Assembly: GCA_028412835.1 (NCBI GenBank)
Contig: JAONQW010000007.1
Span: 1 to 47,185 of the forward strand
Direction of reading: 5' to 3'
DNA length: 47,185 nucleotides
Source: Candidatus Pelagibacterales bacterium
GTDB taxonomy: Bacteria; Pseudomonadota; Alphaproteobacteria; Pelagibacterales; AG-422-B15
Below the pieces are notes generated by a model that was not told where the DNA came from, searched no databases, and was given only the letters and a program-made list of their open reading frames with translations. A program made the position numbers and the translations under genes. Shown one piece after another: positions 1 to 47,185 of the stretch; position 1 is the stretch's first letter; each line of letters begins with the position of its first letter.

Positions 1-252
1 ATAAATAAAATTTGTCGAATAAAAAAGAATGAGTATAAAAATTATATAAATTATCTACCTGGAAAGTATGGCCCTAAAGACCTTGAGAAAAAAGTTAAGA
101 AAAATGAAGCTGATATAGCTTTTTTTGTTTGCCCAATGACAATGCATGAGATAATGTCGATCTCAAATAGAAAAGCTACAGTACCGCAAAAATCAACCTT
201 TTTTGACCCTAAGCTTATCGATGGACTAGTAAATTTACAAATGAAGCTATAA
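1..252 (+). CDS. DUF1015 family protein, C-terminal fragment (5' end outside window)
   Basis: Frame 1 is open from the first base and ends at TAA 250-252, giving about 83 residues. The end of the protein carries PQKSTFFDPKLIDGL, which matches the conserved C-terminus of DUF1015 proteins (P-x-KST-x-F-x-PKL-x-x-GL). The biochemical function of the family is not established. The start lies upstream of the window. The stop is only 2 nt before serC, so this gene is probably cotranscribed with serC-serA. From memory, DUF1015 genes sit beside serine-biosynthesis genes in many alphaproteobacteria, which fits. Confidence 0.8.
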   Translation: MNKICRIKKNEYKNYINYLPGKYGPKDLEKKVKKNEADIAFFVCPMTMHEIMSISNRKATVPQKSTFFDPKLIDGLVNLQMKL

Positions 253-254
253 AA

Positions 255-1415
255 ATGACAGATAAACCTCAAGTTAAACCTCCTTACCCATATTTTTCAT
301 CAGGACCTTGTGCTAAGCCCCCTGGATGGTCATTAAAGAATCTTGAAAATGCAGTTGTCTCTAGATCTCACAGATCAAAGATTGGACTGGAGAGACTTCA
401 AGAATTAATTAATAAGTCTAGAGAGATTCTACAAATACCAGATGATTATCATATTGGTATTGTTCCTGCATCAGATACTGGTGCAGTAGAGATGGCTATG
501 TGGTCGATGTTGGGTCAACGCGGAGTTGAAGTATATTCATGGGAAAATTTTGGACACGATTGGTCGATTGATGTTGGTGATCAACTCCCTCTAGATAATA
601 AGATTGTTCAAAAAACTGACTATGGAGTACTCCCAGATTTTTCAAATAGTAATCCTGAAAATGATATTATCTTTACATGGAATGGAACTACGGCTGGTGT
701 AAGAATTAAAAATACTGAATGGATCAGCAACGATAGGAAGGGTCTTGTGATTTGTGATGCAACTTCAGCTGTGTTTTCAATGCATATGGATTGGCACAAA
801 CTAGATGTTGTAACTTACTCGTGGCAAAAAGTTTTAGGTAGTGAGGCAGCTCATGGAATGTTAATTTTATCTCCTAGAGCAGTTGAAAGACTTGAAACTT
901 ATACTCCACCATGGCCAATACCAAAAATATTTCGCCTTGCAAATAATCAAAAATTTGCAAAAGCTATATTTTCTGGCACAACAATAAATACCCCTTCAAT
1001 GTTAAGTGTTGAAGATGCTCTAAATTCACTTAACTGGGCTTCATCAATTGGTGGTATAGACGCGCTTGTTGACATTTCTGAAAATAATTTAAAGATTGTG
1101 TCTGATTGGGTTGCAGCTAGCGATACATTTGAATTTCTTGCTAAAGATCCTGAAACCTTATCTTGTACTTCAATATGCTTGGTTCCAAAAGACCCTTGGT
1201 TTAAAAATTTAGATAGTGATAAGCAGTCTGATTTTATGAAGAAAGTTTGTAATGAACTAGAATCAAATGAAGCAGGCTACGACTTAAATTCCTATAAAAC
1301 AGCACCATCTGGAATTAGAATTTGGGGAGGATCGACGGTAACAAATGAAAATGTTAAACTCGTACTGCCATGGATTGACTGGGCATATGATCACGTAAAA
1401 TCAAATTACTCTTAA
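255..1415 (+). CDS. serC: Phosphoserine aminotransferase (alphaproteobacterial type)
   Basis: PLP enzyme of the second step of serine synthesis: 3-phosphohydroxypyruvate plus glutamate gives phosphoserine. The 386 residues follow the alphaproteobacterial/archaeal-like SerC subfamily: FSSGPCAKPPGWSL near the N-terminus, SRSHRSK, GIVPASDTGAVEMA, FTWNGTTAGVRI, and the PLP-lysine region YSWQKVLGSEAAHG with Lys192. Length is normal. The ATG at 255 lies 2 nt after the DUF1015 stop, and the stop overlaps the serA start by one base (TAATG), so serC and serA are probably translationally coupled. Pairing with serA supports serine rather than only pyridoxine synthesis, although SerC often serves both. 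Confidence 0.96.
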   Translation: MTDKPQVKPPYPYFSSGPCAKPPGWSLKNLENAVVSRSHRSKIGLERLQELINKSREILQIPDDYHIGIVPASDTGAVEMAMWSMLGQRGVEVYSWENFGHDWSIDVGDQLPLDNKIVQKTDYGVLPDFSNSNPENDIIFTWNGTTAGVRIKNTEWISNDRKGLVICDATSAVFSMHMDWHKLDVVTYSWQKVLGSEAAHGMLILSPRAVERLETYTPPWPIPKIFRLANNQKFAKAIFSGTTINTPSMLSVEDALNSLNWASSIGGIDALVDISENNLKIVSDWVAASDTFEFLAKDPETLSCTSICLVPKDPWFKNLDSDKQSDFMKKVCNELESNEAGYDLNSYKTAPSGIRIWGGSTVTNENVKLVLPWIDWAYDHVKSNYS

Positions 1416-2356
1416 TGAATAAAATTTTAATTGCAGATAATGTTTCCAAGGCTGTTTCGGAAGTATTCGATAAAAATGATATTTTATATGATACAAAAGT
1501 TGGCTTATCTGAAGAAGAGTTAGCCTTAGAAATAATAGATTATACAGGCTTAATTGTAAGATCTGCAGTTACAGTTACAGAAAAAATTATCAACAATGCA
1601 AAAAACCTTAGAGTAATAGGTAGACCTGGCGTTGGCGTAGACAATGTGGATCTTAATGCTGCAACAGCTAAGGGTATAGTTGTAATGAATACTCCATTAG
1701 GCAATGTACAGGCAACTGCAGAATTAACATTTGGTATTATTCACTCACTAATGAGAAAGCTAAATGTTGCAAACCATTCTATGCATGAAAATAAATGGGA
1801 AAAAAAGAAATTTATTGGCAATGAGATGCTTGGTAAGACTATTGGGATAATTGGATTTGGTAATATTGGTAAGAAAATAAGTGAAATATCCAAAGCCTAT
1901 GGAATAAATGTGGTAGTTCACAGTTCATCACTGACTGAAACAGATGCAAATAATCTTGAAGTAGAAAATCTTTCAGTTGAAAATCTATTAGAGGTTTCTG
2001 ATATAATCACATTTCATAATAAACTTTCTGAAAAATCAAAGTACCTGATTAACTCTGAAACTCTAAAGTTAGTTAAAAATGATGCTATCATTGTTAATTG
2101 TGCAAGAGGTGGATTGGTGAACGAAGAAGACATTAAGAAAGCTTTAGATTCAGGCATGCTTGGTGGTTATGGCTGTGATGTCTATGAAAATGAACCAGAG
2201 CAGAATAGTATTTTTGCAGGCTTAGAAAATGTAGTTATGACACCTCATATAGGTGCAAGTACTGTTGAGGCTCAAGAGAAAGTTGCATACCAAATTGCAG
2301 AACAAATTGTTGAATTTATAAAGAATAATAAAATTATAAATCAAGTAAATAAATAA
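1415..2356 (+). CDS. serA: D-3-phosphoglycerate dehydrogenase, short form
   Basis: NAD-dependent 2-hydroxyacid dehydrogenase that oxidises 3-phosphoglycerate to 3-phosphohydroxypyruvate. The Rossmann motif is GIIGFGNIG (about residues 144-152). The catalytic set of the family is visible: Arg231 in NCARGG, Glu260 in YENEP, and His278 in TPHIGAST. At 313 residues it ends right after the catalytic core, without the intervening and ACT domains of the roughly 410- to 530-residue SerA proteins, so serine feedback through an ACT domain is not expected. Another hydroxyacid dehydrogenase is possible on sequence alone. The one-base overlap with serC makes serA the best call. Confidence 0.88.
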   Translation: MNKILIADNVSKAVSEVFDKNDILYDTKVGLSEEELALEIIDYTGLIVRSAVTVTEKIINNAKNLRVIGRPGVGVDNVDLNAATAKGIVVMNTPLGNVQATAELTFGIIHSLMRKLNVANHSMHENKWEKKKFIGNEMLGKTIGIIGFGNIGKKISEISKAYGINVVVHSSSLTETDANNLEVENLSVENLLEVSDIITFHNKLSEKSKYLINSETLKLVKNDAIIVNCARGGLVNEEDIKKALDSGMLGGYGCDVYENEPEQNSIFAGLENVVMTPHIGASTVEAQEKVAYQIAEQIVEFIKNNKIINQVNK

Positions 2357-2357
2357 C

Positions 2358-3080
2358 ATGAATAGACTTATACTTATCAGGCATGGTCAAAGTGTCTGGA
2401 ATGCTCAAAATATATTTACAGGATGGGTTGATGTTGAGCTTACTTCTAAAGGTGAGGAAGAGGCTAAGTTATCTGGAGAATTACTAAAAGATATAGCCTT
2501 TAAACCTACAGTTTGTTTCACTTCATATCTAAAAAGAGCTAAAGATACCTTAGATATTATTCTTAAAGAAATTGATATTTCAGAAAGTGCAAGTATAAAT
2601 TATAGCTGGCAATTGAATGAGCGACATTATGGAAGCCTTCAAGGATTAAATAAAAAAGAAACTTTAAATAAATATGGCGAAGAGCAATTTTTAAAGTGGA
2701 GAAGAAGCTATGAAACACCTCCACCAAAATTAGATGCTTTAAGTGAAATGAATCCTAAAAACGACCCTCTCTACTCAGAAGTAGTAAGCTCTGAATTACC
2801 ATTATCTGAATGTTTGCAAGACACCTATAATAGAGTGATTCCCTACTGGAAAAAAAATATTATCCCATTACTAGAATTAGGAGATACTTTAATTGTAGCG
2901 CACGGAAATAGTCTTAGAGCATTATGCAAAGAATTATTTAATATTTCGGACCAGGAAATAGTAAAGTTAGAAATTCCGACAGGTAATCCGCTATTTTTAG
3001 AGTTAGATAATAGTTGCAAAATAAAGTCAGCTAGATATCTTAATTCATCCAGGGCTGAAAAAATCCCTGAAATTATATAA
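2358..3080 (+). CDS. gpmA: 2,3-bisphosphoglycerate-dependent phosphoglycerate mutase
   Basis: Interconverts 3- and 2-phosphoglycerate in glycolysis and gluconeogenesis through a phosphohistidine. The N-terminus has the RHGQSVWN signature with His9 as the phosphate acceptor. The second catalytic histidine is His182 in VAHGNSLRAL, and LNERHYGSLQG is the usual substrate loop. The 240 residues fit dPGM rather than the larger, unrelated iPGM. It starts 1 nt after the serA stop, so the enzyme controlling the 3-phosphoglycerate pool is in one transcript with serC and serA. I see no truncation or unusual residue. Confidence 0.95.
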   Translation: MNRLILIRHGQSVWNAQNIFTGWVDVELTSKGEEEAKLSGELLKDIAFKPTVCFTSYLKRAKDTLDIILKEIDISESASINYSWQLNERHYGSLQGLNKKETLNKYGEEQFLKWRRSYETPPPKLDALSEMNPKNDPLYSEVVSSELPLSECLQDTYNRVIPYWKKNIIPLLELGDTLIVAHGNSLRALCKELFNISDQEIVKLEIPTGNPLFLELDNSCKIKSARYLNSSRAEKIPEII

Positions 3081-3098
3081 ATTTTTTAGGATTTAATT

Positions 3099-4271
3099 AT
3101 GACAGATGTATTTATCACAGCAGCCAATAGAACTGGCGTAGGTTCATTTAGTGGATCTTTAAGTAGCCTGCAAGCTCATGACTTAGGCAAAATAGTAATA
3201 GAGGACACACTGAAAAAATCTTCAGTACAACCAGATGAGGTTGATGAAGTTATACTTGGTCAAGTTCTTACAGCGGGTACAGGACAAAATCCTGCTAGAC
3301 AAGCTTCAGTAAATGCAGGCATTGCAAAAGAAACACCCGCATGGATTGTTAACCAGGTATGTGGTTCTGGCCTAAGAACAGTTGCTTTGGGATTTCAAGC
3401 TATAAAAAATCAAGATGCAAATATTATTATAGCCGGGGGTCAAGAAAGTATGAGTCAATCTCCACATTGTATGCATTTGCGATCAGGCACTAAGATGGGT
3501 GATTCAAAAATGATTGATACGATGATAAAAGATGGTTTATGGGATGCATTTAATGGATATCATATGGGTACAACTGCAGAAAATGTTGCGGAAAAATTTC
3601 AAATAACAAGAGAGCAACAAGATGAATTTGCTTATAACTCTCAGCTTAAAGCAAGTAAAGCGAAAGCGGCAGGCTTATTTAAAGACGAAATTACTCCAGT
3701 TGAAATAGTATCAAGAAAAGAGACTACTATTTTTGATCAAGATGAATATATAAAAGATAATGTTCAATTGGAAAAACTTGCATCTTTAAGGCCAGCGTTT
3801 TCAAAAGAGGGTTCTGTTACAGCTGCAAATGCTAGTGGAATTAATGATGGGGCCGCGGCTCTCACTTTAATGAGTGAAAAAGAACTAACAAAAAGAAATA
3901 TTGAGCCTATGGCAAAAATCGTATCTTGGGCAAGTGTTGGTGTAGACCCTTCTATTATGGGAACAGGACCAATTCCATCAGTAAGAAAAGCATTAGATAA
4001 AGCAGGGTGGTCTATAAATGACTTAGACTTAATCGAATCAAATGAGGCATTTGCTGCTCAAGGCTGTGCTGTAAATAAAGATTTAGGCTGGGATACAAGC
4101 AAGGTTAATGTTAATGGTGGCGCTATAGCTATTGGACATCCTATAGGAGCATCAGGCGCAAGAATCCTTGTTACATTACTTCATCAAATGAAAAGACAAG
4201 ATGCAAAAAAAGGTCTAGCGACACTATGCATAGGTGGTGGTATGGGTATTGCACTTTGTGTAGAAAGATAA
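3099..4271 (+). CDS. phaA: Acetyl-CoA C-acetyltransferase (beta-ketothiolase)
   Basis: Condenses two acetyl-CoA to acetoacetyl-CoA, or cleaves it. The 390 residues show all thiolase landmarks: nucleophile Cys88 in NQVCGSGLR, His347 in AIGHPIGASGAR, and the acid/base Cys377 in TLCIGGGMG close to the C-terminus. A purine-rich site (TTAGGATT) precedes the ATG. It is followed 16 nt later by phaB, the classic pair. No PHA synthase is in the window, but ccr, ecm and mcm are, so a role as entry to the ethylmalonyl-CoA pathway is likely in addition to or instead of polyhydroxybutyrate synthesis. AtoB-type degradation is the alternative. Confidence 0.93.
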   Translation: MTDVFITAANRTGVGSFSGSLSSLQAHDLGKIVIEDTLKKSSVQPDEVDEVILGQVLTAGTGQNPARQASVNAGIAKETPAWIVNQVCGSGLRTVALGFQAIKNQDANIIIAGGQESMSQSPHCMHLRSGTKMGDSKMIDTMIKDGLWDAFNGYHMGTTAENVAEKFQITREQQDEFAYNSQLKASKAKAAGLFKDEITPVEIVSRKETTIFDQDEYIKDNVQLEKLASLRPAFSKEGSVTAANASGINDGAAALTLMSEKELTKRNIEPMAKIVSWASVGVDPSIMGTGPIPSVRKALDKAGWSINDLDLIESNEAFAAQGCAVNKDLGWDTSKVNVNGGAIAIGHPIGASGARILVTLLHQMKRQDAKKGLATLCIGGGMGIALCVER

Positions 4272-4287
4272 TAATAGGAGAAAAAAT

Positions 4288-5010
4288 ATGACAAAAATAG
4301 CTTTAGTAACAGGTGGAACAAGAGGAATTGGTGGTGCAATATCAATTGCTTTGAAAAATCAAGGATGTAAAGTTGCTGCAACATATAATTCAAATTCAGA
4401 GAAAGCAGATGCTTTTGCCAAAGAACACGGAATTGATGTTTTTCAATGGAATGTTGCAGATGCAAATGCATGTGAAGCAGGCGTTAAAGAAGTTGCTGAA
4501 AAATTAGGTTCTATTGACATACTTATTAATAATGCTGGAATTTCTAAAGCAGCAATGTCACATAAGATGACTATTGAACAGTGGGATGACGTTATTAGAA
4601 CTGATTTAGATTCAGTATTTTATATGACAAGGTGTGTACTAGAAGGCATGAGAGAAAAGGCGTTTGGTAGAATAATTTCAATCTCATCAATTAATGGTCA
4701 AAAAGGTGAGATGGGACTCGTGAACTATAGCGCTGCAAAAGCGGGAGTACTTGGCTTTACAAAGGCTTTAGCACAAGAAACTGCTAGAAAAAATATTACT
4801 GTTAACGCGATTGCGCCTGGTTATATAGACACTGAAATTTTAGCTGATGCATCAGAAGATTTTCTGAAAGGTTTGATAACCAAGATACCTGTAGGGCGCT
4901 TAGGCACAGTTGAGGAAATATCTAGAATTGTAACTTTTTTAGCAAGTGATGATGCTGGATTTGTAACTGGATCAACTATTACTGCTAATGGTGGCCAATA
5001 CTTTATCTAA
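4288..5010 (+). CDS. phaB: Acetoacetyl-CoA reductase (short-chain dehydrogenase)
   Basis: Reduces acetoacetyl-CoA to (R)-3-hydroxybutyryl-CoA with NADPH. The 240-residue SDR has the cofactor motif GGTRGIGGAI at the N-terminus, NNAG near residue 84, and the catalytic Ser-Tyr-Lys set: Ser in SISSING, then Tyr147 and Lys151 in NYSAAK. A good ribosome site (AGGAGAAA) lies 7 nt before the ATG. Pairing with phaA separates it from FabG, which it resembles. Its 3' end overlaps the convergent gloB by 4 nt. Confidence 0.92.
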   Translation: MTKIALVTGGTRGIGGAISIALKNQGCKVAATYNSNSEKADAFAKEHGIDVFQWNVADANACEAGVKEVAEKLGSIDILINNAGISKAAMSHKMTIEQWDDVIRTDLDSVFYMTRCVLEGMREKAFGRIISISSINGQKGEMGLVNYSAAKAGVLGFTKALAQETARKNITVNAIAPGYIDTEILADASEDFLKGLITKIPVGRLGTVEEISRIVTFLASDDAGFVTGSTITANGGQYFI

Positions 5011-5768
5011 AAAACATCTTTAGCGGATCGTATTATTTTAAAAGCCTCTTCGTCAGTAAGAAAATCTTTAGATAGGAGGCTTTTGATATTATCTTGGTCA
5101 GCTTGAAAAAATATATTTAATTCTTTTTCATCACCAACAGTTGTTGGAATTGTAGGAATATCTTTCGCTCTTAAATCTTCAATTTCATTTATTTTAAGTT
5201 TTATTTGAGTATTATTATTAATGGATTGAATAAACTTAGCATTACTCATTGTATATTCATGTCCACAATAGATTTTTGTATTATTTGGTAATCTTTTTAT
5301 TTTACAAATTGAATTCCACATTTGTTGAGGTGAACCTTCAAACAATCTTCCACACCCAAGTGAAAATATAGAGTCACCTGTGAATATTATATTTTCATTC
5401 TTTATATAAAATGCAATACATTCTGATGTGTGACCAGGTACATTAATAATTTCAATACTATTCATATTAAAATTAAATTTTTCATTTTCATTTAATAAAA
5501 TATCAATCCCAGGTATCCGTTCTTTGTCATTAGCATTACCAGCAATTAATATGTTATATTTATTTTTAAGCTCTAAATTGCCTCCAACATGATCAAAATG
5601 ATGATGAGTGTTTAATACAAATTTAAGCTCTAAATTATTTTTTTCTAAAAAATTAATTATAGGCTTAGATTCAGATGGATCAATAACGAGCGCCTGATTT
5701 CCATCTGAAACTATATAAGAATAATTGTCACTTAAGCATGGTATGATATCTACTTTTAAATTACCCAT
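5007..5768 (-). CDS. gloB: Hydroxyacylglutathione hydrolase (glyoxalase II)
   Basis: Metallo-beta-lactamase-fold thiolesterase that hydrolyses S-D-lactoylglutathione, the second step of methylglyoxal detoxification. The binuclear metal motif THHHFDH is at residues 54-60. Further metal ligands lie in PGHTSECIAFY and GHEYT. The 253 residues are full length, with the C-terminal substrate-binding helices. It begins directly after the metW stop, so it is the last gene of the metX-metW-gloB transcript and should be co-regulated by the SAM-II riboswitch upstream of metX. The 3' end overlaps phaB on the other strand. Confidence 0.93.
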   Translation of the reverse strand: MGNLKVDIIPCLSDNYSYIVSDGNQALVIDPSESKPIINFLEKNNLELKFVLNTHHHFDHVGGNLELKNKYNILIAGNANDKERIPGIDILLNENEKFNFNMNSIEIINVPGHTSECIAFYIKNENIIFTGDSIFSLGCGRLFEGSPQQMWNSICKIKRLPNNTKIYCGHEYTMSNAKFIQSINNNTQIKLKINEIEDLRAKDIPTIPTTVGDEKELNIFFQADQDNIKSLLSKDFLTDEEAFKIIRSAKDVF

Positions 5769-6380
5769 TTATTTTTTTGAAATTAAAAACATACCTGATT
5801 CAGAAAAGCAATTATCTACCCAACTTTTTTGTTTATAATCTTGAATTAAGTGTCTTTTCAGATTTACTTTATTTTCAATTTTTATATTCGTTTTTTCGCA
5901 TAAATCAATGAAATCAAATATTGTACAGAAATGTAGATTTGGCGTTTCATACCAAGAATAACTTAATTCATTACTTATAGGCATAGTACCATTTATCAAC
6001 AAATGCATTCTAATTTTCCAATAACCAAAATTTGGAAACGATACAATAGCCTTATTTGAAATTCGAACTAATTCTTCTAATACTTTTTTTGGCCTTTTTG
6101 TTGCCTGAAGTGTATAAGTCAAAATTGAATAATCAAAAGATTTATCTGGATAGTCAGCCAAATCTATATCTGCATCTCCTTGTATTACCGAAATACCCTT
6201 TGCTAAACATTCCCTTATTTTATCCTGATCTATTTCTAATCCTCGACCATTAATATTTTTATTTTTATCTAAATATTTTAACAGAGATCCATCGCCACAA
6301 CCAACATCAATTACACTTGATCGGGCAGGTATCATATTTGAAATAACATTAAAATCTTTATCAGTATTAAATAAGCTCAT
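5769..6380 (-). CDS. metW: Methionine biosynthesis protein MetW (methyltransferase fold)
   Basis: MetW is a class I methyltransferase-fold protein that works with MetX in homoserine acylation. Its exact role is thought to be activation of MetX rather than methyl transfer. The SAM-type glycine motif DVGCGDG is at residues 25-31. The family-specific stretch [17 protein letters not shown] and [12 protein letters not shown] is clearly present. Length (203) is normal. The ATG overlaps the metX stop by 4 nt (ATGA) and the stop abuts the gloB start, so the three genes form one operon. Confidence 0.95.
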
Positions 6381-7495
6381 AATTTTTTATAAGTTGCGTC
6401 TAGAAATCCTTTTATGGTCTCAAAAAACTCTGGCTCATTCAATAAAAATGAATCATGACCATTATCTGTATCAATTTCAACAAAACTAACATTTAGTCCG
6501 AGAGCATTAAAAGCTTTAATTATTACTTTATTTTCTGATGTTGGATATAACCAATCACTTGTAAAAGATGCGCATAATATGTGAGCATTAGTATTTTTAA
6601 AAGCCTCTAGTAGTGATCCATTGTTACTGCTCTTTAAATCAAAATAATCCATTGCTCGAGTAATATATAAGTAACTATTTGCATCAAAACGATCAACAAA
6701 CTTAAATCCCTGATGTCTTAAATAGCTTTCAACCTGAAAGTCTGCATCAAAAGAAAATTCAATATTATTTTTATCTTGTAAATTTCTTCCGAATTTTTCA
6801 TGTAGAGATTGTTCTGATAAGTAACTTATGTGAGCTGCCATTCTAGCAACCGACAATCCTTTTATTGGTTTAGTATTTTGATCATTATAACTTCCAGACT
6901 TCCATTCAGGATCAGCCATTATAGCCTGTCTTGCTAACTCATTTAGAGCAATATTTTGTGCTGAGTGACTAGTAGTTGTAGCAATAGGTATTGCTGAAAA
7001 AACATATGATGGAAATTTAGATAGCCATTCTAAAACTAACATTCCACCCATTGAACCACCTATTACTGAAAAAAGCTTTTCAATACCTAAACTATCTATT
7101 AATAATTTTTGTGCCTTAACCATATCAGCAATAGTAATCACTGGAAAATCAAGTCCGTACTCCTTACCTGATTCAGGGTTTATCTCATTCGGTCCTGAGG
7201 ATCCCATACATCCACCAATTACATTTGGACATATAATAAAGTATTTATCAGTATCTATTGATTTTCCTGGACCTATTAATAAAGACCACCAGCCATCCTT
7301 CTTAGTAATTGGATGCTCACTCGCGACATATTGATCACCAGTTAATGCGTGGCATATTAAGATAGCATTAGACTTAGAGCTATTTAATTCTCCATAAGTA
7401 GTATATGCAGTTTTTATAGGCCCAATTGATTTACCACAGTCTAAAACTAATGGATCTTTATTAGACCCTAATTCTATAATTTTATTTTCGTTCAT
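6377..7495 (-). CDS. metX: Homoserine O-acyltransferase (MetX)
   Basis: Alpha/beta-hydrolase-fold enzyme that acylates homoserine to start methionine synthesis. The nucleophile elbow GGSMGGM contains Ser148; Asp314 (TSDWLYP) and His347 (DNGHDSFL) complete the triad. The 372 residues are typical. Whether it uses acetyl-CoA or succinyl-CoA cannot be read safely here, because both activities occur in MetX-family proteins. It is preceded by a promoter, a SAM-II riboswitch and a terminator hairpin, so high SAM should stop transcription before the start codon. It overlaps metW by 4 nt. Confidence 0.95.
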
Positions 7496-7523
7496 TTATT
7501 AAATCTATATTATTTAAAAGCAT

Positions 7524-7555
7524 AAAAAAAACCGCCTAACAACTTAGTTTGGCGG
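7524..7555 (-). terminator. Intrinsic terminator between SAM-II riboswitch and metX
   Basis: Read on the minus strand, CCGCC (from 7555) pairs with GGCGG (to 7532). An inner AAC/GTT helix and a six-base loop lie between the arms, and eight T residues follow (7531-7524). The T-run exists only in the metX direction. It sits 29 nt upstream of the metX ATG, after the riboswitch, so it is most simply the expression platform of the switch. Which aptamer segment acts as antiterminator is not obvious by eye. Confidence 0.85.
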
Positions 7556-7564
7556 CCTATAGAT

Positions 7565-7622
7565 CACCTCTTTAGCTGTTTTTATTTTGCGCCCGCAAGC
7601 TGTAATTCAAATCAGCGCATCT
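7565..7622 (-). promoter_or_regulatory. SAM-II riboswitch aptamer controlling metX-metW-gloB
   Basis: The minus-strand sequence runs GATGCGCTGATTT (from 7621), then GCTTGCGGGCGC, an A-rich linker, and CAGCTAAAGAGG (to 7567). This matches the compact SAM-II pseudoknot: the P1 stem formed by GCGC and its partner, the conserved CUGAUUU element, the GCUUGC segment and the terminal GCUAAA-x-AGG strand that closes the pseudoknot. SAM-II is the usual alphaproteobacterial S-adenosylmethionine sensor upstream of metX/metA. I saw no SAM-V element between it and the start codon. Confidence 0.9.
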
Positions 7623-7624
7623 TT

Positions 7625-7653
7625 TTATTACTATTTGCTTGATTATAAGTCAA
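7625..7653 (-). promoter_or_regulatory. Promoter of the metX operon
   Basis: On the minus strand TTGACT (7653-7648) is followed after 17 nt by TAATAA (7630-7625). Transcription would start about 6-7 nt further on, exactly where the SAM-II aptamer begins, which is the main reason to trust it. A second -10-like TATAAT at 7647-7642 lacks a good -35 partner. Confidence 0.7.
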
Positions 7654-7729
7654 TTAAGATAATTATTTAATAGTAAATTATAAAAGAATTTCTTTAAAAT
7701 TAGTCAATATTCACTTATCTATTAATAGA

Positions 7730-8815
7730 ATGAATACTCAAAAAACACTAAAAAATATTAATCCTTATCTAGCCGGTAAGAGCAAAATAACAGGAAAAAA
7801 AGGGGTCATTAAACTGTCTTCCAATGAATCTCCATTTGGCCCAAGTGCAAATGTTTTAGCTAAGATTAAAACTATATCAAACTCAACTAATAGATATCCA
7901 GAGAGTGGAAGTTTAAAATTAAAGGATTCAATCTCTAAACGATATAATTTAAATAAAAATAATATTTTTTGTGCAAATGGCTCAGATGAAATATTAGGAT
8001 TAATATGTCAACTTTATTTAACTAAAGGTGACGAGGTAATTATTCCAAAAAATAGTTTTCTAATGTATGAAATATATTCAAAAATCAATAATGCAAAAGT
8101 TATAAATTCTAAAACTTTAGATTATCGTGTTGATACTAAAAATATTTTAAAAAATATTAATAAAAAAACTAAGATAATTTTTATAGCGAATCCTAATAAT
8201 CCAACAGGACTATATATTGATAAATTTGACTTAGATTCTTTTATAAAAAAAATTCCTAAAAGAATTATTATAGTCTTAGATGCGGCATATGCTGAATACT
8301 TAAATAATCACGATTATGAAAATGGTATGAAGTATGTAAGAGATAATAACAATGTTATTGTAACTAGAACATTTTCAAAAATATATGGCTTGGCCTCTTT
8401 AAGGCTTGGTTGGTGTTATGCGAATTTAGAAATTATAGCTCTACTTGATAAAATTAGGGGACCATTTAATGTTAATAGTATTGCCCAAGAAGCTGGTGCG
8501 ATAGCAATTTTAGAAAAAGGGATCGAAAAAAAACTAATAGCTCATAATGAAAAATGGCTTAAAAAAATTAAAACTGAATTTATCAAACTTCCAGTGACTG
8601 TGTATGATAGCCAGGCTAATTTTATTTTTATAAAACTTGTAAAAGGAGTAAGCCAACAAAAAAAATTAAATAAGCATTTATTAAGTCACTCTATTATAAT
8701 AAGAACTTTAGATAATTATAATATGTCTGACTGTATTAGAGTTACTATTGGGACCGAAAAAGAAAATAAATTATTAATAAAATCATTTAAATCATTTTTT
8801 AAAAATGAAAAATAA
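7730..8815 (+). CDS. hisC: Histidinol-phosphate aminotransferase family (possibly aromatic aminotransferase)
   Basis: Class I/II PLP aminotransferase of the HisC family, 361 residues. Landmarks are SSNESPFGPS near the N-terminus, NPNNPTG (about 155-161), LDAAYAEY, and the PLP-lysine motif TFSKIYGLASLRLGW with Lys217. In histidine synthesis it converts imidazole-acetol phosphate to histidinol phosphate. Here it overlaps tyrA by 11 nt and no other his gene is nearby, so it may also or mainly transaminate prephenate-derived keto acids for tyrosine and phenylalanine. HisC proteins are known to do both in several bacteria. Assays or genome context would decide. Confidence 0.88.
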   Translation: MNTQKTLKNINPYLAGKSKITGKKGVIKLSSNESPFGPSANVLAKIKTISNSTNRYPESGSLKLKDSISKRYNLNKNNIFCANGSDEILGLICQLYLTKGDEVIIPKNSFLMYEIYSKINNAKVINSKTLDYRVDTKNILKNINKKTKIIFIANPNNPTGLYIDKFDLDSFIKKIPKRIIIVLDAAYAEYLNNHDYENGMKYVRDNNNVIVTRTFSKIYGLASLRLGWCYANLEIIALLDKIRGPFNVNSIAQEAGAIAILEKGIEKKLIAHNEKWLKKIKTEFIKLPVTVYDSQANFIFIKLVKGVSQQKKLNKHLLSHSIIIRTLDNYNMSDCIRVTIGTEKENKLLIKSFKSFFKNEK

Positions 8816-9734
8816 AATAAAGTTTGAAAAAATTGCTATTATAGGCTTAGGGTTAATTGGCTCTTCATTAGCACTAGCAATAAAAAAGCATAAGATTGCA
8901 CTGTCTACTTCAGGCTACGCTAGAAGTATTAAAACTCGTCAAGTTGCTAAAAAAATTAAATTAGTATCTAAAGTTGAGTCATCATTAGAAAAAACTGTTA
9001 AAAATGCAGATTTAGTAATTATTTGCACTCCTTTGAGTAGTTATAAAAATTTATTTAGCTCTATCAAGCCACATTTAAAAAAAGATGCAATTATTTCAGA
9101 TGTAGGCTCTGCTAAAACAAAAGTTATGGATGAAGTTAAGAAGGTTTTGCATCAAGAATTTGATTTCATACCTGCACACCCTATTGCTGGAACAGAAAAA
9201 AGTGGTCCTGAATCTGGATTTGCTGAACTGTTTATTAATCGATGGTGTATAATAACTCCATACAAAAACTCAAATAAAAAAAATATTTTAAAAATTAAAA
9301 AATTATGGGAAAAGATTGGTAGCAGTGTTGAAGTTATGTCGCCAGAACATCATGATAGAGTTTTAGCTATAACATCTCACTTACCACATTTAATTGCGTA
9401 TAATATTGTTAATACGGCCGCAGATCTTGAAACAGTAACAAAATCTGATGTTATTAAATACAGTGCTAGTGGATTTAGAGATTTTACTAGAATAGCATCA
9501 TCAGATCCAACAATGTGGCGGGATATCTTTTTAAATAATAAGGAGGCAGTTTTAGAAATGATTGGAAGATTCTCAGAAGATTTGAGTGTATTACAAAAAG
9601 CTGTCAGATGGAATGACGAAGAGACATTATTTAAAATATTTAGTGGAACAAGAAAAATTAGAAAAAAAATAATTGCTGCAGGTCAAGATATAGACGCAGA
9701 TGATTTTGGTCGATCAAAGAAAAAATTAAAATAA
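8805..9734 (+). CDS. tyrA: Prephenate/arogenate dehydrogenase
   Basis: NAD(P)-dependent oxidative decarboxylation of prephenate (or arogenate) in tyrosine synthesis. The Rossmann motif GLGLIG is at residues 14-19. The family signatures HPIAGTEKSGPESG (His125) and ITSHLPHLIAY follow, and the C-terminal helical domain is complete. At 309 residues it is the stand-alone cyclohexadienyl-dehydrogenase form, with no chorismate mutase or ACT domain. It begins inside hisC (11-nt overlap) and its 3' end overlaps the convergent DUF2125 gene by 9 nt. Substrate preference cannot be told from sequence here. Confidence 0.93.
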   Translation: MKNKIKFEKIAIIGLGLIGSSLALAIKKHKIALSTSGYARSIKTRQVAKKIKLVSKVESSLEKTVKNADLVIICTPLSSYKNLFSSIKPHLKKDAIISDVGSAKTKVMDEVKKVLHQEFDFIPAHPIAGTEKSGPESGFAELFINRWCIITPYKNSNKKNILKIKKLWEKIGSSVEVMSPEHHDRVLAITSHLPHLIAYNIVNTAADLETVTKSDVIKYSASGFRDFTRIASSDPTMWRDIFLNNKEAVLEMIGRFSEDLSVLQKAVRWNDEETLFKIFSGTRKIRKKIIAAGQDIDADDFGRSKKKLK

Positions 9735-10370
9735 TTTACTAAAATCAAGCTCAAAAAAAAGAATTTTTAATTTGTTATTATTAATAGATATTGGCGAAGA
9801 AAACTTTTTTTGTCCTTCATCATCATAAATAGATAATTGAAATTTCCCTTCAATATTTTTTTTAATATAATTTATTTTACCATCTATAATAATATTACTA
9901 AATGATTTATTAAAATCACCAAAAATTAAATTTTTATAGTAAACATCATTCCCCTCTAGGATAAATGCTAATCTTTCTATAAACCCATCTTTTGTCAAAA
10001 TTGACAGCCTACTTTGTTTATTTATAATATTTATTTTATGAGTAATGTCCTTAAATCTTAATTCAGAAGAATTTGATTGAACAAAAATTTTTTTAAATGA
10101 GATCGGAGAAACACTTATTTTAAGTTCAGGAACAGTTAATAAAAGAAAACTTTGTTCATTTTTTTCAAAAGATAAATTTTTAATATGTGACTCAAGTCTG
10201 TAGGGAAATCCAGTTATACGTATTTCTTCGGTAATTATATTATTGTTATTTATGATACTATTTATTTCTTCTTTGAATTTAAATGAAGCATATAGCCAAT
10301 ACACTGAATAAATAATAAGAGACAGAAGGATTAGGTAAAAAATTTTTTTTAGTGAAGTAATCTTATCCAT
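9726..10370 (-). CDS. DUF2125 family protein, membrane-anchored
   Basis: Function unknown. About 214 residues from the ATG at 10370; a TTG at 10394 in frame would add eight residues, and I prefer the ATG because nothing marks the TTG. One N-terminal membrane segment (roughly residues 10-26 of the ATG form) is followed by a beta-rich, probably periplasmic domain. ITGFPYRLE, just after the membrane segment, is the hallmark sGFPfrl motif of DUF2125. Residue use is strongly Asn/Ile/Lys-rich, as in the rest of the genome. Position next to hisC-tyrA and metX-metW agrees with conserved alphaproteobacterial synteny as I remember it. Confidence 0.72.
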   Translation of the reverse strand: MDKITSLKKIFYLILLSLIIYSVYWLYASFKFKEEINSIINNNNIITEEIRITGFPYRLESHIKNLSFEKNEQSFLLLTVPELKISVSPISFKKIFVQSNSSELRFKDITHKINIINKQSRLSILTKDGFIERLAFILEGNDVYYKNLIFGDFNKSFSNIIIDGKINYIKKNIEGKFQLSIYDDEGQKKFSSPISINNNKLKILFFELDFSKLF

Positions 10371-10448
10371 AAGTGTTAACAATTTTATAAACAATCAAGT
10401 TATTGTTTTAATTACATTAAAAATAGTTATCCACAATCAAATATATAC

Positions 10449-11189
10449 TTATACTCTGTCTGTGGATTGATTTTGAGCTTCTAAAAGCAGTTCATGAGAA
10501 CGTTTTTCAATAGTTTGTTCTAATATTTTACTAAAGTCTTCTGCCTCTAAACCGGGTTCAATTGGTTTCAAAAATTCAATTATCATTTTACCAGGATATC
10601 TGAAAAATTTTCTTCGAGGCCAAAAATATCCTGTATTTACTGCTACTGGTAAACAAGGAACATTTAATCCTTTATATAAGGCAGTAATTCCATACTTATA
10701 GGGTTTTTTCTCTCCTATAGGAGTTCTCGTACCTTCAGGGAAAATTAATAGAGGTCTAGGATCTTTTTCCATACTTTGTTTTGATGTTCTCACCAATGTT
10801 TCAATAGGTGTTTCTCCTTTAGTTCTATTTACATATATAAAATTAGCTTTTTTAAAACATAGTCCAACTATTGGAATATATAATAATTCTCTTTTTGCAA
10901 CAATACTAGGTTTCTCAATTGCATAATTTAAAAACATTCCCTCAGCTAATGACTGATGCTTAGATGCAATTAAATATTTTCTAAACTTAGGAATATTTTC
11001 TGTGCCTCTAAATTCTACTTCTAAATTTACCAAATATTTTAAATTAATTAATGCGTGAATAGACTGGAATCTAATTAACCAAAAGATAACTGTACGAGGA
11101 AGAATAAATGATAGCGGTGCAATGAGTATAGATCCTATCATAAATATATAAAAAAATATGTTTGATAATAGTGATCGAATAATTAACAT
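10449..11189 (-). CDS. plsC: 1-acyl-sn-glycerol-3-phosphate acyltransferase
   Basis: Membrane enzyme that acylates lysophosphatidic acid to phosphatidic acid in phospholipid synthesis. A hydrophobic N-terminus (about residues 8-30) precedes the acyltransferase core. KHQSLAE (77-83) is the alphaproteobacterial version of HX4D, with His78 and Glu83. FPEGTR is at 150-155. Length (246) is normal. It starts 1 nt after the stop of the ydcF-like gene, so the two are one transcript. The DUF2125 gene follows 78 nt after it on the same strand. Confidence 0.92.
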   Translation of the reverse strand: MLIIRSLLSNIFFYIFMIGSILIAPLSFILPRTVIFWLIRFQSIHALINLKYLVNLEVEFRGTENIPKFRKYLIASKHQSLAEGMFLNYAIEKPSIVAKRELLYIPIVGLCFKKANFIYVNRTKGETPIETLVRTSKQSMEKDPRPLLIFPEGTRTPIGEKKPYKYGITALYKGLNVPCLPVAVNTGYFWPRRKFFRYPGKMIIEFLKPIEPGLEAEDFSKILEQTIEKRSHELLLEAQNQSTDRV

Positions 11190-11190
11190 G

Positions 11191-11790
11191 TCAAATCTCT
11201 ATCAGCAGACTTATAGATGTCCTTAAGTATTTTGTATATTCAAGTAAATATTTTTTTATCATTTCAATAGAAAGATTTGAATTATCATCATCAGTAATGT
11301 TTACTGATTTATAGTATAGATTATCCTCATAAAAAAATCTTGAGAATTCTAGCTTAACTCTTGGAATATGATAGTTTGAAGTTACAACTAATAGGCTGTT
11401 TAAATTTAAATCTCTTGCCCAAAAGTAGGTTTCTCTTGAATTTTGAAATGTGTTTTCTGAAATTCTGTCAATATCTATACAACAATCAAAAAGATTTCTA
11501 GTTTCACTGTCATTTCCATAAAGCAATTTTATTTTTGCATCAGTAATTTTTTTATTAACACCAGAAATTAGTAATCTTTTACCAAATCCATTCTTAAAAA
11601 TTCTTATGCCTTCTGAAATTCTATATTTATCACCTGTTAAAACAATAATAGCATCAGTTTTAGTCAACTTATCTTTTTCATCATTGTTATTCGGAATTTG
11701 TAACAGGTAATAAGTAAAATGAATTATCAGTGAAATAGTTATTATAATAATAGCGGAATATAGTATTTTTTTATAAAATTGCTTTATCAT
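11191..11790 (-). CDS. YdcF-like DUF218 protein
   Basis: DUF218 proteins are membrane-anchored and have proposed roles in envelope polymer or lipid-carrier metabolism; the reaction is not settled. The 199 residues begin with one membrane segment (about 10-30), then the family core: TDAIIVLTGD near residue 45, GIRIFKNGFGKRLLISG, ENTFQNSRE, and LLVVTSNYHIPRV. It lies directly upstream of plsC. In many alphaproteobacteria this pair follows ftsE-ftsX, which are absent here. Confidence 0.82.
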   Translation of the reverse strand: MIKQFYKKILYSAIIIITISLIIHFTYYLLQIPNNNDEKDKLTKTDAIIVLTGDKYRISEGIRIFKNGFGKRLLISGVNKKITDAKIKLLYGNDSETRNLFDCCIDIDRISENTFQNSRETYFWARDLNLNSLLVVTSNYHIPRVKLEFSRFFYEDNLYYKSVNITDDDNSNLSIEMIKKYLLEYTKYLRTSISLLIEI

Positions 11791-11837
11791 ATTAAAAAAT
11801 AGATTATTCTAAAAAGATAAATTTAACTAAATATTTT

Positions 11838-12212
11838 ATGATTATTTCTTGTTCATCATGTGGCGCAAAGTATCTTGTAGATCCTGCGCAAATAAACAAA
11901 GGTAGACAAGTAAGATGTGCAAGATGTAATTTTTCTTGGTTTCAAGATAGTGTAGGTGTTGCTGAAAGTGGCTTTGAAGTCGACTCAAAAAAAATTATTG
12001 CTAAAAGAGATCAGCAATCAGATAAAAATTTACCAGCCGTTTACAAAGAAAAGAATAATTTTATTAATGATAATATTGCAATACTTATATTACTATTATT
12101 TATTGGAATAAGTTTAGGCGTAGACCACTTCAATAGAATTGACCCACTGGAAATACTTTACTTAAAATCTATTTTTATAGAGATTCTTCAGAAAGTTTTT
12201 CTACCGAAATAG
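11838..12212 (+). CDS. MJ0042-type zinc-ribbon membrane protein
   Basis: 124 residues. The N-terminus is a zinc ribbon with Cys5, Cys8, Cys27 and Cys30 in the MJ0042 pattern (CSSCGAKYLVD, then VRCARCNFSWF). A linker and one membrane segment (about 78-97) follow, then a short tail of about 25 residues. Such proteins are usually annotated as zinc-ribbon domain proteins without known function. It is divergent from the ydcF-like gene across 47 bp and convergent with lysA. No signal peptide is seen, so the ribbon should be cytoplasmic. Confidence 0.8.
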   Translation: MIISCSSCGAKYLVDPAQINKGRQVRCARCNFSWFQDSVGVAESGFEVDSKKIIAKRDQQSDKNLPAVYKEKNNFINDNIAILILLLFIGISLGVDHFNRIDPLEILYLKSIFIEILQKVFLPK

Positions 12213-12223
12213 TCCAATATTTG

Positions 12224-13471
12224 TTATTTAATTTCTTGGGCAATACTATCTTCAAATGACTGAAGCTTCCTGATAGTTGTAAAGTTATCTTCATTTATTA
12301 ATATTTCACTCACCAAAGGCCTTGCATTATAATTAGAGCTCATTGATGAGCCATATGCACCAGAGTTGAGTATAGCTAAAAATTCACCTTCTTTTACATC
12401 ATAAAATTCTTCACTAGAGAATAATTTATCCGTAGACTCGCAGATTGGCCCAACTATGTCGGTTGAAATAATTTCACTATCTATAGTTTTCGAAAGAGGT
12501 AATATTTTATGATAACTATCATACAGCGCTGGTCTCATTAAATCGTTCATACCACAGTCAGTAATTATAAATTTTTTTTCACCATGCTTTTTGATGTATA
12601 AAATTTTAGTTACTAATATACCAGTATTCCATGATATTGATCTTCCTGGCTCTATAATGAACTGAAAGTTTTTTGTATCAAACGAATTTTTTACTAAGTT
12701 TGCATACTCTTGTATTGGAAACTCTCTATGATTATCTTCATAGTCAACACCAAAACCTCCACCTAAATCAATAGTCTTTATAATCTTTTCAGATTTATTA
12801 ATTTCTTTGATTAAATCATTAGTTTTTATAAATACATTTCTAAAAGGTTCTATGTCATGAATTTGACTACCAATATGAAAGGCTATCCCAGACAGCTCAA
12901 TATTTTTAAAAGACTCTTTATCATGATATAGACTTTTAACTTCAGAATATGGAATTCCAAATTTATCACTTAGTCCACCTGTTGATATATTCTTATGTGT
13001 TTCACCTATTATGTCAGGATTAATTCTAATACCTACTTGCTGCACAACTCCAAGTTCTTTTGCAATTTTATTAATGACATACAGTTCACTTATTGACTCA
13101 GCATTTATTTGAAATATTCTATTGACGATTGCATACTCAATTTCATCTTTAGTTTTACCTACTCCTGAAAAAACTATATTTTTAGGATCAATATTTGCAA
13201 TTAATGATTTTTTTAATTCACCAACAGATACAACGTCAGCACCAGCACCTTCTTCTTGCAATAGTTTTAATATTGAAAGATTGGAATTTGATTTCGTAGC
13301 ATAACAAATTTTAGTATCAATATCTTTAAAAGCATCTTTTAATATATTAAAATTAGTCTTTAGCCCTTTAGCGCTATAGCAGTAGAATGGAGTATGAACT
13401 TCTTTTGTTATATTTGTAATAAATATATCTTCAGATTTTAGATGATCATCTTTATAATCAAAATAATTCAT
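12224..13471 (-). CDS. lysA: Diaminopimelate decarboxylase
   Basis: PLP enzyme of the last lysine step: meso-diaminopimelate to L-lysine plus CO2. The fold type III PLP lysine is Lys60 in CYATKSNSN. HIGSQI near 200 and GGGFGVDY near 235 bind the cofactor. Cys344 in GPICESTD belongs to the second active site formed across the dimer. The 415 residues are full length. It follows the small LptM-like lipoprotein gene by 4 nt, so argH-lptM-lysA is one minus-strand operon, an arrangement I recall from many alphaproteobacteria. Confidence 0.95.
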   Translation of the reverse strand: MNYFDYKDDHLKSEDIFITNITKEVHTPFYCYSAKGLKTNFNILKDAFKDIDTKICYATKSNSNLSILKLLQEEGAGADVVSVGELKKSLIANIDPKNIVFSGVGKTKDEIEYAIVNRIFQINAESISELYVINKIAKELGVVQQVGIRINPDIIGETHKNISTGGLSDKFGIPYSEVKSLYHDKESFKNIELSGIAFHIGSQIHDIEPFRNVFIKTNDLIKEINKSEKIIKTIDLGGGFGVDYEDNHREFPIQEYANLVKNSFDTKNFQFIIEPGRSISWNTGILVTKILYIKKHGEKKFIITDCGMNDLMRPALYDSYHKILPLSKTIDSEIISTDIVGPICESTDKLFSSEEFYDVKEGEFLAILNSGAYGSSMSSNYNARPLVSEILINEDNFTTIRKLQSFEDSIAQEIK

Positions 13472-13475
13472 ATTA

Positions 13476-13604
13476 TTAGGCTATTTTAGATACTGTTTGA
13501 ATAACATTATTCAGTGAGACATCCTCGGGCAATTCAAGAGATCCTTTTTTACCGCAACAAAATAACGATAGGCTTAATAATAAGACAATAGTAATTTTTT
13601 TCAT
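13476..13604 (-). CDS. lptM: LptM-like small lipoprotein (42 aa)
   Basis: A 42-codon gene between argH and lysA. The start is ATG 13604-13602, overlapping the argH stop (ATGA); the stop is TAA at 13478-13476. The product has a charged start (MKK), a hydrophobic stretch and then LFCCGKKGSLELPED. The CGKKG-x-L-x-LP segment is the signature of LptM/YifL lipoproteins, which in E. coli assist assembly of the LPS translocon LptD. Cys17, with Leu at -3, is the likely lipidated residue; Cys16 at -1 is unusual for a lipobox. Position upstream of lysA matches known synteny. Confidence 0.85.
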   Translation of the reverse strand: MKKITIVLLLSLSLFCCGKKGSLELPEDVSLNNVIQTVSKIA

Positions 13605-14989
13605 TTTTCTCGTTTTTTTGCTTTATTAATCATTTTAAGTACTTCAGTCGGACTTGTTCCACCATAACTTGTTTTGCTTAAAACTGCATTTTTTATATTG
13701 AGATGATCATAAATATTATTAGTAATATTTGGATCAAATACCTTTAATTCAGAAAGAGTTAAATCTTCTAGTTTTTTTTGAACCGACTCTGCAAAGTTGA
13801 CTATGTCTGCTGTTGTTTCATGAGCCTTCCTAAATGAGTACTGTAGGTTTTTAACTAGCCAATCAGCTAATTCTGTTGCATTGGAGTAACTTCTTGTGGC
13901 AGCTTTCAACAATGTTTGTTTGTTTAATTTTATACTCTTAATTATTTCAGTAATCACTTTGATTGATATATGTAAGTTTTTACTTGTGTTAACTGCCAAT
14001 TTTTTATCTTCTTGAAGATCCTTACTATATGAAAGAGGAAGCGCTTTCATAATATTTAATAATGAAGATAGATCGCTATTAATTAATGCTGCTTTTGCTC
14101 TAACTAATTCTGCTGCATCAGGATTTTTTTTCTGTGGCATTATAGAAGAGCTTGACATCATATCATCCTTGATCTGACAAAAATTTATCAAGTCTGAAGA
14201 CCATAAAACTATTTCTTCGGCAATTCTTGATAAATGCATAGCGCAAACACTAGAGGCATACAGATAGTCAATTACAAAGTCTCTATCTGAGACACTATCT
14301 ATTGAATTTCTAGTAGGTTCATCAAACGACAGCTTCTTAGAGGTTGCAAATCTATCTATTTGAAATGAAGTACCTGCCATTGCGCAAGATCCAAGTGGAT
14401 TTTTGTTAAGTCTTTTTTTTGTTTCTATAAATCTTTCTGTATCACGTGAAAACATTTCATAATAAGACATATAATAATGGCCAGTAGATATAGGCTGAGC
14501 GGTTTGTAAATGAGTAAAGCCAGGCATTAAAACATCAATATTTTTTTCAGCGATTTTTATTGTATTTTTTTTCAAGTCTTTTAATTCACTTAAAATTAAA
14601 TCTATATCTTTTCTTAGCCAAAGTTTTAGATCAGTTACTACCTGGTCATTTCTAGAGCGTGCGGTATGAAGTTTTCCAGCAGTCTCACCAATAATTTCTT
14701 GAAGTCTACTTTCAATATTCATATGAATATCATCAAGTTCTGGTCTAAAGATGAATTTATTTTTACTGATTTCCAATCTTATTTGTTTAAGACCTTTTAA
14801 AATTTTATTTTTTTCAGATACTTTAATTATTTTTTGTTTTGCTAGCATTTCTGCATGTGCTATTGAACCTTCAATATCTTCATCAAACATAAATTTATCA
14901 AAATCTATTGAAGAGTTTATCTCAGTAAAAATATCATTATTCTTATGATTAAATCTTTTCCTTAATATAGAATTTTTTTTTCTAGACAT
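13601..14989 (-). CDS. argH: Argininosuccinate lyase
   Basis: Cleaves argininosuccinate to arginine and fumarate. The fumarase/aspartase superfamily signature is SSSSIMPQKKNP, with the catalytic serine among residues 279-282. HTARSRNDQV and GFTHLQTAQP supply other active-site residues. I chose the ATG at 14989 (462 residues, usual length). An in-frame GTG at 15004 would add five residues, without a better ribosome site. The stop overlaps the start of the LptM-like gene. The gene is divergent from the TlpA-like gene, about 28 bp apart. Confidence 0.95.
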   Translation of the reverse strand: MSRKKNSILRKRFNHKNNDIFTEINSSIDFDKFMFDEDIEGSIAHAEMLAKQKIIKVSEKNKILKGLKQIRLEISKNKFIFRPELDDIHMNIESRLQEIIGETAGKLHTARSRNDQVVTDLKLWLRKDIDLILSELKDLKKNTIKIAEKNIDVLMPGFTHLQTAQPISTGHYYMSYYEMFSRDTERFIETKKRLNKNPLGSCAMAGTSFQIDRFATSKKLSFDEPTRNSIDSVSDRDFVIDYLYASSVCAMHLSRIAEEIVLWSSDLINFCQIKDDMMSSSSIMPQKKNPDAAELVRAKAALINSDLSSLLNIMKALPLSYSKDLQEDKKLAVNTSKNLHISIKVITEIIKSIKLNKQTLLKAATRSYSNATELADWLVKNLQYSFRKAHETTADIVNFAESVQKKLEDLTLSELKVFDPNITNNIYDHLNIKNAVLSKTSYGGTSPTEVLKMINKAKKREK

Positions 14990-15017
14990 TATCTGTAATC
15001 TCACTAAGTATATTTAT

Positions 15018-15551
15018 ATGAAACAATATAATCTTTTTTCAAAAGTATCGTTGCTATATGCCATATTATTCTTGTTTTGCAACCCCTTATATGCGGAGAC
15101 TACTGATCTTAAAAAGATAATTTTTGAAGAAAAACCAGGTTTTACAAGTAATTTTGTGGATGAGAGTAGTATTAATTATTCTTTGGATGATTTTTCTGGA
15201 AAGGTTACTTTAGTAAATCTTTGGGCAACTTGGTGTAAACCATGCAAAGAAGAAATGCCTTCTTTAGACAGATTGCAAGGCAAATTTGACAAAAGTAAAT
15301 TTGAAGTTATCGCTATTAACTTAGATAGGGGACCAAAAGCTAAAGCTCAAAGTTTTTTTAAAGATAATGACATAAAAAATATATCACTTTATTTTGATAG
15401 TAAAAATAACATACCTAGAGAAATAAAGGCTCTAGGCTTGCCAGCAACTATTTTGATTAACCAAGATGGTAAACAAATTGCAAAATATTTAGGACCTGCA
15501 GACTGGGAAGATCAATATTTTGTAGATTTATTTTCTAAATATATTAATTAA
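15018..15551 (+). CDS. TlpA-like periplasmic thioredoxin
   Basis: 177 residues: an N-terminal signal peptide (hydrophobic 9-22, likely cleavage after LYA26) and a TlpA/ResA-type thioredoxin domain. The redox motif is WCKPC (Cys73, Cys76), preceded by LVNLWAT. The cis-proline region is GLPATILI near the end. Such proteins reduce periplasmic disulfides, often during cytochrome c or cytochrome oxidase assembly; the specific client cannot be read here. TlpA next to argH is common in alphaproteobacteria. The 3' end overlaps etfA by 4 nt. Confidence 0.88.
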   Translation: MKQYNLFSKVSLLYAILFLFCNPLYAETTDLKKIIFEEKPGFTSNFVDESSINYSLDDFSGKVTLVNLWATWCKPCKEEMPSLDRLQGKFDKSKFEVIAINLDRGPKAKAQSFFKDNDIKNISLYFDSKNNIPREIKALGLPATILINQDGKQIAKYLGPADWEDQYFVDLFSKYIN

Positions 15552-16477
15552 AGCGCACTTTCCAATTCAGGAAGAACTTGGAATAAATCAGCTACTAAAC
15601 CATAATCAGCAACATCAAAAATTGGAGCTTCTTCATCTTTATTTATAGCAACTATAATTTTAGAGTCTTTCATGCCTGCAAGATGTTGAATTGCGCCTGA
15701 TATTCCTACAGCAATATATAATTCGGGAGCAACCACTTTACCAGTTTGGCCAACTTGATAATCATTTGGAACAAAGCCAGCGTCTACAGCAGCACGTGAA
15801 GCTCCAACAGCAGCATTTAACTTCGCAGCCACTTTGTCTAAGAGTTCAAAGTTTTCACCGTTTTGCATTCCTCTTCCACCAGATATAATTGTTTTTGCAG
15901 AAGTTAACTCTGGTCTATCTGATTTAGTAAGTTCTTCGCCAACAAATTCAGAGACAGTTGGAATATTTTCGGGAGATATTTTTGAAATTTCACATGAAGA
16001 ATCACCGATATTACTAGCTTGGAAAGCGGTTGGTCTAATTGTCAAAACTTTTTTTGTATCAGATGATTGAACTGTTGCAATTGCATTACCTGCGTAAATA
16101 GTTCTAATAAATGTATCTGCAGACTCAACTCCTACTATTTCAGATATTTGACTAACATCTAGCTTAGCAGCAAGTCTGGGCATTACATTTTTTCCAGTTG
16201 TAGTAGCAGCGGAAGCAAAAAAATTATAATCACCTGACATATCAAAAATAGCTGAAGTTAGTTTTTCAGCTAAAATATTATCAAATTCGCTACTATCAAG
16301 ATGAATAACTTTTGAAACACCCTCTATTTTACTAGCTTGAGTTACAGACTCATCAATGTTGCTACCAGCGATAAGAACATGAAGGTCTTCACCAAACTCT
16401 TTCGCACCACTAACTGCCTTTAAGCTTTGATCATTTAGTTGACCATTTGTATGTTCGATAAAAAATAATGTTGTCAT
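15548..16477 (-). CDS. etfA: Electron transfer flavoprotein, alpha subunit
   Basis: FAD-binding subunit of ETF, which takes electrons from acyl-CoA dehydrogenases and passes them to ETF-quinone oxidoreductase. The 309 residues end in the conserved FAD domain: GGRGMQ, then [40 protein letters not shown] and [13 protein letters not shown]. It overlaps etfB by 4 nt. It is the last gene of the ccr-mcd transcript unit, so the local electron donor is probably methylsuccinyl-CoA dehydrogenase. No ETF-quinone oxidoreductase gene is in the window. Confidence 0.96.
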
Positions 16478-17223
16478 ATTACACCTGCTTCATTTTTAAG
16501 TTTTTCTACTAATTCAGATACTGATTCTACCTTAATTCCAGCTTGTCTTTTAGGTGGCTCAACTACTTTAAGTACTGTTAGTCGAGGAGATACATCAACG
16601 CCAAAATCAGCTGGAGATTTTTGGTCAATTGGCTTCTTTTTTGCTTTCATAATATTTGGAAGTGATGCGTATCTTGGCTCATTTAATCTTAAATCAGTTG
16701 TAATAACTGCTGGCATATTTATTTTTATAGTTTGTAAACCACCATCAACTTCTCTAGTGACAACAGCTTGTTCTCCTTCAATTTCTATTTTGGATGCAAA
16801 TGTTCCTTGTGAGAGATCTGTTAGTGCTGCAAACATTTGTCCTGTCTGATTGTTATCTCCGTCAATAGCTTGTTTACCCATTATCACAAGACCTGGTTTT
16901 TCTTCTTCATATACTTTGGCTAGAATTTTTGCTAATGCCAAAGGCTCCAAAAGCTCATCAGTTAAAATATGAATTCCTCGATCAGCACCCATCGCTAAAG
17001 CAGTTCTAATAGTTTCTTGACATTGTTGATTACCTATTGATATTGCAATAATTTCATCTGCCTTACCTGATTCTTTTAGTCTAATTGCCTCTTCAACGGC
17101 AATTTCACAAAAAGGATTCATAGACATTTTTACATTATCAGTTTCAACACCAGTTTGATCAGATTTAACTCTGATATTCACATAGGGATCAATAACTCTT
17201 TTAACAGGGACTAAGATTTTCAT
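16474..17223 (-). CDS. etfB: Electron transfer flavoprotein, beta subunit
   Basis: Partner of EtfA that binds AMP. The 249 residues show the usual start ([15 protein letters not shown]), [26 protein letters not shown] and the recognition-loop region [28 protein letters not shown], which contacts acyl-CoA dehydrogenases. It precedes etfA with an ATGA-type overlap. An 80-bp gap separates it from the PduO gene upstream and contains a possible promoter, so etfBA may also be expressed separately. Confidence 0.96.
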
Positions 17224-17271
17224 TTATAGGTTCTTTCAAATTAAAATTATTATAGAAATTCTTTGTTAGGA

Positions 17272-17298
17272 ATTATATTATTTTTAGCTTTTGATCAA
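17272..17298 (-). promoter_or_regulatory. Possible etfB promoter
   Basis: On the minus strand TTGATC (17298-17293) and a perfect TATAAT (17277-17272) are separated by 15 nt, slightly short. It lies in the 80-bp gap before etfB, the only sizeable gap in the ccr-to-etfA gene run. A weak hairpin (AATTC/GAATT) lies just downstream. Uncertain. Confidence 0.35.
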
Positions 17299-17303
17299 TG
17301 AGT

Positions 17304-17867
17304 TTAAGTGTTTTGGCCGGGTTTCCATAAGACATCTTTTTTACCATTTCCATTTTCAACTCTTGATAAAACAAAGAATAAATCAGATAATCTATTAACG
17401 TAAGTCATTGAAAATACATTTATTTTTTCTTTTGAATTTAGCTCAACTATTAAGCTTTCCGCACGACGTGTTACTGTACGTGCATTGTGTAAATATGACG
17501 CACTAATTGATCCTCCAGGTAAAATAAATGAATTTAAACTCGAGAGAGGTTTATTGAACTGATCTATAGTAGATTCTAATCTCTTTACCTGTTTTTCAGT
17601 AACTCTTAATGGAGGAAATTTTGGAGATTTTGTAATTGGGTTTGCAAGATCTGCACCAAGATCAAATAGATCATTTTGAATTTCAGCTATTACTTTAATC
17701 AATCTTTTAGAGACATGATGTTTTACAACCCCAAGAATAGAATTTAATTCATCAACAGTTCCGTAAGCTCTAATTCTAATATTATCTTTAGAGACCCTTT
17801 TTCCTGAGACTAAGCTGGTCTTACCTTTGTCACCAGTTTTTGTATAAATTCTTGTTAACTTTACCAT
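17304..17867 (-). CDS. Cob(I)alamin adenosyltransferase, PduO type
   Basis: Transfers adenosyl from ATP to cob(I)alamin, making adenosylcobalamin. The 187 residues carry the PduO signatures TRIYTKTGDKGKTSL (ATP binding, N-terminus), RIRAYGTVDELNS and the helix with ARTVTRRAESL. Its product is the cofactor of the two mutases in this window, Ecm and Mcm, so its place in the ccr-mcd transcript makes metabolic sense. It starts 2 nt after the HIG1-like gene. Whether it also serves de novo B12 synthesis (CobO role) is unclear. Confidence 0.92.
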   Translation of the reverse strand: MVKLTRIYTKTGDKGKTSLVSGKRVSKDNIRIRAYGTVDELNSILGVVKHHVSKRLIKVIAEIQNDLFDLGADLANPITKSPKFPPLRVTEKQVKRLESTIDQFNKPLSSLNSFILPGGSISASYLHNARTVTRRAESLIVELNSKEKINVFSMTYVNRLSDLFFVLSRVENGNGKKDVLWKPGQNT

Positions 17868-17869
17868 TT

Positions 17870-18070
17870 TTATTCAGATGCAATATATAAAGCAATCATA
17901 ATGATTACTATAGCTAAGAATTGAAGCAAGATTCTTAAACGCATTAATTTATTAGAGTATTGTTTATTAAACTTTCCACCCCTTAACATTCCAAATATAC
18001 CAGTGAACAGAACCATAGTTACTGCAGCGATAGTAACTGGTATTAGTATATAATAAAATACAGTTGGCAT
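17870..18070 (-). CDS. HIG1-domain twin-transmembrane protein
   Basis: 66 residues with two membrane segments (about 5-28 and 45-63) joined by a basic loop containing FNKQYSNKLMRLRI, the hallmark of the alphaproteobacterial HIG1/twin-transmembrane proteins. Mitochondrial homologues associate with respiratory complexes; the bacterial role is not settled. The start overlaps the mcd stop by one base and the stop is 2 nt before the PduO gene. From memory, the order HIG1-PduO-etfB-etfA recurs in alphaproteobacteria, so the gene is genuine despite its size. Confidence 0.82.
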   Translation of the reverse strand: MPTVFYYILIPVTIAAVTMVLFTGIFGMLRGGKFNKQYSNKLMRLRILLQFLAIVIIMIALYIASE

Positions 18071-19716
18071 TAGTTTGAAGTAAGTAATCTTCGAGCTATA
18101 ACATCAGCTTGCATTTCTGCAGCACCTTCAAAAATATTTAAGATTCTTGAGTCACATAGAAGTCTACTAATTGGATATTCTAATGCAAAGCCGTTCCCAC
18201 CATGAATTTGTAAAGAGTTGTCTGAAGTTGCCCACGCTACTCTAGCACCTAGAAGTTTTGCCATCCCTGCCTCTAAATCACATCTATTACCTTTATCTTT
18301 TTCTCTTGCAGAAAAGTAAGTAAGTTGTCTTGCGGCCATTATTTCAGTTACCATTGAGGTAACTTTTGATGAAACTCTCGGAAATTCATATATTGATTTG
18401 CCAAATTGATTTCTATCAAGAGCATATTGCATACCAGTTTCCATTGCCGATTGAGCTACACCAACTGCCCTTGCAGCTGTTTGAATTCTAGCAGACTCAA
18501 AAGTTTCCATTAATTGTTTGAAACCTTTTCCTTCTTCACCACCAAGGAGATTTTCACCTTTGACTTTAAAATCATCAAATGCAATTTCATATTCCTTCAT
18601 TCCTCTGTAGCCAAGAACTTCTATTTCACCACCAGACATACCTTCACTAGGGAACATATTGTCGTCATCTCCTCGCTCTTTTTCAGCTAAAAACATTGAT
18701 AGTCCTTTATATCCTTTTTCATCTGGAACAGATCTTGCCATTAGCGTCATTAGATCACTACGCGCCCCATGTGTAATCCAAGTTTTATTTCCAGTTATTG
18801 AATATTCATCTCCATTTTTAACTGCACGAGTTTTAAGTGAAGCTAAATCAGAGCCAGTATTAGGCTCAGAAAAAACAGCAGCAGGAAGTATTTCACCAGA
18901 GGCAATTTTTGGAAGCCACTTTTTCTTTTGTTCTTCAGTTCCACCAATTAATAACAACTCTGAAGAAATATCAGTTCTAGTTCCTAGGGATCCAATGCCG
19001 ATGTAGCCACGCGCAAGCTCTTCAGTTACCACACACATAGAAAGCTTATTCATTCCAAGACCACCGTATTCCTCGGGTATAGTTAGTCCAAAAATACCTA
19101 AGTCGGCCATCTTGTTAATAACGTCCATTGGAATCAATTCATCTTTTAGATGCCATTCATGTGCATATGGAGCCACATCATCTTCAACAAATTTTTTAAA
19201 CTCTTGAATAATCATTGTAGAGGTATCATCAAGACCTAAGTTACCAAAGTTTTTGCTTGAAAAATTATGTTGTAATATGTCAGCAAGCTTTAATCTATCA
19301 GCAGCTTCATTACCATTAAGCATCAGATCTTTAACAGAGCTAGTCGATAGCTCTGTTAATAAACCATTTTTTAACCCAAGATCTTGAGGCCTAGCATATT
19401 CCAATTGTGACATAGGAATACCATGCCATAATTGAGTTAAGTATTCTGAGAATGCAAACTGCAATATAAGCTGTTCTGTTTCTAGAAAGTTATTTTCACT
19501 TTCAAGTCTTTCTGCCCAATTTAATAATTCAGTAAGAGTAGCTTTATAGGTTGCTATCCAAGCTAAGCTATGAGCTGCGTGCTGCTCTTTAGCCATTAGT
19601 TGTTTAGATACTGTACCATCGTCCATCACAAGCTTTTTAACTTGCTCTTTAGCTGCGTCAGTATACCTGTTGATAGACTCTAAAGAATCTCTACACTTAA
19701 TTAATAAATTATCCAT
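18070..19716 (-). CDS. mcd: Methylsuccinyl-CoA dehydrogenase (acyl-CoA dehydrogenase family)
   Basis: FAD enzyme expected to oxidise (2S)-methylsuccinyl-CoA to mesaconyl-CoA in the ethylmalonyl-CoA pathway. The 548 residues are an acyl-CoA dehydrogenase with an extra N-terminal helical region of about 160 residues, as in known Mcd proteins. The core has FGLTIPEEYGGLG, FSEPNTGSDLASLKT, GNKTWITHG and the catalytic glutamate Glu530 in FEGAAEMQ. It begins 5 nt after the ccr stop. The assignment over a generic long-chain enzyme rests on the N-terminal extension plus ccr and ecm next door. Electrons should go to EtfAB of the same operon. Confidence 0.88.
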   Translation of the reverse strand: MDNLLIKCRDSLESINRYTDAAKEQVKKLVMDDGTVSKQLMAKEQHAAHSLAWIATYKATLTELLNWAERLESENNFLETEQLILQFAFSEYLTQLWHGIPMSQLEYARPQDLGLKNGLLTELSTSSVKDLMLNGNEAADRLKLADILQHNFSSKNFGNLGLDDTSTMIIQEFKKFVEDDVAPYAHEWHLKDELIPMDVINKMADLGIFGLTIPEEYGGLGMNKLSMCVVTEELARGYIGIGSLGTRTDISSELLLIGGTEEQKKKWLPKIASGEILPAAVFSEPNTGSDLASLKTRAVKNGDEYSITGNKTWITHGARSDLMTLMARSVPDEKGYKGLSMFLAEKERGDDDNMFPSEGMSGGEIEVLGYRGMKEYEIAFDDFKVKGENLLGGEEGKGFKQLMETFESARIQTAARAVGVAQSAMETGMQYALDRNQFGKSIYEFPRVSSKVTSMVTEIMAARQLTYFSAREKDKGNRCDLEAGMAKLLGARVAWATSDNSLQIHGGNGFALEYPISRLLCDSRILNIFEGAAEMQADVIARRLLTSN

Positions 19717-19721
19717 TATAT

Positions 19722-20963
19722 TTATTCTTCCTTGATTGTTTTTAATCCTTCTTCAAGAGCGCCAACTAGAACTGCCATATTCCCAGCTTTGTGCTCATTA
19801 TTAAACATTTTTTCATGAGCAAAAGGAATTTTATCCCATTCAAAAACCTCTGACATACATGGATCAATAGCACCATCTAATACTAGATTATTTGCTGCAT
19901 GAGCTTGTTTTGAGTTTCCAAAATGTGAACCTTGAAGTCTTTTACTGTGCATCCATAAATACCTTGCATCAAGAGTAAGATTATAACCTGTAGTACCAGC
20001 ACATATAACGACCATACCACCTCTTTTGACTATAAACATAGAAACGGGAACTGTTGTTTCCCCAGGATGTTCAAATACCATATCAACGTTTTTGCCTTTG
20101 CCAGTAAATTCCCATAACGCTTTTCCAAATTTTCTAACTTCCTTCATATAATTACCATATGCTTCTGCATCATCGATATCAGGATGCTCACCCCAACAAT
20201 TAAAGTCTTTTCTATTTAGAACTCCAACTGCTCCAAGGCTTTTTACATATTCAGCTTTTGAATTATCTGAAATTATTCCAATAGGTTTAGCACCAACAGT
20301 TTTTGCTAATTGGACTGCAAAACTTCCAAGCCCACCAGAGGCGCCCCAGATTAAAACATACTGACCTGGTTTTAGCTCATGTGGAGCATGACCAAATAAC
20401 ATTCTATATGCAGTAACAAGAGTTAAGTTATAACAGCCACTTTCTTCCCAAGATAATTGGGGTGGCTTTTTCATTAACTGATGCGCTTGCACAGCAGTAA
20501 ACTGAGCAAAGGTACCGTCGGCAGTTTCATATCCAAACACTTTATTAGTTTCAGATAGCATTGGCTCTCCACCATTAACTTCGACATCCTCATGATCCCA
20601 TGTCATTGCATGAACAACAATTTCATCTCCAACTTTCCATTTTTTTACATCTGAACCAACCTTCCATACAATTCCAGAAGCATCAGATCCAGCTATGTGA
20701 TAATCTTTTTTTGTTACATCAAGAACAGAAATTGGCTTTCCAAGACCAGCCCAAACTCCATTGTAATTTACACCCGCTGCCATAACAAAAACCAACACAT
20801 CATTAGGTCCAATCTCAGGAACATCAAATTCTTCTGCTTGGAAAGATTGCATTGGATTACCATGCCTATCTTTTCTGATTACCCACGCGTGCATTTTTTT
20901 TGGAACAAATCCAAGAGGTGGAACCTCACCGATTGGATAAATATCTTTTTCTTCAGTAGTCAT
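19722..20963 (-). CDS. ccr: Crotonyl-CoA carboxylase/reductase
   Basis: NADPH-dependent reductive carboxylation of crotonyl-CoA to ethylmalonyl-CoA, the key CO2-fixing step of the pathway. The 413-residue MDR enzyme has AGSDASGIVWKVG near 91-103, GASGGLGSFAVQLAK for NADPH, and the regions tied to CO2 binding in studied Ccr enzymes: NYN (66-68), GYET (144-147) and GSHFGN near 355. These distinguish it from plain enoyl-thioester reductases. A strong ribosome site (AGGAG) lies 9-10 nt before the ATG. It is divergent from ecm across a 188-bp region holding a tandem duplication. Confidence 0.95.
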   Translation of the reverse strand: MTTEEKDIYPIGEVPPLGFVPKKMHAWVIRKDRHGNPMQSFQAEEFDVPEIGPNDVLVFVMAAGVNYNGVWAGLGKPISVLDVTKKDYHIAGSDASGIVWKVGSDVKKWKVGDEIVVHAMTWDHEDVEVNGGEPMLSETNKVFGYETADGTFAQFTAVQAHQLMKKPPQLSWEESGCYNLTLVTAYRMLFGHAPHELKPGQYVLIWGASGGLGSFAVQLAKTVGAKPIGIISDNSKAEYVKSLGAVGVLNRKDFNCWGEHPDIDDAEAYGNYMKEVRKFGKALWEFTGKGKNVDMVFEHPGETTVPVSMFIVKRGGMVVICAGTTGYNLTLDARYLWMHSKRLQGSHFGNSKQAHAANNLVLDGAIDPCMSEVFEWDKIPFAHEKMFNNEHKAGNMAVLVGALEEGLKTIKEE

Positions 20964-21012
20964 TATCTTGTCTCCTAATATGAAATTTATTCGAAATATA
21001 GCCTAATTTAAT

Positions 21013-21108
21013 CTTTTTTCTAGGCTTATAGCCAGTTTGAAAATAAATTTATATACAGTTCTTTTTTCTCGGTTTATAGCCAGTTTGTTGTTATTAATAT
21101 ATGAAGTA
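21013..21108. repeat. 48-bp tandem duplication in the ccr/ecm intergenic region
   Basis: Unit 1 is 21013-21060 and unit 2 is 21061-21108. The first 27 bases of each agree at 25 positions and share TTATAGCCAGTTTG. The last 21 bases agree less well (about half), but keep a TATAT-x-x-AGT core. Unit 1 contains the interrupted palindrome GGCT-TAT-AGCC, and unit 2 a one-mismatch version. The conserved part of unit 2 ends on the candidate ecm -35, so these look like paired operator sites for a regulator of ccr and ecm. Confidence 0.75.
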
Positions 21109-21112
21109 TAAA
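21085..21112 (+). promoter_or_regulatory. Candidate ecm promoter
   Basis: TTGTTG (21085-21090), 16 nt, then TATAAA (21107-21112), about 40 bp before the ecm ATG. The -35 is weak, which would suit an activated promoter. The conserved repeat half ending at 21087 overlaps it. A ribosome site AAGGA lies 7 nt before the start codon. I found no equally convincing promoter for ccr on the other strand. Confidence 0.45.
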
Positions 21113-21151
21113 TAAAACAAAAAAATAGAAAAACAAGCGCAAGGACTAAAA

Positions 21152-23119
21152 ATGACTGATAAACCCTGGTTAATCCGTACATATGCAGGACACTCAACTG
21201 CAAAAAAGTCTAATGAGCTATATCTTAACAACCTTTCTAAAGGACAGACGGGATTATCCATAGCTTTTGATTTACCCACACAGACTGGCTATGACAGTGA
21301 CCATGTACTTGCAAGTGGCGAAGTTGGAAAAGTAGGCGTTCCAATAAGTCATATAGGAGATATGAGAACTTTATTAAATCAAATCCCCTTAGATCAAATG
21401 AATACTTCAATGACTATCAATTCTACAGCTGCTTGGTTATTAAGTCTGTATATTGCTTTAGCTGATGAGCAGAATATTGATCGCAATAAATTACAAGGCA
21501 CAACTCAAAACGATATAATTAAGGAATACCTTTCTAGAGGCACCCATGTCTTTCCTCCAGCACCAAGCCTTAGACTTATATCTGATATGATTACATTTAC
21601 TTACACAGAACTACCAAAATGGAATCCAGTAAATATATGTTCTTATCATTTACAAGAAGTGGGTGCTAAGCCTGTTCAAGAACTAGCATTTGCATTATCA
21701 ACTGCCGTTGCATATTTGGATAGAGTTAAAGAGTCTGGTGTACTTTCATCAGATGAATTTGAAAATGTTGTTGGTCGAATAAGTTTCTTTGTTAATTCAG
21801 GAATTAAATTTATCACTGAAATGTGCAAAATGAGGGCATTTGTTGATTTATGGGATGAGATTACTAGTAAACGATATAAAGTTAAGAATCCAAAAAATAG
21901 AAGATTTAGATATGGCGTTCAAGTGAATAGCTTGGGTTTAACGGAGCAACAACCAGAAAATAACGTATACCGAATTCTAATTGAAATGATGGCAGTGGTT
22001 CTATCAAAAGATGCTCGAGCTAGAGCTGTTCAACTTCCAGCGTGGAATGAAGCACTAGGATTACCTCGACCATGGGATCAACAGTGGTCATTAAGACTTC
22101 AACAAATTTTAGCTTATGAAACTGATCTTCTTGAATTTGAAGATCTATTTAATGGATCTAAAGTTGTAGAAGAGAAGGTTGAACAGATGAAAGCTGAAGC
22201 AAGAAAAGAATTTGATCATATTCAATCAATGGGGGGAGCAGTTGCAGGCATTGAAAATAGCTACCTAAAACAAGAATTAGTCAATTCAAACAAAGAAAGA
22301 ATTCAGAATATTAATGATGGTGAACAAATAGTAGTTGGAGTAAATAAATTTATAGAAACTGAAAATTCACCATTAACGGCAAACGACAGTGGGATTGAAA
22401 GTATTGACTCTGGAGTTGAAGCAGAGCAAATCAAGGCTTTAAATGAATGGCGTAAAAATCGTGATCAATCACTAGTTGATAAATCTCTAGCTAATTTAAA
22501 GTTAGCTGCAGAGTCAGATACCAATATAATGCATGCTTCTGTAGAAGCTGCAAAAGCTGGAGTTACAACTGGCGAATGGACTAATGTGATGCGAGAAGTA
22601 TTTGGAGAATTTAGAGCTCCTACTGGCATTACTCAAAATTTAAAAACCACAACAAATAATGACTATTTAGAGATTAAAAAAAGAGTTGATGCACTATCAA
22701 ATAAGACTGGTAGAAGAATAAAGTTTTTAGTTGGTAAGCCCGGTTTAGATGGTCATTCAAGTGGAGCTGAGCAAATTGCTGTAAGCGCTAGTGATTGTGG
22801 AATGGATGTATTGTACGAGGGAATTAGATTAACGCCCCAACAAATTGTTAAGTCTTCAGTTGAAGAAGACGTTCATATTATAGGTTTATCGATTTTATCT
22901 GGATCTCACATACAGCTTGTTGGAGAAATAATGTCTGAATTAAAGAAAAATAAAATTGATAATATTCCACTTATTGTTGGTGGAATAATACCTATAGAGG
23001 ATGAAAAAATATTAAAATCACAAGGTGTTACGGCGGTCTATACGCCTAAGGACTATCAATTAAAAGATATTATGGCAGACATAGTTAGTATTGTTGAAAA
23101 AAATATTAGCTTAAATTAA
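21152..23119 (+). CDS. ecm: Ethylmalonyl-CoA mutase
   Basis: Adenosylcobalamin-dependent mutase converting (2R)-ethylmalonyl-CoA to methylsuccinyl-CoA. The 655 residues combine the acyl-CoA mutase barrel (RTYAGHSTA and FDLPTQTGYDSDH near the N-terminus) with a C-terminal B12 domain, whose GLDGHSSG supplies the axial ligand His535. It lacks the roughly 60 N-terminal residues of the Mcm in this window and has NSLGLTEQQPENN where Mcm has [17 protein letters not shown], as expected for the Ecm clade. Divergent placement from ccr-mcd confirms the pathway. The esterase gene follows 2 nt later. Confidence 0.94.
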   Translation: MTDKPWLIRTYAGHSTAKKSNELYLNNLSKGQTGLSIAFDLPTQTGYDSDHVLASGEVGKVGVPISHIGDMRTLLNQIPLDQMNTSMTINSTAAWLLSLYIALADEQNIDRNKLQGTTQNDIIKEYLSRGTHVFPPAPSLRLISDMITFTYTELPKWNPVNICSYHLQEVGAKPVQELAFALSTAVAYLDRVKESGVLSSDEFENVVGRISFFVNSGIKFITEMCKMRAFVDLWDEITSKRYKVKNPKNRRFRYGVQVNSLGLTEQQPENNVYRILIEMMAVVLSKDARARAVQLPAWNEALGLPRPWDQQWSLRLQQILAYETDLLEFEDLFNGSKVVEEKVEQMKAEARKEFDHIQSMGGAVAGIENSYLKQELVNSNKERIQNINDGEQIVVGVNKFIETENSPLTANDSGIESIDSGVEAEQIKALNEWRKNRDQSLVDKSLANLKLAAESDTNIMHASVEAAKAGVTTGEWTNVMREVFGEFRAPTGITQNLKTTTNNDYLEIKKRVDALSNKTGRRIKFLVGKPGLDGHSSGAEQIAVSASDCGMDVLYEGIRLTPQQIVKSSVEEDVHIIGLSILSGSHIQLVGEIMSELKKNKIDNIPLIVGGIIPIEDEKILKSQGVTAVYTPKDYQLKDIMADIVSIVEKNISLN

Positions 23120-23121
23120 AA

Positions 23122-23763
23122 ATGATTAGTGGACCAATTATAGAACCTTCAAGTGGCTTGCCTCCTAAACAATTAATTATTTTTGTTCATGGTTATGGAG
23201 CTGATGGTAATGATCTTATTGGTTTAGCAAGTTATTTCCAAAGCGTATTACCAGATGCTATCTTTTTATCACCACATGCTCCTGAGGCTTGCTCAATGAA
23301 TCCTGCAGGATATCAATGGTTTGATCTAACATCTACAGACCCAGCTGTTTTATGGAATAAAATTTTAGTTGCAGCAGATCATTTAAATGAATTTATTGAT
23401 GCCAAGCTTTTGGAGTATAATTTATCAGAAGAAAACCTAGCACTAGTTGGTTTTAGTCAAGGCACAATGATGTCACTACATGTGGGATTGCGACGTAACA
23501 AACCTATGGGTGCAGTATTAGGGTATTCAGGAAAACTGATTGGTGCTGAATTACTTAAAACTGATTTAATTTCTAAACCATCAATTTATTTAATTCATGG
23601 TGATCAAGATCCTATGGTACCTTTCCAAGAAACACTTAGTGCTGAAAAAGCTTTAAAAGAATATGGAGTTGATGTAACAACTCATATTTCAAAATACACT
23701 CAACATTCTATAGCTGAAGATGGATTGCGTATAGGAGTAGATTTTTTAAAAGTTAGATTATAA
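23122..23763 (+). CDS. Phospholipase/carboxylesterase family hydrolase
   Basis: 213-residue alpha/beta hydrolase of the Abhydrolase_2 type. Visible landmarks are FVHGYGADGNDL (oxyanion region), GFSQG with the nucleophile serine near residue 115, HGDQDPMVP with the acid, and the C-terminal histidine in TQHSIAEDG. Likely a cytoplasmic carboxylesterase; it has no signal peptide. The substrate is unknown. It starts 2 nt after ecm, so it is cotranscribed with it; a thioesterase role in CoA metabolism is possible but unproven. Confidence 0.85.
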   Translation: MISGPIIEPSSGLPPKQLIIFVHGYGADGNDLIGLASYFQSVLPDAIFLSPHAPEACSMNPAGYQWFDLTSTDPAVLWNKILVAADHLNEFIDAKLLEYNLSEENLALVGFSQGTMMSLHVGLRRNKPMGAVLGYSGKLIGAELLKTDLISKPSIYLIHGDQDPMVPFQETLSAEKALKEYGVDVTTHISKYTQHSIAEDGLRIGVDFLKVRL

Positions 23764-23777
23764 AATTTATTAATAAA

Positions 23778-24305
23778 CTATATTTTTTCTGCAACAAACA
23801 CTGCAGCCTGTGTAGTTTTTCTTAAAACTTGCTTTAAAATTTTATAAGCAAATGCTTGTTGTGAACCATGTTCAATGGCCGCTTGCTTATGAGCTTCTTC
23901 ATCTGCTTGAAATTTTTTAATCTTGCTCTGAAGCAAAGGGTCTATACCCTCCAATAAATCAATCTGATCCTGGTAATGCTCAACAATTACTTCTTCAACA
24001 GCCTCTGTACATGTGTAAGCAGCCTTAGATCCCATAATTGCTGTTGATAGGCCAATAGCTGTAGCTCCAACCTCCCAAATTGGGCCAAGTATAGTAGGTC
24101 TAACATTACGTTTTTTTATTTCATCATTAAAATAATCAAGATGTTCTTGTTCCTCCTCAGCCATTCTAGAGATCTCTTTTACATCATCATGCTTACCCAA
24201 AAATTCAAAAACTTTCTTTTGAGCACTATAAATTTTTTGGGCACCCAATTCACCAGCTTGATTAACTCTGATTATTCTAGATAGTAATTTATGTTTGGCA
24301 TTCAT
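23778..24305 (-). CDS. coq7: Demethoxyubiquinone hydroxylase
   Basis: Di-iron monooxygenase of a late ubiquinone hydroxylation (C6). The 175 residues contain the carboxylate-bridged di-iron motifs: RVNQAGELGAQKIY near the N-terminus, EEEQEHLDYF, TEAVEEVIVEHYQDQ and DEEAHKQAAIEHG. This short bacterial/mitochondrial Coq7 type is found in alphaproteobacteria. It overlaps dsbB by 4 nt (ATGA), forming yqaA-dsbB-coq7 on the minus strand. Its presence implies aerobic ubiquinone-based respiration, consistent with ETF use. Confidence 0.94.
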   Translation of the reverse strand: MNAKHKLLSRIIRVNQAGELGAQKIYSAQKKVFEFLGKHDDVKEISRMAEEEQEHLDYFNDEIKKRNVRPTILGPIWEVGATAIGLSTAIMGSKAAYTCTEAVEEVIVEHYQDQIDLLEGIDPLLQSKIKKFQADEEAHKQAAIEHGSQQAFAYKILKQVLRKTTQAAVFVAEKI

Positions 24306-24784
24306 GAACTTTTATATAATACGATTATATTAAAAATCAAAAGCAAAGTCATGGCTAATACATTCAACTCAGCAATTGAGATTAAATTAAATAATAAAGT
24401 AGGTTCATCACATCTAATTATAGGCATATTCATAATTTGTGCAGACAATGTTTCTATATCTAAAGCTGTATTTTGACTTGAGCATTCTGACGTACCAACC
24501 CAAAATTTTCTTTCAATTCCAACGTGATAAATAGAATATAGAACCCCAATAAATGCTGTAGAAATAATCGATAATTTAATAATTAAGGTTTTAATTAAAT
24601 GATTAGAATTAATAAAAAGATTTATTGTCGCAAAGATACCTATTAAATAATAAGGATATCTCTCCTTGATACACATATCACATGGAATCATCCCGAAAAA
24701 ATATTGGAGCACATATACAATCACTAGTACTATGATTGAAATAATAAGATTAGTTAAAATATAATTCTTAAAAAAAATATGCAT
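24302..24784 (-). CDS. dsbB: Disulfide bond formation protein B
   Basis: Inner-membrane quinone reductase that reoxidises DsbA. The 160 residues have four predicted membrane segments. The first periplasmic loop carries Cys35-x-x-Cys38 (PCDMC) and the second has Cys101 and Cys125, the two redox pairs of DsbB. Length is typical of the shorter alphaproteobacterial form. The start overlaps the stop of the YqaA-like gene by one base. No dsbA is present in the window. Confidence 0.9.
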   Translation of the reverse strand: MHIFFKNYILTNLIISIIVLVIVYVLQYFFGMIPCDMCIKERYPYYLIGIFATINLFINSNHLIKTLIIKLSIISTAFIGVLYSIYHVGIERKFWVGTSECSSQNTALDIETLSAQIMNMPIIRCDEPTLLFNLISIAELNVLAMTLLLIFNIIVLYKSS

Positions 24785-25386
24785 TAGATAATAATTTTAT
24801 AAATAAAATAAAATATCAAAACAATACCTAATATACAAAATGAAATTAAGTTTAGTTTTTTATCAATAGTATTAATTACTTTTTCGCCATATTTCCACAC
24901 TAAGAATCCTACTAAATAAAATCTTAAACCTCTTGATAAAATAGCAGCAATTAAAAAATTCCAAAATGGAATACTCAATGCACCACTTGTAAGTGTAATA
25001 ATTTTAAATGGTAGTGGAGTAAAGCCACCAATAAAAACATATATAAAACCAAATTCATTAATTTGATCTTTAAAGAATAAAAAATGATGAGAATAATCAT
25101 AAAAATTAATGATCGGATTTACTACAGAGTCAAAAAATAATAATCCTAAATAATAAGCGGTTATACCTCCTAAGATAGAACCAATGAAAGAATAAAAAGC
25201 GATTCTAAATACTTTTGATCGCTCTGATAGCATCATAGGCACCATAAATATTTCTTGTGGTAGAGGAAAAATTATAGCTTCGACGTAGCCAATAAAAAAA
25301 ATAAATGGCATTGCGAACCGTGTATTAGAAAAAGATTTAATTTGATTATCTATTAAATTTTTAACGAAATTAAATACTTTTCTCAT
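24784..25386 (-). CDS. YqaA/DedA-like VTT-domain membrane protein
   Basis: 200 residues with several hydrophobic segments. The central region carries the SNARE-associated/VTT signatures: FPLPQEIFMVPMMLS near 57-71, GSILGGITAYYLG and GGFTPLPFKIITLTSG. This matches the YqaA branch of DedA-like proteins, implicated in lipid scrambling or membrane homeostasis. It is first in the yqaA-dsbB-coq7 unit. Upstream of it are 150 bp shared with tRNA-Leu; there ATTTGAA-ACTGG-TTCAAAT at 25485-25503 is a perfect 7-bp inverted repeat. Confidence 0.82.
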   Translation of the reverse strand: MRKVFNFVKNLIDNQIKSFSNTRFAMPFIFFIGYVEAIIFPLPQEIFMVPMMLSERSKVFRIAFYSFIGSILGGITAYYLGLLFFDSVVNPIINFYDYSHHFLFFKDQINEFGFIYVFIGGFTPLPFKIITLTSGALSIPFWNFLIAAILSRGLRFYLVGFLVWKYGEKVINTIDKKLNLISFCILGIVLIFYFIYKIII

Positions 25387-25536
25387 AGCTAATATCAGTT
25401 TTTTAAGTGTTCATAGTATATCTACGAGGAAAATAAAACTATGGTTATCATCAATACAATTATTTCTTATTTATGAGCGGAATTATTTGAAACTGGTTCA
25501 AATTAGTCATAGTTTACGATTAATTATATTAAATAT

Positions 25537-25621
25537 GGGGGTATGGCGGAATTGGTAGACGCGCCAGACTCAAAATCTGGTGACTTCGGTCGTCTCGGTT
25601 CGACTCCGAGTATCCCCACCA
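25537..25621 (+). tRNA. tRNA-Leu (anticodon CAA)
   Basis: 85 nt folding as a class II tRNA. The acceptor is GGGGGTA with TATCCCC (25611-25617), the discriminator is A, and CCA is encoded. The D-loop is GGCGGAATTGGTAGACGC. The anticodon arm is CCAGA-CTCAAAA-TCTGG with anticodon CAA at 25571-25573, reading UUG leucine codons. There is a variable arm, and the T-loop is GGTTCGACTCC. The pabB start codon is only 17 nt beyond the CCA end, so the tRNA and pabB are probably cotranscribed. Confidence 0.97.
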
Positions 25622-25638
25622 AATTAGAATAATAAAAA

Positions 25639-27048
25639 ATGCGAGATATCAAAGTACAAGATCTAGAATTTCAGGAACCAATTAATTTCTTTAAAAAATT
25701 AAGAGGCTTAGACGGACTCGTATACTTAGATAGCGCAGGTAAAGATAAGAATTTAAACCAATATAGCTATATTGCTGCACTGCCAGCATTAAAAATTCAT
25801 AAAAGAAAAAAAAATATTTTCATAGACAGTAAAATTATAAAAAATTCATTTTTTGATACAGTTGAAGATCTTCTGAATAATTTAAAAATAAAAAAGATTC
25901 CTAATCTGCCAAGCTTTCAGTGTGGTTTAGCAGGTTTTATTTCTTATGAATCATGTTTAGAGATTGAAAATATAACAAATGTTGAAAATAGTAATTATGA
26001 CTTTGATGATATTTGGTTTGGATTATATGATATTGTTTTTGCTTTTGATCATGAATTAAAAAAAACATATTTATTCTCTGTAAATTTAGATGATTATCAA
26101 GAAGGAACTAATAATTTATCTAATATAAAAAAATTAGAGCACTTAAAAAGTTTATATAAGCTTGATGATGTAGTTAATAAAAATATGGATAATTTAAATC
26201 TCGAGTGGAAGCCATATCAAGATAAAAAATCTTATAAAGACTCTATTGAAAAGATTTTAGAGTACATTAAAGCCGGCGATATCTTTCAAGCAAATTTCAC
26301 GCATAGCTTCACTGCAAAAAATGATAATTTAACTGACAATTTTGATACTTATATAAATTATCGAAAAAAAACTCAAACACCATTTTCTGCATTTATTTCC
26401 AATAATCACGAAGATGCTGTATGTTCATTTTCTCCTGAAAGACTTCTAAGCCTTGATGAGGGTAAAATAATAGCAGCCCCAATAAAAGGGACTACTCATA
26501 GAGGATTAACAGAAAAGACAGATCAAATACTAATTTCAGATCTAATAAGCAGTAAAAAAAATCTAGCTGAAAATTTAATGATTGTTGATGTATTGCGAAA
26601 CGATATTTCTAGAGTTTCTATATCTGGAACTGTTGATGTAAAAAAATTAGCTTCACTAGAAACTTATGAAAATGTTCATCATTTAGTTTCATATATATCT
26701 AGTAAAATTCAACCTAATAAAAATGCTGTTGATCTATTAAAGGCCTGTCTACCAGGCGCATCAGTAACAGGTGCTCCAAAAATTAGAGCTATGCAAATAA
26801 TTAGTGAATTAGAAAAAACTAAAAGAGGTCCTTACTGTGGGGCTCTAGGATATATTTCATTATGTGGATCATTAGATATGAATATTCCTATTCGTACAGT
26901 CTTACTCACCAAAGATAAAATTGTTGTAAATTGTGGTGGTGGAATAGTAAGTGATTCTGATTCAAATTTAGAATACCAAGAGTCAATTGATAAAATTAGT
27001 AATTTATTAAATAATGATAAAAATCAAGCAAGATTTAAACTAAGTTAA
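25639..27048 (+). CDS. pabB: Aminodeoxychorismate synthase component I
   Basis: Chorismate-binding enzyme that aminates chorismate to 4-amino-4-deoxychorismate for folate. The 469 residues contain the family core: GDIFQANFTHSF, then PIKGTTHRG with Lys283, the lysine diagnostic of PabB (TrpE has alanine there), LMIVDVLRNDISRV and GASVTGAPKIRAMQII. The glutaminase PabA is not nearby. pabC follows 5 nt later. There is no clear ribosome site in the 17 nt between the tRNA and the ATG. Confidence 0.92.
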   Translation: MRDIKVQDLEFQEPINFFKKLRGLDGLVYLDSAGKDKNLNQYSYIAALPALKIHKRKKNIFIDSKIIKNSFFDTVEDLLNNLKIKKIPNLPSFQCGLAGFISYESCLEIENITNVENSNYDFDDIWFGLYDIVFAFDHELKKTYLFSVNLDDYQEGTNNLSNIKKLEHLKSLYKLDDVVNKNMDNLNLEWKPYQDKKSYKDSIEKILEYIKAGDIFQANFTHSFTAKNDNLTDNFDTYINYRKKTQTPFSAFISNNHEDAVCSFSPERLLSLDEGKIIAAPIKGTTHRGLTEKTDQILISDLISSKKNLAENLMIVDVLRNDISRVSISGTVDVKKLASLETYENVHHLVSYISSKIQPNKNAVDLLKACLPGASVTGAPKIRAMQIISELEKTKRGPYCGALGYISLCGSLDMNIPIRTVLLTKDKIVVNCGGGIVSDSDSNLEYQESIDKISNLLNNDKNQARFKLS

Positions 27049-27053
27049 TTATT

Positions 27054-27884
27054 ATGATTATATATGCTAATGGAAAATATACTTCTCAAAAAAAATTAAC
27101 TTTTGATATTTCGGATAGAGGACTATTATTAGGTGATGGTGTTTTTGATACCATGCTTTATCAAAATAATGAGTTAACTTATTATAATGATCATTATAAA
27201 AGATTAAAAACCGCAGCTAAATTACTTTCTTTTAATTTTAACTTAACCAATGAACAGTTAAAAAATATTATTACTAATTTAATAAAAAAAAATAATTTCC
27301 AGAATAAACAAATTGCTATTCGGACAAATATAACAAGAGGAGTTTCTAAAAGAGGTTTAGATTTTGACAAGTCTCATAAAGTTGGAATTTATATAAAATT
27401 AAATTTAATTCCTAAATCATTATTTATGAAATCAATAAAGTTAGGTATTGCCAATATTAGAAGAAATAGTACGTCCCCAATTTCCCAAAATAAAACACTT
27501 AATTATTTAGACAATGTAATTGAAAAAAACAGAGCTGCTAAAAATGGCTATGAAGATGCAATATTCTTAAATATTAACGAAAAAGTTAGCTGTACAACTA
27601 CTTCAAATATATTTTATGTTCAGAAAAATAAGATATATACTCCACCTTTAAAAGACGGTGTATTAAATGGCGTTATGAGAGAGCAATTTCTTAAAAAAAA
27701 GATTGCATCTACACAAACTACGTCATTAAATAACCTTCTGAAAAGTGACTATATTTTTTTAACGAATAGTGTTTTTGGTATAAGGCCAGTTAAAACAATA
27801 TCCGGGAGCAGAAAAACATTTGAAGGTAGTAAAAAATTCTATACAAAACTTATAGACATTTTAGGAAATAAAAAAATTATATGA
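27054..27884 (+). CDS. pabC: Aminotransferase class IV, probably aminodeoxychorismate lyase
   Basis: Fold type IV PLP protein, 276 residues. DRGLLLGDGVFDTM lies near the N-terminus, the PLP lysine is Lys147 in NKTLNYLDNV, and CTTTSNIFYV follows. Adjacent to pabB, it most likely releases pyruvate from aminodeoxychorismate to give p-aminobenzoate. Branched-chain or D-amino-acid aminotransferases have the same fold and cannot be excluded by sequence alone. The stop overlaps the start of the acyl-CoA synthetase gene by 4 nt. Confidence 0.85.
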   Translation: MIIYANGKYTSQKKLTFDISDRGLLLGDGVFDTMLYQNNELTYYNDHYKRLKTAAKLLSFNFNLTNEQLKNIITNLIKKNNFQNKQIAIRTNITRGVSKRGLDFDKSHKVGIYIKLNLIPKSLFMKSIKLGIANIRRNSTSPISQNKTLNYLDNVIEKNRAAKNGYEDAIFLNINEKVSCTTTSNIFYVQKNKIYTPPLKDGVLNGVMREQFLKKKIASTQTTSLNNLLKSDYIFLTNSVFGIRPVKTISGSRKTFEGSKKFYTKLIDILGNKKII

Positions 27885-29665
27885 GTATCTTAAAAAATAT
27901 TAAAAGAGAGTGGACATATTTAAGCTTTTTATTACCTGTGCTTAGTAAGACTAATAAATTAGATAAAAATCCTAATCTTACTGTGGCAGATTTAATAGAA
28001 GAGCAGGTTGATAAGAACCCTAGTTTAATTGCGTTAGAGTATGAGGACAAAAAATATACTTATCAGCAACTTGATCAAGAATCTAATAAAGTAGCCAACT
28101 GGGCAATAGATAAAGGCTATAAATATGGAGATGTTATTTCTCTTTTAATGGAGAATAAGCCTGAATTCTTATTTGCTTGGATCGGACTAGCAAAAATAGG
28201 TATTATAACAGCATGCTTAAATTCAAATATCAAAGGCAAGTCATTATCACATTGTATTGGCGCATCAAAGAGCGCGTCTATTATTATTGGTGAAGAATGT
28301 CTAAATAATTATTCTTCCGCAGAAGACATTCTTGATCAAAAAATTGACGCATTTGTATATGGAGAAGAAACCCAAGGCTTTGAAAATATTAAATCTGATA
28401 ATGATTCAAGACCTGGTAAAGAGTATAGAAAGGATTTAATCAATACTGATTCTTTATTTTATATATATACCAGTGGAACAACAGGCCTTCCTAAGGCTTC
28501 TAAATTTAATCATGCAAGGTTTGTAGCTGGTGCTTCATTACAATCACAATCATTAAGAATGAATACAAATGATAAAACTTATATGGTTTTACCATTATAT
28601 CATTCGACAGGTGGAGTTGTGGGTGTTGGAGCTACATTTTTAACTGGTGGGACACTTGTACTTAGAAGAAAATTTTCTGCTGAGAATTTTTGGAAAGACT
28701 GCGTAAAAAAAGAAATTACTATTATTACTTATATTGGAGAAATGTTGCGGTATCTCACTAATACAAAAGAGTCTGAATTTGAAAATAAGCATATGATACG
28801 AGGAATATTTGGTAATGGATTACGTCCAGATGTTTGGAAAGTCTTTGAAAAAAGATTTAATATCTCAAATATTATAGAATTTTATGGATCATCTGAAGGA
28901 AACATATCCACTATAAATGCTGATAGTTACTTTGGCTCAATAGGAAGAATACCTCCTTATCTTGCCTCTAGAATGAAAACAAAAATTGTAAAATTCAATG
29001 TTGAAGACGAAAAAGTTATCCGTAATTCAGATGGATTTTGTATAGAATGTGGCCCTGATGAAATTGGTGAGGCTATTGGTTTGATTCCAGATGATGGAAA
29101 GTTTGCAGGTAGATATGATGGCTATACAAGCAAAGAAGCTTCAGAGAAAAAAATACTTGAAAATGTTTTTGAAAGTGGTGACCGCTGGTTTTCTTCTGGC
29201 GATCTTTTGAAAAAAGATAACCAAGGCTATTTTTATTTTGTAGATCGTATTGGTGATACATTTCGATGGAAGTCTGAGAATGTGTCTACTAATGAAGTAA
29301 GTGAAGTAGTCTCTGCAATCCCAGGAATTAAAGAAGCAAATATTTATGGTGTTGAAGTGCCCGCTCAAGATGGAAGAGCTGGCATGGCTTCGTTAGTTAT
29401 TGATGAAAATTTTTCAATCTCAGAATTTTATCAGCTGTTACTTGATGAGCTACCAAAATATTCAATACCTGTTTTTTTAAGGATTTCTCCAGAAATTGAA
29501 ACAACAGGAACCTTTAAGTATAAAAAAACTGACTTAGTAAAAGATGGTTTTGATCCCAATACCATAACTGATGAGCTTTATTTTGCTGATACTTCGACAA
29601 ATCAATACGTTAAGCTGGATGCCAATCTTTTCCAAAAAATTCACAATCAAGAAGTAAGAATTTAG
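27881..29665 (+). CDS. FATP-type long/very-long-chain acyl-CoA synthetase
   Basis: 594-residue adenylate-forming enzyme that activates fatty acids to acyl-CoA. The AMP-binding signature is YIYTSGTTGLPKASKFNH near residue 200. FYGSSEGNIS with the long GSIGRIPPYL segment is characteristic of the FATP/SLC27 branch, not of classical FadD. GDRWFSSGDLLKKD and the C-terminal TGTFKYKKTDLVKDGFDP complete the family. It probably couples uptake and activation at the inner membrane. The ATGA overlap with pabC suggests cotranscription with folate genes, which looks accidental metabolically. Confidence 0.88.
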   Translation: MSILKNIKREWTYLSFLLPVLSKTNKLDKNPNLTVADLIEEQVDKNPSLIALEYEDKKYTYQQLDQESNKVANWAIDKGYKYGDVISLLMENKPEFLFAWIGLAKIGIITACLNSNIKGKSLSHCIGASKSASIIIGEECLNNYSSAEDILDQKIDAFVYGEETQGFENIKSDNDSRPGKEYRKDLINTDSLFYIYTSGTTGLPKASKFNHARFVAGASLQSQSLRMNTNDKTYMVLPLYHSTGGVVGVGATFLTGGTLVLRRKFSAENFWKDCVKKEITIITYIGEMLRYLTNTKESEFENKHMIRGIFGNGLRPDVWKVFEKRFNISNIIEFYGSSEGNISTINADSYFGSIGRIPPYLASRMKTKIVKFNVEDEKVIRNSDGFCIECGPDEIGEAIGLIPDDGKFAGRYDGYTSKEASEKKILENVFESGDRWFSSGDLLKKDNQGYFYFVDRIGDTFRWKSENVSTNEVSEVVSAIPGIKEANIYGVEVPAQDGRAGMASLVIDENFSISEFYQLLLDELPKYSIPVFLRISPEIETTGTFKYKKTDLVKDGFDPNTITDELYFADTSTNQYVKLDANLFQKIHNQEVRI

Positions 29666-29721
29666 TGCTTTACCAATTTGATTTTAAAAATATATAAATA
29701 TCAATAAATAATAACCATTCT

Positions 29722-30651
29722 ATGAAGAAGAAAATTTATCTTATTGCACCAAGAGGATTTTGTGCTGGGGTTACTAGAGCAGTAGACACTGTAACACTTG
29801 CCATTAAAAAGTTTGGAGCACCAGTATATGTAAAACATGAAATAGTTCATAACAAACATGTCATCGATGAGCTAAAAGTAAAAGGAGCTGTTTTTATTGA
29901 AGATCTAAACGAAGTTCCAAATGACCGACCTCTTATATTTTCAGCACATGGAGTATCAAAAAAAATAACAAATCAGGCAAAAAAAGAGAAAAGTGAAATT
30001 ATTGATGCAACTTGTCCATTGGTAACTAAAGTTCACATTCAAGCTTTAAAATTTTATAACCGTGGATATAAAATAATTTTAATAGGACATAAAAATCATC
30101 CAGAAGTTGAAGGAACAATGGGACAAGTTCCAGAAGAAGATATTATTTTAGTAGAAAATGTTCAAGATGTAGAAAAACTTGAACTGACTAATGATAAAAT
30201 TGCTTATATTACCCAAACTACTTTATCAGTTGAGGATACCAGTATGGTTATAAATAAACTTAAATCAAAATTTCCACATATTGAAAGCTCACCAAAGGAA
30301 GATATCTGTTACGCAACTACTAATAGGCAAAATGCTGTTAAAGAATTTGCAGGAGATTGTGATGCCTTCATTGTTGTTGGATCAAGCAATTCTTCTAATT
30401 CAAATAGATTAGTAGAAGTTGCAAAAAATTCTGGCTGCTTAAAATCTAATTTAATTGAGGATGCTGCTAGTTTAAATGTGGATGAATATAGAAATTATAA
30501 TTCTATAGGAATATCTTCTGGAGCCTCTGTACCAGATATTTTAGTTATGTCAGTTATAGATAAATTAAAAGATAGCTATGAACTCGATGTTGAAGAAATG
30601 ACACTTGGAGATGAAAATGTTTCATTTAGAATCCCTTCTAGCCTCAGATAA
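29722..30651 (+). CDS. ispH: 4-hydroxy-3-methylbut-2-enyl diphosphate reductase
   Basis: Last enzyme of the MEP isoprenoid pathway, making IPP and DMAPP; an iron-sulfur protein. The three cluster cysteines are Cys14 (APRGFCAGV), Cys98 (DATCPLV) and Cys196 (DICYATTNRQ). The HEIVHNKHV and SAHGVS motifs bind diphosphate. The 309 residues are full length. It is the first gene of a run (ispH, thioesterase, GNAT, lhgO) with gaps of at most 2 nt. The 56 bp before it show no clear terminator. Confidence 0.97.
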   Translation: MKKKIYLIAPRGFCAGVTRAVDTVTLAIKKFGAPVYVKHEIVHNKHVIDELKVKGAVFIEDLNEVPNDRPLIFSAHGVSKKITNQAKKEKSEIIDATCPLVTKVHIQALKFYNRGYKIILIGHKNHPEVEGTMGQVPEEDIILVENVQDVEKLELTNDKIAYITQTTLSVEDTSMVINKLKSKFPHIESSPKEDICYATTNRQNAVKEFAGDCDAFIVVGSSNSSNSNRLVEVAKNSGCLKSNLIEDAASLNVDEYRNYNSIGISSGASVPDILVMSVIDKLKDSYELDVEEMTLGDENVSFRIPSSLR

Positions 30652-30653
30652 AT

Positions 30654-31097
30654 ATGACTAATATAGATGAATTATCATGGGATTTTTTGAATCCACATAT
30701 TTTAGAATTTAAAGTCGAACAAAATAATATTGATATTCTTGGTCACGTGAATAATAAAGTTTACCTAGACTGGTCAGAGGCAGTTAGTTGGGATCATTCT
30801 AACTCACTTGGTGTTAGACATGAAGATTTCAAAAAAGTTAAAAGTGCGTGTGTCGTTGTCAGAAACGAGATGAAATATTTAGCATCGTTATTTCTAAATG
30901 ATAAAATAGCTATATCAACTTGGATAACTAAATGTGATCATAAGATTAAGTTAAGTCGATTTTTTCAAGTTATAAGAGTTGTTGATAACAAAACTGTTTT
31001 TCGTTCAAATGTAGACTATGTTTGTATAAGTTTAGATAATTATAAACCAAAAAAGATGCCCGATTTATTCAAACAATCCTACAAGGTAACTATTTAA
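30654..31097 (+). CDS. Hotdog-fold acyl-CoA thioesterase
   Basis: 147-residue single hotdog domain of the 4HBT/YbgC-like type. The active-site region VEQNNIDILGHVNNKVYLDWSEA fits the D-x-x-GH-x-N-x-x-Y pattern, with Asp, Gly-His and Asn in place. Such proteins hydrolyse acyl-CoA or hydroxybenzoyl-CoA esters in the cytoplasm; the substrate is unknown. It sits 2 nt after ispH and 2 nt before the GNAT gene. Confidence 0.82.
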   Translation: MTNIDELSWDFLNPHILEFKVEQNNIDILGHVNNKVYLDWSEAVSWDHSNSLGVRHEDFKKVKSACVVVRNEMKYLASLFLNDKIAISTWITKCDHKIKLSRFFQVIRVVDNKTVFRSNVDYVCISLDNYKPKKMPDLFKQSYKVTI

Positions 31098-31099
31098 TA

Positions 31100-31591
31100 A
31101 TGGACAGCCAAATTAGAAATGTTGAGCTTAATGACATAAACGATTTAATTAGAATTAATGAATTATCTATTCCAGCAGTTAATTCTATAACTGAGGCTAA
31201 ATTTGAATGGTTTTATAATAATTCCCTATATTTTAGATTGATTAAATCAACAGGAGATGAAATTTATGGTTTTTTATTGGCACTAAACCCTGCACTTGAT
31301 TATGAGAGTATAAATTATAAATGGTTTCAAAACAGATATGATCAATTTGCCTATATTGACCGTGTTGCAATTTTAAAAAAATACAAAAGAAATGGATTAG
31401 GGAAAAAACTGTACTCAGATCTAGAACAGACTATTAAAGATAACTATAAGATGATTGCATGTGAATATAATTTAAAACCTATGAATCTTGAGTCTGAAAA
31501 GTTTCACTTAGCAATTGATTATGAAAGAGTTGGAAGTTTAGTTACCGAAAATGGAGCCAAAGAAGTTTCTTTAATGGTGAAAAATATATGA
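31100..31591 (+). CDS. GNAT-family N-acetyltransferase
   Basis: 163 residues with a GNAT fold: YIDRVAILKKYKRNGLGKKLY contains the motif A pyrophosphate loop (R-x-G-L-G-K) near residues 95-103. Substrate cannot be inferred. The ATGA overlap with lhgO and the 2-nt gap after the thioesterase place it inside the ispH-lhgO run. Codon use and composition match its neighbours. Confidence 0.8.
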   Translation: MDSQIRNVELNDINDLIRINELSIPAVNSITEAKFEWFYNNSLYFRLIKSTGDEIYGFLLALNPALDYESINYKWFQNRYDQFAYIDRVAILKKYKRNGLGKKLYSDLEQTIKDNYKMIACEYNLKPMNLESEKFHLAIDYERVGSLVTENGAKEVSLMVKNI

Positions 31592-32688
31592 GTGATAATC
31601 AGGTAGATACAATAGTCATAGGAGCCGGTGTCGTAGGCCTTGCTATTGCAAGAGAATTAACTCAGCGTAAAAGAGATGTAATTGTAATTGAAAAAGAAGA
31701 TATATTTGGATCAATTACAAGTACCAGAAATAGTGGTGTTATTCATGCTGGCATTTATTATGATGCTGGTACCATGAAGGCTAAACTGTGTGCTAGGGGA
31801 AACAGAGCCTTATACGCTTATTGTGAGAAAAAAAATATACCTCATTTAAATGTTGGCAAATTTGTTGTTGCCACCTCAAAAGATGAAGCTTCTAAATTAG
31901 AGTCTATCTATAATAAGGCTGCAGAAAATAACGTAGTAGGAATATCACGAGTTTCAAAAGAGTATGTTAATAATAAAGAACCACTAGTAATTTGTCACGA
32001 AGCGCTTGAAGTGAAGTCAACTGGAATAGTAGATCAACAATCATTAATGAGATCTTACATTGGAGATTTTGAAGATAATGGAGGCATGATTGCTTATAAT
32101 ACAAAAATAGAATCTATTGAATCTATAGGTGATAAATTTAAAATTATCACTAATGATAAGACTGAGATTATAGCAAATTCTATAATTAATTCTGCTGGTC
32201 TAGAGGCACACAATATTGCTAAATTAATTAATGGCTTTAATCAAAAATTTATACCAAAAATTTATTATGCCAAAGGCAATTACTTTGAAACAAATAAAAA
32301 ACTTGGTATTAAACATTTAATATACCCAGTGCCTACAGAGGCGAGTTTAGGACTTCATCTAGGATTAGATATGTCCATGCAAATGAGATTTGGTCCTGAT
32401 GTAGAGTGGGTGAATGAAATAAATTATACAGTAGATCCAAATAGAATTGATTTTTTTCATGAAGATATTATTAAATATCTTCCAGATATAAAGAAAGAAG
32501 ATTTACATCCTGGTTATTCGGGCATTAGGCCTAAACTAAAAAATAAAGGGGAGGGTAAAAGCGACTTTTTGATTCAATCAAGTAAAGAGCATGGAATGGA
32601 GAACCTTGTTAATTTATTTGGCATGGAGTCCCCAGGACTAACATCTTCATTGGTTATTGCTGATTATGTTGCTGATCTAATAGAGTAG
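31588..32688 (+). CDS. lhgO: L-2-hydroxyglutarate dehydrogenase/oxidase family FAD protein
   Basis: DAO-superfamily flavoenzyme, 366 residues. The FAD motif GAGVVGLAIAREL opens the protein. SGVIHAGIYYDAGTMKAKLC and PGYSGIRPKLKNKGEG are characteristic of LhgO proteins, which oxidise L-2-hydroxyglutarate to 2-oxoglutarate and pass electrons to the respiratory chain. Related glycerol-3-phosphate oxidases are less likely given these motifs. It is the last gene of its run and converges on rpoH with a 2-nt gap, leaving no room for a terminator between them. Confidence 0.88.
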   Translation: MSDNQVDTIVIGAGVVGLAIARELTQRKRDVIVIEKEDIFGSITSTRNSGVIHAGIYYDAGTMKAKLCARGNRALYAYCEKKNIPHLNVGKFVVATSKDEASKLESIYNKAAENNVVGISRVSKEYVNNKEPLVICHEALEVKSTGIVDQQSLMRSYIGDFEDNGGMIAYNTKIESIESIGDKFKIITNDKTEIIANSIINSAGLEAHNIAKLINGFNQKFIPKIYYAKGNYFETNKKLGIKHLIYPVPTEASLGLHLGLDMSMQMRFGPDVEWVNEINYTVDPNRIDFFHEDIIKYLPDIKKEDLHPGYSGIRPKLKNKGEGKSDFLIQSSKEHGMENLVNLFGMESPGLTSSLVIADYVADLIE

Positions 32689-32690
32689 TT

Positions 32691-33536
32691 TTATTGAAAG
32701 TGACTATCAATATATGATTTCATTTTATTCATAGCATTTTTTTCAATCTGTCTAACTCTTTCTTTTGAAATTTTTAGTTTTTTACCCAAGTACTCTAATG
32801 TTTTAGGGTCTTCTGAAAGATGTCTTTCATTAATAATTTGAGTTTCTCTATCATCTAATGAGTCTATTGCACTGTTGACCATAGTCTTTTTATGATCAAT
32901 TTCATCTTTCGCAAATATAATGTTATCAGGTCTAGCATTTTCATCTTCTAGTAGTGATAAAAACTCATCTTCACCATCTTCACTTATTTTTTTATTTAAA
33001 GAACTATCATTTTGCGTAATACGACTATCCATATTAACTACTGCAGAAGTAGATATATTTAAATCACTGGCAATATTTTCAGCAGTATTGAAATCAATGT
33101 TCCCATTTTCATTTCCATTTATTTTTTGCTTTAAGCGTCTTAAACTAAAAAATAGACTTTTTTGTTTTGAAGTTGTTGCAATTCTTACTATTGACCAATG
33201 CTTTAATAAAAAATCTTGAATTGAAGCTCTTATCCACCAACTTGCATAAGTTGAGAACCTAAAACCTTTATCTGGCTCAAATTTTTGAGCTGCTTTCATT
33301 AGCCCAATATTACCTTCTTGAATTAAATCATTAAGACTTAAGCCGTAGTTTTTATATTTAACTGCATAAGATACTACCAATCTCATATGGGCTTGTATCA
33401 ATTCGTGAAGAGCATTTTCGTCGTTTTTATCTTTCCATTTATTTGCAAGATTAAGCTCATGCTTTTCTTCTAGTAAAGGAAGTGACATTGCCTTTTTGAC
33501 GAAACTTTTACTATCGTTATCAATAAAATTATTCAT
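32691..33536 (-). CDS. rpoH: RNA polymerase heat-shock sigma factor (sigma-32)
   Basis: 281-residue group 3 sigma factor. Region 2 includes DLIQEGNIGLMKAAQKFEP and FRFSTYASWWIRASI (67-106). The RpoH box QKSLFFSLRR (125-134) identifies it as sigma-32 rather than RpoD. Region 4 helix-turn-helix is TLEYLGKKLKISKERVRQIE near the C-terminus. It should direct heat-shock genes. The leader contains a strong inverted repeat 10 nt before the ATG. It is divergent from phr and convergent with lhgO. Confidence 0.95.
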   Translation of the reverse strand: MNNFIDNDSKSFVKKAMSLPLLEEKHELNLANKWKDKNDENALHELIQAHMRLVVSYAVKYKNYGLSLNDLIQEGNIGLMKAAQKFEPDKGFRFSTYASWWIRASIQDFLLKHWSIVRIATTSKQKSLFFSLRRLKQKINGNENGNIDFNTAENIASDLNISTSAVVNMDSRITQNDSSLNKKISEDGEDEFLSLLEDENARPDNIIFAKDEIDHKKTMVNSAIDSLDDRETQIINERHLSEDPKTLEYLGKKLKISKERVRQIEKNAMNKMKSYIDSHFQ

Positions 33537-33546
33537 AGATGTAATC

Positions 33547-33571
33547 TATGTGAACAGTCTTATTTCACATA
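33547..33571 (-). promoter_or_regulatory. Inverted repeat in the rpoH leader
   Basis: Perfect 8-bp arms TATGTGAA and TTCACATA separated by 9 nt. The repeat ends 10 nt upstream of the rpoH ATG. In the rpoH mRNA it would form a hairpin just before the start codon, where no Shine-Dalgarno sequence is visible. As DNA it resembles a dyad operator; the half-sites TGTGA/TCACA recall CRP/FNR sites, but the spacing is too long for CRP. Confidence 0.55.
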
Positions 33572-33608
33572 CTTAAATCAACAATTTTTGAATCTATTCA
33601 ATGCCATT

Positions 33609-33637
33609 TTGACATTAGTGGTATAGAATATTTATAT
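33609..33637 (+). promoter_or_regulatory. Candidate phr promoter
   Basis: TTGACA at 33609-33614 is a perfect -35. After 17 nt comes TTATAT (33632-33637), with TATATA two bases further on as an alternative -10. This would give a short leader before the phr ATG at 33662. No operator is visible between them. Confidence 0.5.
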
Positions 33638-33661
33638 ATTTAGTGATTCCTGATTAGTAAA

Positions 33662-35101
33662 ATGTCAAAAAAACCATCAAATTCTATCATATATTGGATT
33701 AGATCAGACTTAAGGCTGAGTGATAATATTGCACTATGGGAAGCTGCAAAATCTAATAAAGATTTAATAGTTATCTATATAAAAAATTTTAATAAAAGTT
33801 TTTCAAAACCAGGCTTAGCGGCTGAGTCGTGGATCAATAAGAGCTTACAAGAGTTATCAAGTAGGTACAAAAAATTATTTAATCTAAATTTACAAGTTTA
33901 CGATGGCGATTATAATTCGATATTTAAATCTTTGTATAAAGAGACTAATTTTGCTTCTTTATACATTAACAGCACTCATGATCCTGAGATTGATAAGATT
34001 GATAGATTTCTAGAAAAAGAGTTTAGTGGACAATTTAATGTATTCTCTTTCAATTCTTCATTGTTATTTAACCCAAATGAAATTTTAAATAATTCTGGAA
34101 CTTTTTTTAAAGTTTACACACCATTTTGGAAAAATGCTTTAAATAAACTTACCCTAAGAGATCCACTTCCTATTCCAAAGATAAAAGCAGTATATAAAAA
34201 AGAAATTAAGAGTATAAGTCAAAAAGAGGTTGATTTTAAAAAAAAAGATTGGGAAAAAAAAATATTATTACATTTTATCCCTGGTGAAATTAATGCAAGG
34301 AAAATGCTTGAGGAAGTAGCAATTAAAATTGATGGCTATTCAGAAGAAAGAGACTTTCCAATAAAAAATAATACTAGCCAGCTCTCCCCATATTTAGCGC
34401 GTGGTGAATTAACTGCCAATGAAATATTTGGTACAATTAAGAAAAATAAAAATAAAATGAATATTAATGATTATAGTAAATTTACGGCACAACTAGGCTG
34501 GAGAGAATTTTCTTATAATATTCTTTTTAATTTTCCAAAACTTCCCAAAAAAAATTTTATTAGTAAATTTGATAATTTTCCATGGCAAAAGAATAATCCA
34601 AATTTAGTTAAGTGGCAAAAAGGGTTAACAGGATACCCTATTGTAGATGCTGGTATGCGTGAATTATGGGCAACAGGGTACATGCATAATAGATTAAGAA
34701 TGATTACAGCTTCTTTTCTAATTAAAAATTTAAATATGTCATGGACTGAGGGAGCAAATTGGTTTTGGAATAATCTTTTTGATGCTGACATAGCAAACAA
34801 TTCTGCTGGATGGCAATGGGTTGCAGGATGTGGAACGGATGCAGCACCCTATTTTAGAATTTTTAATCCAACACTTCAAAGTATAAGATTTGATAAAGGA
34901 GGAAAATATATTAGAAAATGGGTTCCTGAATTAAAAGAATTACCAGACAAATTCATTCATGCTCCATGGGAATTGACTGAAATAGAACTTGTAAGCTATA
35001 ATTTGCAGTTAGGAAAAGATTACCCTTATCCAATAGTTGACCATAAAAAAACAAGAGATGAAGCTTTAAAAAACTATAAAAAAATTAATATATCAAAATG
35101 A
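33662..35101 (+). CDS. phr: Deoxyribodipyrimidine photolyase (class I)
   Basis: FAD-dependent, light-driven repair of cyclobutane pyrimidine dimers. The 479 residues hold an N-terminal antenna (Rossmann-like) domain starting IIYWIRSDLRLSDN and a C-terminal FAD domain with QLGWREFSYN, TGYPIVDAGMRELWATGYMHNR and WFWNNLFDADIANNSAGWQWVAGCG. These are class I photolyase features, including the Trp residues for electron transfer. An iron-sulfur or cryptochrome-only form is less likely. The csaA start overlaps its stop by 4 nt. It suits an organism living in sunlit water. Confidence 0.94.
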   Translation: MSKKPSNSIIYWIRSDLRLSDNIALWEAAKSNKDLIVIYIKNFNKSFSKPGLAAESWINKSLQELSSRYKKLFNLNLQVYDGDYNSIFKSLYKETNFASLYINSTHDPEIDKIDRFLEKEFSGQFNVFSFNSSLLFNPNEILNNSGTFFKVYTPFWKNALNKLTLRDPLPIPKIKAVYKKEIKSISQKEVDFKKKDWEKKILLHFIPGEINARKMLEEVAIKIDGYSEERDFPIKNNTSQLSPYLARGELTANEIFGTIKKNKNKMNINDYSKFTAQLGWREFSYNILFNFPKLPKKNFISKFDNFPWQKNNPNLVKWQKGLTGYPIVDAGMRELWATGYMHNRLRMITASFLIKNLNMSWTEGANWFWNNLFDADIANNSAGWQWVAGCGTDAAPYFRIFNPTLQSIRFDKGGKYIRKWVPELKELPDKFIHAPWELTEIELVSYNLQLGKDYPYPIVDHKKTRDEALKNYKKINISK

Positions 35102-35439
35102 GTGATGCAGTAATAAGTTATTCAGACTTTGAAAAGATAAAGATGGCAACTGGCACAATCATAAGTGTAAAAATTAATCCTAAGGCAAGAAAACCAGCAT
35201 ATATATTAGAAATTGATTTTGGTGATGAAATAGGCGTTAAAACTAGTTCTGCACAGATCACAAATTACAGTGTGGAAGACTTAATCAATAAACAGATCAT
35301 AGCAGTAATAAACTTTGAGAAAAAAAATATTGCAGGTATTGAGTCCGAAGTTTTAGTTTTAGGTGCAGTAAATAAAGATAACACAATTACATTAATTAGT
35401 GCCGATCAAAACTTAGAAAATGGACTTTCTATTTCTTAA
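35098..35439 (+). CDS. csaA: CsaA-like tRNA-binding protein
   Basis: 113 residues forming one OB-fold tRNA-binding domain (EMAP-II/MetRS C-terminal type). FEKIKMATGTIISVKINPKARKPAYILEIDFG and SSAQITNYS with the C-terminal GIESEVLVLGA are family hallmarks. CsaA was described as a secretion-related chaperone and binds RNA; its main role is unsettled. It overlaps phr by 4 nt and would share its light-exposed-habitat transcript. T-rich DNA follows. Confidence 0.87.
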   Translation: MSDAVISYSDFEKIKMATGTIISVKINPKARKPAYILEIDFGDEIGVKTSSAQITNYSVEDLINKQIIAVINFEKKNIAGIESEVLVLGAVNKDNTITLISADQNLENGLSIS

Positions 35440-35775
35440 ATAATTTTTTTATCATTAAATGATTCGAATTGATTTAGTGTTACAGAGCAATTTTTTTTTT
35501 TAAATTTTTTTTTATGTTTTTATTTTTTTTTTCATAGTCATTTATAATTTTTTTAATTTGTTTATGATAAATAAAAAAAACTAATAAAACTAAGTAGTTA
35601 ACATCGCTGTTTAAACTAATAAAAGACTCATTAAAAAAACAAAGTTTGTAAAAATATTGAAGTCATTGATAAATTGACACTTTTTATAAAAAGTTTAATC
35701 ATTGTAATTAATACGAATCACTTTGTGATTCATTTTTTTAACCTCTAACTAAACCCATTATGGGGGGAGATTAGT
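35440..35775. other. 336-bp AT-rich intergenic region with hairpins, no gene seen
   Basis: No supportable reading frame on either strand. Right after csaA come ATCATT-A-AATGAT (35451-35463) and two long T-runs (about 35491-35501 and 35505-35513) that probably end the phr-csaA transcript. Further on are a perfect TTGACA (35674-35679) without a good -10, the 14-bp palindrome CTTTTTATAAAAAG (35680-35693), and a hairpin with a T-run at 35715-35739. The last 15 bases hold a very strong ribosome site for the next gene. An untranslated small RNA is possible but not shown. Confidence 0.6.
35715..35739 (+). terminator. Hairpin plus T-run upstream of the H1-like gene
   Basis: GAATCAC-TTT-GTGATTC is a perfect 7-bp stem with a three-base loop, followed by ATTTTTTT. 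It has the form of an intrinsic terminator. It lies 37 nt before the H1-like start codon, too far from csaA to be its simple terminator, so it may be an attenuator in the leader of the H1-like gene. Confidence 0.6.
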
Positions 35776-36075
35776 ATGGAAGACCTAAAAATAATCTTTG
35801 CAGCAGCAAAGAAAAAAGCTAAGAAAAAGGCAGCTCCAAAAAAGAAAAAAGCTGCACCTAAGAAAAAGAAAAAAGCAGCTAAGAAAAAAGCCGCTCCTAA
35901 AAAAAGAAAAGCCGCTCCTAAGAAAAAGAAAAAAGCAGCTAAAAAAAAGGTAGCTAAGAAGAAAAAAGCAGCTCCTAAGAAAAACAAAAAAGCAGCTAAT
36001 AAGAAAAAAGCCGCTCCTAAAAAAAGAAAAGCCGCTCCTAAGAAGAAGAAAAAAGCAGCTAAAAGAAGAAGATAA
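35776..36075 (+). CDS. Histone H1-like lysine/alanine-rich protein
   Basis: 99 residues, 50 of them lysine, made of KKAAPKKKK-type repeats after a short start (MEDLKIIFAAA) and ending KRRR. It has no globular domain. It resembles bacterial H1-like and AlgP-type C-terminal tails that bind DNA non-specifically, so a nucleoid or RNA-binding role is an inference from composition. The Shine-Dalgarno GGGGGGAG 7 nt before the ATG is the strongest in the window and suggests high expression. The facing carD gene encodes a similar tail. Because the sequence is repetitive, the copy number should be verified in reads. Confidence 0.82.
   Translation: MEDLKIIFAAAKKKAKKKAAPKKKKAAPKKKKKAAKKKAAPKKRKAAPKKKKKAAKKKVAKKKKAAPKKNKKAANKKKAAPKKRKAAPKKKKKAAKRRR
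35881..36060 (+). repeat. 120-bp period internal duplication in the H1-like gene
   Basis: Bases 35881-35940 and 36001-36060 differ at a single position (AAGAAAAAG versus AAGAAGAAG), an exact 120-bp offset equal to 40 codons. The segment between them is a diverged version of the same purine-rich repeat. This points to recent tandem duplication within the coding region. Confidence 0.85.
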
Positions 36076-36101
36076 GTAAAAACTTATAGTCTTTAAAGAA
36101 A

Positions 36102-36135
36102 TGCGCTCTTAGTTAAATAGCTAAGGGCGTATTTT
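36102..36135 (+). terminator. Terminator between the H1-like gene and carD
   Basis: TGCGCTCTTAG (36102-36112) pairs with CTAAGGGCGTA (36121-36131) over 11 bp, two of them G-U in RNA, followed by TTTTCTATTTT. It starts 26 nt after the H1-like stop. The stem spans the carD stop codon (36115-36113) on the opposite strand. There it is weaker (two A-C mismatches) but is followed by TTTCTTT, so it may serve both convergent genes. Confidence 0.75.
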
Positions 36136-37051
36136 CTATTTTGTCACGCCCAAGAAGTTTATCCACTTTCTTTTTTCCAGCCTCATCTGTGATTTTTAAA
36201 CTCACAATAATTTCCCTTAATAACCTCCCGTAAGCTAGTTCAAACAGCTGTCTCTCACTGTAAGATTGTTCTGCCTGGCTATCTGCTCTGTTTAGATCTC
36301 TTACGACTTCTGCTATTTGTTCTATTTCACCAGAGTTAATCTTTTGATCATATTCTTGAGCTCTTCTGCTCCACATAGTTCTTTTTATTTTTGCTTTTTC
36401 AGTGAGTATCTTAAAAATAGTTTGTATTTTACCAGGCCTAGAAACTTTCCTTAAATTATTAAGTTTTGTTTTATCAACTGGCACTCTTACTAACATATCC
36501 ATATTAGGAAATTCTATTACATACATCTCTAATTTTTGCCCAACCACTTCTCTTTTTTCAATATCTATAACTTGCCCTACACCATGAGTTGGGTAGACAA
36601 CATAGTCTTTTGTACTGAAGATCTTTTTAACTTTTTTTTCTTTAATATCCTTAATTTCAAGAACTTTTTTAGTTTTTTTAGATTGCCAATGACTTGGGTT
36701 TAGATGGTTTCTTTTGTGTTGTATACCTGGCAAAGAAACTATTCTTTTTTTCTTTATAACTTTTTCTATAGTTTCCTTCTTCTTTGCTACCTTTTTCTTA
36801 GCAACCTTCTTCTTAGCTACCTTCTTCTTAGCTACCTTCTTCTTAGCTACCTTTTTCTTAGCAACTTTCTTCTTAGCAACCTTCTTCTTTGCTACTTTTT
36901 TCTTTGTAGCTGTTTTCTTAGCTATTTTCTTTTTTACAACATTTTTTTTTGTAATTGTTTTCTTAGCAGTTTTCTTTTTTATAACTGCTTTCTTAGCTAC
37001 CTTTTTTTTAACAACTTTTTTTATTACCTTAGTCATCTTTGCTTTTTTCAT
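36113..37051 (-). CDS. carD: CarD/CdnL-family RNA polymerase-binding protein with N-terminal H1-like lysine tail
   Basis: 312 residues in two parts. Residues 1-103 contain 54 lysines, with eight consecutive VAKKK units at 53-92. A linker follows, then from about 144 a standard CarD/CdnL protein: [22 protein letters not shown] (RNA polymerase beta-binding Tudor-like domain) and a helical DNA-binding part with [14 protein letters not shown] and [14 protein letters not shown]. CarD stabilises promoter open complexes, especially at rRNA promoters. Usual alphaproteobacterial CdnL is about 170 residues, so the tail is an addition. A GAGGT ribosome site precedes the ATG. It follows fdxA by 14 nt. 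Confidence 0.9.
36776..36905 (-). repeat. 15-bp coding tandem repeat in carD
   Basis: Eight near-identical 15-bp units encode VAKKK. On the plus strand they read as GCTACCTTCTTCTTA variants. Third-position differences between units show that selection keeps the peptide, while the DNA has drifted. The array is a likely site of slippage and of copy-number change between strains. Confidence 0.88.
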
Positions 37052-37065
37052 TTTTACCTCAATTA

Positions 37066-37395
37066 TTATTTTATGTTCTCTGAAAAGTATTTTTTAAACT
37101 TATCGCTCTCATTCTCATGTTCATTTGCGTTAGCAAGAGATTCTTTACTTTCAGTTATATTGGGCCATTCTCTTGAATATTTATCATTTAATTCAAGCCA
37201 ATCTTTAGCTCCATCTTCTGTGTCTGAGACAATCGCATCGACAGGACACTCTGGCTCACAAACTCCACAATCTATACACTCATCTGGATTTATTACGAGC
37301 ATATTCTCACCTTCATAGAAGCAATCAACAGGACATACATCTACGCAGTCTGTAAACTTACATTTTATACACTTATCATTAACTATGTACGTCAT
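37066..37395 (-). CDS. fdxA: Seven-iron ferredoxin
   Basis: 109 residues. The cysteine pattern equals Azotobacter ferredoxin I shifted by one: Cys9, Cys17 and Cys50 for the [3Fe-4S] cluster; Cys21, Cys40, Cys43 and Cys46 for the [4Fe-4S] cluster; with the free Cys12 and Cys25 also conserved. The C-terminal extension continues with [16 protein letters not shown], as in alphaproteobacterial FdxA. It is a soluble low-potential electron carrier. It overlaps the TerB-like gene by 17 nt and precedes carD, a neighbour it has in many alphaproteobacteria. Confidence 0.95.
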
Positions 37396-37828
37396 TGGTC
37401 AATTTATTTTTTATATTTCCTATGTCTTTATCCTGTAAATATAAAAGACCACTTAATCGCCTAACTAAATTTTCTTCATAGCTGTCAATAATACCATCTG
37501 CCATAACTATTTTCCAAACTAACTCCATAATTGCTAACTTTTCTTCTTCGTTTAATACTTCATTTAAAGATCTTGTGAATTGCTGTAAATCATTTGCTTG
37601 ATTTTCAATTTCTTCTGCAGCCTTAAGTAGATCATCAGTATCTTGACTAGATAATGAAAAGTAATTCTCAATTAATTTCTGGATTTCAAGTTTTTCAGAA
37701 TCATCAAAACTACCGTCATATTTTGCAGTAGATATTAGCAGTGCAACAACAGCAATTTTGTCAGAATCAAATTTTAACTCTGAAATTTCAGTTTTTTCAT
37801 CAAAAAAAGTCTTTAATTTATCAAACAT
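37379..37828 (-). CDS. TerB-like (COG4103) acidic helical protein
   Basis: 149 residues, all helical and acidic. [26 protein letters not shown] and [28 protein letters not shown] show the two DG-x-(I/F)-x-x-x-E metal-binding-like repeats of the TerB fold. The function in this context is unknown; a single TerB domain does not imply tellurite resistance. It is first in the terB-fdxA-carD unit, with a 17-nt overlap into fdxA. The 181 bp upstream, shared with mcm, hold AACATT-G-AATGTT (37922-37934) but no clear promoter. Confidence 0.8.
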
Positions 37829-38009
37829 TTTACTCTATTAAATTGTATAGGTGGTATTATTTGTTACTATATGTAGCATAAAGAATAGAACAAATCAGGT
37901 AGAAATGATGATCGAATCATTAACATTGAATGTTCCTTTAATATTCTATTACACAATATATCTAATAAACTATATATGACAAATTATCAATATTCCATAT
38001 AAAGACAAA

Positions 38010-40157
38010 ATGAAAAAAGATAAAAGCAAAAGACTTAGTGATTGGGAAAAAAAATTTTCTAAAGAAGTAAAAATCGAGACTTCTAAAGAGTTCTTCCATG
38101 AAACTGATGAAGGTATTAATATTAATCCTCTGTATACACAGGAAGATTTATTGGATTACACCTTCAATGATATTCAAACTCTTCCAGGCGAATGGCCATA
38201 TACTCGTGGTCCAAAAGCATCCATGTATACAAATAGGCCCTGGACAATTAGACAGTATGCTGGTTTTTCTACCGCAGAAGAATCAAATAAATTTTATAGA
38301 AAAAATTTAGAAGCTGGACAAATGGGGCTCTCAGTTGCTTTTGATCTGCCTACTCACAGAGGCTATGATTCAGATGATGAATTGGTAATGGGAGATGTTG
38401 GTAAAGCTGGTGTAGCAATTGATAGTGTAGAAGACATGAAAATTTTATTTGATGGTATCCCATTAGATAAAATGTCAGTTTCAATGACTATGAATGGTGC
38501 AGTTCTCCCAGTTCTTGCAGCGTTTATTGTAGCTGGTGAGGAACAAGGTCTTGATAGAAAAGTTTTATCGGGAACAATTCAAAATGATATCTTAAAAGAA
38601 TTCATGGTTCGTAATACTTATATCTACCCACCAGAGCCATCTATGAGATTGGTAGCAGATATAATTGCATATACCGCAAAAGAGATGCCAAAATTTAATT
38701 CTATTTCTATATCAGGATATCATATGCAAGAGGCAGGTGCTAACAATGTTCAAGAACTAGCTTTTACATTAGCTGATGGCATGGAGTATGTTAGAGCAGC
38801 ATTATCTAAAGGGCTGGCTGTTGATGATTTCGCACCAAGGCTTTCATTCTTTTTTGCGATTGGTACAGATTTTTTTATGGAAATAGCAAAACTTAGAGCC
38901 GCTAGAACGTTGTGGGCTAAAATTATGCAAGATTTTGGAGCAACGAATGAGAAGTCTCTAACTTTAAGAACACACTGTCAAACTTCAGGAGTTTCTTTGA
39001 CTGAAAAAGATCCCTACAACAATATTGTAAGAACCTCTTATGAGGCCTTATCAGCTGTGTTGGGAGGAACACAAAGTCTTCACACAAATTCTTTTGACGA
39101 AGCAATTGCTCTACCTACTGAGTTTTCATCAAGAATTGCAAGAAATACTCAGTTGATACTTCAAAATGAAACAGGGGTAACAAACACCGTTGACCCATTA
39201 GCAGGATCTTACTTTGTTGAAAAATTAACTGAAGATATATGTTCTGCAGCCTGGAAAATTATTGAGGAAGTTGAAGAATTAGGTGGAATGACTAAAGCTG
39301 TTGCAGCTGGTATGCCAAAATTAAGTATTGAAGAGTCAGCTACTAAGAAACAGGCAAAAATTGATAGTGGTAAACAGGTAGTGGTTGGGGTGAATAAGTT
39401 TAAAAACCCTAAAGAACCTAAAATTGATGTGTTAGTTATAGACAATGAAAAAGTACGAGAAGATCAAATAACAAAAATTTCTACTTTAAAAAAAGATAGA
39501 GATGATAAAATTCTTAAGGGTCATCTAAATAAAATTACTGAGGCTGCAAAAGACAATACCGGCAACCTATTAGCTTTAAGCATTGAGGCAATGCGAGCTC
39601 GAGGTACTGTGGGTGAAGTTTCAAAAGCACTTGAAGATGCTTTTGGTCGACACTATGCTACAAATGTAGGTGTATCAGGTGTCTATGGAAAGTTTTTTGA
39701 GAAAGATGAAAAATTTATGGATATACAAAATAAAATTAATATTTTCGAAAAAGAGAAGGGAAGAAGGCCAAGAGTTCTAATTGTTAAAATGGGACAAGAT
39801 GGTCATGATAGAGGCGCAAAAATTGTTGCAACTTCATTTGCTGACTTAGGCTTTGATATTGATATGGGTCCATTATTTCAATCTCCAAAGGACGTTGCAA
39901 AAGATGCAATTGAAAATGATGTACATGCTATTGGTGTATCAACACTTGCTGCGGGCCATAAAACTTTAGTACCAGAATTAATGAAAAGCCTTAATGCAAT
40001 TGATAAGAATAATAAGATAGTTGTTTTTGTTGGAGGAGTAATACCTGAACAAGATTATCAATTTTTATATGACAATAATATTTCAGCAATTTTTGGTCCA
40101 GGAACAAGTATTCTAGACTCTGCTGAAAAAGTAATCGAACTTATTTCAAAAAAATAG
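38010..40157 (+). CDS. mcm: Methylmalonyl-CoA mutase (single-chain)
   Basis: Adenosylcobalamin enzyme interconverting (R)-methylmalonyl-CoA and succinyl-CoA. The 715 residues hold an N-terminal extension, the substrate barrel ([44 protein letters not shown] with the catalytic histidine) and the C-terminal B12 domain with QDGHDRG, where His599 is the cobalt ligand. The one-chain, roughly 720-residue form is usual in alphaproteobacteria. It completes the ethylmalonyl-CoA route to succinyl-CoA and also serves propionyl-CoA use. meaB follows 17 nt later. Confidence 0.95.
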
Positions 40158-40174
40158 TAAATGATTTAATTTTT

Positions 40175-41146
40175 ATGATGAAACTTAGGGATAGGATTAT
40201 AGCAGGAGAAAGAGCAGCGATCGCAAAGGCTATTACTCTTGTAGAATCCTCGAGAGAAGAAGACATCATTCAAAGTCATGAATTAATCTCTGAACTTATA
40301 AAGTCACCTGGTCATGCCATAAGAGTTGGTTTTTCAGGTCCACCAGGCGTAGGCAAATCTACATTTATTGAATCATTTGGCTCATATATAGTTAATAAAA
40401 ATTTTAAGTTAGGGGTACTTGCTATTGATCCCTCTTCAAATTTTACTGGTGGGTCTATCTTAGGTGATAAAACTCGTATGAGTGAAATTTCTAAAAATGA
40501 AAACACTTTTATTCGCTCTACTCCATCGAGAGGTTCTTTGGGAGGCATAGCTGTAGGAACTCGTGAAGCGGCAATAATTTTAGATGCAGCAGGTTATGAC
40601 TATATCTTTATTGAGACAGTGGGTGTTGGACAGTCAGAAATTACAGCTGCAAATCTAGTAGATATATTTACATTAATTGTTGGACCAGGATCTGGTGATG
40701 AACTTCAAGGAATTAAAAAAGGTATTACAGAATATGCTGATATCTTCATAGTTAATAAAAATGATGGCGACTTAGCTTCTCAAGCATCAAAAACAGCCTC
40801 TGATTATAAATCTGCTTTAAGCTTTTATAATAAAGATAGTGATGCACTAGAAACACAGGTGGTATTAGTTTCTTCCATTGAAAACAAAGGTATGGATGAA
40901 GTATTAGATTCTTACAATAAAATTGTAAATGTGAATAAGGCTAACAATCAATTTGATAAGAGAAGAGAAAATCAGTTAGCATACTGGCTCGAGGAAGAGG
41001 TTAGAAACAAGATCTTACTTAAACTCAGAAGTGAAAAGGAAACTTCAGAATTACTAGAACGCGAAGTTCGAAGGATTATTGTTGGAGAGACTGGATTTTA
41101 TGCAGCCTCTAAGGTAATTATTGATAGATTTCTTAGCAAAAAATAA
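40175..41146 (+). CDS. meaB: Mutase-protecting G-protein chaperone MeaB
   Basis: GTPase that guards methylmalonyl-CoA mutase and gates adenosylcobalamin loading. The 323 residues contain the Walker A GPPGVGKST (near 51-59), DPSSNFTGGSILGDKTRM, ETVGVGQSE and the guanine-specificity motif NKND. This is the MeaB/ArgK family of the SIMIBI class. The start is ATGATG, so the second ATG (40178) is equally possible. Direct linkage to mcm supports the assignment; it may also serve Ecm, since no second copy is nearby. Confidence 0.95.
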   Translation: MMKLRDRIIAGERAAIAKAITLVESSREEDIIQSHELISELIKSPGHAIRVGFSGPPGVGKSTFIESFGSYIVNKNFKLGVLAIDPSSNFTGGSILGDKTRMSEISKNENTFIRSTPSRGSLGGIAVGTREAAIILDAAGYDYIFIETVGVGQSEITAANLVDIFTLIVGPGSGDELQGIKKGITEYADIFIVNKNDGDLASQASKTASDYKSALSFYNKDSDALETQVVLVSSIENKGMDEVLDSYNKIVNVNKANNQFDKRRENQLAYWLEEEVRNKILLKLRSEKETSELLEREVRRIIVGETGFYAASKVIIDRFLSKK

Positions 41147-41153
41147 GTAAATA

Positions 41154-41182
41154 TTGACATATTCGTTTACAATCATTAATAC
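41154..41182 (+). promoter_or_regulatory. Candidate rpmB promoter
   Basis: TTGACA (41154-41159), 17 nt, TAATAC (41177-41182). The -35 is perfect and the -10 mediocre. Transcription would begin within a few bases of the rpmB ATG at 41192, implying a leaderless or nearly leaderless mRNA, consistent with the lack of a ribosome site there. Confidence 0.4.
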
Positions 41183-41191
41183 ACTTCATCT

Positions 41192-41479
41192 ATGACAAGA
41201 GCATGCGATTTAACGGGAAAAAAAGTACAATTTGGCCATAACGTAAGTAAAGCTAACAATAAGACTAAACGTAAATTTATTCCAAATATTCAATCTGTAA
41301 CATTTAGAAGTGAAATTCTTAATAAAAATGTAAGGTTATCTGTAGCCGCCTCCTCAATTAGAACTGTAGCAAAGTACGGAAGTATTGATGACTATTTATT
41401 AAAAGTAAAAAGTAATAAGCTTTCTCCAAAAGCAAAAGTCGTCAAAAAAAGCTTATTAAAAAAAACTGCATCTACTTAA
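41192..41479 (+). CDS. rpmB: 50S ribosomal protein L28
   Basis: 95 residues of the large-subunit protein L28. The start MTRACDLTGKKVQFGHNVSKANNKTKRKF is diagnostic and the rest (FIPNIQSVTF, LSVAASSIRTV) is complete, with a lysine-rich tail of about 20 residues. It lies between meaB and cobT (convergent, 3-nt gap). A location next to cobT/cobS recurs in alphaproteobacteria, as far as I recall. No Shine-Dalgarno site is visible before the ATG. Confidence 0.95.
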   Translation: MTRACDLTGKKVQFGHNVSKANNKTKRKFIPNIQSVTFRSEILNKNVRLSVAASSIRTVAKYGSIDDYLLKVKSNKLSPKAKVVKKSLLKKTAST

Positions 41480-41482
41480 AAA

Positions 41483-43312
41483 CTAATTTAAAATATCTCT
41501 TTTCTTTAGAGGAAACTCTTCAAATAGATCCACTAGCTGTTCCGTCATAACATCTGCTAATTGTTCAGCGTCTACAATCGTAACAGCTTTTTTGTAATAC
41601 CTAGTAACATCATGTCCAATACCAACCGCTAGAAGTTGAACATCGGATTTATTTTCAATCCAGTTAATTGCACCCCTTAAATGTTTTTCAAGATAATTAC
41701 CTGAATTTACAGATAATGTACTATCATCTACTGGAGCTCCATCGGAAATTACCATAAGTATTTTTCTAGCTTCATATCTATTCTGAAGGCGTTTGTGTGC
41801 CCATAATAAAGCCTCACCATCAATGTTTTCTTTTAGCAAACCTTCTCGCATCATCAAGCCAAGATTTTTTTTTGATCTTCTCCATGGTTCATCTGCAGCT
41901 TTATAAATGATGTGCCTTAAGTCATTTAATCTTCCAGGAGATGGAGGTTTATTATTTTGCATCCAGCTTTCTCTACTTTTTCCACCCTTCCAAGCTTTAG
42001 TTGTAAAACCAAGTATCTCAACTTTTACTCCACATTTTTCAAGAGTTCGCGTAAGGATATCGGCACTCATTGCCGCAACAGTAATTGGTCTGCCCCGCAT
42101 TGATCCAGAATTATCAATTAGCAATGATACAACTGTATCTTTAAAGTCAGTGTCTTTCTCTTTTTTAAATGAAAGTGAATAAAAGGGATCAGTTATAACT
42201 CTAGTGAGTCTTGATGTATCAAGTAGGCCTTCTTCAATATTAAATTCCCAACTTCGATTTTGTTTTGCCAATAATTTTCTTTGTAATCTATTAGCCAGAC
42301 GGGAGATTATTGTTTGGAAGGACTTTAATTGTTGATCTAAATATTTTCTTAATCTATTTAATTCCTCATCTTCACAAAGATCTTGAGCTGTAATAATTTC
42401 ATCATATTTATTTGAATAAACCATATACTCACTCAAAATAGTTTCTACAGATTTGCTCTCTTTATACTGAGGCTTAACATTTTCAGAGCCATCATCCTCC
42501 AGGTCTTGCATTTCTTCATTGTTTTCATCTACTGGCAATTCACTTTCTTCAGACTGAACTTCTTCCTCTGTATTTTCCATGTCATCGTCACTCATGGAAG
42601 ACTGACTTTCAGTTTCATCTATATCAGGATTATCTAATTCTTCAGTTTGCTGACCTTTATTATCATCTTCAGATTCATCTTTATTTTCGTTCGTATCATA
42701 AAGCTTAAGATCTGAAATTAGTTTATTGGTAAGTTTTGCAAATTTTTCTTGATTATCTACATTCTCTAATAAGTCATCAATTGAAGTTCCTACTTTTGAA
42801 TCTAGCCATTTACTCCAATATGATAGAGCGTGAGAAGCACTCTTAGGTACAATATTGGTATCAATTTTTTTCTTTAAGTAGATTTCTAAAGCATGCTCAA
42901 TTTCTAAATCTGACTGACTTGTTACATTTGAATAATTTTTTTCATTACAGTTTTTTTCATACAGACTTAAAAGATTAGATTTAACACCTCGCATATATTT
43001 ACTTCCTAGAATCTGAATACGTGTATTTTCTAAACTTTCATAAATCTTTTTATTTTTTTCTTTATTAGGTAAGAATTCACTGTATGTGTCATTATTTCTA
43101 TACTTATAGATCAAAGCTTCATTATCAGCTGCACCTCTAATTCTTGCTATATTATCTAGATCAAAAACATTATTTATTTCAGGTAGAATTATTTTTTCTT
43201 CAGAGGAAGTGGAGTTATTACCAAAAATAACTTCGATTTCTTTATCTTCTGCAATTGCTTTAACCGTTGAAGATAAAGCTCTTTTAAATGTATCTAGAGT
43301 ATCCTCTTTCAC
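41483..43312 (-). CDS. cobT: Cobaltochelatase subunit CobT
   Basis: Large chaperone-like subunit of the aerobic CobNST cobalt chelatase. The 609 residues have an N-terminal helical part, a very acidic low-complexity stretch (about 205-290), then a von Willebrand A domain with the MIDAS motif DNSGS at 400-404, [12 protein letters not shown] and [12 protein letters not shown]. The start is GTG at 43312, immediately after the cobS TAA, with no ATG nearby in frame. With CobS it inserts cobalt into hydrogenobyrinic acid diamide. CobN is not in the window, so full B12 synthesis cannot be judged. Confidence 0.93.
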
Positions 43313-44302
43313 TTAAGTAAGAGTTATATCTGATTGAATGTTCATAAGGTCTTCACCAAAACATCTTTGATAATATTCAGCAATTATAGGTTTTTCACTA
43401 TCATCACATTTATTTAAAAAAGTCAGCTGAAATGATAAAGCTATGTTGAAATCAAATATTTCTGCATTCTCAGCCCAAGTTAGTACAGTTCTTGGACTCA
43501 TAACTGTAGAAATATCTCCATTAACAAGACCTTTTCTTGAAAGGTCGGCGACTTTAATCATCAGTTCAATAGTTTCTTCTCTATCAGGTGTGTTATAATT
43601 TTTAACTTTAGAAAGTATGATTTCTTTTTCTTTTTTATTATCAAGATAATTTAATGCTGTAACAATGCTCCATCTATCCATTTGTCCTTGGTTAATTTGC
43701 TGAGTTCCATGGTACAGTCCACTTGTATCACCTAGGCCAACTGTATTAGTTGTTGCAAACAATCTAAAAGATGGATGTGGCTTAATCACTCTATTTTTAT
43801 CAAGCAAAGTAAATTTACCCTCAGACTCAAGAACTCGCTGAATGACAAACATAACATCTGGCCGACCAGCATCATATTCATCAAAAACTAAAGCTGTATT
43901 ATTCTGAATTGCCCATGGTAGAATCCCATCTTGAAATTCTGTTATCTGCTTTCCCTCTTTAAGAACTATGGCATCCTTACCAATTAAATCAATTCTACTA
44001 ACGTGACTATCAAGATTGACTCTAACACAAGGCCAATTAAGTCTTGCTGCAACTTGTTCTATGTGAGTTGATTTGCCTGTTCCATGAAATCCTTGAACCA
44101 TTACTCTTCTATTATATTTAAAGCCAGATAATATTGCCATTGTTGTTGCTTTATCAAAACAATAATTTGAATCAATTTCAGGAACATAAGCTGAGTTTTG
44201 AGAAAACCCATCTACATGAAGGTCTGTATCAATCCCAAACGCTTGATTAACAGAGATTGATATGTCTGGAGTAACTTGATTATTTTGACTTAAATCGCTC
44301 AT
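43313..44302 (-). CDS. cobS: Cobaltochelatase subunit CobS (AAA+ ATPase)
   Basis: MoxR-like AAA+ ATPase partner of CobT, 329 residues. The Walker A motif GFHGTGKST ends the segment around Lys77, and Walker B is ALVFDEYD with Asp141-Glu142. RLFATTNTVGLGDTSGLYHGT is the conserved sensor-1 region of CobS. The stop directly abuts the cobT start, and the first 23 nt overlap the end of the DnaJ-like gene, so the three form one tightly packed operon. Confidence 0.95.
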   Translation of the reverse strand: MSDLSQNNQVTPDISISVNQAFGIDTDLHVDGFSQNSAYVPEIDSNYCFDKATTMAILSGFKYNRRVMVQGFHGTGKSTHIEQVAARLNWPCVRVNLDSHVSRIDLIGKDAIVLKEGKQITEFQDGILPWAIQNNTALVFDEYDAGRPDVMFVIQRVLESEGKFTLLDKNRVIKPHPSFRLFATTNTVGLGDTSGLYHGTQQINQGQMDRWSIVTALNYLDNKKEKEIILSKVKNYNTPDREETIELMIKVADLSRKGLVNGDISTVMSPRTVLTWAENAEIFDFNIALSFQLTFLNKCDDSEKPIIAEYYQRCFGEDLMNIQSDITLT

Positions 44303-44810
44303 AATGATTTTTTATTATTTTATATGATTCTAAAACTTTTTTTAATTTTTCAATATTTTCTTCTTTGTAGCCAACAGTATCGGGATGTAATTGTTTAACA
44401 ATATCTTTAAATTTACTCTTTATTACTTCTAGCGGTGCATTTTTATCATTAATATTTAATTCAGCCAATGCATTAATATATTCACTTCCCATTAATGTAG
44501 AGCCAAATTCTATATTTCCAATATCGGTAAATGAATTAAATAAGTTTTCCCTAATTTTGTTAGTTTTATCAAAGTAATTGCTATTCGTAGCCCCTATTTT
44601 TTGGGTTTTTCTGTGACCAATAATGTCATTTTCAATAAAAGTCTCTATCTCATCAGCCGTCATGTTCTCAAAATAATTCCAATTTTTGTTATATTCTTTA
44701 ATATGAGTTAAACAAAACCATTGATATTCTCTTAGATTATCTGGAGAAATTGGTGCCTTATATTCTCCCAGAAGATTACAATCTGAACTGCTACATTTTT
44801 GGTGTGTCAT
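44280..44810 (-). CDS. DnaJ-domain protein upstream of cobS
   Basis: About 176 residues from the ATG at 44810. A longer frame to 44864 would run into bolA and lacks conserved sequence. The N-terminus has a cysteine-containing module (CSSSDCNLLGEYKAP, then YQWFCLTHIKEYNKNWNYF and a GHRKTQ segment) shared by alphaproteobacterial proteins in this position. The C-terminus is a J domain with the HPD motif in KQLHPDT, ending about 35 residues later. It probably recruits DnaK; the client is unknown. Only 29 bp separate its start from the divergent bolA. Confidence 0.85.
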   Translation of the reverse strand: MTHQKCSSSDCNLLGEYKAPISPDNLREYQWFCLTHIKEYNKNWNYFENMTADEIETFIENDIIGHRKTQKIGATNSNYFDKTNKIRENLFNSFTDIGNIEFGSTLMGSEYINALAELNINDKNAPLEVIKSKFKDIVKQLHPDTVGYKEENIEKLKKVLESYKIIKNHYERFKSK

Positions 44811-44839
44811 AATACAAAGAATACAATTAATATTAATTA

Positions 44840-45139
44840 ATGAATATTGATAATATAATAACAAAAAAAATAAAAGATAATATCGATCCTTTTTATTTTA
44901 GACTTATAAATTTCTCTGAACAACACAGTCATCATGCAACAAACAATAGAGGTGAGTACTCCCATATAAGACTTGTTATAGTGTCTGATATTTTTGAAAA
45001 TAAAAGTAAAGTAAATCGGGAAAGGCTAATTCACAAAGTACTTACTGAAGAATTAAAAGACCATGTTCATGCTCTTGTACTAAAACTTTATTCAATTAAT
45101 GAATTTAAATTATTGAGCACTCAAGACCTTGAGGAGTGA
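44840..45139 (+). CDS. bolA: BolA-family protein
   Basis: 99 residues. The BolA fold signatures are HSHHATNNRGEYSHIRLVIVSDIF in the first half, with the Fe-S-related histidines, and the helix plus strand RERLIHKVLTEELKDHVHALVLKLY. BolA proteins bind monothiol glutaredoxins and affect iron-sulfur homeostasis and stress responses. Divergent from the DnaJ-like gene, as in other alphaproteobacteria. The 3' end overlaps the convergent CorC/HlyC-like gene by 30 nt. Confidence 0.92.
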   Translation: MNIDNIITKKIKDNIDPFYFRLINFSEQHSHHATNNRGEYSHIRLVIVSDIFENKSKVNRERLIHKVLTEELKDHVHALVLKLYSINEFKLLSTQDLEE

Positions 45140-46378
45140 TATTTGATTACCTTGAGTTTCTAAAATTTCAAATTGAAAACCATAATAATTAAACTTTTGC
45201 CCTGGTTTAGGAAAAGAGCGTGATTCATGAATAATTAAACCTGAAATAGTATTAGCTTCACTATCTGGCAATTCCCATCCATATTCACGATTTAAATCTC
45301 TAATTTCAACGTTACCATTTATATTAAAGCTTCCATCAGAATTAACATCAACACCTTTGACTATAACATCATGTTCATCACTAATATCTCCAACAATTTC
45401 TTCAATTATGTCCTCCAAGCTGATCATACCCATTAAAGCACCATATTCATCAACTATGATTGCTAGCTTGGTTCTTTTATTTAAGTGCATTTGTAATTGC
45501 TCTTTTAAAGTGGTTGTTTCAGGCACGAACCATGGTTCAAGCAGTGTTTTTTTGATATCTTCATTGAGTATTGGCAGATCTTTTTTTGTGCTAATTAATC
45601 TTAATAAATTTTTTGCATGAATTATTCCGATTATATTCTCGGCATCATTTTTCCAGACAGGAATCCTTGTATAAGGACTATTGATGACTGCACTTATTAT
45701 GTTATTTGCATCATCATCAATATTAACAGTAAACATATTGCTTCGATGCACCATTACATCTTCAATACCAATAACAGATAAGTCTAAAATTCCTTTAACC
45801 ATATCTTTATCAAACTTATATAGACGACCTTCTTTATGATGCAAATCAACTGTTCCTCGAATTTCATCTTGAACGGACAGCGAGCGACTATTTTTTATAT
45901 AATTCATTCCGAAAACAGCCAATATTCCATGAACTATTTTTTCCATTAACCAAGTTATTGGAGAAAGAAAGAAGACAAAGGGTCTTATTATTGGGCTTAT
46001 TGTTAAAGCCATTTTTTCAGAATTTGAAATCGCATAACTTTTCGGCAGTATTTCAGCAAAAATGACAATTAAAACTGTCATTATTAATACTGCATAAGCT
46101 ACACCGGAGTCTCCAAACATTTTTATTAATAAGCTTGTCGCAAGAGAAGAAGCTAAGATATTTACTAGGTTATTACCCAATAGAATGGCACCAATAAGAG
46201 ACTCTTTGTCGTTTAAAAGATTTATTGCAATTTGTGCATTTTTTTTTCCTTTAATATTTAGTCCAGTAAGTCGACTTCTCGTACTAGCTGTTAAAGCAGT
46301 TTCAGATCCTGAAAAGAATGCTGATAGTATTAAGAGTATAAATATAGATATTGATAATATTATTATGTCAAAAAACAT
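45110..46378 (-). CDS. CorC/HlyC-family CNNM/CBS membrane protein
   Basis: 422 residues: an N-terminal DUF21/CNNM domain with several membrane segments (FSGSETALTASTRSRL near 25-40, then AILLGNNLVNILASSLATSLL), two CBS domains (about 205-325, including VMVHRSNMFTV and LAIIVDEYGALMGMISLEDIIEEIVG) and a C-terminal CorC_HlyC domain. Members are linked to magnesium or cobalt efflux; the hemolysin name is historical. It begins 1 nt after aroB, a pairing common in alphaproteobacteria. Confidence 0.9.
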   Translation of the reverse strand: MFFDIIILSISIFILLILSAFFSGSETALTASTRSRLTGLNIKGKKNAQIAINLLNDKESLIGAILLGNNLVNILASSLATSLLIKMFGDSGVAYAVLIMTVLIVIFAEILPKSYAISNSEKMALTISPIIRPFVFFLSPITWLMEKIVHGILAVFGMNYIKNSRSLSVQDEIRGTVDLHHKEGRLYKFDKDMVKGILDLSVIGIEDVMVHRSNMFTVNIDDDANNIISAVINSPYTRIPVWKNDAENIIGIIHAKNLLRLISTKKDLPILNEDIKKTLLEPWFVPETTTLKEQLQMHLNKRTKLAIIVDEYGALMGMISLEDIIEEIVGDISDEHDVIVKGVDVNSDGSFNINGNVEIRDLNREYGWELPDSEANTISGLIIHESRSFPKPGQKFNYYGFQFEILETQGNQISLLKVLSAQ

Positions 46379-46379
46379 A

Positions 46380-47185
46380 CTAAGTGGTTATCTCCTTAAG
46401 TAGCTTAATAAGCCTATTGTATGAATATTTTTTTTTGATGAAAGCTTTTCCTATTTTTTTAATCAAAATTAAAGTGATCTCATTATTTATGGTCTTTTTA
46501 TCCTTAAGCATCTCAGCAATAAATTTTTTAGGAGGAATCTTTTTTAAACTTTGAGGTAGATTCATTTTTAAACCCATCATAGCAAAGTGATTAATTATCT
46601 GATCACAAGTATTTTTATCTATATTTCCATCTACATAAGATAATTTTGTTGCAATAATAATCCCAATTGAAACTGCTTCACCATGTATAATATTTTTTTT
46701 ATAATCATTTAAAGACTCGATTGCATGTCCAAATGTATGACCAAGGTTTAATAAAGCTCTTGTTCCATGCTCTTTTTCATCATCTTCAACAATTTGTGAT
46801 TTATTAATACAACTCCTATAAATTGCATATATTCTTGCATCGGTATTTCCATTAATAACTTTACTCCCATTTTTTTGAAGCCAATGAAAAAATCTAACAT
46901 CTTTGATTATCCCGTATTTAATAATTTCTGCATATCCCGAGAGTAACTCTCTTTTTGGAAGTGTACGTAAAACGTCAGTGTCAATAACTACTAATTTTGG
47001 TTGATAGAATGAGCCCAATAGATTTTTTCCAAAATTATTATTTACTCCAGTCTTGCCGCCTACAGACGAGTCTACTTGAGCCAATAGTGTTGTAGGTAAT
47101 TGTATGTAATTTATACCTCGTAAAATTATACTTGCAGTAAACCCAACAATATCACCAAGAATACCACCCCCTAAAGCAATAACTG
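46380..47185 (-). CDS. aroB: 3-dehydroquinate synthase, partial (5' end outside window)
   Basis: Shikimate pathway enzyme making 3-dehydroquinate from DAHP, with NAD and a metal. The frame is open to the window edge, so about 268 C-terminal residues are present. They start in the glycine-rich NAD region (LGGGILGDIVGF) and continue with PTTLLAQVDSSVGGKTGVN, LSGYAEIIKYG, NLGHTFGHAIES and HGEAVSIG; the Glu and two His metal ligands lie in the last three. The N-terminal nucleotide-binding part and start codon lie beyond 47185. It is 1 nt upstream of the CorC/HlyC gene. Confidence 0.96.
   Translation of the reverse strand, partial: VIALGGGILGDIVGFTASIILRGINYIQLPTTLLAQVDSSVGGKTGVNNNFGKNLLGSFYQPKLVVIDTDVLRTLPKRELLSGYAEIIKYGIIKDVRFFHWLQKNGSKVINGNTDARIYAIYRSCINKSQIVEDDEKEHGTRALLNLGHTFGHAIESLNDYKKNIIHGEAVSIGIIIATKLSYVDGNIDKNTCDQIINHFAMMGLKMNLPQSLKKIPPKKFIAEMLKDKKTINNEITLILIKKIGKAFIKKKYSYNRLIKLLKEITT

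Follow-up and report, generated by a model that had tools for sequence, protein, structure and literature searches.

In Methylobacterium extorquens, ccr is controlled by CcrR, a regulator of the TetR family. CcrR has been described to affect Ccr activity in this organism (PMC4207312). Members of the ScfR family (RamB, PccR and MccR) control acyl-CoA pathways and are described as having two near-identical boxes per control region, with a separation of 18 bp in the case of the class 2 RamB boxes (PMC10370305). PhaR sites are described as short palindromes near the promoters of acetyl-CoA and storage genes, which often overlap or flank the -35 element and are sometimes present twice per promoter (PMC6201568, PMC12542648). 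The footprinted PhaR consensus reported for Bradyrhizobium is TGCRNYGCASMA (PMC6201568), and the motif given for S. meliloti has the same core (PMC12542648). In the excerpts returned by a literature search for PhaR together with ethylmalonyl-CoA, no statement on PhaR control of the ethylmalonyl-CoA pathway was found.

Here we analyzed the region between ccr and ecm, two oppositely oriented genes of this acetate assimilation pathway, in a marine bacterium. The window, i.e., the whole stretch of DNA analyzed (47,185 nucleotides), is located on contig 34 of a 1.02 Mb genome that is 72% complete (G000). Among named contigs, the closest are three with the label uncultured Pelagibacteraceae, at 77-78% protein identity.

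The ccr/ecm gap and its 48-bp repeat

The ccr gene (19722-20963, minus strand) encodes a crotonyl-CoA carboxylase/reductase (TIGR01751, 570.7 bits vs. a cut-off of 378.55). Located 3′ of it on the same strand is an acyl-CoA dehydrogenase gene (18070-19716), which from its position we take to be mcd (methylsuccinyl-CoA dehydrogenase); all its family matches are below the NCBIfam cut-offs. An acyl-CoA dehydrogenase gene is also found 3′ of ccr in many outgroup loci. On the plus strand, ecm (21152-23119, ethylmalonyl-CoA mutase) codes for a protein with N- and C-terminal acid-CoA mutase domains above cut-off. It scores 557.5 with the methylmalonyl-CoA mutase equivalog, below the cut-off of 876, which the gene at 38010-40157 passes (1190.3); the name ecm is given because the gene is linked to ccr. 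The same window contains a cobalamin adenosyltransferase gene (17304-17867) and a B12-linked neighbourhood with genes for methylmalonyl-CoA mutase, MeaB, CobT and CobS (38010-46378).

The gap between ccr and ecm is 188 bp long and contains two 48-bp units arranged head to tail (21013-21060 and 21061-21108), which are identical at 25 of their first 27 bases, as originally predicted, and at 35 of 48 bases overall. A scan for direct repeats returned 28 nt (21012-21039 and 21060-21087) that are 93% identical at a spacing of 48. The repeat has 26 matches; the best repeat in 5,000 first-order Markov shuffles of the gap had 23, and none of the shuffles equalled the observed one, so that the predicted tandem duplication is real. 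The only other direct repeat of at least 24 nt within 300 bp in a 13-kb stretch around the site was a T-rich pair at 79% (14539/14806). Each unit consists of a T-tract, an imperfect palindrome, GGYTTATAGCC(A), and a TATAT box 15 nt further. In unit 1 (plus strand) these are located at 21013-21021, 21023-21033 (GGCTTATAGCC) and 21050-21057 (TATATACA), in unit 2 (plus strand) at 21061-21069, 21071-21081 (GGTTTATAGCC) and 21098-21105 (TATATGAA). The expected dyads were found in both units, as GGCT-TAT-AGCC in unit 1 and, with one symmetric pair worse, as GGTT-TAT-AGCC in unit 2; the palindrome is imperfect in that Y is opposite G and the central T/T is asymmetric. The genome-wide motif search proposed with the original prediction showed exact matches of TTATAGCCAGTTTG only at the two units, both in the window and in the 72% complete genome.

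A palindrome of this kind could form a short stem, and the units might then belong to a structured RNA leader of ecm, either a riboswitch or a hairpin. The predicted folding energy of the gap is, however, average (z = 0.10; 103 of 200 shuffles fold as well), Rfam gave no match at the site (only a tRNA elsewhere), the unit is located upstream of the TATAT box, and no compensating changes were seen in the dyad in an alignment of 17 units. Because of the average folding energy and the missing Rfam match at the site we rejected an RNA leader, which we regard as extremely improbable. A phage origin was likewise rejected, since the 188-bp gap had no match in the phage collection.

Conservation of the unit and predicted promoters

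Ecm (E <= 1e-200) is encoded in 42 of 53 genomes of the family and in 42 of the 397 genomes sampled from the order, all of them from the window's family. Wherever the region upstream of ecm is assembled, the unit is present between ccr and ecm (39 of 39 family genomes); the contigs of the other three ecm genomes (G015, G025 and G043) end at or inside the ecm start. None of the 11 genomes without ecm contains the unit, and no match there was better than E = 0.03. A 48-column model of the unit, built from the sequence only, found it in 39 of 53 genomes with 38.7-55.9 bits, always at ccr/ecm. The copy number is one in all 34 genomes of the sister genera (3/3 in g2 and 31/31 in g3) and two in all five genomes of the window's genus (g1), where the copies are always 48 bp apart. 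Accordingly sized gaps were read in all three ecm-bearing genera: 133-135 bp in g2 and g3, and 188-190 bp in g1 where parsed. Parsing covered 37 of 40 loci; those of G003, G050 and AG-337-E07 were missed by the ccr start pattern and could be read separately. Since every relative in which this place is assembled has the unit, and has it as a single copy outside g1, it is the unit that has been conserved, whereas its duplication occurred later, at the level of the genus. The comparison of relatives called for in the original prediction therefore favours a function, with the qualification that conservation holds for the unit and not for its duplication.

An alignment of 17 units from 14 genomes, picked to span the diversity, contains 20 invariant columns out of 48, and 9 out of 12 in the palindrome including the following A. 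Since a TATAT-like box was required for this alignment, unit 2 of G001 and unit 2 of G003 are omitted from it; both are included in a comparison of the five g1 genomes. There, the palindrome with its A has 11 of 12 invariant columns in unit 2 vs. 9 of 12 in unit 1, and the TATAT box has 6 of 8 in unit 1 vs. 3 of 8 in unit 2. At fourfold-degenerate sites of ecm, G000 and three genus mates are identical at fractions of 0.52, 0.42 and 0.40; 0 of 122 such sites are invariant in ten genomes from the three genera and 28 of 196 in four g1 genomes. These sites are thus saturated over the three genera and near saturation within g1. Unit 1 of G003 is partly decayed (GGTTAATAGGC), which shows that two intact copies are not strictly required.

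The repeat is tandem, AT-rich and confined to one genus, as would be the case for a recent duplication by slippage that is neutral and has no function. Against this, all five genomes retain it at identical spacing despite fourfold sites near saturation, and conservation of the single-copy unit extends across three genera, which makes neutral slippage very improbable. The unit is a cis-regulatory module under strong selection, with one copy in two genera and two copies in the genus of the window.

Exact matches of GGYTTATAGCCA in the 53 family genomes comprise those at ccr/ecm in 39 genomes and nine further places, all inside open reading frames. The next-best match of the unit model has 22.0 bits and is coding, compared with 38.7-55.9 bits at ccr/ecm. 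A regulon with multiple sites was therefore rejected, in agreement with the earlier remark that the motif had not been noticed near phaA, mcm or other pathway genes of the window: no comparably strong copy was found elsewhere in the family genomes searched. Allowing up to two mismatches, AGGYTTATAGCCA has 57 matches in the window's genome vs. 35 for the reversed pattern, a modest excess that makes weak further sites possible. Five other loci in this genome match with at most one mismatch; four are coding, and one (C31:66960), upstream of a gene for a substrate-binding protein, overlaps with the end of an ORF for a transporter. Six weaker matches of the model were inspected. L226, L229 and L230 are more or less strong and coding, and L232 (12.3 bits, in the window's genome) overlaps the end of a transporter ORF. 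A match of 12.9 bits that recurs in two genomes (L227/L228) has no GG half-site; it overlaps with the beginning of a gene that codes for a small membrane protein and is divergent from another gene. This match is also present in genomes without ecm. Among the matches listed, two weak ones that are partly non-coding were seen.

Where the unit is single, its palindrome starts at a distance of 50-52 nt from the start codon of ccr and of 83 nt from that of ecm. In g1, the palindrome of unit 1 is located 59-61 nt from the ccr start codon and that of unit 2 81 nt from the ecm start codon. The TATAT box follows 15 nt after the palindrome and its A in the single units, in g1 unit 1 and, where kept, in unit 2; in all three genera, the gap alignment shows a TATATAA/TATATTT box on the opposite strand, at 22 nt from the palindrome. 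The dyad is thus conserved at constant distance from both start codons and from both TATAT boxes of the predicted promoters. If the boxes are -10 elements, the palindrome would be located at approximately -40 for ccr and -36 for ecm, and g1 unit 2 at approximately +12 of the unit 1 ecm promoter. Transcription of the window's genes is accordingly predicted to start at approximately 20988 for ccr and at approximately 21064 and/or 21112 for ecm. A candidate core promoter for ccr (TAGAAA, 16 nt, TATATT; 20995-21022, minus strand) matches the consensus at 9 of 12 positions; the promoter scan returned one site vs. a mean of 1.3 in shuffled sequences and thus shows no enrichment. The spacing of 48 bp corresponds to approximately 4.6 helical turns and places the two copies on opposite faces of the helix, an arrangement that speaks against simple cooperation between them.

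From conservation alone, an operator is not separable from a promoter that is read by RNA polymerase only, and the unit could be such a core promoter. TAGCCA-N17-TATACA would then be the -35 and -10 elements of ecm, the mirrored strand would aid ccr, and the duplication would have generated tandem ecm promoters without a dedicated regulator. The 17-nt distance between these two hexamers, a weak -35/-10 pair, is found in g2, g3 and g1 unit 1, the TATAT box is part of the module, and no regulator is linked to it. However, the conserved block is a dyad and includes sequence upstream of the -35 element that would have to be assumed (T-tract and AGG), and the -10 element of ccr is too far away for the palindrome to be the ccr -35 element. 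In addition, the 12-mer is not common to other promoters, with exact non-coding matches only at ccr/ecm, and in the five g1 genomes unit 2 has kept the palindrome and its A (11/12) and poorly kept the TATAT box (3/8). We therefore consider it unlikely that the unit is a core promoter only.

Candidate regulators in the window and in the genus

The window contains 58 open reading frames of at least 90 amino acids, 56 of which were scanned for domains (eight of these against NCBIfam only). Three proteins related to transcription were seen, RpoH (32691-33536), a CarD-like protein (36113-37051) and BolA (44840-45139); the 56 scanned reading frames contained no other DNA-binding regulators, in agreement with the original statement that no regulator gene is located here. 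The first hundred residues of the CarD-like protein weakly match a histone-H1-like (HC2) repeat profile, below the cut-off.

The original prediction had pointed to CcrR. If the element were bound by a TetR activator similar to the CcrR of Methylobacterium, a fitting TetR gene should accompany it; CcrR does affect Ccr activity in M. extorquens (PMC4207312), and TetR_N was found in four of the five g1 genomes, with seven matches. Four of these are BetI-like proteins, one in each of four g1 genomes, encoded next to an oxidoreductase and an MFS gene (the copy of the window's genome has the BetI C-terminal domain; the other three were judged by eye). Two are encoded beside a fumarylacetoacetase-like gene (G000 and G001), and one, in G003, is of a third type. 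The TetR common to four genomes is thus BetI-like, only two of five g1 genomes contain the non-BetI type found in the window's genome, and G003, which is 98% complete and has the element, lacks this fumarylacetoacetase-adjacent TetR. In the five g1 genomes, several of which (G004 among them) are incomplete, no TetR type follows the element convincingly, and the scanned reading frames of the window include no TetR gene linked to the locus. The hint at CcrR is therefore not supported, and a CcrR-like activator is quite improbable.

The ScfR domain (PF09856) was not detected in any of the five g1 genomes, with positive controls in 2 of 14, and a ScfR/RamB regulator was therefore rejected.

The PhaR-type site of other alphaproteobacteria and a model for ccr/ecm

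For an outgroup we collected 77 loci with ecm from bacteria other than this family, most of which are alphaproteobacteria according to their titles. In 53 of them ccr is divergent from ecm within 1500 bp, which shows that this arrangement is widespread. In these 53 gaps the best matches to GGYTTATAGCCA reached 7-9 of 12 positions, nothing convincing. Motif statistics are based on the 41 gaps shorter than 520 bp, which are not independent (they include several from Roseibium, Thalassospira and Kiloniella and other near pairs). Unbiased counting of dyads in these gaps ranked TGCNNNGCA first, with 35 of 41 gaps vs. 6.0 expected. The PhaR core TGCRNYGCA is present in 33 of 41 gaps and the reversed motif in none; in 200 draws of equal-length coding pieces from the same loci the core was found on average in 1.55 and at most in five. 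PhaR (PF07879) is encoded in 39 of the 41 genomes: 32 have both site and PhaR, seven have PhaR without the site, one has the site without PhaR and one has neither. Seven of the eight gaps without TGCRNYGCA are thus from genomes with PhaR. Judging from their sequence, the outgroup sites presumably bind PhaR, which suggests that PhaR reads the PHB status into the expression of the ethylmalonyl-CoA pathway in many alphaproteobacteria. Wide PhaR control of this pathway would be a side result of this study.

In the window's family, PhaR was not detected in any of 53 genomes, 12 of which are at least 90% complete (a Caulobacter control was positive), and neither was the PHA synthase PhaC (0/53). The 37 parsed family gaps contain neither TGCRNYGCA nor TGCN3GCA, and the PhaR consensus is not matched. 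The window does contain thiolase and acetoacetyl-CoA reductase genes (phaA/phaB-like, 3099-5010), which in a family without detectable PhaC and PhaR presumably feed the ethylmalonyl-CoA pathway rather than PHB.

Taken together, the repeat is probably a genus-specific duplication of a conserved control module of ccr(-mcd)/ecm that contains a putative operator for a dimeric transcription factor in replacement of a PhaR-type site. Most likely, the module consists of a palindromic operator plus the ecm core promoter and stands where most outgroups have the PhaR-type site; binding by a protein, the promoter positions and the replacement of PhaR control are what we infer from the sequence comparisons. 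According to this model, the 11-bp imperfect palindrome GGYTTATAGCC would most likely bind a dimeric transcription factor, and the TATAT box of the module would be the -10 element of ecm. Ancestrally, a single operator would have been located between both promoters, at approximately -40 relative to ccr and covering the -35 region of ecm. In the duplicated form, the ccr-proximal copy would roughly keep the ancestral distance to ccr (59-61 vs. 50-52 nt) and the ecm-proximal copy that to ecm (81 vs. 83 nt). Since both ancestral distances are kept, each promoter may have obtained its own operator; alternatively, the unit 1 ecm promoter (predicted start at approximately 21064) may be flanked by two operators, at approximately -36 and +12. 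The module would stand in place of the PhaR-type site in a family without detectable PhaR or PHA synthase.

A more far-reaching scenario is put forward only tentatively. In a SAR11-like lineage, PHB storage may have been lost together with PhaR while the ethylmalonyl-CoA pathway was retained or newly acquired, and ccr/ecm may have been rewired to a new single-locus regulator with GGYTTATAGCC as putative operator. The 48-bp duplication in one genus might then have provided each promoter with a separate operator, so that ccr and ecm were no longer coupled. Such a regulator would be a sensor, so far unrecognised, of acetyl-CoA or an intermediate of the pathway in a very streamlined genome.

The locus would represent a dated example of how the regulation of a conserved divergent gene pair has turned over: the same divergent genes have a PhaR-type site in most outgroups and an unrelated site, which is strongly conserved, in a lineage that lacks PhaR. 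Compared with the described systems, the two near-identical boxes per control region resemble the arrangement of ScfR sites, but the period of the repeat is 48 bp here vs. 18 bp between class 2 RamB boxes. Dedicated control of ccr would be shared with the CcrR system of Methylobacterium extorquens, although no CcrR-like gene is linked to the ccr of the window. GGYTTATAGCC is unrelated to the PhaR operator TTGCRNYGCAA, and the family lacks both PhaR (0/53) and its site (0/37); like the operators of PhaR (AniA; PF07879/PF05233), however, it is a short palindromic site, and it is located in the same ccr/ecm gap that is occupied by PhaR-type sites in 33 of 41 outgroups.
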